From Alistipes senegalensis (lineage in GTDB: Bacteria > Bacillota > Clostridia > Oscillospirales > Ruminococcaceae): DNA of 42,322 bases. The notes below the pieces were generated by a model. That model was not told the origin of the DNA, ran no database searches, and saw nothing but the letters and a program-made list of their open reading frames with translations. The DNA lies in the NCBI GenBank assembly GCA_023665275.1, contig JAMPEF010000011.1, positions 1 through 42,322 on the forward strand, read 5' to 3'. Position numbers and translations under genes: made by a program. Shown here in pieces: positions 1 through 42,322 of this stretch (its first letter is position 1; the number at the start of each line of letters is the position of its first letter).

Positions 1-53
1 TTGTGTGATAATAATAATCAGCTTTCATTGTTTGCAACTAAATGACTGATTTA

Positions 54-437
54 TTATTTCAGTTGGGATATTACCTTTTTTACTTCTTCGAAGATTTCAG
101 CGGTTGTCCACTTTTTTAAGTGTGATGTGTCAATGTCAAACCAGTGTTCATGCATCATGAAACCGCTGTAATCCGTACAGTGTCCGTAGTCCCAGCCAAT
201 CCACCAGCCATCATTCTCAGGAAGAACATCAAACCAGCCGTCTGAATAAGTCAAGCCCCAGTGACAATCAACCGGAATGTCATCATATTTCAGACCATAT
301 TATTTATGCCCCTCCGGAAGTTTCACATAGGCACACGGGTGCAGACCTCTTGAAACTATTGCATACTCGTAACCATCATGCACTCCGCTGTCAAGAATTT
401 CTGCTATTGGTTTGTTCATGTAAACCATTTCTTTCAT
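54..437 (-). pseudogene. Phage early protein, interrupted by an in-frame stop
   Basis: Read leftward from the ATG at 437 (after GGGAGGTGATG) this frame runs 45 codons to EGHK, meets a TAA at 302-300, then continues in the same frame (YGLKYDDIPVDCHWGLTYSDGW) to a stop at 54. The halves join without a shift, so a single nonsense change (probably TAT to TAA) splits one protein of about 127 residues. The family has a conserved HPCAYV..P.GH..YG.DYDDI.. core often found beside YopX proteins in Firmicute phages; its function is unknown to me. The start overlaps the stop of the upstream YopX-like gene, so it was translationally coupled. A short 45-residue product could still be made. Confidence 0.7.
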
Positions 438-871
438 TCTTCATCACCTCCCAACAGTTCCGGATTGTCGTGGATATTGCCGATAACCTTTGCAACACAA
501 GCGTAAGCAGTAAAAAGTCTGAAATAATTCCCATGTTCTTTATTACTGGATTTTGAGCAGTCAACATTATAACTTCCAGAATTCCAATAAACAAACCCTT
601 TATGTTGTTCATCCCAACAATCAGCAAATGAGACTATATCACCCTCAAAAATCTTCACACCGTTCCTGTCAGTCAGACCCGTGTATTGTCCGACAGTATC
701 GGCATAGACAGAAAATTTGGCTATCTCGGGTTCTGTCTGATAAATAATTCTACGTTCTTCATTGTACTTACAATATCCGCCATACACCCACCTGCTTTCA
801 ACGGGTGTGCCGTCCAGCCTGACCTTTTCGCCTTTACGTCTGTGCAGTCCTCTGAATAAAATTTCACGCAT
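434..871 (-). CDS. YopX-family phage protein (first copy)
   Basis: A 145-aa protein starting MREILFRG, with the YopX hallmarks: W.YGGY near the N-terminus, DTVGQYTGLTDRNGVKIFEGDIV in the middle and VIGNIHDNPELL at the C-terminus. YopX proteins are common in Gram-positive temperate phages; their function is not established. I chose the ATG at 871 because GGAGGTG lies 6 nt upstream; ATGs further upstream overlap or precede that site. It overlaps the end of the zinc-ribbon gene by a few bases and the start of the next gene by 4 bases. A second YopX-like gene lies at 1595-1972, so the operon carries two divergent copies. Confidence 0.85.
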   Translation of the reverse strand: MREILFRGLHRRKGEKVRLDGTPVESRWVYGGYCKYNEERRIIYQTEPEIAKFSVYADTVGQYTGLTDRNGVKIFEGDIVSFADCWDEQHKGFVYWNSGSYNVDCSKSSNKEHGNYFRLFTAYACVAKVIGNIHDNPELLGGDEE

Positions 872-1319
872 TTTCATCACCTCCGTCCATTTTAGCTCCA
901 CAGTTCGGGCAGTAGTCAGAATTGTTGTCTATATTATCGCATTCACTATAATCGTAATCAGCACGACTAAGTGCATCAGGTTCACCACAAACAGAACAGC
1001 AAGGCACACAACCAAAGTCTCCATAATTTTCATACTTCCATTTGCCACGTCTTACAGATTCGCTTCGTCTGTTCCAATTTTTACAGGCAAACTTCGGTGA
1101 AGTATCTCTGCCACTTGTCGCACCGCAGTCAGGACAGTTTACGGCATAACCATTATCGCTGCCTAAAAAGCGTCCATGTTCAAGCTTAGCCATAAGATAT
1201 TCTTCGGAATGTACTGGCTTCAATGTGATAAATAATGAAAAATCAGATATCTTGCACCCACAGAAAGGACAATCAAGCAGTCGGATATTCTGTTCTTCAA
1301 GTAGTTCTGCTATGGTCAT
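864..1319 (-). CDS. Zinc-ribbon phage protein (Lar-like)
   Basis: A 151-aa protein with four CxxC knuckles: CPFC (about residue 17), CPDC (about 62), CSVC (about 107) and CPNC (about 137). These suggest two zinc ribbons. The N-terminal LLDCPFCGCK...NCPDCGATSG layout resembles the Lar restriction-alleviation family of phages, which is an inference from pattern only. It starts at the ATG at 1319, and the preceding broken gene ends GGAGGTGATTAA just upstream, supplying the ribosome site. The C-terminal CPNCGAKMDGGDE is a common ending of phage early zinc proteins and recurs in the pseudogene upstream (CPTCGAEMDGGD). Confidence 0.7.
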   Translation of the reverse strand: MTIAELLEEQNIRLLDCPFCGCKISDFSLFITLKPVHSEEYLMAKLEHGRFLGSDNGYAVNCPDCGATSGRDTSPKFACKNWNRRSESVRRGKWKYENYGDFGCVPCCSVCGEPDALSRADYDYSECDNIDNNSDYCPNCGAKMDGGDENA

Positions 1320-1320
1320 T

Positions 1321-1608
1321 TAATCACCTCCGTCCATTTCTGCACCGCAGGTGGGACAGTAATTATAATAGCATTTGTAAGCATAATGACTAAGCTGAAT
1401 CAAACCTTTGCATTCAGAACAAGAAAAAAGCTTTGTAGGTTCTTTTACTTTATTAGCTATCCATTTGCCATATCTCACAGGTACTGCATCAATTGTCATT
1501 GATTTGTCAATTTTTTTCCTGTTAGTAACATTCTGTTAATTCTTCGGCATAAGCAGATAAAAACACTTTCATATCAGGTTTCAGCTTGTCCGCATCAATC
1601 AGTCTCAT
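1321..1608 (-). pseudogene. Phage early zinc protein, frameshifted
   Basis: From the ATG at 1608 (GGAGGTGAAGAAA upstream) the frame reads MRLIDADKLKPDMK..ELTECY and stops at TAA 1524-1522. The neighbouring frame, open across this point, continues NRKKIDKSMTIDAVPVRYGKW..CSEC..CPTCGAEMDGGD to a stop near 1321. The MRLIDAD...TIDAVPV..GKW..CPxCGA order is that of one common phage protein family, so the two parts are the halves of one gene broken by a frameshift near 1525-1560. Both neighbours overlap it, as expected for a formerly coupled gene. The C-terminal half (ATG at 1499, 59 aa) lacks a convincing ribosome site. A sequencing error is an alternative. Confidence 0.6.
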
Positions 1609-1972
1609 TTTCTTCACCTCCCATCAGTTCCGGATTGTCGTGAATATTTCCTATGACTTCCGGCAATTCAACTTCTCCAAAGTAGACACAATCAATAATG
1701 TCTTTTACGACAATGTTTTTGTCTATCTCATGATAGCCCTGGTAAAATTCACCGCCAATAAGGTGAACAACGTCCCCTTCGAAAATCTTAGTGCAGTTTC
1801 TGTCGATCAAGCCTGTGTACTGCCCGACAGTTTCAGGTAGCACTTTGAAAACAAATTTTGTCTCTTGTTTGTCTGTCATAATGCAAATTTCTTCAGTTGG
1901 CATTTTAACATAAGAACCATCAATCCACTTGCCGTTGTCTGTTCTTTTCCCTCTGAATAAAATTTCACGCAT
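1595..1972 (-). CDS. YopX-family phage protein (second copy)
   Basis: A 125-aa protein beginning MREILFRGKRTDNGKWIDGSY, with ETVGQYTGLIDRNCTKIFEGDVV and VIGNIHDNPELMGG, the same signature segments as the copy at 434-871. The start at 1972 follows GAGGTG at 6 nt spacing; the in-frame ATG three codons upstream sits too close to it. The last codons overlap the start of the downstream broken gene. The paralogues differ in the middle, so they are diverged rather than recently duplicated. Function unknown. Confidence 0.85.
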   Translation of the reverse strand: MREILFRGKRTDNGKWIDGSYVKMPTEEICIMTDKQETKFVFKVLPETVGQYTGLIDRNCTKIFEGDVVHLIGGEFYQGYHEIDKNIVVKDIIDCVYFGEVELPEVIGNIHDNPELMGGEENETD

Positions 1973-2031
1973 TGTTTTCACCTCATTTCTGTTTTAAGTT
2001 TCTTTCAGCTCCAGTTGTGCCTGGTAAGCTG

Positions 2032-2066
2032 TGGGATACCGCTGTTTAACGTACAACGGTTCAGAA
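2032..2066 (-). ncRNA. Conserved hairpin element, copy 1
   Basis: On the transcribed minus strand the order is TTCTGAA, CCGTTG, a 9-nt loop, CAGCGG, TATCCCA. The six-base arms pair with one G-U. A second copy at 4713-4745 keeps both flanks and pairs CGGTTG with CAGCCG, a compensatory change. The G-U would be a C-A mismatch on the other strand, so the RNA is made leftward with the operon. It lies in the gap upstream of the second YopX-like gene. Family unknown. Confidence 0.55.
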
Positions 2067-2077
2067 ACGTTTTGAAA

Positions 2078-2284
2078 TCAACACATTGCTTTATAAATGT
2101 CTTTCATTATTGCAATGCAGGAATCGCCCCATATATTGACGTATTTTTTATATCCGTTGACGTATGTGATGCACGCAAGTTCCTCTGAGTCTTTCTTGAT
2201 GTACTCCAGTTTTTCAACATTTTCCCTTGAATACATCAAAAGAAGTGTACCGAGTCCCTCAATAAACTTTTTCTTGTTTTCCAT
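2078..2284 (-). CDS. Hypothetical small phage protein
   Basis: A 68-aa protein (MENKKKFIEGLGTLLLMYS) with no family I recognise. It has a basic start, a mixed helical first half and two aromatic-rich strands (CITYVNGYKKYVNIWG). GGAGGTGAAGAC directly precedes the ATG. It sits between the HTH gene at 2299 and the hairpin element, in the leftward early operon, so it is probably a minor early phage function. Confidence 0.6.
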   Translation of the reverse strand: MENKKKFIEGLGTLLLMYSRENVEKLEYIKKDSEELACITYVNGYKKYVNIWGDSCIAIMKDIYKAMC

Positions 2285-2298
2285 GTCTTCACCTCCTT

Positions 2299-2508
2299 TT
2301 ATATTGCTTCTCTGTCATCAAAAAGCAGATAGTCGGTACTGATGCGGAGTGCATCAGCAATGTTTTTAATCATCTTCATTGATGGATTGAAATTATTCCG
2401 TTCTAGACGTGAGATATATGGCTGTGTAGTATGTACACGCTTTGCAAGTTCTATCTGTGTATAGCCGAGTTGTTCACGGCGGTTTCTTATTTTCTGTCCG
2501 AATGTCAT
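2299..2508 (-). CDS. Small Xre-type HTH protein
   Basis: A 69-aa protein consisting almost only of an HTH_3 domain: MTFGQKIRNRREQLGYTQIELAKRVHTTQPYISRLERNNFNPSMKMIKNIADALRIS; the recognition helix is around residues 29-39. It is short enough to be a Cro- or antirepressor-like DNA-binding protein rather than a full repressor. The ATG at 2508 overlaps the stop of a short upstream reading frame (TAATG), suggesting coupling. It is one of five small HTH proteins in this prophage. Confidence 0.85.
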   Translation of the reverse strand: MTFGQKIRNRREQLGYTQIELAKRVHTTQPYISRLERNNFNPSMKMIKNIADALRISTDYLLFDDREAI

Positions 2509-2627
2509 TATTTTTCTTCACTTCCTTCGTAACCGTAGTAAATTAAGTTTCTTTCTTTTGTCTGTTTCCGGATTTCTTCTTCGACTTCTTCATAAAAGTT
2601 ATTGCTGTGAACGTTCTGTACAAGCAA
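2508..2627 (-). CDS. Possible 39-aa coupled protein
   Basis: A short frame with a TTG start at 2627 encodes LLVQNVHSNNFYEEVEEEIR and ends in TAA overlapping the ATG of the HTH gene. It begins inside the 3' end of the membrane-anchored gene, in another frame. The acidic and tyrosine-rich composition looks protein-like, and the TAATG junction is typical of this operon. There is no strong ribosome site, so the call is tentative. Confidence 0.35.
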   Translation of the reverse strand: MLVQNVHSNNFYEEVEEEIRKQTKERNLIYYGYEGSEEK

Positions 2628-2949
2628 GTTCCGACAGTGCCTTTGCAGTATCAGCCGACGGGTCAATTGCCCAGAAATCAAAACTCATATTCTCACCGGT
2701 AGCCTCGTTAATCCAGCTTAATGTAAAGCCTTTGTGATGCTGACCGCTATTACAGATAGTAATATCAGTCAGCAGGTTTTCAAGGACTTGTAACTGCCTG
2801 TTAAGGACTTCCATTTTTTCTGTTTCTTCCACCACACGACTGAAATTCATGTCATCGTCTTTCTCCGGAACGTCTGATGGCAGAGAATTCCGCAACTGAC
2901 AAAGTTTCACAAAGGCAAACAATATCAGTCCGTAAAATATCACGCCCAT
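2599..2949 (-). CDS. Membrane-anchored coiled-coil phage protein
   Basis: A 116-aa protein with one N-terminal membrane segment (MGVIFYGLILFAFVKLCQL) followed by a charged helical region (residues about 30-65) and a C-terminal segment with LSWINEATGENMSFDFWAID. The start at 2949 follows GGCGGTGAAAGT; longer readings from upstream codons lie inside the helicase-loader gene. I do not recognise the family. Membrane anchoring next to the replication genes would allow a role in replication or exclusion, but that is speculation. Confidence 0.65.
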   Translation of the reverse strand: MGVIFYGLILFAFVKLCQLRNSLPSDVPEKDDDMNFSRVVEETEKMEVLNRQLQVLENLLTDITICNSGQHHKGFTLSWINEATGENMSFDFWAIDPSADTAKALSELACTERSQQ

Positions 2950-2962
2950 ACTTTCACCGCCT

Positions 2963-3850
2963 TTACAGTCCGAGAAGTGCTTCCATTTCATCAATTTCTT
3001 CATAGCCGGTTTCCTGACGAAGATCCGGACCTGTTACTTCTAATATCACACACTTTGAAGTTATACGGCTAAAAATCCGCTGGTCATGAAGAAATTTTTT
3101 ATTAGGTTTAAAAATATCGTCTTCTGTAAGATTTGTAGTAATAATCATCGGAAGTCCTGCATCACAGCGTGAATTGATAACTTTGTGTACGATTTCATGC
3201 ATATATGGACTGTCACGTTCTGATGCCAAATCGTCAAGTATAAGCAGGGAATAGTTATTAAGGCTTTCATAGTAGCCCTGCTTGTCGTAAATACCTGAAA
3301 CAGCAGCTGAAATCGTTGCAAAGTCGGTCATAAGTACAGACTTTTCACGTTCTACCAGTGCATTTGCAATACAGGCAGCCATATAACTTTTTCCTGTTCC
3401 GACACCGCCGTAAAACAGAAGACCTTTTCCTTTCTGGTAAAAAATATCGAAATTCTCTACGAATTTTTCAGCCCTGTATCTTAATTCAGGCTGATAGCCT
3501 TTGTCATTGGCAAAAGTCCATGAACGCATATTTTTAGTGCTATCGGGGCTGTTTTTGCAAGCCGGAAAAGCATCATATCTCAGCCGTGCGATGTTCTCAT
3601 TTTTCATCTGTTCCTGAACAGCTTTTTCTTTCGCCTGCTCTTTTGTATATTCACAGTCACACTGCTTATTGTGTCTGAGTATTTGTCCGTTACACTCTTT
3701 TAAGCCCTGTTTTGCTGTATGACATTTTTTACAATACCATAATCCGTCAGCGGGATTCAGATAACATTTTTCAGGGTCAATAAGATTATTCTGATTCATA
3801 AAATTCACAGACATTTCTATAAATTTTGCCGTCAGTTCATCCTGCGTCAT
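2963..3850 (-). CDS. DnaC-like replicative helicase loader (AAA+ ATPase)
   Basis: A 295-aa IstB/DnaC-type ATPase. A cysteine cluster near the N-terminus (C40, C43, C53, C64, C66) suggests a zinc-binding module as in DnaI/DnaC loaders. Walker A is GGVGTGKS (residues 148-155) and Walker B is LILDDLAS (203-210), followed by a sensor motif MIITTNL. Such proteins load the host DnaB helicase onto phage DNA. The ATG at 3850 overlaps the stop of the winged-helix replication gene by 4 bases, so the two are coupled, which is the classic phage initiator-plus-loader arrangement. Confidence 0.9.
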   Translation of the reverse strand: MTQDELTAKFIEMSVNFMNQNNLIDPEKCYLNPADGLWYCKKCHTAKQGLKECNGQILRHNKQCDCEYTKEQAKEKAVQEQMKNENIARLRYDAFPACKNSPDSTKNMRSWTFANDKGYQPELRYRAEKFVENFDIFYQKGKGLLFYGGVGTGKSYMAACIANALVEREKSVLMTDFATISAAVSGIYDKQGYYESLNNYSLLILDDLASERDSPYMHEIVHKVINSRCDAGLPMIITTNLTEDDIFKPNKKFLHDQRIFSRITSKCVILEVTGPDLRQETGYEEIDEMEALLGL

Positions 3851-4653
3851 AAGTCCGCCCTCCCTTTACAAGAAAATTTTCTCATTCTTTCACGAAGTTT
3901 ATTTGTAGTTTCCCTTGTTTTTTCATGTACCGGAAGAGCCGGAGCGAAATCTTTATTTCTGTAACTGGTCTGTCTGTAAATTGTGGGTATCTGTGGTGTC
4001 TTACCCCATGCAATGTCTCGCTTTATCCATGAAGTCATAAGCGTGCTGAAGTCTTTGATATTCTTAAGATTCGGTTTTTCCTGCTTGAAGTCTGAAAGCG
4101 TATCAATGCTGTAATCGGTCTGTTCCTTGCCGTATGTCTCAACGAGTGTTTTGTATTCGTCGTCGGTTAAGAAGACATTCTGATGTTTTCCGTAAGGCAG
4201 GCGAGCAGGCTCGGCTTTTTCTGCTTCCGTCTTTACAGCTTCTTTTTTTATAGCTTTATCTTTCTTATATATAGTAGACCGTGAGGGTTTTTCACGGCAC
4301 GGTTGAACGGTTGACGGTTCGTCCGATACGGATAAAGAAACAGGGTCTTTTTTTACCGACTCGAAAGTCGGTACATTGTAGAAATCATATTCACATGCGA
4401 ATTTACCTTTTTTTCTGTCGTCTCTCTTGCGACAATACCCTGCTTCTCTAAGTGCGTTGATAGCGTTGGTTGCGGCATCACGTTTGAAACCACACATTGC
4501 CATGACTGTTTCCATTGTTGTTTCACATTCCGAAGAAAGTGACAACATTGTGAAGAGTACAACTTTTGCCTTAGGTGTCAAGTTTTTGTTACGAATTAAT
4601 TCATTCGGTATCTGGGTGAAGTTGCCAGATAGTTTTGTTTTATGAACTGCCAT
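3847..4653 (-). CDS. Winged-helix replication initiator-like protein
   Basis: A 268-aa protein whose first 100 residues form a winged helix (IPNELIRNKNLTPKAKVVLFTMLS...MCGFKRDAATNAINALREAGYCRK), as in phage replisome organisers. A lysine-rich linker follows, then a C-terminal domain with FLTDDEYKTLVETYGKEQTDYSIDTLSDF, typical of DnaD/RepN-like phage proteins. It probably binds the phage origin and recruits the DnaC-like loader encoded immediately downstream. A good ribosome site (AAAGGAGGAAAAAA) precedes the ATG. Confidence 0.8.
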   Translation of the reverse strand: MAVHKTKLSGNFTQIPNELIRNKNLTPKAKVVLFTMLSLSSECETTMETVMAMCGFKRDAATNAINALREAGYCRKRDDRKKGKFACEYDFYNVPTFESVKKDPVSLSVSDEPSTVQPCREKPSRSTIYKKDKAIKKEAVKTEAEKAEPARLPYGKHQNVFLTDDEYKTLVETYGKEQTDYSIDTLSDFKQEKPNLKNIKDFSTLMTSWIKRDIAWGKTPQIPTIYRQTSYRNKDFAPALPVHEKTRETTNKLRERMRKFSCKGRADL

Positions 4654-4712
4654 AAATTTTTTCCTCCTTTGGTATGGGTTGAAATTATCATAAGCTTGTC
4701 CGCTTGATGATA

Positions 4713-4745
4713 TGGGATACGGCTGATAGGCTCAACCGTTCAGAA
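4713..4745 (-). ncRNA. Conserved hairpin element, copy 2
   Basis: The minus strand has TTCTGAA, CGGTTG, a 7-nt loop, CAGCCG, TATCCCA. Compared with the copy at 2032-2066, the flanks are kept, the loop differs and the second stem pair changes from C-G to G-C. It lies in the 130-bp gap upstream of the winged-helix replication gene, between it and the small gene at 4783. Possible roles are operon processing or translational control. Confidence 0.55.
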
Positions 4746-4782
4746 GCCTTATAAATATGATGTGGCGGTTTAGGTCGGCTGA

Positions 4783-4977
4783 TTAATCCTCATCATCATA
4801 TGGGATTGCGTTCCATTTTTCCCTGAGTTCAAGAAATTGCTTAATCAGCTTATCCAGGTCTTTAACATTGCTGTAACTTGCACAGGTTTCTGAGATAAAT
4901 CCGCATTTCTTTTCGATTTTAAGAGAAACACCCTCCAATGCAAGTCCGAGAATCTCTTTCATTTCATTTTCTTTCAT
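4783..4977 (-). CDS. Hypothetical small phage protein
   Basis: A 64-aa protein starting MKENEMKEILGLALEGVSLK with an acidic end (YDDED). Predicted to be mostly helical; no family recognised. I chose the ATG at 4977 because AAGGAG lies 9 nt upstream; the ATG at 4986 abuts the ribosome site. It overlaps the 3' end of the coiled-coil gene upstream, in keeping with the tightly packed early operon. Confidence 0.6.
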   Translation of the reverse strand: MKENEMKEILGLALEGVSLKIEKKCGFISETCASYSNVKDLDKLIKQFLELREKWNAIPYDDED

Positions 4978-5155
4978 TATTATCATCTCCTTTCAATCTG
5001 TTTGCAGAATGCATCTGTTCTAACAGCTTGATTCGCTTTTCAAGTTCTATGATGTTTTCACACGTATCTCTTTTATGCTCGCTGAGAGACCAACCTAAAT
5101 TATCTAATGATTTTTTTAAATCATCCAGTTTTTGCAAAATATATGATACCGGCAT
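4964..5155 (-). CDS. Small coiled-coil phage protein
   Basis: A 63-aa protein (MPVSYILQKLDDLKKSLDNLGW) with heptad-like leucines through ENIIELEKRIKLLEQM, so a short coiled coil is likely. Function unknown. Its ATG overlaps the stop codon of the Cro-like gene (TAATG), so it is probably translated with it as the second gene of the leftward early operon. Confidence 0.65.
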   Translation of the reverse strand: MPVSYILQKLDDLKKSLDNLGWSLSEHKRDTCENIIELEKRIKLLEQMHSANRLKGDDNNERK

Positions 5156-5361
5156 TATTCACACCTCCTCTCGTTTACAAGTTCCTCGCAGGTCGTTCCC
5201 ATAATGGTTGCAATCCTGACGGATTTGTATAAATCCGGTGTACGCTTACCCTGCTCATACAGGGAGATGGATACATCAGATACGCCTACCAGTTTGCCGA
5301 GTTCCGCCTGCGTGTAGCCATGTTCCAATCGGAAACATTTCAGTTTTTCAGGAAAGTTCAT
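5155..5361 (-). CDS. Cro-like HTH regulator
   Basis: A 68-aa HTH_3 protein (KLKCFRLEHGYTQAELGKLVGVSDVSISLYEQGKRTPDLYKSVRIATIMGTTCEELV). It is the first gene leftward from the control region at 5362-5731 and stands divergent to the CI-like repressor at 5732, the usual place for a Cro-type regulator that switches off the repressor promoter. The ribosome site is weak (GGGGT upstream), which may keep its level low. Confidence 0.8.
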   Translation of the reverse strand: MNFPEKLKCFRLEHGYTQAELGKLVGVSDVSISLYEQGKRTPDLYKSVRIATIMGTTCEELVNERRCE

Positions 5362-5399
5362 TTTTTTGATACCCCGTCTTAAAAAAATTCAAAAAGCTC

Positions 5400-5428
5400 T
5401 TGACAAAATCTCCGAAATAGTATAAAAT
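5400..5428 (+). promoter_or_regulatory. Rightward promoter candidate (repressor side)
   Basis: TTGACA at 5400-5405, 17 nt, TAAAAT at 5423-5428. It points towards the CI-like gene with a leader of about 300 nt. The sequence just upstream (TTCAAAAAGCTC) resembles that before the rightward promoters at 23226, 35968 and 38231. Confidence 0.55.
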
Positions 5429-5485
5429 AAAATAAACAGAAATTTTTTTTATCCGCAAATTTTACAATAGTTAGGAAATCCGTCA

Positions 5486-5519
5486 AAAAATAATACGTCC
5501 GCAAAAACGCATTATTTTT
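5486..5519. other. Hairpin in the control region
   Basis: AAAAATAATACG and CGCATTATTTTT form a 12-bp inverted repeat with one mismatch around an 11-nt loop. It lies in both the leftward and the rightward leaders of the divergent promoters, so it could be an attenuator for either, or a bidirectional terminator given the A and T tracts at its ends. Confidence 0.45.
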
Positions 5520-5611
5520 CGGGAGTTTCCATACCAAAACGGAAAAATTGCCAAATCAACAGCTTTGTGTTCCGGTGACTTTTCGCACTTGTTTCCACTG
5601 AACACAAGTAT

Positions 5612-5640
5612 AGTATAACCTAAATTTATTAAGATGTCAA
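5612..5640 (-). promoter_or_regulatory. Leftward early promoter with operator repeats
   Basis: On the minus strand TTGACA (5640-5635), 17 nt, TATACT (5617-5612) gives a start near 5605. Two related sequences, TAGTAAATTTATA and TAATAAATTTAGG, flank and overlap the -35 box (about 5618-5655), as expected for operators of the divergent CI-like and Cro-like proteins. It would drive all the leftward early genes with a leader of about 240 nt. Confidence 0.75.
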
Positions 5641-5731
5641 TATAAATTTACTAACTTTTTGAAGTTCTATCTAAATTACAAAAATAAGCATTAATTTTTG
5701 TAGAATTTATACAATTTGTAGGAGGGATATT

Positions 5732-6115
5732 ATGTTTTGGAATAACTTTTATAACATATGCCAAGCAAAAGGCACTACTCCCAATGCTGTTTGTAAAAAA
5801 TTAGAGTTATCTAATGCAATTGCTACTCATTGGAAAAATGGAACTATGCCAAAAGCAGATGTCCTTGTAAAGATTGCTGAACTTCTTGAATGTTCTACTG
5901 ATTATCTTCTTGGGTTAACAGACAATCCTGATGCCAGCGTTAAGAACAGAATGGTTATTGGACATAACAGTAGTAGGATAGCTACAGTAAACAGTGACGC
6001 ACAAAGTAATGACAATGCTATTGTCGAAATTGAAACAATTATTTCAAGACTTACGGGTGCATCACGCTATAGAGCCATTGCAGATGTACTTGAAGTGCTT
6101 GAAAAATATGCATAA
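5732..6115 (+). CDS. CI-like phage repressor (HTH)
   Basis: A 127-aa protein with an N-terminal HTH_3 domain (residues about 5-62, ending STDYLLGLTDNPD) and a C-terminal half (IVEIETIISRLTGASRYRAIADVLEVLEKY) likely to mediate oligomerisation. It has no peptidase-type LexA domain, so release from repression would not be by RecA-stimulated cleavage. GTAGGAGGG precedes the ATG. It is divergent to the Cro-like gene across a 370-bp control region and 20 bp upstream of the 236-aa gene, probably in one operon. Confidence 0.85.
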   Translation: MFWNNFYNICQAKGTTPNAVCKKLELSNAIATHWKNGTMPKADVLVKIAELLECSTDYLLGLTDNPDASVKNRMVIGHNSSRIATVNSDAQSNDNAIVEIETIISRLTGASRYRAIADVLEVLEKYA

Positions 6116-6135
6116 TACGAAAATGGAGGACAAAA

Positions 6136-6846
6136 ATGAAAAGACGAAAAACAAAAATAACTAACATTCAAGAAGTTCAAACAGAGGAATATATTGACCC
6201 AGATGAGTACACTTTTGAAGAACATCTGTTCTTTGCAGAAGATGAAGGAGGACATTTAGGAAAAAGAACTTTAAATGATGTAAGCTATCCAATTTCAAAT
6301 AATGGTGTTTTTGTATATTTTTGGATTACACAGGTTATACCATGTGATATGACTTATGCAAGAAATATTTTATCAATTATATATTCGCTCACTACTGAAA
6401 TTTTGGCAGTAATTGAACGCATTAATGAAATATATATTCCTATGAGTACTTTTTTGAAATATACTGATTGTGATGAAAAGACAATTGCCGAAAATATAAA
6501 ATGGTTAGAGGATAAACAATTTATATATGTTTATACAAAGGATAACAAAACATTTTATGGTATAAATATGGATAAAGTACAACCTCTTATTGAACAGTAT
6601 GAATATTCAGTTATGAATGCTACAACTATCATTTGTCGTATGAGTAAAATACAATTACAAACTTTTATGTGTACCCTTAATGATTTTTTGCCACTTGTTG
6701 AAGTTGATGATAGTTTCTCAAAGCTTGTTACTGTTTTTGATGATGACGTTTCTGAACTTTGGCGTGTTTTTGAAAAATTAAGTTTAAGTGACAAGGCAAA
6801 AGTCATGCTTCTTTTGGATGATGAGATTAAAAATAAAGAAGCATAA
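6136..6846 (+). CDS. Unknown 236-aa protein with possible winged helix
   Basis: I do not recognise a family. The protein is acidic at its N-terminus (EEYIDPDEYTFEEHLFFAEDEGG). A middle segment (residues about 108-150: YIPMSTFLKYTDCDEKTIAENIKWLEDKQFIYVYTKDNKTFYGINMDKV) reads like a winged helix with a recognition helix and a wing, as in replication or plasmid regulators. The C-terminus (VFEKLSLSDKAKVMLLLDDEI) resembles the tail of small phage repressors, including the one at 7777. GGAGGACAAAA precedes the ATG. It follows the CI-like gene by 20 bp and may work with it in lysogeny. Confidence 0.6.
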   Translation: MKRRKTKITNIQEVQTEEYIDPDEYTFEEHLFFAEDEGGHLGKRTLNDVSYPISNNGVFVYFWITQVIPCDMTYARNILSIIYSLTTEILAVIERINEIYIPMSTFLKYTDCDEKTIAENIKWLEDKQFIYVYTKDNKTFYGINMDKVQPLIEQYEYSVMNATTIICRMSKIQLQTFMCTLNDFLPLVEVDDSFSKLVTVFDDDVSELWRVFEKLSLSDKAKVMLLLDDEIKNKEA

Positions 6847-6866
6847 AAGAATAACCAAGGTGAATT

Positions 6867-6953
6867 ATGAAACTTCATTTTAATATGATATGTAAAGTTT
6901 TATTATATATTGAGTACATGACACGTGCCAATATACTTGACATCAAGCTGTAA
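6867..6953 (+). CDS. Possible 28-aa small protein
   Basis: ATG at 6867 follows AAGGTGAATT and opens a 28-codon frame (MKLHFNMICKVLLYIEYMTR) 20 bp after the 236-aa gene. Hydrophobic and basic, so it could be a membrane-active peptide, but such short frames arise by chance. Tentative. Confidence 0.3.
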   Translation: MKLHFNMICKVLLYIEYMTRANILDIKL

Positions 6954-6966
6954 TATAAACTATATG
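6937..6966 (+). promoter_or_regulatory. Promoter candidate for the 54-aa gene
   Basis: TTGACA at 6937-6942, an 18-nt spacer and TATATG at 6961-6966. It would start transcription near 6973, 47 nt before the acidic small gene. Confidence 0.45.
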
Positions 6967-7019
6967 ACCACCGTATACTAAATGCGGAGGTGATATTTAT
7001 AAACAGAGAGGGAATACTT

Positions 7020-7184
7020 ATGCACGGAAAAGAAATAACAAATCTTTATGAAAATGATTTGTCAGCAAGAATCAATGATATCGAAAATAATCGAAATCTT
7101 TCAGAAACTTTTGAATCTTTTGATGATTTTTTGGAAGATTTAAATGCTGAAAATTCAAAAAATAGTCAGGTGCAACCCGACTGA
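7020..7184 (+). CDS. Small acidic phage protein
   Basis: A 54-aa acidic protein (MHGKEITNLYENDLSARIND, then ESFDDFLEDLNAE). I start it at the ATG at 7020, 6-8 nt after AGAGGG; an upstream GTG at 6990 would use part of a GGAGGTG site as codon. The size and acidity would fit an antitoxin-like or protein-binding role, but there is no family match I can name. Its 3' end overlaps a strong hairpin at 7167-7201. Confidence 0.5.
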   Translation: MHGKEITNLYENDLSARINDIENNRNLSETFESFDDFLEDLNAENSKNSQVQPD

Positions 7185-7201
7185 AAATCGGGTTATACCT
7201 G
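7156..7201 (-). terminator. Leftward terminator of the RNA cluster
   Basis: CAGGT and AACCCGA pair with TCGGGTT and ACCTG around a 7-nt loop, with a 2x2 interior loop (7167-7201). On the minus strand the hairpin is followed within 4 nt by TTTTTT (7163-7158), so it should end leftward transcripts from the promoter at 7689-7717. It also covers the stop codon of the rightward small gene. Confidence 0.6.
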
Positions 7202-7236
7202 TCCTGAATAAAAAGGAGTATTTTGAAAGAAAATCA

Positions 7237-7341
7237 GCACATTCAGTGTGCGAGCCTGCCGGAACTCTGTTAGCCTTATCCAAGCAAAGTTCCGGACAGA
7301 CCCACAACCATACCAAAGAGATTCTTACTTATGCAAGAATC
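7237..7341 (-). other. Three hairpins downstream of the tRNA-like RNAs
   Basis: Inverted repeats lie one after another: GCACA/TGTGC (7237-7251), CCGGAACT/AGTTCCGG (7259-7295) and GATTCTT/AAGAATC (7320-7341). The last begins 2 nt beyond the CCA end of the tRNA-like RNA. On the minus strand they form the 3' half of the structured transcript. They may be processing signals or a terminator series. Confidence 0.5.
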
Positions 7342-7342
7342 A

Positions 7343-7415
7343 TGGTGACGACAGCCGGATTCGAACCGACATCTCCAATTCCTGTAACCTGGCGAGTTCC
7401 ATACTCTATATCGTC
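7343..7415 (-). tRNA. tRNA-like RNA with broken anticodon stem
   Basis: The minus strand gives a 73-nt sequence with a paired acceptor (GACGATA with TGTCGTC, one G-U), discriminator A and encoded CCA, a D stem (GAGT/ACTC) with a short 5-nt loop, and a T arm (GTCGG TTCGAAT CCGGC). The spacing between D and T stems is exactly 23 nt, as in a class I tRNA. Yet the anticodon stem would be CCAGG/AATTG, with only two of five pairs. If read literally the anticodon would be ACA. It is either a decayed prophage tRNA or a tRNA mimic. Confidence 0.5.
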
Positions 7416-7425
7416 ATGTGTGTGC

Positions 7426-7468
7426 CTTGTCGGGTTCACGCCTAACCTTAAAACGCAAACCGGACAAG
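7426..7468 (-). other. Long hairpin between the two tRNA-like genes
   Basis: Arms 7426-7440 and 7454-7468 pair over 15 positions with one mismatch and two G-U pairs, around a 13-nt loop. It fills the spacer between the tRNA-Met-like and tRNA-like RNAs on the leftward transcript. Confidence 0.55.
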
Positions 7469-7501
7469 ACTGTTCAGAGAGAGTTATTAGATTTGTCCCC
7501 G

Positions 7502-7577
7502 TGGTTGCGGAGATTGGACTTGAACCAACGACCTCAAGGTTATGAGCCTTGCGAGCTACCAACTGCTCCACCCCGCC
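7502..7577 (-). tRNA. tRNA-Met (CAT), initiator-like, prophage-encoded
   Basis: A 76-nt tRNA on the minus strand with encoded CCA, anticodon loop CTCATAA, T arm GTTGG TTCAAGT CCAAT, and the D-arm sequence TGGAGCAGTTGGTAGCTCG that is typical of bacterial initiator tRNA. Position 1 (G) faces A72, an unpaired end like the C1-A72 mismatch of initiators. The anticodon stem is CAAGG/CCTTG, so only two of the three G-C pairs that mark initiators are present (A29-T41 replaces the first). It is therefore an initiator-derived tRNA; whether it initiates cannot be told from sequence. Confidence 0.85.
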
Positions 7578-7582
7578 ATATA

Positions 7583-7680
7583 CCGAAGTTCTGACAGCTA
7601 CGAACAAGCAGAACTCCGGTAATTTAATTGCAGAAAACTATATAGTTTTCATGACTCTTGCCCTGTGCATGACCAAGAGT
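7583..7680 (-). other. Hairpins at the 5' end of the RNA cluster
   Basis: Three inverted repeats precede tRNA-Met on the leftward transcript: an 11-bp pair at 7583-7593/7609-7619 (one G-U on the minus strand, which would be A-C on the plus strand), the perfect palindrome GAAAACTATATAGTTTTC at 7633-7650, and ACTCTTG/CAAGAGT at 7654-7680. The G-U supports expression from the minus strand. Confidence 0.55.
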
Positions 7681-7688
7681 ATAAAACT

Positions 7689-7717
7689 ATTATACCTCGT
7701 TATTTTTCGATTGTCAA
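7689..7717 (-). promoter_or_regulatory. Consensus promoter of the leftward tRNA/hairpin cluster
   Basis: Minus strand TTGACA (7717-7712), exactly 17 nt, TATAAT (7694-7689): a perfect consensus promoter with start near 7682. No leftward protein gene lies before the terminator at 7156-7201, so its product is a structured RNA of about 525 nt with two tRNA-like units. Confidence 0.8.
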
Positions 7718-7776
7718 TATATAATCGCATTTTTTTAAGACTTTGTAAACTGTTACTAATTTCAAGGAGCAATTTT

Positions 7777-8187
7777 ATGTATACTGCACAAGTTACCATT
7801 GATAGAATTCAAACTATAATAAGGTCAAGAGGCTTAGTACAAAAAGAAGTACTGGCTGATTGTGGACTTAACGAAAATACATTAAAACGTATGACCGATA
7901 ATCGTGGAATGGCGTCTTTCAGCCTCGCAAAAATTGCAGATTATCTTAACGTGTCGGTCGACTATCTTTTAGGCAGAACGGATGAACCAGAAGTTAAAAG
8001 TATGTCAAACGTTGTAAGTATCGGCGGAAATAATATCGGGGCTATAAACAATGCTGTTAGTTTTGGAAAAGCCTCTACGGAAGACATCGGTGAAGTTGTA
8101 GAGATGTTTAAAAGTCTTACACTTATTCAACGGTCGGAAATTATTCTTATGATGGGCAAAATGCAAAATCAAGATAATAATATTTGA
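7777..8187 (+). CDS. Second CI-like HTH repressor
   Basis: A 136-aa protein, started at the ATG at 7777 after AAGGAGC; the open frame extends upstream across the tRNA cluster without meaning. The N-terminal HTH (residues about 8-65) ends NVSVDYLLGRTDEPE, the C-terminal half ends VVEMFKSLTLIQRSEIILMMGKM. It has the same architecture as the repressor at 5732, but with a different helix 3 (LNENTLKRMTDNR), so it should bind other operators. It is convergent with the small HTH gene at 8202 and upstream of the integrase. Confidence 0.8.
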   Translation: MYTAQVTIDRIQTIIRSRGLVQKEVLADCGLNENTLKRMTDNRGMASFSLAKIADYLNVSVDYLLGRTDEPEVKSMSNVVSIGGNNIGAINNAVSFGKASTEDIGEVVEMFKSLTLIQRSEIILMMGKMQNQDNNI

Positions 8188-8201
8188 CCTAAAACATGTT
8201 T

Positions 8202-8438
8202 TCAATCCAGCTTTACCGTTCCAAATAGTAAGACTTCAACGGCAACGCCTGACGCTTGTGCTATAAGTCTGAAATCATCATAGCTGAACTTCTTCCAGGG
8301 TTCTTTCATTCGGTTAGTCCATGTGGAAGGAGTCACACCAATAGCATTACATAGTGCAATGCGACCGAGAACTTTTTGACACAGGTTCAAATTAGCTTTT
8401 AGCCGTCTATGGTCGTCTTTAATTTCTTTTTGAGTCAT
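8202..8438 (-). CDS. Small HTH protein opposite the integrase
   Basis: A 78-aa protein starting MTQKEIKDDHRRLKANLNLC, with an HTH-like segment (VLGRIALCNAIGVTPSTWTNRMKEPWKKFSYDDFRLIAQASGVAVEVLLFG). I chose the ATG at 8438, 7-13 nt after GGAAACGGG. Its start region is divergent to the integrase gene and its promoter holds a palindrome, so it may regulate itself and integrase. Alternatives are an excisionase-like or immunity factor. Confidence 0.65.
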   Translation of the reverse strand: MTQKEIKDDHRRLKANLNLCQKVLGRIALCNAIGVTPSTWTNRMKEPWKKFSYDDFRLIAQASGVAVEVLLFGTVKLD

Positions 8439-8466
8439 ATTTCCCGTTTCCTTTCTTTTTTTATTT

Positions 8467-8495
8467 ATGTTATCATAAAATTTTACGATTGTCAA
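8467..8495 (-). promoter_or_regulatory. Promoter with internal operator palindrome
   Basis: Minus strand TTGACA (8495-8490), 17 nt, TAACAT (8472-8467). The spacer is almost wholly an inverted repeat, ATCGTAAAATTTTATGAT (8472-8489). A dimeric HTH protein bound there would block the promoter, most simply the product of the gene it drives. Confidence 0.65.
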
Positions 8496-8540
8496 GACAA
8501 ATCAAAAAATAATGAGGTGTTTTTTGAAAGAAGTGATATA

Positions 8541-9605
8541 ATGGCAACCGCAAAAGAATTACCTTCAGGTTCTTGGAGAGTGCGAGTTTATGACAGGGAA
8601 ACAGGAAAGTATATATCATTCACATCAGAACTTAAGGGCAAGGCAGGCAAAAATGAAGCCGAATTTATGGCTAAGGAATGGCAGACTGGCAGAAGCAGCA
8701 AAAAAGATATTCACTCAAATAAAACCGTTTATATGTGCGTTGAAGAGTATATACAGAGCAAGGAAAATATATTATCACCCTCGACAATAAGGGGGTACTA
8801 TATAATTCTCAGAAATGTTCTCGGTACTCTCGGCAACCAAAAAATAATTAACATTACTGAAAAAGACCTTCAATTCTGGGTCAATGAAAATTCTGTTGCT
8901 TATGCACCAAAATCAGTGAAAAACCAGTATGGCTTAATATCAGCGTCTCTAAGGCAAAATCATGTAAAACTTGATTTTGATTCCATAAAACTGCCACGTT
9001 TGCATAAGAAAGAGCAACGTATACCTACAGAAGAGGAAATTGCAAAAATACTGCATATAGTTGAGGGAACGTCCGTAGAACTGCCTATAACCCTCGCTGT
9101 CACTCTTGGTTTGCGTCAGTCAGAAATAGCAGCGCTGAAATGGTCAGACTACAACGGAAAAACTTTGAAAATTCATTCTGCTAAAGTTCCGGATAAAAAT
9201 AATGACTACGTTATAAAAAATACAACGAAGTCAGAAGCGAGTACAAGAGAGCTTGAAGTTGATATGCTTTTAAAGCAACGCCTTGACCGTGCAGAGCGTA
9301 AAAGCGAATTTATTTCACCTCTATTACCACAATCAGTTTTGAAAAGACTAAATAGCCTTTGCGATAAAAACGGTCTGCCACGCTTTACGATGCACGCTCA
9401 ACGACATGGTAATGCTTCAATAATGCTTGCTAAGGGAGTTCCGGATAAGTATGCTATGAAACGTCTGGGGCAGTCGTCTCCTAATATGATAAAAAATGTC
9501 TACCAGCATTTATATGAAAGCAAAGAAAAAGAAGTCGCTCAAACTGTCTCTGATACCTTTTCAGAAATATATGACACGAAATATGACACGACTACAAATA
9601 AATAA
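8541..9605 (+). CDS. int: Tyrosine recombinase, phage integrase
   Basis: A 354-aa integrase. The N-terminal 55 residues are a small arm-type DNA-binding domain (GSWRVRVYDRETGKYISF), residues about 60-150 form the SAM-like core-binding domain, and the catalytic domain follows. Catalytic residues visible are R192 (LGLRQSEIAALKW), probable K230, H285 and R288 in HAQRH, and the nucleophile Y321 (NVYQHL). I chose the ATG at 8541 with the weak site AAGAAGTGAT; upstream in-frame codons lie in the divergent promoter. It is the last gene before the tRNA fragment at 9628, the normal position for int beside att. Confidence 0.92.
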   Translation: MATAKELPSGSWRVRVYDRETGKYISFTSELKGKAGKNEAEFMAKEWQTGRSSKKDIHSNKTVYMCVEEYIQSKENILSPSTIRGYYIILRNVLGTLGNQKIINITEKDLQFWVNENSVAYAPKSVKNQYGLISASLRQNHVKLDFDSIKLPRLHKKEQRIPTEEEIAKILHIVEGTSVELPITLAVTLGLRQSEIAALKWSDYNGKTLKIHSAKVPDKNNDYVIKNTTKSEASTRELEVDMLLKQRLDRAERKSEFISPLLPQSVLKRLNSLCDKNGLPRFTMHAQRHGNASIMLAKGVPDKYAMKRLGQSSPNMIKNVYQHLYESKEKEVAQTVSDTFSEIYDTKYDTTTNK

Positions 9606-9627
9606 CGGTAAATAGGGGACAAAAAGT

Positions 9628-9660
9628 ATAAATCCGAGGGTTCGAATCCCTCCCTGTCCG
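9628..9660 (+). other. Attachment site: displaced tRNA 3' end
   Basis: The stretch ends with a complete T arm (GAGGG TTCGAAT CCCTC), a 7-nt acceptor 3' strand (CCTGTCC) and a discriminator G, 22 nt after the integrase stop, with no tRNA 5' part before it. This is what remains when a phage integrates into a tRNA 3' end. Discriminator G would fit tRNA-Ser. The intact tRNA should lie at the other prophage end, left of the window. A rho-independent terminator that probably once served the tRNA follows at 9669. Confidence 0.8.
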
Positions 9661-9668
9661 CTAAATAT

Positions 9669-9706
9669 AGCCGTTTGTGGATTTTCCACAGACGGCTGAT
9701 TTTTTA
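9669..9706 (+). terminator. Terminator beyond the attachment site
   Basis: AGCCGT...GTGG pairs with CCAC...ACGGCT and is followed by GATTTTTT. It probably is the original terminator of the disrupted host tRNA gene. Confidence 0.75.
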
Positions 9707-9753
9707 ATAGCTTTCTTGATTTATCGAAGAAATGAAAAATAAGGTGGTATAAA

Positions 9754-11301
9754 ATGAAAAAGTATTTATCTATTATATGTGTATTGCTTACACTGACGGC
9801 TTTTACTTCCTGTGGTGACAGTAACAGCAATTCCGACAGCTCTAAAGTAACAGAAAGCAGTATTTCCGAAACAGTAACCGAAACAACAACAGAAGTTACT
9901 ACTGAAGGCAAAACAGAACCAGAAACTACTACTCAGAAACAAGTTTATGATTTGGATTCAGATATTGATTTTGATATTGCAAGTTTTTCTATTCCATCTT
10001 CTTTTGATATTGAATATGAGGAGGAAAATGAAAATAATGCTTATTTACATGTATCTTGGAAAGAAGATAAAAAACACGAGATTAAGTTCCATTTTTACAA
10101 AGACCCTGAATCATATAAGAAAAGTGGAAGCTTTGACAAAAACAATGTAATTGATACATTTACTATAAACGAGACTGAATGTATGGTTGACCCTGATGCA
10201 TATATCCCAACAACAATATTTTTTACAAATGAAGTAGCAAGTGGCAGGATTCATTATGATGATGAAGATGAAGAACTTGTTAAAAAAATAATTGAAACAA
10301 TGAAATTCAAAACATCAGAAGTTGAAACAACAACTCAAAAGACAGCTGAGATGACAGAACTAAATAAAAAATATACTTTCAGGGAACTTTCATTTAAAAT
10401 TCCTGATAACTGTGAAGTAACCGATAATGGCGATAATATTACTATTAGTTTTTCTGATAGTTCTATAATACAAATTGCAACAACGGAAACTACAAAAGAA
10501 ATTTGTTCTTCTGCTGATTCTGATAAGGAATTATTGTTAGATGCAATATTAACTTCTTTTGTGTCAGGTGGAAGTTTTGAAACTACTTCTGAATATTCTA
10601 AAACTGATGTTAAGGGATTTTTGGCTATAACTCAAGAAGCAACATATTTATCATTATATGATTGTACTTTGTATTGTTTCTTTTCTGAAAATAATGCCTA
10701 TATACTTACTTTTGCAAAATCACAGCTTTTAGAAGTCGAAGAAGCATATGATTTACAGCATGAAATTATTAATTCTTTTGAATTTGAATCTGTTGATACT
10801 AAAGAACCGATAACAACAGAAGAAACTACCAAACCTGTAACAGAAGCTCCGGCTGAAAGCTCCCCACCTGTAAACGTCGGAATTAATGCAGCTTTGGAAA
10901 CAGCTAAATCTTATATAGATATGTCCGGTTTTTCTTATGAACGGCTTATCTCACAGATTGAATATGAAGGTTTTACCCATGAAGAAGCTGTATCTGCTGC
11001 TGATAGTTGTGGTGCTGACTGGAATGCTGAGGCGTTGGAATCCGCCAAATCTTATGTAGAAATGTCGGGCTTTTCATATACAAAGTTGATTTCACAGCTT
11101 GAGTTTGAAAAATTCACACATGAACAGGCTGTCTATGGTGCAGATAATTGTGGTGCTAACTGGAATCAGCAGGCGGCAGATGCTGCAAAAGGTTATATAG
11201 ATATAATGTCAATGTCACGGGAGGAACTGCTTTCACAGTTGATTTTTGAGGGCTTTACTCAGGAGCAGGCTGAATATGGTGTACAGTCTGTAGGATATTA
11301 A
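9754..11301 (+). CDS. Lipoprotein with three Ltp repeats
   Basis: A 515-aa secreted lipoprotein: hydrophobic signal and lipobox LTAFTSC with C23 as lipidation site, then a Thr/Glu/Ser-rich linker. Two related beta-rich domains follow (residues about 60-190 and 200-345). The C-terminus has three tandem repeats of about 45 residues (SYIDMSGFSYERLISQIEYEGFTHEEAV, ...YVEMSGFSYTKLISQLEFE..., ...YIDIMSMSREELLSQLIFEGFTQEQA), the Ltp or host-cell surface-exposed lipoprotein fold. In Streptococcus phage TP-J34 such a lipoprotein blocks superinfection by hindering DNA injection; here the role is inferred. It lies just outside the prophage att, with AAGGTGG upstream. Confidence 0.8.
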   Translation: MKKYLSIICVLLTLTAFTSCGDSNSNSDSSKVTESSISETVTETTTEVTTEGKTEPETTTQKQVYDLDSDIDFDIASFSIPSSFDIEYEEENENNAYLHVSWKEDKKHEIKFHFYKDPESYKKSGSFDKNNVIDTFTINETECMVDPDAYIPTTIFFTNEVASGRIHYDDEDEELVKKIIETMKFKTSEVETTTQKTAEMTELNKKYTFRELSFKIPDNCEVTDNGDNITISFSDSSIIQIATTETTKEICSSADSDKELLLDAILTSFVSGGSFETTSEYSKTDVKGFLAITQEATYLSLYDCTLYCFFSENNAYILTFAKSQLLEVEEAYDLQHEIINSFEFESVDTKEPITTEETTKPVTEAPAESSPPVNVGINAALETAKSYIDMSGFSYERLISQIEYEGFTHEEAVSAADSCGADWNAEALESAKSYVEMSGFSYTKLISQLEFEKFTHEQAVYGADNCGANWNQQAADAAKGYIDIMSMSREELLSQLIFEGFTQEQAEYGVQSVGY

Positions 11302-11320
11302 GAAGATATCATAACAAGTA

Positions 11321-11351
11321 AAAAAATCCGTTTGTTACAAGCGGATTTTTA
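11321..11351 (+). terminator. Terminator of the lipoprotein gene
   Basis: AAAAAATCCG and CGGATTTTT form the stem base, extended by TTTGT/ACAAG with one G-U, and end in a T run. It also serves the convergent small gene at 11381. Confidence 0.75.
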
Positions 11352-11380
11352 TGTTAATATTTTTCGGAGCAGGTTTATTT

Positions 11381-11560
11381 TTAGAAATATCTTGTGGTGG
11401 GATTTTCGTCAAGGTCAAGAGCTTTTCTGCATAACTGCCTTACCGCATTGATGAAAGTAATTTTATACTTTCTGCGATACTTTTCTATTCTTTCAACAAG
11501 TTCAGAATCCTGATTCTGTTTGAAGTCCGTGCGCCTGATTATAGGGTTTTTTTCTGACAT
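11381..11560 (-). CDS. Small basic hypothetical protein
   Basis: A 59-aa basic protein (MSEKNPIIRRTDFKQNQDSE) with a helical core ELVERIEKYRRKYKITFINAVRQLCRKALDL that resembles the helix-helix part of ribbon-helix-helix proteins. The ATG at 11560 follows AGAGGTG; a GTG four codons upstream is inside that site. Stand-alone gene convergent with the lipoprotein gene. Family uncertain. Confidence 0.5.
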   Translation of the reverse strand: MSEKNPIIRRTDFKQNQDSELVERIEKYRRKYKITFINAVRQLCRKALDLDENPTTRYF

Positions 11561-11686
11561 ATTAATTAACACCTCTTTATATTTATTCTATGTTTTTATT
11601 ATAGCATATCAGATGTTCAGAATTGATATATCTATGGAAAAGTTTGAAGAAAATAAACAATCACACTGAAAAAACTCCAGTGTGAT

Positions 11687-12646
11687 TTATTTATAAAGTC
11701 CTATTACCTTTTGAAGTTCAGAAATGAAATTATTCCTGACGTCCACCGGTGAAAGAATTTCCATACTATTGCCGTACTTCATGACCCACCTGTAAAAACC
11801 GTGACTTATACCAACATTCACATTTATAATGATGTAGTTTTCATCTTCCAAATCTTTGCGGATACCGGCATCAATACCAAGCCATTCTATCATATCGTCC
11901 ATCAGGAAACGTCGTACACGAAGCCTTACCATTTCAAAATATTCAGGCTGAAACATATCCAAAACAGCGCCCTTATACTCCGGAAGTGACGGAACTGCAG
12001 CAGCTTTAGCACCAGCACTGATATTTTTCATACGGTCAATGCGGTAAGTTCGAAACATCTTTTTTTCCATGTCATAGCATTTAAGATAGTACCTTGCACT
12101 GAATATCACAACTTTAACCGGAATCATTTCCCTGTCCTTGCGATAATAGGTCATTTCTTTGTTGATGTCAAATTTTCCATAATCAAAATTTATTTTGTTT
12201 TTTTCTTCAATAATATCATAAATAACATCAAGTTTATTGACTAAATCCCATTCCATAAGCTGACGTTTTCCGGAAGTCTCTTTAATAAGTCTGGTTACTT
12301 CTCTGTCGGAACACATACCCTTGAATTTTTCTATAAGATTTTTCTTTTCATTGTCTGAAAGAGTTCTGTTTGCCGAAATAGAATTGACAATAAAGCGCAT
12401 TTCGTTGAAAGAAAAAAGTTTTACAAGATAATAATAAGCCGTGTTATGATTTCCGTGTCTGCATTCTATGTTGTAGCCAGCCGCCTGAAGCCGATTTATA
12501 TCACGTCTTATAGTGAGGTCTGAAACGTCGTCCATGTTAGTATTCATAGAAAGATAAGATTGAATATCCTTGATAGTAACACTGTTTTTTTCGTCAGTAC
12601 ATCTGCACAGACATTTATATATATGTAAAATTCTTTCATTATCCAT
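11687..12646 (-). CDS. WYL-domain transcriptional regulator
   Basis: A 319-aa regulator. The N-terminus (residues 1-60, ILHIYKCLCRCTDEKNSVTIKDIQSYLS..DLTIRRDINRLQAAGYNIE) is a DeoR-like winged helix. The middle (about 135-225) is a WYL domain, with PVKVVIFSARYYLKCYDMEKKMFRTYRIDRM as the typical strand-rich ligand-binding motif, and a WCX-like C-terminal extension follows (about 235-319). WYL proteins sense nucleotides or nucleic-acid ligands and often control defence or DNA-damage genes. It is a single gene before the tRNA-Lys pair; what it regulates is not evident. Confidence 0.85.
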   Translation of the reverse strand: MDNERILHIYKCLCRCTDEKNSVTIKDIQSYLSMNTNMDDVSDLTIRRDINRLQAAGYNIECRHGNHNTAYYYLVKLFSFNEMRFIVNSISANRTLSDNEKKNLIEKFKGMCSDREVTRLIKETSGKRQLMEWDLVNKLDVIYDIIEEKNKINFDYGKFDINKEMTYYRKDREMIPVKVVIFSARYYLKCYDMEKKMFRTYRIDRMKNISAGAKAAAVPSLPEYKGAVLDMFQPEYFEMVRLRVRRFLMDDMIEWLGIDAGIRKDLEDENYIIINVNVGISHGFYRWVMKYGNSMEILSPVDVRNNFISELQKVIGLYK

Positions 12647-12663
12647 AGAAAAAACCTCCGGAA

Positions 12664-12694
12664 ATAAAAAACGCCCGACTAACCGGACGTTTTG
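12664..12694 (-). terminator. Terminator of the tRNA-Lys operon
   Basis: Minus strand ACGTCCG, loop GTTAGT, CGGGCGT, then TTTTTTATTTCC. One stem pair is G-U on this strand and a mismatch on the other, which fits leftward transcription. Confidence 0.75.
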
Positions 12695-12700
12695 TTCTGA

Positions 12701-12773
12701 TGAGACATGAGGGATTTGAACCCTCGACCCTACGCTTAAAAGGCGTATGCTCTACCGGCTGAGCTAATGTCTC
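12701..12773 (-). tRNA. tRNA-Lys (TTT), second copy
   Basis: A 73-nt cloverleaf on the minus strand: acceptor GAGACAT/ATGTCTC, D arm AGCTC..GAGC, anticodon stem TACGC/GCGTA with loop CTTTTAA, T arm GAGGG TTCAAAT CCCTC, discriminator A. CCA is not encoded. Identical in sequence to the copy upstream at 12826. Confidence 0.95.
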
Positions 12774-12825
12774 ACTTCAACGACGTGTATTATACTACAG
12801 CCGTAATTTAAAATAAAAAAGTTGG

Positions 12826-12898
12826 TGAGACATGAGGGATTTGAACCCTCGACCCTACGCTTAAAAGGCGTATGCTCTACCGGCTGAGCTAATGTCTC
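12826..12898 (-). tRNA. tRNA-Lys (TTT), first copy
   Basis: Same 73-nt sequence as the copy at 12701, separated from it by 52 bp. The pair shares one promoter at 12913-12941 and one terminator. The perfect identity indicates recent duplication or gene conversion. Confidence 0.95.
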
Positions 12899-12912
12899 TC
12901 ACAACGTTATTT

Positions 12913-12941
12913 ATTATAACACAGCTTATCCAAAAAGTCAA
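12913..12941 (-). promoter_or_regulatory. Promoter of the tRNA-Lys pair
   Basis: Minus strand TTGACT (12941-12936), 17 nt, TATAAT (12918-12913); start about 8-10 nt before the first tRNA-Lys. Confidence 0.8.
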
Positions 12942-13029
12942 TAGATATTTTTTGATTTCTATATTTTTTACATATTATTTGCTAAAATACGAAAAAATAT
13001 ATAAAATATCACGTTTTTTTAAAAAACTA

Positions 13030-13058
13030 TTGACATTTCAGAAAAAGCGTGATATAAT
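13030..13058 (+). promoter_or_regulatory. Promoter of tRNA-Arg
   Basis: TTGACA at 13030-13035, 17 nt, TATAAT at 13053-13058: perfect consensus, with start about 18 nt before the tRNA. Confidence 0.85.
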
Positions 13059-13083
13059 ATTTATTGTCGTAAGGCAAAAAAAT

Positions 13084-13160
13084 GTGCTTGTAGCTCAGCT
13101 GGATAGAGTGACTGGCTACGAACCAGTAGGTCGGGGGTTCGAATCCCTCCAGGCACGCCA
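13084..13160 (+). tRNA. tRNA-Arg (ACG)
   Basis: A 77-nt cloverleaf with encoded CCA: acceptor GTGCTTG/CAGGCAC, anticodon stem ACTGG/CCAGT with loop CTACGAA, T arm GGGGG TTCGAAT CCCTC, discriminator G. The ACG anticodon is normally deaminated at its first base to read CGN codons. Confidence 0.95.
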
Positions 13161-13175
13161 TTACATATTATGCAG

Positions 13176-13202
13176 AAAAATCCGGTTTTCCGGATTTTTT
13201 GT
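13176..13202 (+). terminator. Terminator of tRNA-Arg
   Basis: AAATCCGG, loop TTTT, CCGGATTTTTT: a compact rho-independent terminator, symmetrical enough to serve the convergent DUF4291 gene as well. Confidence 0.85.
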
Positions 13203-13211
13203 TTTATGTAA

Positions 13212-13793
13212 CTACATATCAAGACGATTTCTTATTTTGCGGTCATTTACGGGATAAAGCCTTTCAACTGGAAGGTCTTTCATATTAAGTTTCCCGTTTT
13301 TGCGTAAAGCGTTCCATTTCCGGACAGACGGCGTTAAATCCTCAATTCTGTATATACCATCAAGAAACTGACTCAGTGCCGAACCTTTAACACCAATCTG
13401 AATAGCTGAACGATTTATCGGATTTCCGTTAATATTACGGTCAGGGTCGAACTGACAGTAAACAGCAGTATCATTGAATTGTTTTTCCCACTCTTTTCCA
13501 TCGCTAAAAGATGAATCGGGAGAAGTAAGCACCGCCTGTGCAAGCAGAGAATCAAACACTTCACGGTGTATGTCAATTGATAATATGCACTCCTGATTTT
13601 TTTTAGTTCCCCAGTTGGAGCGATACATAAGCCATAGAAATGATGGTTTAATCCATGTCATGCGGTTAAGATTGAAACTTTCGCCGAAATTTTGTAGTTT
13701 TACCGCCTGATTTGCGATAGTCGGGTTATAAGCCTGATATACACGGATAAATTTTTTATCATAGTGTGCAAAAATTTCTTTTACATATTCCAT
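13212..13793 (-). CDS. DUF4291 family protein
   Basis: A 193-aa protein with the diagnostic start IRVYQAYNPTIANQAVKLQNF and the core RMTWIKPSFLWLMYRSNWGTKKNQECILSIDIHR, near the usual full length of DUF4291 proteins. Their biochemical role is not established; they occur as single genes in many bacteria and some fungi. GAGGTGATATT precedes the ATG and a strong promoter lies immediately upstream. Monocistronic, sharing a terminator region with tRNA-Arg. Confidence 0.85.
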   Translation of the reverse strand: MEYVKEIFAHYDKKFIRVYQAYNPTIANQAVKLQNFGESFNLNRMTWIKPSFLWLMYRSNWGTKKNQECILSIDIHREVFDSLLAQAVLTSPDSSFSDGKEWEKQFNDTAVYCQFDPDRNINGNPINRSAIQIGVKGSALSQFLDGIYRIEDLTPSVRKWNALRKNGKLNMKDLPVERLYPVNDRKIRNRLDM

Positions 13794-13809
13794 AATATCA
13801 CCTCAGTTT

Positions 13810-13838
13810 ATTATAACATATTTCATAAAAAAAGTCAA
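13810..13838 (-). promoter_or_regulatory. Promoter of the DUF4291 gene
   Basis: Minus strand TTGACT (13838-13833), 17 nt, TATAAT (13815-13810), directly before the ribosome site of the DUF4291 gene. Confidence 0.75.
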
Positions 13839-13863
13839 TAATTTGATGAAAAAGGAGACACTT

Positions 13864-14394
13864 ATGAACACAATTGAAGCAATAAACACAAGACACAGTT
13901 ACCGTGGAAAATACAGACAGGTTAATGTCCCGAAAAAAGACCCTATAACTATTATGAAATGTGGTTTAAATGCACCGTCCGGCTGTAATAAGCAGACCAC
14001 AAGTCTTATAGCCGTTGATGACCATGAAATTCTTGACAGGCTTTTCAGTGTTATTGACCCTCCTGTTGCCGAAACTGCTCCGGCGATAATATGCGTTCTT
14101 ACTCAAAGAATAAATGCATACAGGGACAAATGCTTTGCGGTTCAGGACTATTCCGCCGTTATCGAAAATATGCTACTTGCTATAACGGAACTTGGTTATA
14201 GTAGTTGCTGGTATGAGGGTCATATTACTGACGACGACAGAATATGTGACAAAATGGCAAGGATTTTAAACGTTCCGGATAATTATGAACTTGTCTGCTT
14301 TCTGCCAGTAGGCGTAGCAGAAGAAAAAATAATTATTCCACAAAAGAAACAGTTTGATGAAAGAGCGTGGTTTAATTCTTTTCCGTTGGAATAA
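13864..14394 (+). CDS. Nitroreductase family protein
   Basis: A 176-aa FMN-dependent nitroreductase-like protein: MNTIEAINTRHSYRGKYRQ is the phosphate-binding R-x-S-x-R start, NAPSGCNKQT the conserved flavin-site motif, and ENMLLAITELGYSSCWYEGHI the dimer and flavin-binding helix. It would reduce nitro- or quinone-type substrates with NAD(P)H in the cytoplasm; the substrate is unknown. I chose the ATG at 13864 because AAGGAGACACTT precedes it. Its end is 34 bp from the next gene, so the three genes 13864-15426 may be one transcript. Confidence 0.85.
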   Translation: MNTIEAINTRHSYRGKYRQVNVPKKDPITIMKCGLNAPSGCNKQTTSLIAVDDHEILDRLFSVIDPPVAETAPAIICVLTQRINAYRDKCFAVQDYSAVIENMLLAITELGYSSCWYEGHITDDDRICDKMARILNVPDNYELVCFLPVGVAEEKIIIPQKKQFDERAWFNSFPLE

Positions 14395-14428
14395 TAAATA
14401 TATTTTTTATATGAAAGGTTGTTTTTTT

Positions 14429-14962
14429 ATGTTCGAGGGATATAAATTTGAAGAAAATGGTAAAAAACTTATTGAGATAGAAATAAGTTGTTCTTTTTTT
14501 GAAAATATGTATTTTCAGATTTGTGAAAATGAAAATAATTATATAGCCTATTGGCGTACTGACCCAGAAAAACATAGACGTGGCGAATTTATGTGTAAAG
14601 CGGTGTGTTTGTTTACTGAATTTATTCCATTGTCGGAACTTTCAAAAACAAAGGAATATAAAGAACTTCTGAAAGAATACAGTCCCGTTTATTCGTCTGT
14701 ACTGAATGAAAAGCAGAAAAATATAATTGATACATTTCTGAAAAAAGGTATAAATGAAGATGTACTTAAACCACATGGGCGTGACGGACATAGTTATTTT
14801 ATAGAAGTATACTGTCCGGAATTTAAAAAATATCGTTGTTGGTGTATTCTACCGGAAGAATGGTCTATATTAGCCAATGTTATAAATATGCTTGTTGATA
14901 TTTCACAAGCTGATTTTCAGAAATATGGTTGTAGTGTTTATAAATTGAAAGGAGTAAAATAA
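14429..14962 (+). CDS. Hypothetical 177-aa protein
   Basis: No family recognised. The protein starts MFEGYKFEENGKKLIEIEIS after AAAGGTTG and is rich in aromatic and cysteine residues (YFQICENENNYIAYWRTDPEKHRRGEFMCK; YCPEFKKYRCWCILPEEW). No signal or membrane segment. It overlaps the next gene by one base (TAATG) and is clearly cotranslated with it. Two small coupled cytoplasmic proteins of this kind are common in orphan immunity-gene clusters, but no toxin gene is visible nearby. Confidence 0.6.
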   Translation: MFEGYKFEENGKKLIEIEISCSFFENMYFQICENENNYIAYWRTDPEKHRRGEFMCKAVCLFTEFIPLSELSKTKEYKELLKEYSPVYSSVLNEKQKNIIDTFLKKGINEDVLKPHGRDGHSYFIEVYCPEFKKYRCWCILPEEWSILANVINMLVDISQADFQKYGCSVYKLKGVK

Positions 14963-15426
14963 TGAGCTGGTCACTGGACATAATCAGAACGAAAACTAAC
15001 ACTGAACCTTATGGCAAAGAAAAAGACGAGAAGTTGATACCATTTAAGAAAGATGAAGTAATTAAAACCTTGTTCGAAATATCCAAAATAATAGATATTT
15101 GCATTGAAGAGTCAGAAATAGTCACTGTTGAAGATACTGAAATTGATTTGGATTCATTTTTTATTGTCCACGTTTACGGAAAAAACTGGAGTATTGAATT
15201 ATGTTTCTATAATTGGTGTACATATTCTGAAAAAGACATGACATATGATACAATAGAGTTGCAAGTACGAGGAAATACCGAACCTAAAGAGTTTTTATCA
15301 CTGCTTTCTGAAAAACTCAGTGCAAGGCTTTTTGATATGTCCGCCGGTACTTTCTGGACTGGTGATGGTTCAGGGTTTTCCGACTGGAAAAATCTTTGTA
15401 GTAAAATTGCAGAAGATTTAACATAA
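14962..15426 (+). CDS. Hypothetical 154-aa protein
   Basis: No firm family. It begins MSWSLDIIRTKTNTEPYGKE and is acidic, with a beta-strand pattern (FFIVHVYGKNWSIELCFYNW) and a C-terminal PKEFLSLLSEKLSARLFDMSAGTFW. GAAAGGAGTAAAATA precedes the ATG. The layout of strands then a helix resembles small contact-dependent or polymorphic-toxin immunity proteins, which is only a shape argument. It is followed by a terminator at 15494. Confidence 0.55.
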   Translation: MSWSLDIIRTKTNTEPYGKEKDEKLIPFKKDEVIKTLFEISKIIDICIEESEIVTVEDTEIDLDSFFIVHVYGKNWSIELCFYNWCTYSEKDMTYDTIELQVRGNTEPKEFLSLLSEKLSARLFDMSAGTFWTGDGSGFSDWKNLCSKIAEDLT

Positions 15427-15493
15427 TTGTAAGATTACAAGCAAAACGCAAAAAACCAACAGGGAAGACACAAAAAAGCTCACAAGCGCAACG

Positions 15494-15529
15494 CAAAAAA
15501 CCGTACCTTTTCAGGTGCGGCTTTTTGTT
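15494..15529 (+). terminator. Terminator after the hypothetical gene pair
   Basis: AAAAAACCGTACC, loop TTTTCA, GGTGCGGCTTTTT with one G-U. It is preceded by a short direct repeat (AACGCAAAAAACC at about 15447 and 15491). Confidence 0.75.
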
Positions 15530-15616
15530 AAATGATTTGTCCCCGTTGGAATTTATCACAGATACCAACCGCTGTTGTGCAGAGGCGGGGGTATCGAGTG
15601 AGTTAAAATATTTATG

Positions 15617-15658
15617 TTATACAAAATGTAAAACAGCAAAATTATACAAAATGTAAAA
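15617..15658. repeat. Two direct repeats of an ATACAAAATGTA motif
   Basis: TTATACAAAATGTAAAA occurs at 15617-15633 and 15642-15658, 25 bp apart; the second abuts the stop of the serpin gene. The core TACAAAATGTA is a palindrome. The same core appears at 41584-41596 over the Mor-gene promoter and, changed by one base, at 41821-41832. A regulator site is possible. The rest of the gap 15530-15616 shows nothing. Confidence 0.5.
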
Positions 15659-17833
15659 TTACTCAAGAGTTGTCAGCGTACCTATGAAAACGGGTAGCGT
15701 GGTTTCCGTATCGACGATGCAGTAAACAAACGGTCTGTCAAGAATGACTTCCTGTTTTGATTGTGGAGCAACAGAGGTGGGAGCCGCTATAACAATCGTG
15801 ACAGCTCCGGCTTCCGTACCGCTTGCGTCGACGTTTATAAAAGTCTGGTGAATTACGCTATCTAACATCAGACTGATATTGGAAATCCCCGAAAAATCGG
15901 CAGAATCAGTAAAAGCGGTCGGCATACCCATGTTGGAAAGACTTTCCTTCAGTTCTTTATTATACCCATAGTTGAATTTTGGCAGTCCCGCATTGACGGG
16001 TGTATTTTTTGTTTCTGAAAGAAGAGTATGCAGCGTCTCAGGTGTCAGATTTTGGACGTATTCAACAATTGGTATATCTTTATCTGGAAGTATTGCCGCA
16101 AATGCATATCTTGCACCGCTATAGTTTTTCATGAAACCAGTTTCATTTTCCCCCGAAATATAGGTATATTCAGTTGAATACATCATTTCAGCGGTCTGTT
16201 TTTTACCGTCAGCGGTGGTAAAATTGGCGTCCCTAATATTATCCTCTTCGTATTTTTTTTGCCATTCGGCGTCGAAAGTGACGGCATTTATCAGATACAT
16301 CATAGTATTGTCGCCTATTTTCTGGATTACCTCTTTAATCATGCCTTCGGTTTTTTGGGAAATCCAGTTGTTAATACTTTTAACGGTTGAGTCATCGAAC
16401 GGCGCACGGAAAATATCGGCGTCATAGTAATCAACAGTTTTCTGCAAGAAATCGGCATTTACCGACAGTTTATCGGTATCACGAGACCATACAGAATTAG
16501 CGGTCAGGAGCTTGCATTTTTCGTCATCGGGCTGATTTATACGGAGAGTATACAAATATTCATTGAGAGTGTCCAGAGCGACACCGCCGAGTGTTTGCTC
16601 CATTTCTTCGAGAGTTTTTCCGTCCGCACCGTTTGCGGTCATAGCGAGCGCCTGCATGACAGAATACGGCGATATAAGGACATTTTCCGGCTCTGTTACC
16701 GTTTCTTTCAGAAGTTTCACGGCAAAATCAGTTTGTGAGGAAATCAATTGACTATCGGCAGTTTTTCCCGAAATTTCGCCGGAAACTACATTTTCAGTAA
16801 GGTTCACGACTTCGGGGGAACTAGATAAACTTTTAGCAAACTCCTTCCGCATCAAGCACAAATCGAAAATATCAACAGTCCCGTCATGGTTCAGGTCGCC
16901 CGAGCCAGCGCCAATCGAGCCCCGCCCCTGCAACCAGTTGTTGAGAGCGACGATATCGGCAATATTAAACTCCTCGTCGGCGTTCACGTCCTCTTCCAGA
17001 ATGACGCCGGTGAACGCCTGAAAATCAATGTTATGTTCGATTGCAAACGTATGTACCTTGCTTCCGGAGAGTGCCTTAATTGTGGTATTTGCCGGATTTA
17101 CGGCAAAAACATGAAGTTCACAATCAGGGTTATGTATAGTCAGTTTTTGAAGACTTTTAGAAAATGCATTCATTCCGATTGACGTTACACTTGCCGGAAC
17201 GTTGATTGATTCCAGACTATCACAACCGTTAAAAGTATTTGCTTCTATAGTTGTTATGCCGTCGGGAATATCTATCGTGACAAGACATTTGCAGTCCTGA
17301 AATGCCTGCTCCCCGATAGTCTTTACAGTACTTGGAATATTGATTTTTTCAAGCGCCGTACAGCCCCAGAACGCCCGAACTCCTATACTGGAAGTATAAT
17401 TCGGAAGTTTAATTTCTTTCAGCGCCTTACAGCTGAGGAAAGCCTCGTCTTTAATTTGCTTTACACTTTCCGGAATGTTGATTTTTTCTAAAGATGTACA
17501 TTGAGTAAAAGCCTGTTTATTAATTGATTTTACCGTTTTAGGTAAAACAATTTCAGTTATACTCGGAGTAGAAGCGAAAGCGTGTTCACCGATTACCTGA
17601 ACGGGCAGACCGTCAATTTCCGCCGGAACTTCAATTTTTCCAGAAACCGTTTTTGAGACCGCAGTAATTTCGATATAATTTCCCAAATTTTTATACATGA
17701 ATATATCATAAATTTGCGTCTGTACGACTTCTTCAACGGCTGTCGCATTAGCGGAAAACGTCGGCATATAGCCACAAACTGACGACGCCATACATAAACA
17801 GGCTATCGCCGTAAGAATTTTTTTCGTGTTCAT
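15659..17833 (-). CDS. Secreted LRR-dockerin-serpin protein
   Basis: A 724-aa secreted protein. It has a signal peptide (residues 1 to about 31, cut near SANA-TA), BspA-type LRR_5 repeats (about 65-260; IGEHAFAS..SITEIVLPKTVKSINKQAF pattern), and a dockerin with two calcium loops (about 281-335; the second, DLNHDGTVDIFD, is canonical, the first, DVNADEEFNIAD, is degenerate). A full serpin (about 362-724) follows, with hinge GTEAGAVT (672-679) and C-terminal FVYCIV..LPVFIGTL. The inhibitory-type hinge suggests a working protease inhibitor; the scissile bond lies somewhere in IVIAAPTSVAPQS. Dockerin would attach it to a cellulosome or cell-surface cohesin. GGAGGAATTTTC precedes the ATG. Confidence 0.93.
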   Translation of the reverse strand: MNTKKILTAIACLCMASSVCGYMPTFSANATAVEEVVQTQIYDIFMYKNLGNYIEITAVSKTVSGKIEVPAEIDGLPVQVIGEHAFASTPSITEIVLPKTVKSINKQAFTQCTSLEKINIPESVKQIKDEAFLSCKALKEIKLPNYTSSIGVRAFWGCTALEKINIPSTVKTIGEQAFQDCKCLVTIDIPDGITTIEANTFNGCDSLESINVPASVTSIGMNAFSKSLQKLTIHNPDCELHVFAVNPANTTIKALSGSKVHTFAIEHNIDFQAFTGVILEEDVNADEEFNIADIVALNNWLQGRGSIGAGSGDLNHDGTVDIFDLCLMRKEFAKSLSSSPEVVNLTENVVSGEISGKTADSQLISSQTDFAVKLLKETVTEPENVLISPYSVMQALAMTANGADGKTLEEMEQTLGGVALDTLNEYLYTLRINQPDDEKCKLLTANSVWSRDTDKLSVNADFLQKTVDYYDADIFRAPFDDSTVKSINNWISQKTEGMIKEVIQKIGDNTMMYLINAVTFDAEWQKKYEEDNIRDANFTTADGKKQTAEMMYSTEYTYISGENETGFMKNYSGARYAFAAILPDKDIPIVEYVQNLTPETLHTLLSETKNTPVNAGLPKFNYGYNKELKESLSNMGMPTAFTDSADFSGISNISLMLDSVIHQTFINVDASGTEAGAVTIVIAAPTSVAPQSKQEVILDRPFVYCIVDTETTLPVFIGTLTTLE

Positions 17834-17930
17834 GAAAATTCCTCCTTTATGGGTTTCTATAAAGTTTAACGTTTGAGTGTGATAAAATGTGCGGTTTTTT
17901 TTGTAAACTTTTTATGAATAAATTAGAAAT

Positions 17931-17957
17931 AAAAACACCGGCAAAACCGGTGTTTTT
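17931..17957 (-). terminator. Terminator of the two-component operon
   Basis: AAAAACACCGG and CCGGTGTTTTT form a perfect 11-bp inverted repeat around a 5-nt loop, just after the kinase stop. The neighbouring gap 17834-17930 holds the serpin leader; I see no strong promoter there. Confidence 0.85.
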
Positions 17958-17960
17958 GGT

Positions 17961-20399
17961 TTAATTTTTCATGATTGGAAACTGAATTTTAGCGGTGAAA
18001 ACATCGCCGTCAATGTCAATTTCAAAAATTCCGTTGCAGGCTTCCGTGAAACTTTTGGCTATAGATAGCCCTAAACCGCTACCCTCAGTAGTTCGGGATT
18101 CGTCGCCACGGGTGAAACGTTCCGTCAGTTCCTCAGGCGTCAACTTGATTTCATAGGAAGAAATATTTTTCACGGTGATGACGACATTTTCAGAATATAC
18201 ATTCAGTATAATATAAATTCTTGTGTTGTCAAGAGAGTATTTCAAGGCGTTGTCAATGATGTTCTGAAGAACTCTGTAAAGACGTGTACCGTCGGCAAAA
18301 ATCGGCGTAGAATCGGCATAAACTGACTTTCTTATATCACGTCCGGAGGCTTCAATTTTGTTAGCCATATCCGCCAAAACCTGTTCTAATAGTATTGTGG
18401 CGTCAATCATTTCAAAATTAATATCTGTACGACTTGTAGCTTTTGCGATGTCGAACACATCGGCAACAATTTCACTCAGACGGGCGGATTTCTGTTCAAG
18501 AATGTTGACGTAATCCCTTGCCACCGGTGACAAATCATTTTCCATTGAAAGTAAATTAATATAACTAATTATCGACGTCAACGGCGTTTTGAGGTCATGG
18601 GAGACGTTAGCCACAAGGTCAACCTTCATTTTTTCAGACTTAATTTTCTTGTCAACGGCGGTCTGAATGCCGTCAGAAATATTATTCAGCTTTTTAGAAA
18701 GGCTATAAATAGGGGAATTTTGGTCAATCTCAGTAGGGGAGTAGTCACCGTTGTAGATGTCATTTATCTGCCGTGAAAGTTTAACCAGTCCGACAATATC
18801 TTTTAAAGAAAAATATGCATATCCGACAAACGATAACAATATCAAAAATTCGTTTTCCCATAGGGCTGACATGATGCACCCGAAAATAAATAATACAAAA
18901 CGTATAAGAAATCTTTTGGCGATAATTTCGGTGTCCGCCATTTCTTTTGAAAATTTCAATTCTGAGACGGCTTTTATTACTGACTGTATTTTTCCCAGTA
19001 ATTTCAGGCAGATTTTAATTAAAATATTAAAAATATGTCGAATAAAGGTAGTTTGATAGAAACTTTTACACTTAAATCTTTTAATAATACTGTTGACCGC
19101 CAGTGACAGAACTGAGAAAGATACGGTTAGGGCGGTAGTCCATAGGAGCGTGGGAATTGTCGGATTATCGGCAAAAACATATGATGTCAAGTATAGTGTT
19201 TCGTCGACTTCCTGAATGAATACCGCACCGGTCAGTACCGCAATAATTCCGATAGCAATTACTAACTCCGCCCATATTGTGTCGCCGAAAGATAGTACAA
19301 ACGTTTTATTTTGTGTGTAGTCGTCGGTCAGATATTTTGATTTTTCCGGATTGTAACCGCTTGTCACGATGAAGAACGTCATCAGGAGCAGCGAAAATAT
19401 TACAAATGGTATAAATTTCAGCAGATAGTTAATAAAATTAACTTCTTCCTGATGTGCCACCGTATCGACGTTTATTATATCATCAAGAATGGTGTCAACG
19501 GGTTTTATGCCTATTTTAAGCCCTGAAATGTCCCCTTTGCAGACGGGCGACTTTTTAATTTTCGTCCACGTCTGATTTTCGGTGTCGTAATATATATAGT
19601 AATCCTGATTATTGATATTTTTAATCATATCGGACGGCATAGCGAAATTTTCGGCTATTTCATCGGAAAATTCATCATAGTAGGCGTTGTAGGTGTAGGC
19701 GCTTTCGATGTACGCACTTTTGTGCAATTCCTTGTAGTCGAAACAGGCGGGTGTGCCGTCGGGTTTGTCATAAATTTTAACATTCAGCTTATCAACGGAG
19801 TAATCAAGGTTTGAGGTGTCATAATCGTAGATAGCCGCCGCCTGTTTTCCGGCTATTTCATGCGGAAAATCGTAGTACGCCATGCCGTAGTCGGTTTCGT
19901 ACCAGTTAAAATTATAGTAGCTGAAATGCATACTATCATTTAGCGAGCCATTATTATACGTAGTAGAATAATCGGAAAAATAGTTTATATCGTCGAATAT
20001 ATTTTTATCTGAAGATATTGAGTTATCACCCCAAGAGACGTAGTAGCGGAAATTTTCCGTGGGAGTTATTGTAATTTTGTTGTTTTTGTCCATAAGACCG
20101 AGTGCTTGAAGCGTATTAATTGTTGATTTTGCCAGTTGTCCTGATATGTTCAATTTGCCTTTTTCGTCGAGATTTCGCAGATACATCGTGCCGATTACCC
20201 ACAGTTTAGAAAAAAGTTCCTGTTTTTCGTCGGAGAGTTCATAAATTGTGGTCTTGTTTTCCCGAAAATCTTCAAGATGTCTTGCCACGACAATATATTT
20301 ACTTATACAGCAACTCACGCAGACCGCAAAAATTACGCACGCACTGACAAAAGCAACAAATCGGGTTGATTTTTTTAGTAAAAATTCTCTGATTTGCAT
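17961..20399 (-). CDS. Membrane sensor histidine kinase
   Basis: An 812-aa kinase. One membrane segment near residues 14-32 is followed by a large extracellular sensor region (about 33-325, very rich in Tyr, Asp and Asn), then a group of further membrane segments (about 328-530: FIPFVIFSLLLMTFFIV, LVIAIGIIAVLTGAVFI, LLWTTALTVSFSVLSLAV, FVLFIFGCIMSALW). The catalytic part has the H-box VSHDLKTPLTS with His601, N-box NIIDNALKYS (from 713) and G-box GSGLGLS (about 773-779). No HAMP is obvious. It starts 6 bp after the response regulator stop, so both are one operon. The stimulus is unknown. Confidence 0.9.
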   Translation of the reverse strand: MQIREFLLKKSTRFVAFVSACVIFAVCVSCCISKYIVVARHLEDFRENKTTIYELSDEKQELFSKLWVIGTMYLRNLDEKGKLNISGQLAKSTINTLQALGLMDKNNKITITPTENFRYYVSWGDNSISSDKNIFDDINYFSDYSTTYNNGSLNDSMHFSYYNFNWYETDYGMAYYDFPHEIAGKQAAAIYDYDTSNLDYSVDKLNVKIYDKPDGTPACFDYKELHKSAYIESAYTYNAYYDEFSDEIAENFAMPSDMIKNINNQDYYIYYDTENQTWTKIKKSPVCKGDISGLKIGIKPVDTILDDIINVDTVAHQEEVNFINYLLKFIPFVIFSLLLMTFFIVTSGYNPEKSKYLTDDYTQNKTFVLSFGDTIWAELVIAIGIIAVLTGAVFIQEVDETLYLTSYVFADNPTIPTLLWTTALTVSFSVLSLAVNSIIKRFKCKSFYQTTFIRHIFNILIKICLKLLGKIQSVIKAVSELKFSKEMADTEIIAKRFLIRFVLFIFGCIMSALWENEFLILLSFVGYAYFSLKDIVGLVKLSRQINDIYNGDYSPTEIDQNSPIYSLSKKLNNISDGIQTAVDKKIKSEKMKVDLVANVSHDLKTPLTSIISYINLLSMENDLSPVARDYVNILEQKSARLSEIVADVFDIAKATSRTDINFEMIDATILLEQVLADMANKIEASGRDIRKSVYADSTPIFADGTRLYRVLQNIIDNALKYSLDNTRIYIILNVYSENVVITVKNISSYEIKLTPEELTERFTRGDESRTTEGSGLGLSIAKSFTEACNGIFEIDIDGDVFTAKIQFPIMKN

Positions 20400-20404
20400 A
20401 AAAA

Positions 20405-21118
20405 TTACCTCCTGTCTTTTTCGATTTTGTAGCCGATTCCCCAGACAACTTTCAGATAACGGGGGTTGCTGGGGTTGATTTCGATTTTTTCACGAATGTG
20501 TCGGATGTGAACCATGACCGTATTTTCAACGGAAAATGAATCTTCATTCCAGATACGGTTGTAAATTTCCTCCGCCGAGAACACCCGCCCCGTATTTTTC
20601 ATCAGAAGTTCCGTAATTTTGTACTCCGTGGCGGTCAGCCGGACCGGTTCGCCGTCGACGAAAACTTGACGGGCGGAAGTATCGAGGGTCAGACCACCTA
20701 TTTTTATATCCGTTTCTGACTTGCTGTCGGCAGAGCCGAGGCTGAGATAGCGCCGCAAATTCGACTTGACCCGTGCGACCAGCTCCATGGGATTATATGG
20801 CTTGGTTATGTAGTCGTCAGCGCCCATCGAGAGACCTAAAATTTTATCGCTGTCTTCGGACTTCGCCGAAAGAACGATTATCGGGATATTTCGGGTCATA
20901 CGAATCTTCATCATGGCGGAAAGCCCGTCGAGTTTCGGCATCATGACATCAATCAGAATCAGTTGAATGTTATTCGTCATAAGGCTGTCTATAGCCTCAA
21001 AACCGTTGTAAGCCTTAAAAATCCGGTAGCCCTCTTTTTCGAGGAGCTTAGCAATCGCATTTACAATATAGTGGTCATCATCGACGACCAGAATCGACGC
21101 ATTTTCAAAATTTTCCAT
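20405..21118 (-). CDS. OmpR-family response regulator
   Basis: A 237-aa regulator. The receiver has the acidic pocket DDD (13-15), phospho-acceptor D57 (LIDVMMPKLDG), S84 in place of Thr and K109 (TKPYNP). The C-terminal winged helix (about 145-235; TATEYKITELLMKNTGRVFSAEEIYNRIWNEDSFSVENTVMVHIRHIREKIEINP) is OmpR/PhoB type. It lies directly upstream of its presumed partner kinase. GGAGGTACAATA precedes the ATG and a TATAAT at about 21141-21146 on the minus strand is a likely -10 box. Targets are not evident; the adjacent serpin gene is a reasonable but untested one. Confidence 0.92.
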   Translation of the reverse strand: MENFENASILVVDDDHYIVNAIAKLLEKEGYRIFKAYNGFEAIDSLMTNNIQLILIDVMMPKLDGLSAMMKIRMTRNIPIIVLSAKSEDSDKILGLSMGADDYITKPYNPMELVARVKSNLRRYLSLGSADSKSETDIKIGGLTLDTSARQVFVDGEPVRLTATEYKITELLMKNTGRVFSAEEIYNRIWNEDSFSVENTVMVHIRHIREKIEINPSNPRYLKVVWGIGYKIEKDRR

Positions 21119-21206
21119 TATTGTACCTCCTTTGAATATATTATAGCCGGAAAATCTTATTTTGTCCCGTCTAAAATCTTATAAATTTCTTAATTTTCGG
21201 ACGCAA

Positions 21207-21246
21207 AAAAAAGAGTTCACCGGTATGGTGAACCCCCTTTTTTATA
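21207..21246 (-). terminator. Terminator of the GGGtGRT operon
   Basis: GTTCACC, loop, GGTGAAC, followed on the minus strand by a run of T after CTC (complement of the A run at 21205-21212). It lies just after the stop at 21256. Confidence 0.8.
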
Positions 21247-21255
21247 CTTTTAGTA

Positions 21256-22254
21256 TTATTTCATAGCCTCTTCAACAGCGACTGCACAAGCAACTGTTGC
21301 GCCAACCATCGGATTATTACCCATACCGATAAGACCCATCATTTCAACGTGGGCAGGTACGGAGGAAGAACCGGCAAACTGTGCATCGGAGTGCATACGA
21401 CCCATTGTGTCGGTCATGCCGTATGAAGCCGGACCAGCAGCCATATTATCGGGGTGAAGTGTTCGACCAGTACCACCACCGGAGGCAACAGAAAAATATT
21501 TCTTACCGGCGTCTGTACGTTCTTTTTTATAAGTACCTGCTACAGGATGCTGGAAACGTGTCGGGTTCGTGGAGTTACCAGTAATAGAAACGTCAACATT
21601 TTCTTTCCACATGATAGCCACGCCCTCAACGACATCATTAGCCCCATAACAGTTAACTTTAGCACGGAGACCGTCAGAATAAGCCTTACGGAAAATTTCC
21701 TTTACTTCGCCGGAGTGATAATCCATTTCAGTTTCAACGTATGTAAAACCGTTAATTCTTGCGATAATCTGGGCAGCGTCCTTGCCGAGACCGTTAAGAA
21801 TAACACGGAGCGGCTTCTGACGCACCTTGTTAGCCTTTTCAGCGATACCAATAGCGCCCTCAGCGGCTGCGAAGGATTCGTGACCTGCGAGGAATGCAAA
21901 ACATTCTGTATCTTCTTCAAGGAGCATTTTTCCGAGATTACCGTGACCGAGTCCAACTTTACGCTGGTCGGCAACAGAGCCGGGGATACAAAAAGCCTGT
22001 AAGCCCTCACCGATAGCGGCAGCGGCATCAGCGGCACGAGTACAGCCCTTCTTTATAGCGATTGCGCAACCTACAGTATAAGCCCACTTAGCGTTTTCAA
22101 AGCAAATAGGCTGTATGCCCTCAACGAGCTTGTAAATGTCAAGACCTTTTTCCTTACAAATATCTGCACATTCTTCGATTGAAGAAACCCCGTACTGTCC
22201 GAGAACTGCTAAAATCTGCTTCTCTCTTCTTTCATATGATTCAAATAAAGCCAT
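21256..22254 (-). CDS. GGGtGRT protein
   Basis: A 332-aa protein of the family named for its GGGtGRT motif (SVASGGGTGRTLHPDNMAAGPASYG, about residue 255). It is conserved in Clostridia and Actinobacteria-related anaerobes beside a NifU-like scaffold; its reaction is not known to me. It has repeated glycine-rich and cysteine segments (ECADICKEKGLD; AVGCAIAIKKGCTRAADAAAAIGEG; VKVNCYGAND-like) compatible with a metal- or cofactor-binding role. The gene follows the NifU-like gene by 17 bp with a ribosome site in GAGGGAGGGCG and shares its promoter. Confidence 0.85.
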   Translation of the reverse strand: MALFESYERREKQILAVLGQYGVSSIEECADICKEKGLDIYKLVEGIQPICFENAKWAYTVGCAIAIKKGCTRAADAAAAIGEGLQAFCIPGSVADQRKVGLGHGNLGKMLLEEDTECFAFLAGHESFAAAEGAIGIAEKANKVRQKPLRVILNGLGKDAAQIIARINGFTYVETEMDYHSGEVKEIFRKAYSDGLRAKVNCYGANDVVEGVAIMWKENVDVSITGNSTNPTRFQHPVAGTYKKERTDAGKKYFSVASGGGTGRTLHPDNMAAGPASYGMTDTMGRMHSDAQFAGSSSVPAHVEMMGLIGMGNNPMVGATVACAVAVEEAMK

Positions 22255-22271
22255 CTTAAACGCCCTCCCTC

Positions 22272-22964
22272 TTATTCTTTACGTGGGTCAACAATTTTAA
22301 CTGCATCGGCAACACGTCCATATTGACCTTGAGCTTTTTCAAAAGCGGTGTTAGCGTCGTCGCCGCTTTTAATGAAGTCCATCATCTTGCCAAAATTAAC
22401 GAACTTGTAGCCGATTATTTCGTCATTTTCGTCAAGAGCGATACCGGTAACATAGCCATCGGTCATTTCAAGATAGCGTGGACCTTTTGCAAGTGTGCCG
22501 TACATCGTGCCGACCTGTGAGCGGAGACCTTTTCCGAGGTCTTCGAGACCAGCGCCGATAACTAAACCACCCTCAGAGAACGCACTTTGTGAGCGTCCGT
22601 AAACTATCTGTAAAAAGAGCTCCCTCATCGCAGTGTTGATGGCGTCACAAACGAGGTCGGTGTTGAGAGCCTCCAGAATGGTTCTTCCGGGGAGAATTTC
22701 GGAAGCCATAGCGGCAGAATGTGTCATACCGGAGCAACCTATAGTTTCAACCAAGCACTCCTGAATTACGCCTTCCTTGACGTTAAGGGTCAGCTTACAA
22801 GTACCCTGCTGAGGTGCGCACCAACCTATACCGTGTGTAAAGCCGGAAATATCCTTAATCTCTTTAGCCTTTACCCATTGTGCTTCTTCCGGAATCGGAG
22901 CAGCGCCGTGAGCCACGCCCTGTTTAACAGGGCACATTTCCTGCACTTCATGTGAGTAAATCAT
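22272..22964 (-). CDS. NifU/IscU-like iron-sulfur scaffold protein
   Basis: A 230-aa protein with the NifU_N pattern: VKEGVIQECLVETIGCSGMTHSAAMASEILPGRTI carries the scaffold cysteine in GCSGM and a following small-residue helix. A further cysteine pair member (C11 in VQEMCPVKQG and C51 in CKLT) may bind iron. It is larger than IscU (about 130 aa), with an additional C-terminal region ending VADAVKIVDPRKE. It is the first gene of the operon with the GGGtGRT gene. AAAGGAGTATTATTAAG precedes the ATG. Its leader of about 90 nt carries a CRISPR-type repeat hairpin. Confidence 0.8.
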   Translation of the reverse strand: MIYSHEVQEMCPVKQGVAHGAAPIPEEAQWVKAKEIKDISGFTHGIGWCAPQQGTCKLTLNVKEGVIQECLVETIGCSGMTHSAAMASEILPGRTILEALNTDLVCDAINTAMRELFLQIVYGRSQSAFSEGGLVIGAGLEDLGKGLRSQVGTMYGTLAKGPRYLEMTDGYVTGIALDENDEIIGYKFVNFGKMMDFIKSGDDANTAFEKAQGQYGRVADAVKIVDPRKE

Positions 22965-23012
22965 CTTAATAATACTCCTTTACTATATTTATAATCGAAT
23001 ATCCCAGCCCAA

Positions 23013-23034
23013 CCCCGCAGATGCGGGGAAAAAA
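23013..23034 (-). repeat. Isolated CRISPR-type repeat in the NifU-like gene leader
   Basis: On the minus strand TTTTCCCCGCATCTGCGGGG (23032-23013) is identical to the first 20 nt after the leading C of the CRISPR repeats at 23288-24181, in the opposite orientation and with a different 3' end. It lies within the 5' leader of the NifU-like mRNA, about 22-43 nt from the predicted start of transcription, and would form the same six-pair hairpin with loop ATCT. Confidence 0.7.
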
Positions 23035-23062
23035 TAGGGGCGGGGAAAATACTTATATATAA

Positions 23063-23091
23063 ACTATAGCATAAATTTTTATGTAAGTCAA
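23063..23091 (-). promoter_or_regulatory. Promoter of the NifU-like/GGGtGRT operon
   Basis: Minus strand TTGACT (23091-23086), 17 nt, TATAGT (23068-23063); start near 23056. Both hexamers and the spacing are the same as those of the promoter of the Spo0A-like gene at 24219-24247. Confidence 0.8.
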
Positions 23092-23160
23092 GCTATTATG
23101 CATCAGAAAATATGAACAAACTGTAAATTTTATGTAATCTGTTGTATACTATTATAATGT

Positions 23161-23193
23161 ATAAAAAACGCCCTACCTCTATAGGTGGGCGTT
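23161..23193 (-). terminator. Leftward terminator downstream of the Spo0A-like gene
   Basis: AACGCCC and GGGCGTT enclose ACCT/AGGT with a bulged base; on the minus strand TTTTTTAT follows. It would stop leftward transcripts that pass the Spo0A-like gene and CRISPR unit 1. Between this and the NifU-like promoter (23092-23160) I see only AT-rich sequence. Confidence 0.75.
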
Positions 23194-23225
23194 TAAAGTC
23201 TTTTAAAAAAATTTTCAAAAACCCC

Positions 23226-23254
23226 TTGACAAAGGGAAAACTATATGATATACT
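23226..23254 (+). promoter_or_regulatory. Rightward promoter into CRISPR unit 1
   Basis: TTGACA at 23226-23231, 17 nt, TATACT at 23249-23254; start near 23261, about 10 nt before the outer inverted repeat and 27 nt before the first repeat. No protein gene follows on this strand, so the likely product is a short CRISPR-type RNA that also runs antisense to the end of the Spo0A-like gene. Confidence 0.75.
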
Positions 23255-23270
23255 ATATAATATATAAAAA

Positions 23271-23381
23271 GGCGCACCCTCTTTAGTCTTTTCCCCGCAT
23301 CTGCGGGGGTGATCCCTGTGTCACGGTCTTTTGAATTTCCGCACCGCCCTTTTCCCCGCATCTGCGGGGGTGGGGTGCGCC
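23271..23381. repeat. Inverted repeat enclosing CRISPR unit 1
   Basis: GGCGCACCC at 23271-23279 and GGGTGCGCC at 23373-23381 are perfect complements. On the minus strand the left arm is followed by TTTTTATA, so the pair looks like a terminator stem of the Spo0A-like gene with the repeat-spacer-repeat unit sitting in its loop. Confidence 0.7.
23288..23376 (+). CRISPR. CRISPR unit 1: two repeats, one spacer (type I-E-like)
   Basis: Repeats start at 23288 and 23349, exactly 61 nt apart. The first is 28 nt, CTTTTCCCCGCATCTGCGGG then GGTGATCC; the second is identical for 24 nt and then degenerates (GGGG for ATCC), as last repeats do. The spacer, 23316-23348, is 33 nt. The length, palindromic CCCCGC/GCGGGG core and GTGATCC end are those of type I-E repeats. 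No cas gene is in the window. Unit, promoter and flanking stem overlap the 3' region of the Spo0A-like gene. Confidence 0.75.
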
Positions 23382-23387
23382 ACTCTC

Positions 23388-24038
23388 TTATAGCATTTCA
23401 GTCCTGATTTTTTCGGCACACTGGGAGATAAACTCCGTGACGGTCGGTTTCTGCATTGCGTACCCGAAAAACTGCTTAAAATAGCCGATTTCATGGCGTT
23501 CATAAGTACCTTGAATCGCAGTTCTGATGTTGCGCTCCACCTGCCACGTGTTTGAGTCGTACTTTTCTGCGATTATCGGGTAAAGTTTTTTATGGAAAGC
23601 CCCCTTATATCGAGGGTTTTCGATGACCAGCGCTATAGCTTCTACGGCGTAGAGATACCCTTTCATATGCGTAGGTACTCCGAGGTCAAGCAGAAATTGC
23701 GTCACAATCTTTTGAAGCTCCATGCTACCGACGTTATGCCGGACGAGATTCACGATGCTTTCCGTCGGGAGCGTTGCGGATATGTATAAAACGCCCTTTT
23801 CCTCTGAGATAAGGGGATTTTGACCGCTTGTCAGGACGAAATTCTTTACGCCTCTTACGACGTCGACGGTGGGGGTTGCCTCAGCGGACTTGTCGAAGAT
23901 GACCGCATTAACTTCGGAGGCGATTCCTCCCGAAAAATCGGGGCGTATCACGGTATTCATGCCGAATGCCGAAAGTTCGGTAGCGATTTCTGCACACTTT
24001 GCAGAGTTGCCGTTGATGAGTAGTTTGATGTTTTTCAT
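23388..24038 (-). CDS. Orphan Spo0A-like regulator
   Basis: A 216-aa protein. Residues about 107-216 match the Spo0A DNA-binding domain: FLLDLGVPTHMKGYLYAVEAI, LYPIIAEKYDSNTWQVERNIRTAIQ and KPTVTEFISQCAEKIRTEM. The N-terminal 105 residues have a flavodoxin-like strand pattern (IKLLINGNSAKCAEIATEL) but lack the acidic triad and clear phospho-acceptor of a receiver, so control by phosphorelay is unlikely. It is shorter than Spo0A (about 265 aa). CCAAAGGAG precedes the ATG. The gene stands alone, flanked by CRISPR units on both sides; its 5' leader of about 175 nt contains unit 2 in antisense. Confidence 0.85.
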   Translation of the reverse strand: MKNIKLLINGNSAKCAEIATELSAFGMNTVIRPDFSGGIASEVNAVIFDKSAEATPTVDVVRGVKNFVLTSGQNPLISEEKGVLYISATLPTESIVNLVRHNVGSMELQKIVTQFLLDLGVPTHMKGYLYAVEAIALVIENPRYKGAFHKKLYPIIAEKYDSNTWQVERNIRTAIQGTYERHEIGYFKQFFGYAMQKPTVTEFISQCAEKIRTEML

Positions 24039-24070
24039 AGTATGTAACTCCTTTGGGGTTAAAATATTTT

Positions 24071-24212
24071 ACAGGCAAAAAATGGCTTTTTCTTTTTCCC
24101 CGCATCTGCGGGGGTGATCCTTAACTCTTTATAGAAGCCATCAGAAAGATTATCTTTTCCCCGCATCTGCGGGGGTGGTCTTTTTTGTAGATTTATGTCG
24201 TTTTTTGCCTGT
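24071..24212. repeat. Inverted repeat enclosing CRISPR unit 2
   Basis: ACAGGCAAAAAA at 24071-24082 and TTTTTTGCCTGT at 24201-24212 are perfect 12-nt complements. The right arm starts at the predicted 5' end of the Spo0A-like mRNA and the left arm ends about 20 nt before its ribosome site, so the whole leader can close into one domain holding both repeat hairpins. Confidence 0.7.
24093..24181 (+). CRISPR. CRISPR unit 2: two repeats, one spacer (type I-E-like)
   Basis: Repeats start at 24093 and 24154, again 61 nt apart. The first differs from the unit 1 repeat only in its first base (T for C); the second is identical for 24 nt and then reads GGTC. The 33-nt spacer 24121-24153 matches 24330-24362, the 3' end of the adjacent Dam gene, at 26 of 33 positions. 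Orientation is the same as unit 1. Transcription visible here runs from the opposite strand, through the leader of the Spo0A-like gene. Confidence 0.75.
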
Positions 24213-24300
24213 ACACACACTATACGCTATTTTGCCCGAAAAGTCAAGTCACACATACCACCAAACTTTACCGCCATTTTTACCAGAAAATGTGTGTACA
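24210..24300. repeat. Inverted pair TGTACACACA/TGTGTGTACA
   Basis: Perfect 10-nt complements at 24210-24219 and 24291-24300 bracket the promoter of the Spo0A-like gene; the left copy touches its -10 box. They may be sites of one regulator acting by looping, or terminal motifs of prophage B, whose last gene ends at 24313. The remaining sequence 24248-24290 shows nothing else. Confidence 0.5.
24219..24247 (-). promoter_or_regulatory. Promoter of the Spo0A-like gene
   Basis: Minus strand TTGACT (24247-24242), 17 nt, TATAGT (24224-24219), start near 24212. The transcript begins with the outer arm of the inverted repeat and runs through CRISPR unit 2 before the coding region. Confidence 0.75.
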
Positions 24301-24312
24301 CCACACAAATAG

Positions 24313-25053
24313 TTAGAAGTTTTTTATAATCAACTCTTTATAATATCCCTCAGAAAAGTTATTCTGCCGCTGCACCGGTACTATGTCAAAGTCCCGATAG
24401 ATTTCACGTATTTTTTCGCTGTCGTTGTATGAAAGAATAAATTTACCTTGAATTTGGCTTAAAATAGCCTTTAGACGTTGGTGGTCTTCAGATGAAAATT
24501 TTTTGTCGTAATATCTTTCGGAGTTGCTGTAGGGTGGGTCGCAGTAAAAAAGCGCATCTTTACAGTCATATTTTTTAATTAAATTTTCAAAATCGAGGTT
24601 TTCGATGACGACGTTTTCAAGGCGTTTTTCCACGGTTTCGAGGCAGTCCGCTGAAAGATTACGTGGCTGACCGCCGAAAGTCCGCATATTTGCGCCAAAA
24701 CTAAGCCGTGCCACGACAAAAAACATAGCCGCCCGCTGAATATCCGTCAGCCCAGGAAGCTCCATTTTTGCCTTTATTTCGCTGAAAAACTGTCTTGAAT
24801 TGAAATATCCGGAAATTTCCCGCTGAAGCTCAGACCGGTGAAATTTTGCACATCGAAAGAGGTTCACAAGTCCGTCATTAAGGTCATTGTAAACCTCAGT
24901 TTTGGCGTGCCGGTCACGGTGAAAAAGTACCGCCGCACCACCGCCGAATACTTCGATATATCGCTGAAAATCGTCCGGAAACATAGAAATTATTTTCTTT
25001 GCCAGAAGATTTTTTCCGCCAATCCATGGGATAAAACTTTTAATAAAAATCAC
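24313..25053 (-). CDS. DNA adenine methylase (D12 class, Dam-like)
   Basis: About 244-246 aa. FIPWIGGKNLLAKKI (residues 7-21) is the AdoMet-binding motif and DPPYSN (172-177) the catalytic motif IV, in the order of Dam/D12 enzymes; the C-terminal NNFSEGYYKELIIKN is also typical. It methylates adenine, probably GATC, protecting phage DNA from restriction. The start is unclear: GTG at 25053 lies inside the ribosome site AAAGGAG, while an ATT at 25044 has ideal spacing, and no ATG exists nearby. It is the last gene of prophage B, similar to the position of modification genes at the right end of Mu-like phages. Confidence 0.88.
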   Translation of the reverse strand: MIFIKSFIPWIGGKNLLAKKIISMFPDDFQRYIEVFGGGAAVLFHRDRHAKTEVYNDLNDGLVNLFRCAKFHRSELQREISGYFNSRQFFSEIKAKMELPGLTDIQRAAMFFVVARLSFGANMRTFGGQPRNLSADCLETVEKRLENVVIENLDFENLIKKYDCKDALFYCDPPYSNSERYYDKKFSSEDHQRLKAILSQIQGKFILSYNDSEKIREIYRDFDIVPVQRQNNFSEGYYKELIIKNF

Positions 25054-25092
25054 TCCTTTTATTATACAGATGGTATAAATTATAAAAATGAA

Positions 25093-26775
25093 TTAATTTC
25101 CGTGTTCGATGCCCATATTTCCGAAACCGCCGGTACTGCTGAAACCAATTTCAAGAGTTTTTCCCGATATACCGTCTTTTATCGTATGTACAATATGTGC
25201 ATCCACGGAAATATTCAACTCTTCGTCGAATATGCGACCCCTGTCGCCTACGTTATAGCGGGGGTTGTTGGAAAACTCCGAAAAATCGGGATTATTCCGC
25301 AAATCTTCAAGGCTGATTTCGTAAGAAATTTTAGGCTGCATATTCTGACCGAAATATTTTCTTGCCTCGTGTGCCAGAAGATTAAAGTCAGTTTCCGTGT
25401 ATTTTTCGCCAAAATTCACGGTTTGCGAGCGCACAATATGATGTGGAATACCATTGTGAACCTCCCAGAAAACCGAAAGACCTGAACCGAACTGGTCAAA
25501 AACCGTGAAATGCGTGCAGAGTTCCGCCGTTTCGGTTTTTTGAGTAATTTTTTTAAGATTAGCACCCATTCTTATGTCAAAAGAATTTTCTAAATGGTTT
25601 TCCATGTGTTCATTCAGCGAAAAATAGAAGTTATTCCGGTACAAATCGCCTCCGAAATTGTCTGTAAATCCACCAGAACCAAGAATCAGGTCAAGCGGAG
25701 TAGTTCCATTTTCAAGTGGTTGCCATATGTTAGCAATAACTAACTCCATATCCACGCCGACGGTTTCGGCGGTCAGGTCTGAGCCGGATTCAAAACGGTA
25801 AATTGTATCTTCGGGACGTGCCTGAAAAGTCGAGTTTGCAAGGATATTACTTAAAATTTGCGCACCGTTAGCTCCGACTATATTAGCGCCGGAATAAATC
25901 CAGCAGTCGTTAAGCTGATAGAATATATGTTCGGCAAAAACCGTCACGGTTGTATGTGTGTACGTCACATTCCGGATAACAAAAAGCTGCCCGAGAACCT
26001 TTAAAATGTTAAATTCAACCAAATATCGCCATTTTCCGCCGCTGTCTTTCGGGTGTTCGAGTGTTACGCTCCAGTCGGCGTTAAAATTTTCGGTGACCGT
26101 GCATGAAATCGGCGTCAGGACGGCAAGCCCGTTATTGTTAAAATTTTTTTGTTCCGTGTGCATCGAATACACGGTAATATATTCCGCCTGTTTGACTGGT
26201 CGGACAAATGGCTTGAAATCGGGAAAAAGCAGATGTCGGGGCATATTCGGACTATAATCGTCCAGTCGCCAGAGAGCCGCTGGATAGGGAACTTGCATAG
26301 ATTTTTTAGGCGCACGGGGGCTTTTTTTGTTGAAAATTTCGCCGTTTTCGTCAAATTTCCACGACACAATTTCTGTTAAAAAATCGAAACTTTGTAAAAA
26401 ATAATAATATTTTGTTGTTTCCTGACTGTCATCAGGTTGCAACGTCGAATTGCTGATTAAAATCACAAAACGCACGTATTGCGCCCACGGATACGCCGAA
26501 ATGTCGACTTCATTTATTGCCGAAAAATAGGCAATAAACGTATGTTGGGCGTCGAAAATATAGGCGTAACAAATCGGCGTGCCGGTAAAATCGGAGTATG
26601 TGTAATTTTTTAAACTACTATTGTATAGCTTTTTAACAATTTTCGGGACGCCCTGTATTTTTTGAGTTCCTGCCGGTATTTCGGCAAAATCTGAGCGCAA
26701 TGTTGATGTGGAATCGTATTCACCGGAAGCATTTACGCCCCCTTGCGTAAAATTTAAAATTTTAATCAACTCCAA
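25093..26775 (-). CDS. Phage tail hub / minor structural protein
   Basis: A 560-aa protein. From about residue 195 it matches the phage minor structural protein (tail hub, gp44/Gp37-like) family: ITVYSMHTEQKNFNNNGLAVLTPISCTVTENFNADWSVTLEHPKD, and GQLFVIRNVTYTHTTVTVFAEHIFYQLND. A C-terminal segment (KKITQKTETAELCTHFTVF.. YNVGDRGRIFDEELNISVDAHIVHTIKDGISGKTLEIGFS) closes the beta domain. The first 190 residues are a separate strand-rich part that I cannot assign. It follows the Dit gene and the beta-solenoid gene, as hub proteins do. The start overlaps the upstream gene by 14 bp. Confidence 0.75.
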   Translation of the reverse strand: MELIKILNFTQGGVNASGEYDSTSTLRSDFAEIPAGTQKIQGVPKIVKKLYNSSLKNYTYSDFTGTPICYAYIFDAQHTFIAYFSAINEVDISAYPWAQYVRFVILISNSTLQPDDSQETTKYYYFLQSFDFLTEIVSWKFDENGEIFNKKSPRAPKKSMQVPYPAALWRLDDYSPNMPRHLLFPDFKPFVRPVKQAEYITVYSMHTEQKNFNNNGLAVLTPISCTVTENFNADWSVTLEHPKDSGGKWRYLVEFNILKVLGQLFVIRNVTYTHTTVTVFAEHIFYQLNDCWIYSGANIVGANGAQILSNILANSTFQARPEDTIYRFESGSDLTAETVGVDMELVIANIWQPLENGTTPLDLILGSGGFTDNFGGDLYRNNFYFSLNEHMENHLENSFDIRMGANLKKITQKTETAELCTHFTVFDQFGSGLSVFWEVHNGIPHHIVRSQTVNFGEKYTETDFNLLAHEARKYFGQNMQPKISYEISLEDLRNNPDFSEFSNNPRYNVGDRGRIFDEELNISVDAHIVHTIKDGISGKTLEIGFSSTGGFGNMGIEHGN

Positions 26776-27565
26776 TCGGAAACCGGATTGAATTTAAATA
26801 TTCCGGATTTTTCAGCTGTTCGCTTGTGCAAGGCTTATGATTTCCCGTGCCGGTAGCGTCTGTTTTTCCCGAATTATAGACCATTACGCCCTTTCCGGAG
26901 TATTCAAGCGGTTGCGTCGAATTAATATCAAAAACGTTGTAGCCGGACGCCTCGCTTCCGCAGACGACGGGGTTTTCAGTCGCAATTTTGCCGGAAAATC
27001 GGCTATTTAGAATGATTTCCGGCGTAATTTTCACCGTCGGGGCGGAAATATCAAGAATGATTTCGGAATTTCGCACGGAATGGCTGGAAATCGTGAAATC
27101 CCCCGAATTTACGGCGATATTTGCAGAACTTTCATGAAAATTTGCGGTTGTAATCCTGCAACTGCTCAGAGCCTCAATTTTTCCCGAAATTACGCAGTTT
27201 TTCAGGGTTGAAATATTGCCATGATTTGCTTCAAAATTCAGAAAAACGCACTCAATGTTGGAAGCCGGCGGAATCCAGTAGAAATTTTCCAGAATAAAGC
27301 CGTCAAGAGCAGCGCCGGCAGCTCCGAAAAACAGCGGAGCGCTTGACGTTGTGAACAAATTTTCAAATTTCCAGCCGTTAAATTTTGTGTATTTTGAGAA
27401 CTTAATTTGTGTGGTAAATCCCTCCGGACAGATTTTGTTAAAATCAATAACTTTTTTAGTCGCCCCGCCGTCCCACTCAATATACGCCGATTCCGTGTAA
27501 ATTTGGCGGTAATCAGCCCAGTTGTCGACGATGTACGGGGCTTCCGCCGTACCCGTGCCGGTCAT
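26762..27565 (-). CDS. Probable beta-solenoid tail protein
   Basis: A 267-aa protein. I set the start at the ATG at 27565 (after GAGGTGTTACTG, overlapping the Dit stop as TGATG). It is rich in N, I, S and F with a repeating short-strand pattern (FENLF, FILENFYW, VFLNFEANHGNISTLKNCVISGKIEALSSCRITTANFHESSANI), which is what a right-handed beta-solenoid looks like. It begins MTGTGTAEAPYIVDNWADYRQIY, a lead-in also seen in phage and adhesin beta-helix proteins. Probably a tail-tip spike or receptor-binding part. No family match I can name with certainty. Confidence 0.6.
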   Translation of the reverse strand: MTGTGTAEAPYIVDNWADYRQIYTESAYIEWDGGATKKVIDFNKICPEGFTTQIKFSKYTKFNGWKFENLFTTSSAPLFFGAAGAALDGFILENFYWIPPASNIECVFLNFEANHGNISTLKNCVISGKIEALSSCRITTANFHESSANIAVNSGDFTISSHSVRNSEIILDISAPTVKITPEIILNSRFSGKIATENPVVCGSEASGYNVFDINSTQPLEYSGKGVMVYNSGKTDATGTGNHKPCTSEQLKNPEYLNSIRFPIGVD

Positions 27566-28263
27566 CAGTAACACCTCTCGTTCTTCGATATTTCGACGTT
27601 TTTCACGTCTCCGCCCCATGAAATCACGTTTTCACCGACCGTCAAAAATGGATATTGTCCGATTGTGCGGTTGTGAAAAAGTTCGCTGCCGGAATATGTT
27701 ATAAATTTTGACGAATCCACAATTATTTCTTGATTTTCGGCAAGACCTCTGATTTCAAACATTTGATTATTTACATTAACAAAAATATCACCCGTTCCGA
27801 CGATGTGAAAAGTCGGCTTGCTGTAGCGTGTGCCGTTATTGACGACTATTCCGCCATTTTGCAGGGAAATTGCCGGATTTTCGGCAAAATATCGGAACGG
27901 TGCAAGCCGGAAATTTAGCTTATAGCGGATTTTTTCACCTCTGAAGACGTTTTCCGGATTATCAAGCGATAATTGTCGGATTTTATAGTAATATCGGGGC
28001 AAACGGCTTATTTCAAGGGTTTGTGCATTTGCCAGAAATGAATAAATATCGGTGTTGTCGTAATCTTTACCAAAAGTATAAAAAGTAAGAGAATATATTA
28101 TATCTTCAAATATATCATCGGGATATGTATTATCTTCGTCAGCGCCGACCTGATACGTCGTGTATCGCTGTTGCGCCATGGGCGGCACTGACGGCGTATC
28201 AACGTAAATTTCGACCGTATAACTTGAAATTCCGTTAATTTTAAACCAGTCAATCGACCTCAA
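27565..28263 (-). CDS. Distal tail protein (Dit)
   Basis: A 232-aa Dit-type protein: MRSIDWFKINGISSYTVEIYVDTPSVPPMAQQRYTTYQVGAD is the hub-ring start, TLEISRLPRYYYKIRQLSLDNPENVFRGEKIRYKLNFRLAPFRYF the central galectin-linked part, and GTGDIFVNVNNQMFEIRGLAENQEIIVDSSKF the carbohydrate-module-like C-terminus. Dit forms the ring joining tail tube and hub in siphoviruses. It overlaps the tape measure stop by 4 bases and lies between that gene and the spike/hub genes, the canonical order. Confidence 0.85.
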   Translation of the reverse strand: MRSIDWFKINGISSYTVEIYVDTPSVPPMAQQRYTTYQVGADEDNTYPDDIFEDIIYSLTFYTFGKDYDNTDIYSFLANAQTLEISRLPRYYYKIRQLSLDNPENVFRGEKIRYKLNFRLAPFRYFAENPAISLQNGGIVVNNGTRYSKPTFHIVGTGDIFVNVNNQMFEIRGLAENQEIIVDSSKFITYSGSELFHNRTIGQYPFLTVGENVISWGGDVKNVEISKNERCY

Positions 28264-31200
28264 AATTGAACCCCTCCCGTGCCTCGATTTATTCGCATCT
28301 GCCGTGCTTGCAGACGTTCAGCAACCGTGTTTATGAATCTTTCGGTGTCGTAATCCGACGAAAGACGGAAGCCGCTTTCAAGCGTTATGTTGAGATTTTC
28401 GACGGTAGTCGTTTGCGAGTTTTCCGCATAATATCGGTCATAATTCGACCTGACAACATATTCATGTGATTCATCAGCAGACACAAAACAAGGAAGTAAA
28501 ATTGACTGTATGTCGCTTATTTGACTGCTGTCTATTTTTGTTTCAACGTCCAATTCAGCCGGAATTTTTGCAACGAATTTAGATAAAACGTCGTCTAATT
28601 GATTTGCGTCTATTTTCCCGACATCGAAATTGACAGGGATTTCTGCAACTGATTCCGGCAAAATGTCGCTTAATTGATTGCTATCTATTATTTCGGTGGA
28701 AACATTAATTTTAGACTGAATATCGGCAAATTCAGGGGTGAACGGCGCAATATTGAGAGCTTTTTTAATTGACGTGGCAATACTTTTAGTTTCATCGATA
28801 ATAGATTTTTTATTATCTTTAATACCTTTAGTAAAAAGATTTATCATATCGGGTGCAAAAGTATGAAAATTCGAGAGTGGTCCTTTATCTGGCTCCGAAA
28901 AGCCGATATATTGGGCAATTCCGGATGCAAGATGTTTGATTTCTTCAATTAAATCTTTTGCCTTATCTTTCACGCCGTCGATAAAACTTTTAATCATATC
29001 AACGCCGGAATCGTACAAATCGCCGACATTTGCCCGTATTTCGCCAATAATTCCGCCGGCGACTTCTGCCAGTTCCGAAAAAACACTTTTTATGCCACCA
29101 ATCAGGGACTGCAAAATTTTTTTGCCGCCATCGGTGAGAATCCGCAGATTTTCGGGATTTGTGAGGCATTCGCCGAGTGTGGCCATGATTTCGATTGCCG
29201 CATTGACGATTTTCGGCAGATTTTCGACGATTACCGTCACAAGACTCTCAACAATTTTAGGTACTTCTTTCAGCAATTCGGGCAGAGAATCAATTATAAA
29301 TTGCGCCAATGTCACTATAATGGACAGTCCGGCGGTGACAAGGTCGCCGAGAGTTGACGGGTTTGTTAATACATCGATAATTTTAATTATTATTCCGGTG
29401 ACAGTCGGGACGAGTGACGGCAGATTTTCGGCGATAAATCGGCTTAAACTCTCTATAATGTTGACCGCAGATTCCACGAGGAGCGGCAGACTGTCAATAA
29501 TTCCGGTGGCGATTTGTACAATAATTTCCAGCGCAACCGTAAGAATTTGTGGCAAATTGTCGGTCATGGACGAACTTATAAAAGATATAATTTCGTTAGC
29601 GGCTGCAAACAATTCCGGCAGTGACTCAATCAGAGTATTTCCGATTCTTTCAATGATTTTTGCCGTAGAATCGGAAATTTCGGGCAGTGCCTGAATCAGT
29701 GCGCCGCCTAAAATTCCGACAATTTCGGCGATTCCCGAAACGAAAAAGGGAAGAACTGTTGAAATCGCATCGGCGGCAATAGTCAGGATTTCGGCTATAT
29801 TTCGGGAAATTTCCTCACCTTTGGAGCGGAAACCGGAAATAATCGAAATCGCCATATCAATTCCGGCGTAAACCAGCTGATGATATGAATTTTTCAGGAA
29901 ATCGACGATTTTTCCCAGTATTTCGGAAAATTCTTCAACCGCTGAACCGGCGTTCCGTGAAATTCCTTCGGCAAATTCAAGGACGAGTTTTAAAGCGGAT
30001 TCGGCTATAATTGGTGTATTTTTTAACAGACTTTGTTTAAAAGCCTGCACTAAACTGTAAACTATTTTTACAATTTTTGGGACATAATCAGTAATTCTTT
30101 TAATTATATCGTCGATTGTCGGTTGAATCAGCTTTGAAAGACGCTGCATAGCAGTCCCGAAATCCGCCGATTTTAAGGCAATTGTGACCCTTTCAAGACC
30201 TTTTGTTCCGATTTGTACGGCGTCTCTGAGAGCCGGCGTAACTTTGTCGGAAAGCGAGATTTTCACGCCCTCCAGTGCGGATTGAAAAAGCGTGATATCG
30301 CCCGCCAGATTGTCAAGCTGAGTGTCCGCCATTTTTTTGGCTGCACCGTCGGAATCGGCTATTTTTCGGGATAAATCTTCATATCGAGTGCCGACGTTTG
30401 ACAAGAGTGCTTCAGCGGATTTCAGGTCACGGGCGTTAAAAATCGTGGTCAGAATCTGGTCACGCTCCGCCTGTGTCGCCAGACTTTCCATGCCGCCACG
30501 GAGGTCAAGAAAAACGTCGTTAAGTGAGCGCATATTTCCGGCTTCATCATAGAGCGAAATTCCCATAGAATCGAGCAATTCGGCGGCTTCTGTGGTCGGC
30601 GAAATCAGCGAATTAAGCATATTTCTGAGAGCCGTGCCGCCCTCGCTGCCCTTGATGCCGTTGTCCGCAAGAATGCCAAGCACCGTGGCGAGTTCCGTCG
30701 TTCCGCCCTTAAGTTTTTTCGCCGTTCCGCCAACGGTCAAGATAGCATCGCCTAACTGCGCAACCGACGTGTTGGAGCTTGAGGACGCCGCCGCCATTTT
30801 ATCGACAAGTTCGGCGGTTTCGTCGAGCGAAAGACCAAGCGCCGACTGTGAATCGGTGACCATGTCGGAGGCGTTGGCGAGCGAAATTCCGCCAGCTGAC
30901 GCCAAATTCAGCACATTCGGGAGCATGGAAACAGATGTTTCAGCGTCGTAACCGGCAAGCGCCATGTAGTTGAGGGCGTCGGCGGCTTCGGTGGCGGAAA
31001 ATGCCGTGGAATTGCCCATTTCAAGCGCAAAATCACGCAGACCTCCGACATCTTCGACGGATTTTCCCATTGTTGCGGCGACCTGCGCCATGCTTTTATC
31101 GAAATCCGCTCCGGCGTTGACCGATTCTTTCAGAAAATTAACGCCCGTTGTAGTGACTTTTGCGGCGATATTCTGTAAAATTCCGACCGTATCGCTGAAA

Positions 31201-31523
31201 ATTCCGCTTACTTTTTCGGGAATTTCGGCGAGAAATCCGCCGACCGTTCCGGCAACATTTTTGAAAGATTCGCCGATTTTAGACGGTAGTTGTTTAATCG
31301 ACGTTCCGACGTTTTCGGTCATGTTTGCAACGTTTGATTTTGTTTCGTCGGTAAATTTTTTTATAGGCGTGCCATCAGGTGCGGTCACTTCGGGCGCTGG
31401 CGTGCGAACCTTTAAATTATCAAATATCGACGCAAAACCCCTTTTTGCGGTGTTAAGTTCCTTTTCAAATTCGTTTAAATTCAGCTCCACAGCCGCCTGA
31501 AGTCTGAAAACTTCTTCCGCCAT
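28260..31523 (-). CDS. Tail tape measure protein
   Basis: A 1087-aa protein. The N-terminal 130 residues are helical. Residues about 150-420 carry the conserved tape-measure domain (KSMAQVAATMGKSVEDVGGLRDFALEMGNSTAFSATEAADALNYMALAGYDAETSVSMLPNVLNLASAGG). A long repeat region follows (about 560-840), built from about 36-residue units of the type ESLPELF..EIISFISSSMTDNLPQILTVALEIIVQIATGIIDSLP, alternately hydrophobic, as expected for tail-length and membrane-channel segments. The C-terminus ends near the tail tip. Tail length would be roughly 0.15 nm per residue by the usual rule. GGAGGTGCGGAA precedes the ATG. Confidence 0.93.
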   Translation of the reverse strand: MAEEVFRLQAAVELNLNEFEKELNTAKRGFASIFDNLKVRTPAPEVTAPDGTPIKKFTDETKSNVANMTENVGTSIKQLPSKIGESFKNVAGTVGGFLAEIPEKVSGIFSDTVGILQNIAAKVTTTGVNFLKESVNAGADFDKSMAQVAATMGKSVEDVGGLRDFALEMGNSTAFSATEAADALNYMALAGYDAETSVSMLPNVLNLASAGGISLANASDMVTDSQSALGLSLDETAELVDKMAAASSSSNTSVAQLGDAILTVGGTAKKLKGGTTELATVLGILADNGIKGSEGGTALRNMLNSLISPTTEAAELLDSMGISLYDEAGNMRSLNDVFLDLRGGMESLATQAERDQILTTIFNARDLKSAEALLSNVGTRYEDLSRKIADSDGAAKKMADTQLDNLAGDITLFQSALEGVKISLSDKVTPALRDAVQIGTKGLERVTIALKSADFGTAMQRLSKLIQPTIDDIIKRITDYVPKIVKIVYSLVQAFKQSLLKNTPIIAESALKLVLEFAEGISRNAGSAVEEFSEILGKIVDFLKNSYHQLVYAGIDMAISIISGFRSKGEEISRNIAEILTIAADAISTVLPFFVSGIAEIVGILGGALIQALPEISDSTAKIIERIGNTLIESLPELFAAANEIISFISSSMTDNLPQILTVALEIIVQIATGIIDSLPLLVESAVNIIESLSRFIAENLPSLVPTVTGIIIKIIDVLTNPSTLGDLVTAGLSIIVTLAQFIIDSLPELLKEVPKIVESLVTVIVENLPKIVNAAIEIMATLGECLTNPENLRILTDGGKKILQSLIGGIKSVFSELAEVAGGIIGEIRANVGDLYDSGVDMIKSFIDGVKDKAKDLIEEIKHLASGIAQYIGFSEPDKGPLSNFHTFAPDMINLFTKGIKDNKKSIIDETKSIATSIKKALNIAPFTPEFADIQSKINVSTEIIDSNQLSDILPESVAEIPVNFDVGKIDANQLDDVLSKFVAKIPAELDVETKIDSSQISDIQSILLPCFVSADESHEYVVRSNYDRYYAENSQTTTVENLNITLESGFRLSSDYDTERFINTVAERLQARQMRINRGTGGVQF

Positions 31524-31541
31524 TTCCGCACCTCCACTTTT

Positions 31542-31555
31542 TAGACACGTGTCTA
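31542..31555. other. Perfect palindrome between tail genes
   Basis: TAGACACGTGTCTA, a perfect 14-bp palindrome centred on CACGTG, lies in the 33-bp gap between the frameshifted chaperone gene and the tape measure gene, preceded by a T run on the plus strand and followed by ATTTATTTT. It may be a protein site or weak terminator. Confidence 0.4.
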
Positions 31556-31556
31556 T

Positions 31557-31876
31557 TTATTTTGCGACAAGTCCTGCATTTGCCGTAATTTCGGCGATAA
31601 TTTGCCCTACTGATTTATTTTCCGGTGGTTTGTATGCAAGTATTTCGTTTAAAGTTTTAGCTATAGTATGTCCACCGGCGAAACGTGCAGTATTTTCGGC
31701 AATAACTTTCAGACAATTACATACATAATTCTGATAGATAAACTGTTGATTTTTATATTTTATAAAATAAAATATATGTTGAAAAAAATAATCTGTGCCG
31801 AAAGCCTCCAGCTTATGCAAATCAATATTTATTACAGCATTTTGGAAATCTTCTGTAAATTGAGAAGCGTAGTAAA
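31557..31876 (-). CDS. Tail assembly chaperone, -1 frame extension (gpGT-like)
   Basis: This frame has no ATG with ribosome site; it is entered by a -1 slip from the chaperone gene at 31874-31880. Across the slip it reads FYYASQFTEDFQNAVINIDLHKLEAFGTDYFF and on to NAGLVAK. The longer fused protein would have about 210 residues. In siphoviruses the two forms (G and GT) coat the tape measure and recruit tube subunits. Position directly before the tape measure gene supports this. Confidence 0.75.
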
Positions 31877-32194
31877 AAAACTGACCACCCTTTTACTGTT
31901 AAAAATATTAACTAATTCAATTATGCCGTCCTCCCCGTCATTTTCGGGGTTCAGCGCCGCAAATTCATCACCTGTCATGAAGCACATTTCACCGCATAGT
32001 GCCATAGTTTCATCAATATTATTTCCACAAATATAACTTATAATTTCAAATATGTTATCAGAGCTGTTTGCGGCTGTATTTCGGCATTTTTCCTTTATAC
32101 GTGAAATGCCGTCGGCGTATTTCCTGACCCTTTCAGCGATTTTCAGCGACTGGGCGGCGAACTCTTTAGGTGTACAGTTTGCAAGAGTTTTCAT
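31832..32194 (-). CDS. Tail assembly chaperone, short form (gpG-like)
   Basis: A 120-aa helical protein (MKTLANCTPKEFAAQSLKIA), encoded between the major tail protein and the tape measure genes, which is the fixed position of tail chaperones. The last codons contain TTTTTTT in slippage phase, giving the extended product. GGAGGTCTTTT precedes the ATG. Sequence similarity to named families is low, as is usual for this class, so the assignment rests on position, size and the frameshift. Confidence 0.8.
   Translation of the reverse strand: MKTLANCTPKEFAAQSLKIAERVRKYADGISRIKEKCRNTAANSSDNIFEIISYICGNNIDETMALCGEMCFMTGDEFAALNPENDGEDGIIELVNIFNSKRVVSFFTTLLNLQKISKML
31874..31880 (-). promoter_or_regulatory. 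-1 frameshift slippery site
   Basis: Minus strand T TTT TTT A: the heptamer TTTTTTT is in the X XXY YYZ phase of the 0 frame (AGT TTT TTT ACT). A -1 slip joins the 120-aa frame to the extension that ends at 31557, with no stop between. Confidence 0.75.
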
Positions 32195-32257
32195 TAAAAG
32201 ACCTCCGTTAAATTTAAATTTTTATTTAAGTAAAATTTTACGTCATTATGACGTTTT

Positions 32258-32842
32258 TTAAGTGATTTCAGGTTCGTTTTTTGGTGATTTTATAAAAATT
32301 TCAAATGGTGGTTCATCGATGTTGTCAAGGTCATAATGTCCGGTAAATTCGTAAGAGAATGTGCCTTTACCGTCCTTGGAGGACTGCCATTGAAAACCGC
32401 CCGTGGACAGCGCATTTTTCACATGGATAGCCACAAAACCGCCATTTTTCGCCGAATAATCGCCAACAAGCCAAATATCATGGAAGTCGTCTTCAGTCAG
32501 GGCAGAACGGGGGAGAATATGCGCTCTGTCCGTGGATAAATCCGCCGCTGCGCATAGTTTTTGTGCCGTTATACCGTCAATCGTGACAAACGAACCACTC
32601 AACGTAACAGTATAGCTCGTGATGCGCTTCATCTGTCGGGTATTGCTCGGCACGTTGTCGATGTCCTCGCCAAAATCGCTAAATTCAGGGGTTGCCGAAA
32701 AGCTGTTACCGCCGGTTGTAGCCCCAATTATAGCGGTTTTTTCGTATTCGCCGGTGTCTGCATCAAAATCTGTCAGGAGAATACCGGCATTAATCTGGAT
32801 TGACTCGAATGTATCGGGTCGAATTTGCGTAAATTTTGACAT
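32258..32842 (-). CDS. Major tail protein
   Basis: A 194-aa tube protein: FTQIRPDTFESIQINAGILLTDFDADTGEYEKTAIIGATTGGNSFSATPEFSDFGEDIDNVPSNTRQMKRITSYTVTLSGSFVTIDG is typical of Firmicute siphophage major tail proteins, with a beta-rich C-terminus (WQSSKDGKGTFSYEFTGHYDLDN). It polymerises as hexamer rings around the tape measure. It lies between the connector and chaperone genes. The 63-bp gap after it holds ACGTCAT/ATGACGT hairpin sequence that may dampen readthrough and so set the high dose of tail protein. Confidence 0.88.
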   Translation of the reverse strand: MSKFTQIRPDTFESIQINAGILLTDFDADTGEYEKTAIIGATTGGNSFSATPEFSDFGEDIDNVPSNTRQMKRITSYTVTLSGSFVTIDGITAQKLCAAADLSTDRAHILPRSALTEDDFHDIWLVGDYSAKNGGFVAIHVKNALSTGGFQWQSSKDGKGTFSYEFTGHYDLDNIDEPPFEIFIKSPKNEPEIT

Positions 32843-32862
32843 TTTTTACCTCAACTTTTACT

Positions 32863-33222
32863 TTAATTTTCTGTAAAAAAATCAGCCATAAAGGTTAAAA
32901 TTTTCCTTTTTGTTAAGTAATCGCCCATACTGACCGCAAAGGGTGTACCACGTCGCAGCCATATTTTACCATCAGAGCATTGAAGAAGGATTCCGCCATT
33001 GCCTGTTTTTCGAGAAATTTCGTCCGTTTTGGCATTGATTTCCGTCCATGATTGCGAGCGATACCAGAGCGAACAGCAGAAATTAACGGTATATCCAAAT
33101 AAATCGGTTTTTAGTTCGTAAGTCAGGTAGGGAAGAGGTGCGTTTTCCGGTACGCTGTTTTCTTCATACGCCGGCAGTCCAAACCCCGAAAAATAACGAT
33201 ATATTGCCTCAAAACGATTCAT
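32863..33222 (-). CDS. Tail terminator / minor capsid-like protein
   Basis: A 119-aa protein (MNRFEAIYRYFSGFGLPAYEENSVPENAPLPYLTYELKTDLFGYTVNFCCSLWYRSQSWTEINAKTDEIS). The PYLTYE motif, a strand and then W..I..K.DEI are typical of the tail terminator class that caps the tail tube. It starts 4 bases before the stop of the upstream connector gene. Position just before the major tail protein agrees. Confidence 0.7.
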   Translation of the reverse strand: MNRFEAIYRYFSGFGLPAYEENSVPENAPLPYLTYELKTDLFGYTVNFCCSLWYRSQSWTEINAKTDEISRKTGNGGILLQCSDGKIWLRRGTPFAVSMGDYLTKRKILTFMADFFTEN

Positions 33223-33554
33223 AGTATTAACCTTTCTTCAGCGGTCACCTGTCGCATATCCAGTCCGGAGGTTTCGGGCGAACTCAAACCATCGGAAGTG
33301 ATTCGGAAAATTTTTCCGTCGCTTTTTCGTTTGATTAAATCATTAAATTTAAGTTCGATATTACGTTGTGTGGTAATAGTATAAGTGACGTTTTTTTCCT
33401 GTTTTTCGGCATTTTCCGCTTGTCCGGAGTGTTCACGCCTGACCGCCGCCCTGAATATTTTCCGGTCAGTTTCTGCCAAAATATGACCACCTTCATTATC
33501 AAAAATAACTGACGTGACAATATAATAAAAATCCTCAAAACTGTTATTGACCAA
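33219..33554 (-). CDS. Head closure / connector protein
   Basis: A 111-aa beta-rich protein (TYTITTQRNIELKFNDLIKRKSDGKIFRITSDGLSSPETSGLDMRQVTAEE). The segment LIKRKSDGKIFRI..TS..S resembles the SPP1 gp16-like head-completion fold, in which a small barrel plugs the portal. Assignment is by pattern and by position between the adaptor and terminator genes. Confidence 0.55.
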   Translation of the reverse strand: MVNNSFEDFYYIVTSVIFDNEGGHILAETDRKIFRAAVRREHSGQAENAEKQEKNVTYTITTQRNIELKFNDLIKRKSDGKIFRITSDGLSSPETSGLDMRQVTAEERLIL

Positions 33555-33590
33555 ATTTATACAACCACAATCCTTTTATAATAAATTATG

Positions 33591-34031
33591 TTAATTAATT
33601 TTACGATAACAATTCATGCCTTGTTTTATTCTGTGTTGCCATTCTTGCATGAACGTCGGCGCAGAAGTCGGCAACGTATATGAATAACCGCCCCACGATT
33701 CAGAGGCATAACCCTGAAAATTTCCCGATAATTCGGCAATTTTTGCGTTGAAGCGTTCCACCTCGTCGCACAGTCTGACGAAATCCGGCGGCACGTCCAT
33801 GACCCAGACAGCCCCCGTAAAAGTTTCATTTTTAAGACGTTTCAGGTCATCAGGGTCATTGCAGTACACACCATTGTTAAGGGAAGAACCTGTTATTCTA
33901 AAATATTGTCCGTTATTTATAAAATCGACATTTATTATATTGTCATGAATAGTATATGTATTGTAGAAAATGTGATTTTTATCTGTGAAAAAATTGTGTA
34001 AAATAGTACACATTCGTGTAATATCTGTCAT
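33591..34031 (-). CDS. Head-tail adaptor-like protein
   Basis: A 146-aa protein (MTDITRMCTILHNFFTDKNHIFYN). Its N-terminal half (IHDNIINVDFINNGQYFRITGSSLNNGVY) is strand-rich, and the C-terminal half is helical with EWQHRIKQGMNCYRKIN. It is located directly after the major capsid gene, where adaptors are encoded, and overlaps it by 4 bases. The second half resembles phage connector proteins that end in a conserved W and basic helix. Function is inferred mainly from order. Confidence 0.55.
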   Translation of the reverse strand: MTDITRMCTILHNFFTDKNHIFYNTYTIHDNIINVDFINNGQYFRITGSSLNNGVYCNDPDDLKRLKNETFTGAVWVMDVPPDFVRLCDEVERFNAKIAELSGNFQGYASESWGGYSYTLPTSAPTFMQEWQHRIKQGMNCYRKIN

Positions 34032-34954
34032 TCGGAGTCAGTACCTTTCGCAGGTTTTTCGGCTGTATTTCCGCTAAAATCCACGACTGAAATTCCGTCA
34101 ATATATTCTGCTGCAAGTGATATGCCGGTAACAGTTATTAAATCAGAAACCATATTGTGATGATTTCCATTGACGTAGACAGCTATTAAATTAAGGTCGC
34201 CATCGGTTCGGAAGTTAAAACCGGCTTTAGTAAAATCATTATCTGTAGCGTCAATATATGACATGACAATATTTTCAGCCGGAGTAGCAATAATTTTACT
34301 GAATGGGACTCGTGAACTAAGAAAAAGTCTCGAAAAACCGAGGAAATTTGAAAGATAGGTCATTCCAAAATCATTTTGAACTGTAATATTTGATGCACCA
34401 AGATATCTGTAAGCGTCCAATGTATTACAGAATCCAATAATCCCGGAATAACCCTTGTCCATGTCCTCCCACTTGCTCTGAACCTGACCGAGAGCTTCAG
34501 CAAGTGCCATCTGGAAGTCGGTTTCATTAATTGATTTTGTAAGAGTACCGGTAAGCAAGAAACTTGTGAACTTATTCATTAAACGGGCTTCCAACCGGTA
34601 AATCATGTCATCGTCGGCGGCTTGAATTGCCGAATTATAGCCATGTTTGGCGATTGCTTCAAGTGAAACTCCCACCGCTTGCTTGTCAAATTCGAGTATT
34701 CCTATAGGAGTAGTGGAGTATTCAATTTTGTTGTACGGAATTGCCTCGCCCTCGCCGACGGCGGTGGTGTTCAGCGTGACCGCCGCCGATTTTGCCGTGA
34801 GTTGCGTTCCGGCGGCGAGCTTTTCAAGGCGGATTGAACCGAGCAAATCACGCAAAATGCCTATATCACGGGTAAATCGGGACACAAAATCGACTTCACG
34901 GACGGCGGTTAAATTAGTTGATTTAATTAAATTTTCCATGTGTTTCATCTCCAT
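34028..34954 (-). CDS. Major capsid protein
   Basis: A 308-aa capsid protein, HK97-fold type by pattern: an N-terminal arm (SRFTRDIGILRDLLGSIRLEKLAAGTQLTAKSAAVTLNTTAVGEGEAIPYNKIEYSTTPIGILEFDKQAVGVSLEAIAKHGYNSAIQAADDDMI), a middle domain with ALAEALGQVQSKWEDMDKGYSGIIGFCNTLDAYRYLG, and a C-terminal SYIDATDNDFTKAGFNFRTDGDLNLIAVYVNGN. It starts after GGAGATGAAACAC; an ATG nearer the site would shorten it by 5 residues. Preceded by a scaffold gene as expected. Confidence 0.88.
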   Translation of the reverse strand: MEMKHMENLIKSTNLTAVREVDFVSRFTRDIGILRDLLGSIRLEKLAAGTQLTAKSAAVTLNTTAVGEGEAIPYNKIEYSTTPIGILEFDKQAVGVSLEAIAKHGYNSAIQAADDDMIYRLEARLMNKFTSFLLTGTLTKSINETDFQMALAEALGQVQSKWEDMDKGYSGIIGFCNTLDAYRYLGASNITVQNDFGMTYLSNFLGFSRLFLSSRVPFSKIIATPAENIVMSYIDATDNDFTKAGFNFRTDGDLNLIAVYVNGNHHNMVSDLITVTGISLAAEYIDGISVVDFSGNTAEKPAKGTDSE

Positions 34955-35451
34955 TAAATGCCGAAAATTCGGGGATTTTCGGCAATAAGTGCTTGACGTT
35001 CAGCGGTATTTTTAATCGCCATAATTTTATCTTTCGTCCAGCCACCGCCGGAGTTCGATGGCGGGGTAGCCGGTGAGTGCGATAAATTTTCAATTTTCGG
35101 CGTAAAATAGCTGAAATCGGCGTCTGCCTGAATTGCAGAAATGACCTCGTCCACGTTGGTCGGTGAGCCGTCATCACCGGTCATCAGTTGGCTGGCGAAG
35201 TCGCTTTTATTGGCGATAAGACGGGCGGCAGAAGCAGAATATCCCGATTTTTCGAGGTTTTCCGCTAATAAGGTGCGGCGGCGTATCGTATCGCTCTGAG
35301 ATTTCATTTCTTCAATTTCTTTTTCCCTGATAGCTAATTTTTGGCTTAATTCAGCGGTTTTTTCAGTGTCTGCATGTAATTCGTCAAGTATCGCTGATAT
35401 TTTATTTTCTTCAATATCTAAAGACATAAGGTATTCCCTTGTAACCGACAT
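34954..35451 (-). CDS. Capsid scaffold protein
   Basis: A 165-aa protein with a long charged helical region (residues about 8-60: LDIEENKISAILDELHADTEKTAELSQKLAIREKEIEEMKSQSDTIRRRTLLAENLEKSGYS), then an Ala-rich stretch and a Gly/Pro linker (PATPPSNSGGGW) with a short C-terminal helix (AERQALIAENPRIFGI). The coiled coil followed by a C-terminal capsid-binding helix is the scaffold layout in Gram-positive siphophages. Its stop overlaps the capsid start by one base (TAATG). The 44-bp gap before it carries the GCCTG/CAGGC hairpin at 35470-35483 next to the ribosome site. Confidence 0.85.
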   Translation of the reverse strand: MSVTREYLMSLDIEENKISAILDELHADTEKTAELSQKLAIREKEIEEMKSQSDTIRRRTLLAENLEKSGYSASAARLIANKSDFASQLMTGDDGSPTNVDEVISAIQADADFSYFTPKIENLSHSPATPPSNSGGGWTKDKIMAIKNTAERQALIAENPRIFGI

Positions 35452-35469
35452 TTGTTGACCTCCTTTTTT

Positions 35470-35483
35470 TGCCTGTTTTCAGG
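35470..35483 (-). other. Hairpin beside the scaffold gene ribosome site
   Basis: Minus strand GCCTG, loop AAAA, CAGGC, followed by seven A and GGAGG. It could mark an mRNA processing point or protect the capsid transcript from 5' decay. Confidence 0.4.
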
Positions 35484-35495
35484 CAAATCTGATTT

Positions 35496-35921
35496 TTAAT
35501 CGTTAAAATATTTTTTTATTACGTTAATATATTCAATTTTATGGTCGTCTATAGCGTTACGCAGAAAATGGGTCGGTTTTATACCGTGAGTATAATGACC
35601 TTTTCCGTTTTTGTCAATCCACACCCACGGCGTTTTTCTGCCATTTATAGCGAAAATTCCCGTTCCGTACTCCACGTAAACGGGGTACGGAGCGCCGTTT
35701 GAAGTTAAATTAGTTCCTATATATACGATGTCATCAATAATTTTATATGTAAGACTTTGTCTTAACATACCACCGTGATATTTTTCAATGCCCGTCGATT
35801 CAGGCGTGCCGACCGGCGCATTAACTCTTGCATGACAAACCGCACGTTGTCCGATTTCTTCAAGTGCAGCGTCTATTTTTTGCCTGATTTCCGCCAAAAT
35901 CTGTGAAGTGTTATCATTCAT
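35496..35921 (-). CDS. HK97 gp10-like protein
   Basis: A 141-aa protein with the gp10 family pattern: ALEEIGQRAVCHARVNAPVGTPESTG...GGMLRQSLTYKIIDDIVYIGTNL..NGAPYPVYVEYGTGIFAINGRKTPWVW...KPTHFLRNAIDDH. The RxNAPVxTGxLRxS...Y..xVExGTG...PxxFLxxA signature is characteristic. In HK97 the gene lies after the capsid among the connector genes; here it precedes the scaffold, a less usual position that also occurs in some Mu-like phages (virion morphogenesis protein G). It may join head and tail. Confidence 0.8.
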   Translation of the reverse strand: MNDNTSQILAEIRQKIDAALEEIGQRAVCHARVNAPVGTPESTGIEKYHGGMLRQSLTYKIIDDIVYIGTNLTSNGAPYPVYVEYGTGIFAINGRKTPWVWIDKNGKGHYTHGIKPTHFLRNAIDDHKIEYINVIKKYFND

Positions 35922-35967
35922 TTTATTGCCTCCGTTTTAGTTAAATGAAAAAAAATTCTTGAAACTC

Positions 35968-35996
35968 TTGACAAAATCCGAAAAATATTATATAAT
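35968..35996 (+). promoter_or_regulatory. Antisense consensus promoter 1 in the head operon
   Basis: TTGACA at 35968-35973, 17 nt, TATAAT at 35991-35996: a perfect consensus on the plus strand in the 100-bp gap before the MuF-like gene end. It points into that gene in antisense; no plus-strand gene follows. The flank (TTAGTTAAATGAAA, then TTCTTGAAACTC) is shared with the promoter at 38231. Confidence 0.7.
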
Positions 35997-36020
35997 GTAG
36001 AAAATAAGTTTAATATTGTG

Positions 36021-36869
36021 CTATATATCGTCAAAAACTGCAACGGTACAGCATCGGCAGTTATAAACTTCTGCCGGATTTCCGTTAGGGTCGCCCGGAT
36101 ATTCAAGACCATTGGAAAATTTTTCGCCGATAGCGGCAATTTGTCCATTTATAGCCATGTGTGAAGCTCTGGTGTGTTTGTCGGTTGCAGAAAGCCAGCT
36201 GTGTTTTATCGTCATACCCATTTGCTGACAGCGTTTATAACCGTGCATACGCCCGACGTTCTGGGCGGTTGTGACCATTGTTGCGGCGGTTCGTGTTGCA
36301 GATGTGCGGTTTGTGTTGGCTATTTTTGCAACTCTTTTGGCGATTTCGTCGATTGATTCGCCGTTCACGATGCCTAAAGCAATTGCGGAATTTATTTTCT
36401 TTAAATTGTATCGCCGGTCGTGAATTTTAGTTTTCGGCAATAAATCGGGGTTTTCCTGAATAAGAAGTCTGACCGCATTTTCATTGAAAATCAGAAAATT
36501 AATGTCTATCTTGTAATGTTCACCGATTCTACTAACTGTATAATTATTGTTGAGACAGTAAATTTCCGGAAGATTTCTATTTGTTATATCGGTGGCGTTG
36601 AGGTCGGTTTCTGTTAAAATTTCTGACAAATTATCAAGCCTTTTTCGCTGATATTTTCCGATAAGAAGTTTTTCCGTTAACCATTCCTGATATTCTTCTT
36701 GCGTGATTTTGCCGGTTTCAAGCCTTTTTTTCATTTTGATACTTTCGGAGCAGGTTTCCGGCATATTTTCTATTAAAGAGTTATAAGCCTGACCGTAAAT
36801 GTCTTTTAATTCCGCAACAATTTTATTAAAGATGTCTTGCGTTGCAAGATATGCGCTATCAAATTTCAT
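36021..36869 (-). CDS. Minor head protein (MuF / SPP1 gp7-like)
   Basis: A 282-aa protein with a MuF-type C-terminal domain (TNRTSATRTAATMVTTAQNVGRMHGYKRCQQMGMTIKHSWLSATDKHTRASHMAINGQIAAIGEKFSNGLEYPGDPNGNPAEVYNCRCCTVAVF). The D-x-R..H..G..CRC motif of the family is evident. The N-terminal half is helical. These proteins sit in the capsid near the portal and may be injected with DNA. It overlaps the end of the portal gene by 11 bp. No toxin domain is fused, unlike in many MuF polymorphic toxins. Confidence 0.88.
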   Translation of the reverse strand: MKFDSAYLATQDIFNKIVAELKDIYGQAYNSLIENMPETCSESIKMKKRLETGKITQEEYQEWLTEKLLIGKYQRKRLDNLSEILTETDLNATDITNRNLPEIYCLNNNYTVSRIGEHYKIDINFLIFNENAVRLLIQENPDLLPKTKIHDRRYNLKKINSAIALGIVNGESIDEIAKRVAKIANTNRTSATRTAATMVTTAQNVGRMHGYKRCQQMGMTIKHSWLSATDKHTRASHMAINGQIAAIGEKFSNGLEYPGDPNGNPAEVYNCRCCTVAVFDDI

Positions 36870-38187
36870 TGGTCAAATCAGGTGAATACTCGTCGATAAG
36901 TCCCAGTGCTTCGTAAATCAGACGTGTTGCCATTTCGTCGCCGATTTGTGGCGATATTGCTGCAATTTTTGTGACGTATTCCAGTTCATTTATATTGTTT
37001 GGACGTTTAAAATGAAACGGTTCGTTTTCGTCAAATCCTTTAACTTTCAGGCAACCTCGGATAAATGCCGAAATATAGCGCTCTATTTCGTCGCATTTCA
37101 GATTGAGATTTTCATAAGCCGCCTTGATGGCAACTGTTGTGATGTTCTGGGCGGAGATGCTTTCCGTATCGACGGCGCAGAAATCTGTGAAAATCTGTCG
37201 GCGCAGAACGCCTAATACCGCCGAAAACGCTTCATGATTGGTGGTAATCTCCTCTTTTTTCAGTTCGACGTCTTCCGGCGTGTGTATAATCCGGCGGTAA
37301 ATTATGTCTGCCACTAAATTCAAATCGTCCTGCGGTGACATTCCTTCAGCGTTGCGGAGCGTCCAGTATACCGTGTTTGCGTCAATACAATTAACTAATC
37401 CCGACAAAACCACATCATAGGCGAAAAGTTTCGCACGATTTCCGACAATTGATGATTGATTACTTATAAAACCCATGGGAACTATAGGAAAAGTCGGGTA
37501 ATTATTATCATATGATAAAAAAGTACCCTCCGCCTGACTGCAATGCCGACGGATTCTGTATGGCATTTTTTGGCGATATATCTGCAAATTTCCGGCATTA
37601 TCCGTCTTGTATTCCGTGAAACCGTCCGGCTCGTAAAGCGTCGCACGGAGCGGCTTTTCAGGTGCTAAACGCCAGTAACGCACGCCAGCTTTAAGCGTTC
37701 CGTCGTCTTCATCACGGAGCGGCGCAAAAATCGGCTCGTTTCCGTTCACTTTGCAGGCGCAACACATCGGCAAAATTCCGTTATCCGTGACTAACCCGTA
37801 TGCTTCGCCGTCATTGGCAGCGTAAATCAAAATTTGCTGCAATATATAGTCAAATTCAGCCCCTCCAAGAGACTTTTTCAACTCGGCGTTGCTAAAACTC
37901 ACGCCGTTTCCCAGCTGATACGACACGAGTTGATTTATTAACAAATGGTAAATATTTGAAGTTAGTTTATGATTTGGTGAGACAGTATCGGCGTGTGCGT
38001 TGCCGTTCCGGTCGTAGACGACTTTTTTTATTGCCTCTAAATCGGGGTCATGTCCACGGTAAAAAAGCCCCGAAATTACGCCGTTTTGATAAATTTCGCT
38101 GTTTTCATGTGCAGATATTACATTCTGTATAAAACGGATTTTTCCCGAATTATCGCCGATTTTTTGCAAATCGTTGTAGGTGTACAT
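36859..38187 (-). CDS. Portal protein (SPP1 gp6-like)
   Basis: A 442-aa portal of the SPP1/Siphovirus Gp6 class: SGLFYRGHDPDLEAIKKVVYDRNGNAHADTVSPNHKLTSNIYHLLINQLVSYQLGNGVSF at the N-terminus, NYPTFPIVPMGFISNQ in the wing, and an ITTNHEAFSAVLGVLRRQIFTDFCAVDTES.. C-terminal clip/crown part. I start it at the ATG at 38187 since GGGAGG lies just upstream; an earlier ATG at 38199 is before that site. It forms the dodecameric DNA channel and binds the terminase encoded upstream. Confidence 0.9.
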   Translation of the reverse strand: MYTYNDLQKIGDNSGKIRFIQNVISAHENSEIYQNGVISGLFYRGHDPDLEAIKKVVYDRNGNAHADTVSPNHKLTSNIYHLLINQLVSYQLGNGVSFSNAELKKSLGGAEFDYILQQILIYAANDGEAYGLVTDNGILPMCCACKVNGNEPIFAPLRDEDDGTLKAGVRYWRLAPEKPLRATLYEPDGFTEYKTDNAGNLQIYRQKMPYRIRRHCSQAEGTFLSYDNNYPTFPIVPMGFISNQSSIVGNRAKLFAYDVVLSGLVNCIDANTVYWTLRNAEGMSPQDDLNLVADIIYRRIIHTPEDVELKKEEITTNHEAFSAVLGVLRRQIFTDFCAVDTESISAQNITTVAIKAAYENLNLKCDEIERYISAFIRGCLKVKGFDENEPFHFKRPNNINELEYVTKIAAISPQIGDEMATRLIYEALGLIDEYSPDLTNEI

Positions 38188-38230
38188 TATGCCTCCCATT
38201 TAGTTAAAAGAAAAATTTTTCTTGAATCCC

Positions 38231-38259
38231 TTGACAAAAAAATAAAAATATTGTATAAT
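38231..38259 (+). promoter_or_regulatory. Antisense consensus promoter 2 in the head operon
   Basis: TTGACA at 38231-38236, 17 nt, TATAAT at 38254-38259: another perfect consensus on the plus strand, in the gap between terminase and portal genes. It reads into the 3' end of the terminase gene in antisense. The flank TTTAGTTAAAAGAAA then TTCTTGAATCCC parallels that at 35968. An adjacent palindrome AAGAAAAATTTTTCTT lies at 38210-38225. Confidence 0.7.
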
Positions 38260-38280
38260 AATGAAAAAGTATATTCTGTG

Positions 38281-39513
38281 TTATGCAAATTTTGTAATAT
38301 ATGTGTATTTTTGGCGAGAATTAGCGAAATATCGGACGGCGTCCATGCAGTGATCGTTGATTTTTAGTGGGGTATCGCTTTCCGGGCGGCTGGTATCCCA
38401 TGAATAACCGGCGAATTCCTCTATTGTATGAGCGCATTTGTCGCTGAACGTAAGTTCTCCGGCGGCAAGCATTGACGAAACTTTTGCGATGCCCTCGACA
38501 ACGTTGTTTTTTGCCGGTTTTACGGAAAATCCGGAGCGTCTGCACTCAGTTATAAGTGCAGTTGCTGACGGGTCAATATAAACGGTTGTGGGCTGAACGT
38601 TGCCTAACCATTTCCGTAATTCGTTTACAAGTTCTGAAACGGTTTTTTGTCGATGGCTGTCACGTCCTGAATAGTACCATTCATTTAGGCAAATCCACCG
38701 GTTTTTGTGGGTTTTGTCCTTGCGCCATAATAAAAAAACTGTTGCATTTTGAATTCCGTAATCTGACGAAACGTAATAATCGCCGGTAGTTTCGGGCGTT
38801 TTGTGAATAATGTTAATGTTTTTATCAAACATATCATAAATAAGACCGTCCGCCGCTGACCAGTTGCCGAGTATGTAACGTTCATAAAAAATGCCGGAAT
38901 ATAGCCTTTTGTAGCGGTTTTTTATATTTTCGTCCAGCGCCGGATTATCATTCATTGAAAATTTAAGGCGTAGGGCGTTTTTCCCGTCAGCTTGCGAAAT
39001 CCACGATTTATAAAACCAGTGCGCCGGACTGTCGGGGTTGCAGTTGAACCAAATTCGGGAGCCGGTCACGGAGCATCGGGCAATTGCTTGATTTACGAAA
39101 CTTTGCGGCATAAGCGTTACTTCATCGAGCATGACGCCGGAGAGCGTTGCGCCCTGAATCGTTTTATATGAAGAGCTGTCACGACCGCTGAAAAAATAGT
39201 AGCGATTAACGCCGTTTTTTGCCGGTATTTCGATAAAATTTTTTCCCTGACGAATTGTTACAATTCCTTCAAGCCAGAGCTTCATTGGTTCAATAATGTT
39301 GCGCTTTAGGCTGTCGAGCGTTCTTCCGCATAGTGCAAAATCCGCATTACTGAAATTTTCCGCACTCCACAGCACAAAACCGATAGTCATCGCCATAGTT
39401 TTTCCGGAGCGCACAGCCCCATCACATATGACGGCGTCAAAATTTTTAGTATTAGGACGACACCACCACAACATTAATTCAAGCTGACGGTCAGAAAAGT
39501 TTTTATAAATCAT
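38281..39513 (-). CDS. Terminase large subunit
   Basis: A 410-aa packaging motor: Walker A GAVRSGKT (residues 32-39), Walker B GVMLDE (126-131), and a C-terminal RNase H-like nuclease beginning SSDYG (D near 253) with later acidic residues (YIDPSA near 320 and NDHCMDAVRYF at the end). It belongs to the PBSX/SPP1 type by pattern. It cuts and translocates DNA through the portal. It overlaps the upstream 107-aa gene by 11 bp. The start follows an AGGACAAGTTAA site. Confidence 0.92.
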   Translation of the reverse strand: MIYKNFSDRQLELMLWWCRPNTKNFDAVICDGAVRSGKTMAMTIGFVLWSAENFSNADFALCGRTLDSLKRNIIEPMKLWLEGIVTIRQGKNFIEIPAKNGVNRYYFFSGRDSSSYKTIQGATLSGVMLDEVTLMPQSFVNQAIARCSVTGSRIWFNCNPDSPAHWFYKSWISQADGKNALRLKFSMNDNPALDENIKNRYKRLYSGIFYERYILGNWSAADGLIYDMFDKNINIIHKTPETTGDYYVSSDYGIQNATVFLLWRKDKTHKNRWICLNEWYYSGRDSHRQKTVSELVNELRKWLGNVQPTTVYIDPSATALITECRRSGFSVKPAKNNVVEGIAKVSSMLAAGELTFSDKCAHTIEEFAGYSWDTSRPESDTPLKINDHCMDAVRYFANSRQKYTYITKFA

Positions 39514-39826
39514 TTAACTTGTCCTGGATGATTTCAAAAAAATTTGTTTTGCCGGAATTTTCCGAATTTTCGGGAAAAATTCCGTTTGTCAGCTTAGAAA
39601 TATTGTGTTCTGCCGAAATTAATTCTTGATTATTTTCAATAAAATTATAAAGTTCCGTATGACGTTTTTTAAACTCCAGGGCCAACCGCTTTCTTTCGTC
39701 GGGGTCGGGAGTATTCAAAAAAGATTCAAAAAAAGATTTACAATTTGTATAATCTGCCTTTTGGAACTTTTCAAATCCTGAAATTCTTGTCAGAAGTTTA
39801 TTAGTATCCAGGTTTTCAGATTTCAT
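39503..39826 (-). CDS. Hypothetical protein upstream of terminase
   Basis: A 107-aa helical protein (MKSENLDTNKLLTRISGFEK) with CKSFFESFLNTPDPDERKRLALEFKKRHTELYNFIENNQEL. I start it at the ATG at 39826 after GGAGGAAAA. Its position between the NusG-like gene and the large terminase would suit a packaging accessory or a second small terminase-like part, but no motif confirms this. Confidence 0.55.
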   Translation of the reverse strand: MKSENLDTNKLLTRISGFEKFQKADYTNCKSFFESFLNTPDPDERKRLALEFKKRHTELYNFIENNQELISAEHNISKLTNGIFPENSENSGKTNFFEIIQDKLNDL

Positions 39827-40121
39827 TTTTCCTCCATTCCTCAATGTATCGCTGTTCATGGCGTGGCAGAAACGGCACGCCGCCGGAGTAGAACCCCAAA
39901 AAATATTTTACATTCCGTATATGGCAGATTTCGCAGTAAATTTTATCGGTCATTTCGCATTTCAGAAAAAGATAATTAGGAAAAACCACTTTTTTAAAAG
40001 GTTTTCCAGACTTTCCGACTTCGGTTTTTTGTGGCATAATGACATTAAATCCCCGTCTTTTCAATTCTCTGTATACTTTTATTTCACGTCCGGTGGCAAC
40101 AAAAATCACGTACATTTTCAT
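39816..40121 (-). CDS. NusG N-terminal domain protein
   Basis: A 101-aa protein with the NGN fold signature: MYVIFVATGREIKVYRELKRRGFNVIMPQ, then KKVVFPNYLFLKCEMTDKIYCEICHIRNVKYFLGFYSGGVPFLPRHEQRYIE. NusG usually continues with a KOW domain, which is missing here. Phage or mobile NusG paralogues (such as LoaP or RfaH types) act as specific antiterminators by binding RNA polymerase. Encoded at the head of the late operon, it may help polymerase read this long operon. It overlaps the DUF3486-like gene by 4 bases. No target site can be named. Confidence 0.85.
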   Translation of the reverse strand: MKMYVIFVATGREIKVYRELKRRGFNVIMPQKTEVGKSGKPFKKVVFPNYLFLKCEMTDKIYCEICHIRNVKYFLGFYSGGVPFLPRHEQRYIEEWRKNEI

Positions 40122-40633
40122 TGTCGTTTTTCCTCGATAAATTGCTTGATTTCGGCATAAAGTTGTGGTTTTTCGTCATAAAGTGCGCCAAAAATCATAT
40201 TATCAAATTCCTGAAAAATTTTCTCAGAGTCAATTTCAATTTGTTTTTTGAACGCCACCGCCCTAATTAGAGCTGCTGTATTTTTTATCAGTTTTTCGAG
40301 ACTTTCGACGTTTAGTTTTTGGCTGTTTATAGCCGTTAAAATCTGATTCTGAAGTAAAATCAAAATAGCGTCAGTTACGTCAGAATTACGGAAATTTTCG
40401 CATTCTGCCATAATCATTTTAAAATTTTCGTGTGCCATTTTCAGATTTTCGAGAGTTTCATTCAGTCCGGCAGCGTATCTCTGGACGCTGGAAATAGAAA
40501 TTTTCGTACCGTTTTCCTGAATAAATTTAGCTATTTCGCCATATGTGAAATCAGATTTTATCATTTCATCGACAGTTTCACGAATATGCGACGGTAGTCT
40601 ATTTATTGTCGGGTGATTTCGATTTTTCTTCAT
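40118..40633 (-). CDS. Small terminase-like protein (DUF3486, Mu gp27-like)
   Basis: A 171-aa protein: MKKNRNHPTINRLPSHIRETVDEMI, with HTH-like FTYGEIAKFIQENGTKISISSVQRYAAG (residues about 30-60) and a long helical C-terminus. The RLP...V...I.....Y..I...L...G..IS.SSV.RY start is that of DUF3486, proposed as small terminase in Mu-like phages. I use the ATG at 40633, overlapping the preceding stop as ATGA; a second ATG lies 12 nt upstream. It would recognise phage DNA for packaging. Confidence 0.8.
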   Translation of the reverse strand: MKKNRNHPTINRLPSHIRETVDEMIKSDFTYGEIAKFIQENGTKISISSVQRYAAGLNETLENLKMAHENFKMIMAECENFRNSDVTDAILILLQNQILTAINSQKLNVESLEKLIKNTAALIRAVAFKKQIEIDSEKIFQEFDNMIFGALYDEKPQLYAEIKQFIEEKRQ

Positions 40634-40959
40634 ATATCCACGCATTCATCTACAAAAGCACCGGCAAGAAGTTTAATTCCGTTGGCGGTGAGCTTGCCTT
40701 CAATCGAATCAAAATCGGCATCAGCCAGACAAGTCGGTGCTTTGGTTTCGGCGTTCCGAAGGTGCAGATAGCCCGCCTCAAAAAGATAATTGACGCTGTT
40801 TTCAATTTCGTTTTTTTCCATGTTGAGTGCAAACTGTAAATTTTTTAACTTATTGTATTTGGTCTTCAGAATGTTTATAGTGCGAAGTACTGAACCGTTG
40901 TTTTCTGCGAAATTTCGGGCAAAAATACGCCTATTGAGTGTTTGTTTATCCGTTGCCAA
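40630..40959 (-). CDS. Hypothetical Mu-like protein (gp26 position)
   Basis: A 109-aa protein (MATDKQTLNRRIFARNFAENNGSVLRTINILKTKYNKLKNLQFALNMEKNEIENSVNYLFEAGYLHLRNAETK...LTANGIKLLAG). The second half (about residues 46-105) resembles a winged helix with terminal L..NG..LL.G, as found in Mu-like phages between the DUF2730 and DUF3486 genes. It probably is a DNA- or RNA-binding middle-gene product. Coupled on both sides by short overlaps. Confidence 0.55.
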   Translation of the reverse strand: MATDKQTLNRRIFARNFAENNGSVLRTINILKTKYNKLKNLQFALNMEKNEIENSVNYLFEAGYLHLRNAETKAPTCLADADFDSIEGKLTANGIKLLAGAFVDECVDI

Positions 40960-41179
40960 TCTCTCCTTTTACTTCCAGCAGAATATCCATGATTCTGTCA
41001 AGTTTCCGCCGGTTTTCGTTCTGTTCACGGAAAAAATCTTCTTTTGTGATGTAATCTTCCTTAATTTTTTCAATATCACGCTGACAGCGTTCCAGTTCGT
41101 CGATGGTACGTTTTAGAAAAATGCCTGTAATTACGCTTGAAATCGCCAAAAGCGCTACTATTAAATATGTTAAGTTCAT
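40946..41179 (-). CDS. Membrane-anchored coiled-coil protein (DUF2730-like)
   Basis: A 77-aa protein: one membrane segment (NLTYLIVALLAISSVITGIFL) and a C-terminal coiled coil (DELERCQRDIEKIKEDYITKEDFFREQNENRRKLDRIMDILLEV). GGAGGCAAA precedes the ATG at 41179; longer readings start in the promoter gap. Size, topology and position match DUF2730 proteins (Mu gp25). A spanin- or holin-like role is conceivable but unproven. Confidence 0.65.
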   Translation of the reverse strand: MNLTYLIVALLAISSVITGIFLKRTIDELERCQRDIEKIKEDYITKEDFFREQNENRRKLDRIMDILLEVKGEIGNG

Positions 41180-41261
41180 TTTGCCTCCAAAAAAAGCTAT
41201 ACTAATTGTATAATTAGTATAGCATACTGAATTTAATATGTCAAGCAAAATATTTTAATAA

Positions 41262-41531
41262 TTAACGTTTTTGCCTTAAAATAGACCTGATTCTATTTTC
41301 AGTCAACTGATATTCCTGAGCAAGCTGGCAATAATTTGAACCGTTAAATTTTTTACAGATTTCCTGATTGCGTTCATTTCGCACGACCGTCTCAGGCTTG
41401 TTGACGTAAATATAGCTTCCGCCGAAATGCCGTACAAGTTTTTTGTAGGCTTCCAGCCCGATGACGTTTGCAATTTCCTTTTTATCGTTTGTCAGCTGTT
41501 CAAAACTAACTATTTTTTCGATGTCCACCAT
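41262..41531 (-). CDS. Mor-like transcription activator
   Basis: An 89-aa protein: FEQLTNDKKEIANVIGLEAYKKLVRHFGGSYIYVNKPETVVRNERNQEICKKFNGSNYCQLAQEYQLTENRIRSILRQKR. The GG..IYVP-like strand followed by R...R...I...F.G.N...LA..Y.LT...I..I is the hallmark of the Mor/C family, whose members turn on middle or late genes of Mu-like phages. AGGAGGGTGTTTCTT precedes the ATG. It is the first gene of the leftward operon, with its own promoter, and would activate later phage genes. Confidence 0.85.
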   Translation of the reverse strand: MVDIEKIVSFEQLTNDKKEIANVIGLEAYKKLVRHFGGSYIYVNKPETVVRNERNQEICKKFNGSNYCQLAQEYQLTENRIRSILRQKR

Positions 41532-41553
41532 AAGAAACACCCTCCTTTTAAAT

Positions 41554-41582
41554 ATTTTAACATATATTTTTGTAACCGTCAA
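41554..41582 (-). promoter_or_regulatory. Promoter of the Mor-like gene with operator
   Basis: Minus strand TTGACG (41582-41577), 17 nt, TAAAAT (41559-41554). A palindrome ATACAAAATGTAT at 41584-41596 touches the -35 box, so a dimeric repressor or activator could bind there. The same core occurs twice at 15617-15658. Confidence 0.7.
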
Positions 41583-41763
41583 TATACAAAATGTATAATT
41601 AAAATAACAGTGCAAATGCGTTGCATTTGTCGTACCATGAGGGGGATTTTTATTTTTGTAAACAGATGGGAACTACTTCCTATCCGAATTAGAAAAAGTT
41701 CCGGACTTCCGAACCCTTTTTTAAAGAAATCTTTTCATTTTTATACTATCTGTATTAAAAGGG

Positions 41764-41836
41764 CGTTTACATTGAAAAAAGCAATTTAAATGCTGTTTTT
41801 CGGGAAATTATAAAGAAACTATACAGAATGTAAACG
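41764..41836. repeat. Inverted repeat in the upstream control region
   Basis: CGTTTACATT at 41764-41773 and AATGTAAACG at 41827-41836 are perfect complements 53 bp apart. A weaker minus-strand promoter (TTTACA at 41834-41829, 16 nt, TATAAT at 41812-41807) uses the right copy as its -35 box. The unit resembles a pair of operators. Confidence 0.5.
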
Positions 41837-42095
41837 TATGTAAAAGCGAATCGAACATAAAATTTAAGAACTTAGAATCCTGCTTGAAAATTTGCTTTTC
41901 AAGGGGATATTTTTTACACCTTGGAACATCTGACATAGCATTATGGGAAAAATTTCCTTCTGTGATTTTGGCTATATATAGATTTTTGCGGCTTTTTCTG
42001 GATTTTACCGGCTTTTTTCATTTTTTGAGTTTTAGCGTGTTGAGTTATAGCGAGCTTTTTGTTAGCATCGGCTGATAATTGTGGATAATACAAAT

Positions 42096-42248
42096 ATGTT
42101 TACTAAAAAATATTTAAAACTGAGTTTAATCAGGACAAAAAATCAGAAAAATAATTCGTGGAAATCCAAGTTGAAACATGAAATTGATGATGTCATAAAA
42201 ATAGCTGTCGACTTTTATGATTTTTTCATCAATGCCGACCGTTTCTGA
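42096..42248 (+). CDS. Possible 50-aa protein
   Basis: ATG at 42096 opens a 50-codon frame (MFTKKYLKLSLIRTKNQKNN) that is basic at the start and acidic/aromatic at the end (DVIKIAVDFYDFFINADRF). Only a weak GTGGATAA site precedes it. The rest of 41616-42322 contains no convincing gene, only AT-rich sequence and the repeats noted. Tentative. Confidence 0.25.
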   Translation: MFTKKYLKLSLIRTKNQKNNSWKSKLKHEIDDVIKIAVDFYDFFINADRF

Positions 42249-42283
42249 TATTTATTGCAGCATTTAGAAACCGTACCAATAGC

Positions 42284-42312
42284 TTGCAATAAGAGAAAAA
42301 ATGTGATATAAT
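42284..42312 (+). promoter_or_regulatory. Rightward promoter at the window edge
   Basis: TTGCAA at 42284-42289, 17 nt, TATAAT at 42307-42312. It reads out of the window; the gene it drives, possibly a phage repressor or early gene, is not visible. Confidence 0.65.
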
Positions 42313-42322
42313 AGAAAATACT

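Follow-up and report, generated by a model that had tools for sequence, protein, structure and literature searches.

Two one-spacer type I-E CRISPR units beside prophage genes, with spacers resembling the neighbouring genes

Why would two CRISPR units, each holding a single spacer, stand on either side of a Spo0A-like gene? Here we address this question for a stretch of 42,322 nucleotides (hereafter the window), in which the units occupy less than 1 kb of the forward strand, and for related units in other genomes. We describe the units and their surroundings, compare their spacers with the adjoining genes, follow the state of the matched sites across relatives, and weigh the explanations that could account for such an arrangement.

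Repeats, units and gene order in the window

Four repeat copies lie on the + strand at 23288-23315, 23349-23376, 24093-24120 and 24154-24181, with start-to-start distances of 61, 744 and 61 nt. An earlier, sequence-only reading had described four repeats arranged as two pairs with a 61-nt period and 33-nt spacers, and the same coordinates were re-found. In unit 1, the first repeat (23288..23315, +) is identical to the repeat of the main array of this genome, the 33-nt spacer (23316..23348, +) translates to GGAEIQKTVTQ when reverse-complemented, and the second repeat (23349..23376, +) keeps its hairpin with the final 4 nt degenerate. In unit 2, the first repeat (24093..24120, +) is one base away from the main-array repeat (first position, T not C), the reverse complement of the 33-nt spacer (24121..24153, +) translates to NLSDGFYKEL, and the second repeat (24154..24181, +) has a degenerate tail. 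The degenerate end that had been noted in the last repeat of each pair was thereby confirmed, the consensus being lost after GTG (GTGGGGT and GTGGTCT).

The genome carries a complete type I-E set (Cas3, Cse1, Cse2, Cas7, Cas5, Cas6e, Cas1 and a Cas2-DnaQ fusion) beside an array on contig C48. This main array comprises 21 repeats with 33-nt spacers and has a 23-nt core in common with the window units. With zero mismatches allowed, the core was found genome-wide at the four window copies and at 20 array copies on C48 and nowhere else (the 21st array copy has one mismatch), and a scan of the genome with a reversed control pattern gave 0 matches. Because the exact core is confined to the window and the array and the control is empty, its recurrence is not due to chance. 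The search that the sequence-only reading had suggested, for I-E cas genes and a main array with the same repeat, thus recovered both on C48, and its claim of a type I-E origin is upheld by the shared repeat core, the 33-nt spacers and the complete Cas3/Cascade/Cas6e/Cas1/Cas2 complement of the genome. Its remark that no cas genes are near is correct for the scanned window proteins, but a full I-E set is present on another contig. The cas genes (C48) and the units (C22) show no physical linkage, these being contigs of an incomplete assembly. The Cas6e family (PF08798) was found in 5 of 125 genomes of the genus; no Cas6e-family match was found in the unit-bearing genome G139, the assembly of which is 81% complete. 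Within the main array (L031), spacers 15 and 17 (counting from 0) are identical.

Both units are enclosed by complementary closing arms on the + strand. Those of unit 1 are 9-nt stretches at 23271..23279 (GGCGCACCC) and 23373..23381 (GGGTGCGCC), and those of unit 2 are 13-nt stretches at 24070..24082 (TACAGGCAAAAAA) and 24201..24213 (TTTTTTGCCTGTA). A promoter-like TTGACA-17-TATACT (23226..23254, +), agreeing with 11/12 consensus positions, precedes unit 1. Unit 2 is located antisense in the leader of the Spo0A-like gene, the promoter-like site of which (24219..24247, -) has a similar stretch in genomes G124 and G121; the promoter scan found no strong + strand promoter for unit 2. Unit 2 (24068-24215) is inverted between its arms relative to the nearby sole strong promoter-like site, and the 12 other tabulated units are not. 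An invertible switch was considered for the arms and dropped because the arm sequences vary between units. The RNA fold of unit 1 beats 200/200 shuffles (z -4.9), with the two repeats predicted to pair with each other and not as two separate hairpins; the fold predicted for the + strand of unit 2 consists of two hairpins within closed arms (z -7.0). At the Rfam gathering threshold, the window yielded tRNAs only and no known RNA family at the units. A fifth repeat copy, single and inverted (23010..23032, -), has one core mismatch and lies in the leader of a NifU-like gene, upstream of the start codon and downstream of a promoter-like site. Like the closing arms and the promoter-like site of unit 1, this copy is not mentioned in the sequence-only reading. 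No counterpart of it was found in G124 and G121, and it could be a solitary repeat unit.

The gene between the units (23388..24038, -) encodes 216 aa with a Spo0A C-terminal domain (PF08769). Upstream of it lie a D12 class N6-adenine DNA methyltransferase gene (24313..25053, -; profile match) and then prophage genes (25093..41615, -), with tail, tape measure, major head, portal and terminase among those scanned; downstream is the NifU-like gene, assigned by a weak match under the cut-off. The description of the Spo0A-like gene as "lone" therefore fails: it adjoins the methyltransferase and prophage genes, and the order is kept in two other species, the locus lying between prophage genes and the NifU-like host gene in all three. 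In G124 and G121, the order is the same as in the window, with identities of 87% for the methyltransferase, 53 and 46% for the Spo0A-like protein and 96% for the NifU-like protein. No units were found at these syntenic methyltransferase/Spo0A-like/NifU-like loci of G124 and G121, and the units are therefore additions to the locus. An array split by gene insertion, as had been suggested, is not supported and was rejected, these relatives carrying the gene pair and its order without the units. No repeat-like hairpin was detected in four more Spo0A-like loci (L065, L066, L067 and L191).

A D12 methyltransferase also stands beside a Spo0A-like protein in G002 (C24), G003 (C90), G122 (C50) and G141 (C83), as it does in G124 and G121. 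In G002, the pair has no tail genes within the stretch examined; in G141, the two genes converge on a gap that contains one repeat-like hairpin. Another prophage-like region, which has an integrase at the left end of the contig, spans positions 1-9605 of the window; it shares DNA with a unit-bearing phage-like locus of G002, and a repeat-model scan of it found no unit.

Spacer matches to the adjoining genes

Spacer 1 has a protospacer-like site within the Spo0A-like gene (23697..23729, +; 22/33 identical), and spacer 2 has one at the 3' end of the methyltransferase gene (24330..24362, +; 26/33). Both sites are preceded by AA, and each has one mismatch in spacer positions 2-9. Across 14 unit spacers from the window and other genomes (see below), a best site at least 75% identical was located within 1.5 kb for 7, compared with 0 of 826 pairs formed by main-array spacers and these same loci (Fisher 6e-14, the pairs not being independent). 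The proportion is 5/12 without the two spacers of the asd leader (L032), which match that leader itself and may be of another nature. In this leader (8657-8811 of L032, G000 C37) we observed three I-E-like hairpins, the intervening sequences of which have matches elsewhere in it, one in inverted and the other in direct orientation.

Spacer 1, at 22/33, falls under the 75% line; its ungapped match was reached by 3/200 shuffles and 1/59 control spacers, and its local score by 0/60 shuffles. A further gene target is thiC, for which the match needs one gap and is reached by 0/60 shuffles, and for 4/14 spacers there is no notable local match. AA precedes 5/9 own sites (p 0.0009, assuming an AA frequency of 0.1). 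AA is the PAM of the related Streptococcus thermophilus I-E system. Spacer number 2 of the main array (counting from 0) has a 27/33 site in the methyltransferase locus of G121. A single spacer of that array could be placed outside it in the DNA examined, at 27/33 and with TTA before the site.

The differences between spacers and the carriers' own genes are coding-like, 24/39 of them falling at third codon positions (p 0.0003). At the peptide level, GGAEIQKTVTQ of spacer 1 corresponds to GSMELQKIVTQ in the own protein, NLSDGFYKEL of spacer 2 to NFSEGYYKEL, and TQIKHIVDTL of the G139 spacer to AQIKHIVDTL; three spacers of G002 pair in the same way (spacer/own: DYYIAENPIA/DYCIAENPIA, QAEILHRTML/CMEILHRTML and AKGEICGKGM/AKCDICGKGI). 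The spacer versions, or peptides close to them, occur in other proteins. NLSDGFYKEL is present in 2 (P0003 and P0020) of 120 listed methyltransferases, near the end and followed by the tail of the family, and the N-terminus of P0131 is MTQIKHIVDTL, the version in the G139 spacer. Over its 11 residues, the spacer 1 peptide agrees with P0122 (GGAELKKTVTQ) at 9, with the own protein at 7 and with P0123 at 5. Support is weaker in DNA, in which spacer 2 agrees at 28/33 positions with G088, 27/33 with G124 and 26/33 with both G121, the likely source of P0003, and the own gene.

For neither window spacer did we find an exact target, the best being the 28/33 match of spacer 2 in a sibling methyltransferase. 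A search of 125 genomes with up to three mismatches returned no site for spacer 1 besides itself. The viral contigs searched held no exact repeat core, no relative of the Spo0A-like protein or of P0131, and no exact 18-nt piece of spacer 2; both window spacers matched phage records only at E >= 1.

Units in other genomes and the state of their own targets

Further units occur in related Ruminococcus genomes. The closest set was found in a Ruminococcus flavefaciens MAG (G002, JAMPAU01), in which isolated units occur at many places; one locus is common to G002 and G139. Candidates were scored across genomes at up to 35 per genome, and the units described are among the matches listed. The 61-nt period recurs in the isolated units of these relatives, and odd spacings and single copies occur too. 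We tabulated 13 units: the 2 of the window, 10 of G002 and 1 of G139, for which the G002 tail served as the array reference. Left out were single or odd hairpins of G002 (C57:130231, C24:1169431, C79:90782 and C68:47472), a 3-repeat array (C40:9377), and, from G014, G016, G060, G070, G076, G093, G122, G141 and G000 C79, single copies or short pieces at contig ends. The set of 14 spacers used above is this table minus C57_128 plus the two asd-leader spacers. The assemblies of G000, G002 and G139 are fragmented.

The tabulated units have several features in common. A promoter-like site (TTGAC-like plus TATA(C/A)T, one substitution allowed) is present in 12/13, ending 22-39 nt before the first repeat. 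As a set, the closing arms fit their own partners (the sum was reached in 2/10000 permutations); taken singly, they outscore the average foreign arm in 10/13 units and every foreign arm in 2/13. The last 7 nt are closer to the main repeat in the first repeat than in the second in 10 of the 13, with 3 ties and no case of the reverse. The tail of the first repeat, the future 5' handle of a crRNA, is thus the better kept, which is the pattern expected if selection acts to maintain one crRNA per unit. Spacers start with T or C in 13/14 units and in 57/59 main-array spacers. An exact pattern of promoter hexamer and repeat gave 36 matches at 31 loci in the genome contigs, of which 10 were one-spacer units under our filter; 7 of these were again in G002 or G139, and the others (L287, L296 and L306) had no local spacer match. 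As far as the exact pattern tells, this class of unit looks rare. Rfam at the gathering threshold returned one SAM riboswitch and two tRNAs at seven related loci, none at a unit. In G002, one repeat-like hairpin (L145 2971, C68) seems to lie inside a sequence that we take, from its motif, to be RNase P RNA-like, which is likely a coincidence. Another unit of that genome (L135, 3077-3165) stands before a 201-aa gene with no NCBIfam match; its spacer largely matches the promoter of its own unit (see below), as would be expected of an autorepressing guide.

At the locus common to G002 and G139 (72.6% identity over 587 bp), the unit is kept and the spacer is changed. The locus is phage-like in G002, beside DnaC-like loader and replication initiation genes, and chromosomal in G139, between plsY and pyrH (neighbours pyrH, frr, uppS and plsY).

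The carriers' own sites are mutated relative to the spacers, with 22/33 and 26/33 positions still identical in the window and with loss of PAM or seed in two units of G002. For the thiC unit of G002, AA precedes the site in 29/29 fetched relatives (all located by protein motif) and CG precedes it in the own copy, a Lys-to-Arg codon change; thiC matched in 109 of the 125 genomes and rpmB in 115, and 30 loci of each were fetched. For the unit near metK, also in G002, the own copy differs from the spacer at 5/5 bases of positions 2-6 and at 1/28 elsewhere, a concentration in the seed block with a Fisher value of 2.5e-5. In the same gene of 11 close relatives, 1 to 3 of positions 2-6 differ and 3 to 11 elsewhere, Gln is kept at the seed block in 9/11, and no repeat-like hairpin was found at their loci. 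The own site of the L136 unit is preceded by GGC. In G139, the own gene begins with GTG, hence AAG before the site; P0131 starts Met-Thr, and an ATG start in its gene would put AAA there.

The rpmB unit of G002 (L093, 9742-9830) has terminator-like arms, and its guide is directed at the start codon of rpmB, the gene next to it. Its own site has AA and spacer positions 2-8 intact. At positions 9, 14 and 26, the spacer disagrees with 30/30 of the rpmB genes fetched, and therefore the spacer itself has drifted. Sparing of the own copy is less clear in the window than in G002, because AA is kept and there is one mismatch in positions 2-9. For the Spo0A-like gene, the own target shows a weak excess of change (p 0.010 and 0.024); for the methyltransferase, none was found.

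Explanations and known systems

We tentatively propose, with confidence that stops just short of even, that the units are minimal CRISPR arrays whose guides act through the host Cascade-Cas3 against sibling methyltransferase and Spo0A-like alleles, the linked copies being spared. Transcription would start at the unit promoter, Cas6e would cleave in both repeats to give one crRNA per unit, and this crRNA would load into the host type I-E Cascade. Cas3 would then attack DNA carrying the unmodified sibling allele, and the carrier's copy is predicted to escape through PAM, seed or scattered mismatches. The benefit may lie in the exclusion of rivals, possibly with the rival locus converted to the unit-bearing form. 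On this proposal, targets adjoin units because a carrier could survive transfer only if guide and spared allele stayed linked. Phage exclusion alone does not explain the units, since several of the targets lie on the chromosome (thiC, rpmB, a gene near metK and the G139 locus). A broader reading is natural RNA-guided homing, in which one-guide cassettes of phage and chromosome cut unmodified sibling alleles and spread with the spared allele; we consider it distinctly unlikely, and the observation that bears on homing or drive is the absence of units at syntenic sites in relatives.

Cleavage is not required if the units are cis-regulatory guides of the CreA/CreR kind, in which a crRNA-like RNA would let Cascade block transcription of a neighbour. 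This is unlikely overall, though a serious contender: several units sit in gene leaders, AA and positions 2-8 are intact in the match of the rpmB unit to the start codon of rpmB, and the window sites keep AA and 7/8 of positions 2-9. In addition, the L135 spacer matches the promoter of its own unit at 10/11 of positions 2-12 (reached by 0/30 control spacers), and that of L146 matches, over 10 nt at its 5' end, a site directly upstream of the promoter of its unit (seed score reached by 6/30 controls, local score by 2/60 shuffles). Cascade-binding regulation fits rpmB, L135 and L146, and may be a use that is older than the proposed one or exists alongside it. However, AA is lost in thiC, the seed block is altered in the gene near metK, and GC precedes the site in the L136 unit. 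Paired bases 1-5 and 7-11 are required by CreA (PMC8501985), and in CreTA the first repeat copy is the more degenerate (PMC9458426), opposite to the tail pattern here. Of the earlier idea of a CRISPR-derived regulatory locus, the CRISPR derivation stands; regulation stays live but weaker, the PAM or seed being destroyed in the clearest related cases.

Scars of autoimmunity, left by stray capture of local DNA in survivors with damaged targets and having no present function, would account for the damaged PAM or seed in the two G002 cases and for the odd spacings or single repeats of some units. Such an origin is improbable in view of the promoter-like sites in 12/13 units, the better conservation of the 5' handle than of the 3' tail in 10/13, and the retention of the unit with a different spacer in two diverged loci. 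Prophage-borne decoys that occupy Cas6e or Cas7, that is, RNA anti-CRISPRs (Racr), would suit the prophage-edge location, the promoter-like site and the single repeat copy at 23010-23032, and Racrs are known as solitary repeat units of phages (PMC10651486). A decoy, however, needs no full repeat-spacer-repeat, exact 61-nt period or gene-matching spacer, and several related units adjoin chromosomal genes (metK, thiC, rpmB and pyrH), which makes this reading very improbable. Non-CRISPR hairpins, REP-like or of leaders, that converged on a similar palindrome are less credible still. Leaders do carry similar single hairpins, and this is so in genomes lacking a PF08798 match as well, but one 28-nt copy agrees with the main-array repeat at every base, the non-palindromic GTGATCC included, the spacing is 33 nt, 13/14 spacers begin with T or C, and protospacer-like sites have AA before them. 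We rejected the REP hairpin on the repeat identity, the 33-nt spacers and the spacer-start pattern. The sequence-only reading had named hairpins scattered singly without 61-nt pairing, or the lack of an I-E system in relatives, as signs of such elements; an I-E system exists here, and isolated units of relatives again show the 61-nt period, besides some odd spacings and single copies.

For the proposed guides against sibling alleles, the nearest known counterparts are the archaeal portogloboviruses SPV1 and SPV2, which bear mini-CRISPR arrays near their targets and have mutated own copies (PMC6858448). The likeness extends to one or two spacers between host-type repeats without cas genes and with a promoter in front, to spacers that are directed against close relatives there and are proposed to be so here, with targets near the array and own orthologous loci mutated, and to spacer turnover at a fixed place. 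In contrast to the archaeal arrays, the units here are bacterial and type I-E, have complementary closing arms, lie beside prophage genes and, in relatives, at chromosomal genes (thiC, rpmB and near metK), and exact sibling targets have not yet been found for them. Viral mini-arrays against relatives are known and reviewed (PMC11656645), and the window locus is therefore a bacterial type I-E form of them; in the open-access papers searched we found no one-guide units on a chromosome beside a disarmed target. In the archaeal study, the origin and consequences of target-array closeness were regarded as unclear (PMC6858448). This closeness is now seen, against a control, in bacteria, where it also involves genes of the chromosome with the own PAM or seed lost; a testable reason is offered for it, namely that guide and spared allele must travel together. 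If true, CRISPR guides would serve as linked exclusion or homing elements, beyond immune memory, and, should the homing reading hold, as a natural cleave-and-replace drive in bacteria.

The units resemble CreA/CreTA in having two ectopic repeats around one guide that partly matches adjacent DNA. They differ in that the matched sites are mostly coding regions and not a toxin promoter, no toxin was recognised, the first-repeat tail is intact and the second degenerate, and the units are far from the cas locus; CreA-type seed pairing (1-5 and 7-11) with a toxin promoter is not seen in the window, where the sites are in coding sequence and have seed mismatches. With Racr they share phage-linked, host-type repeats with promoters, but the units here are complete and spacer-bearing, and their guides match genes. 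Free-standing homing endonucleases with marker exclusion link a cutting specificity to a resistant neighbouring allele. The units would combine a cutting specificity and a linked resistant allele in the same way, the difference being that the specificity, as proposed here, is an RNA guide that borrows the host Cascade-Cas3.
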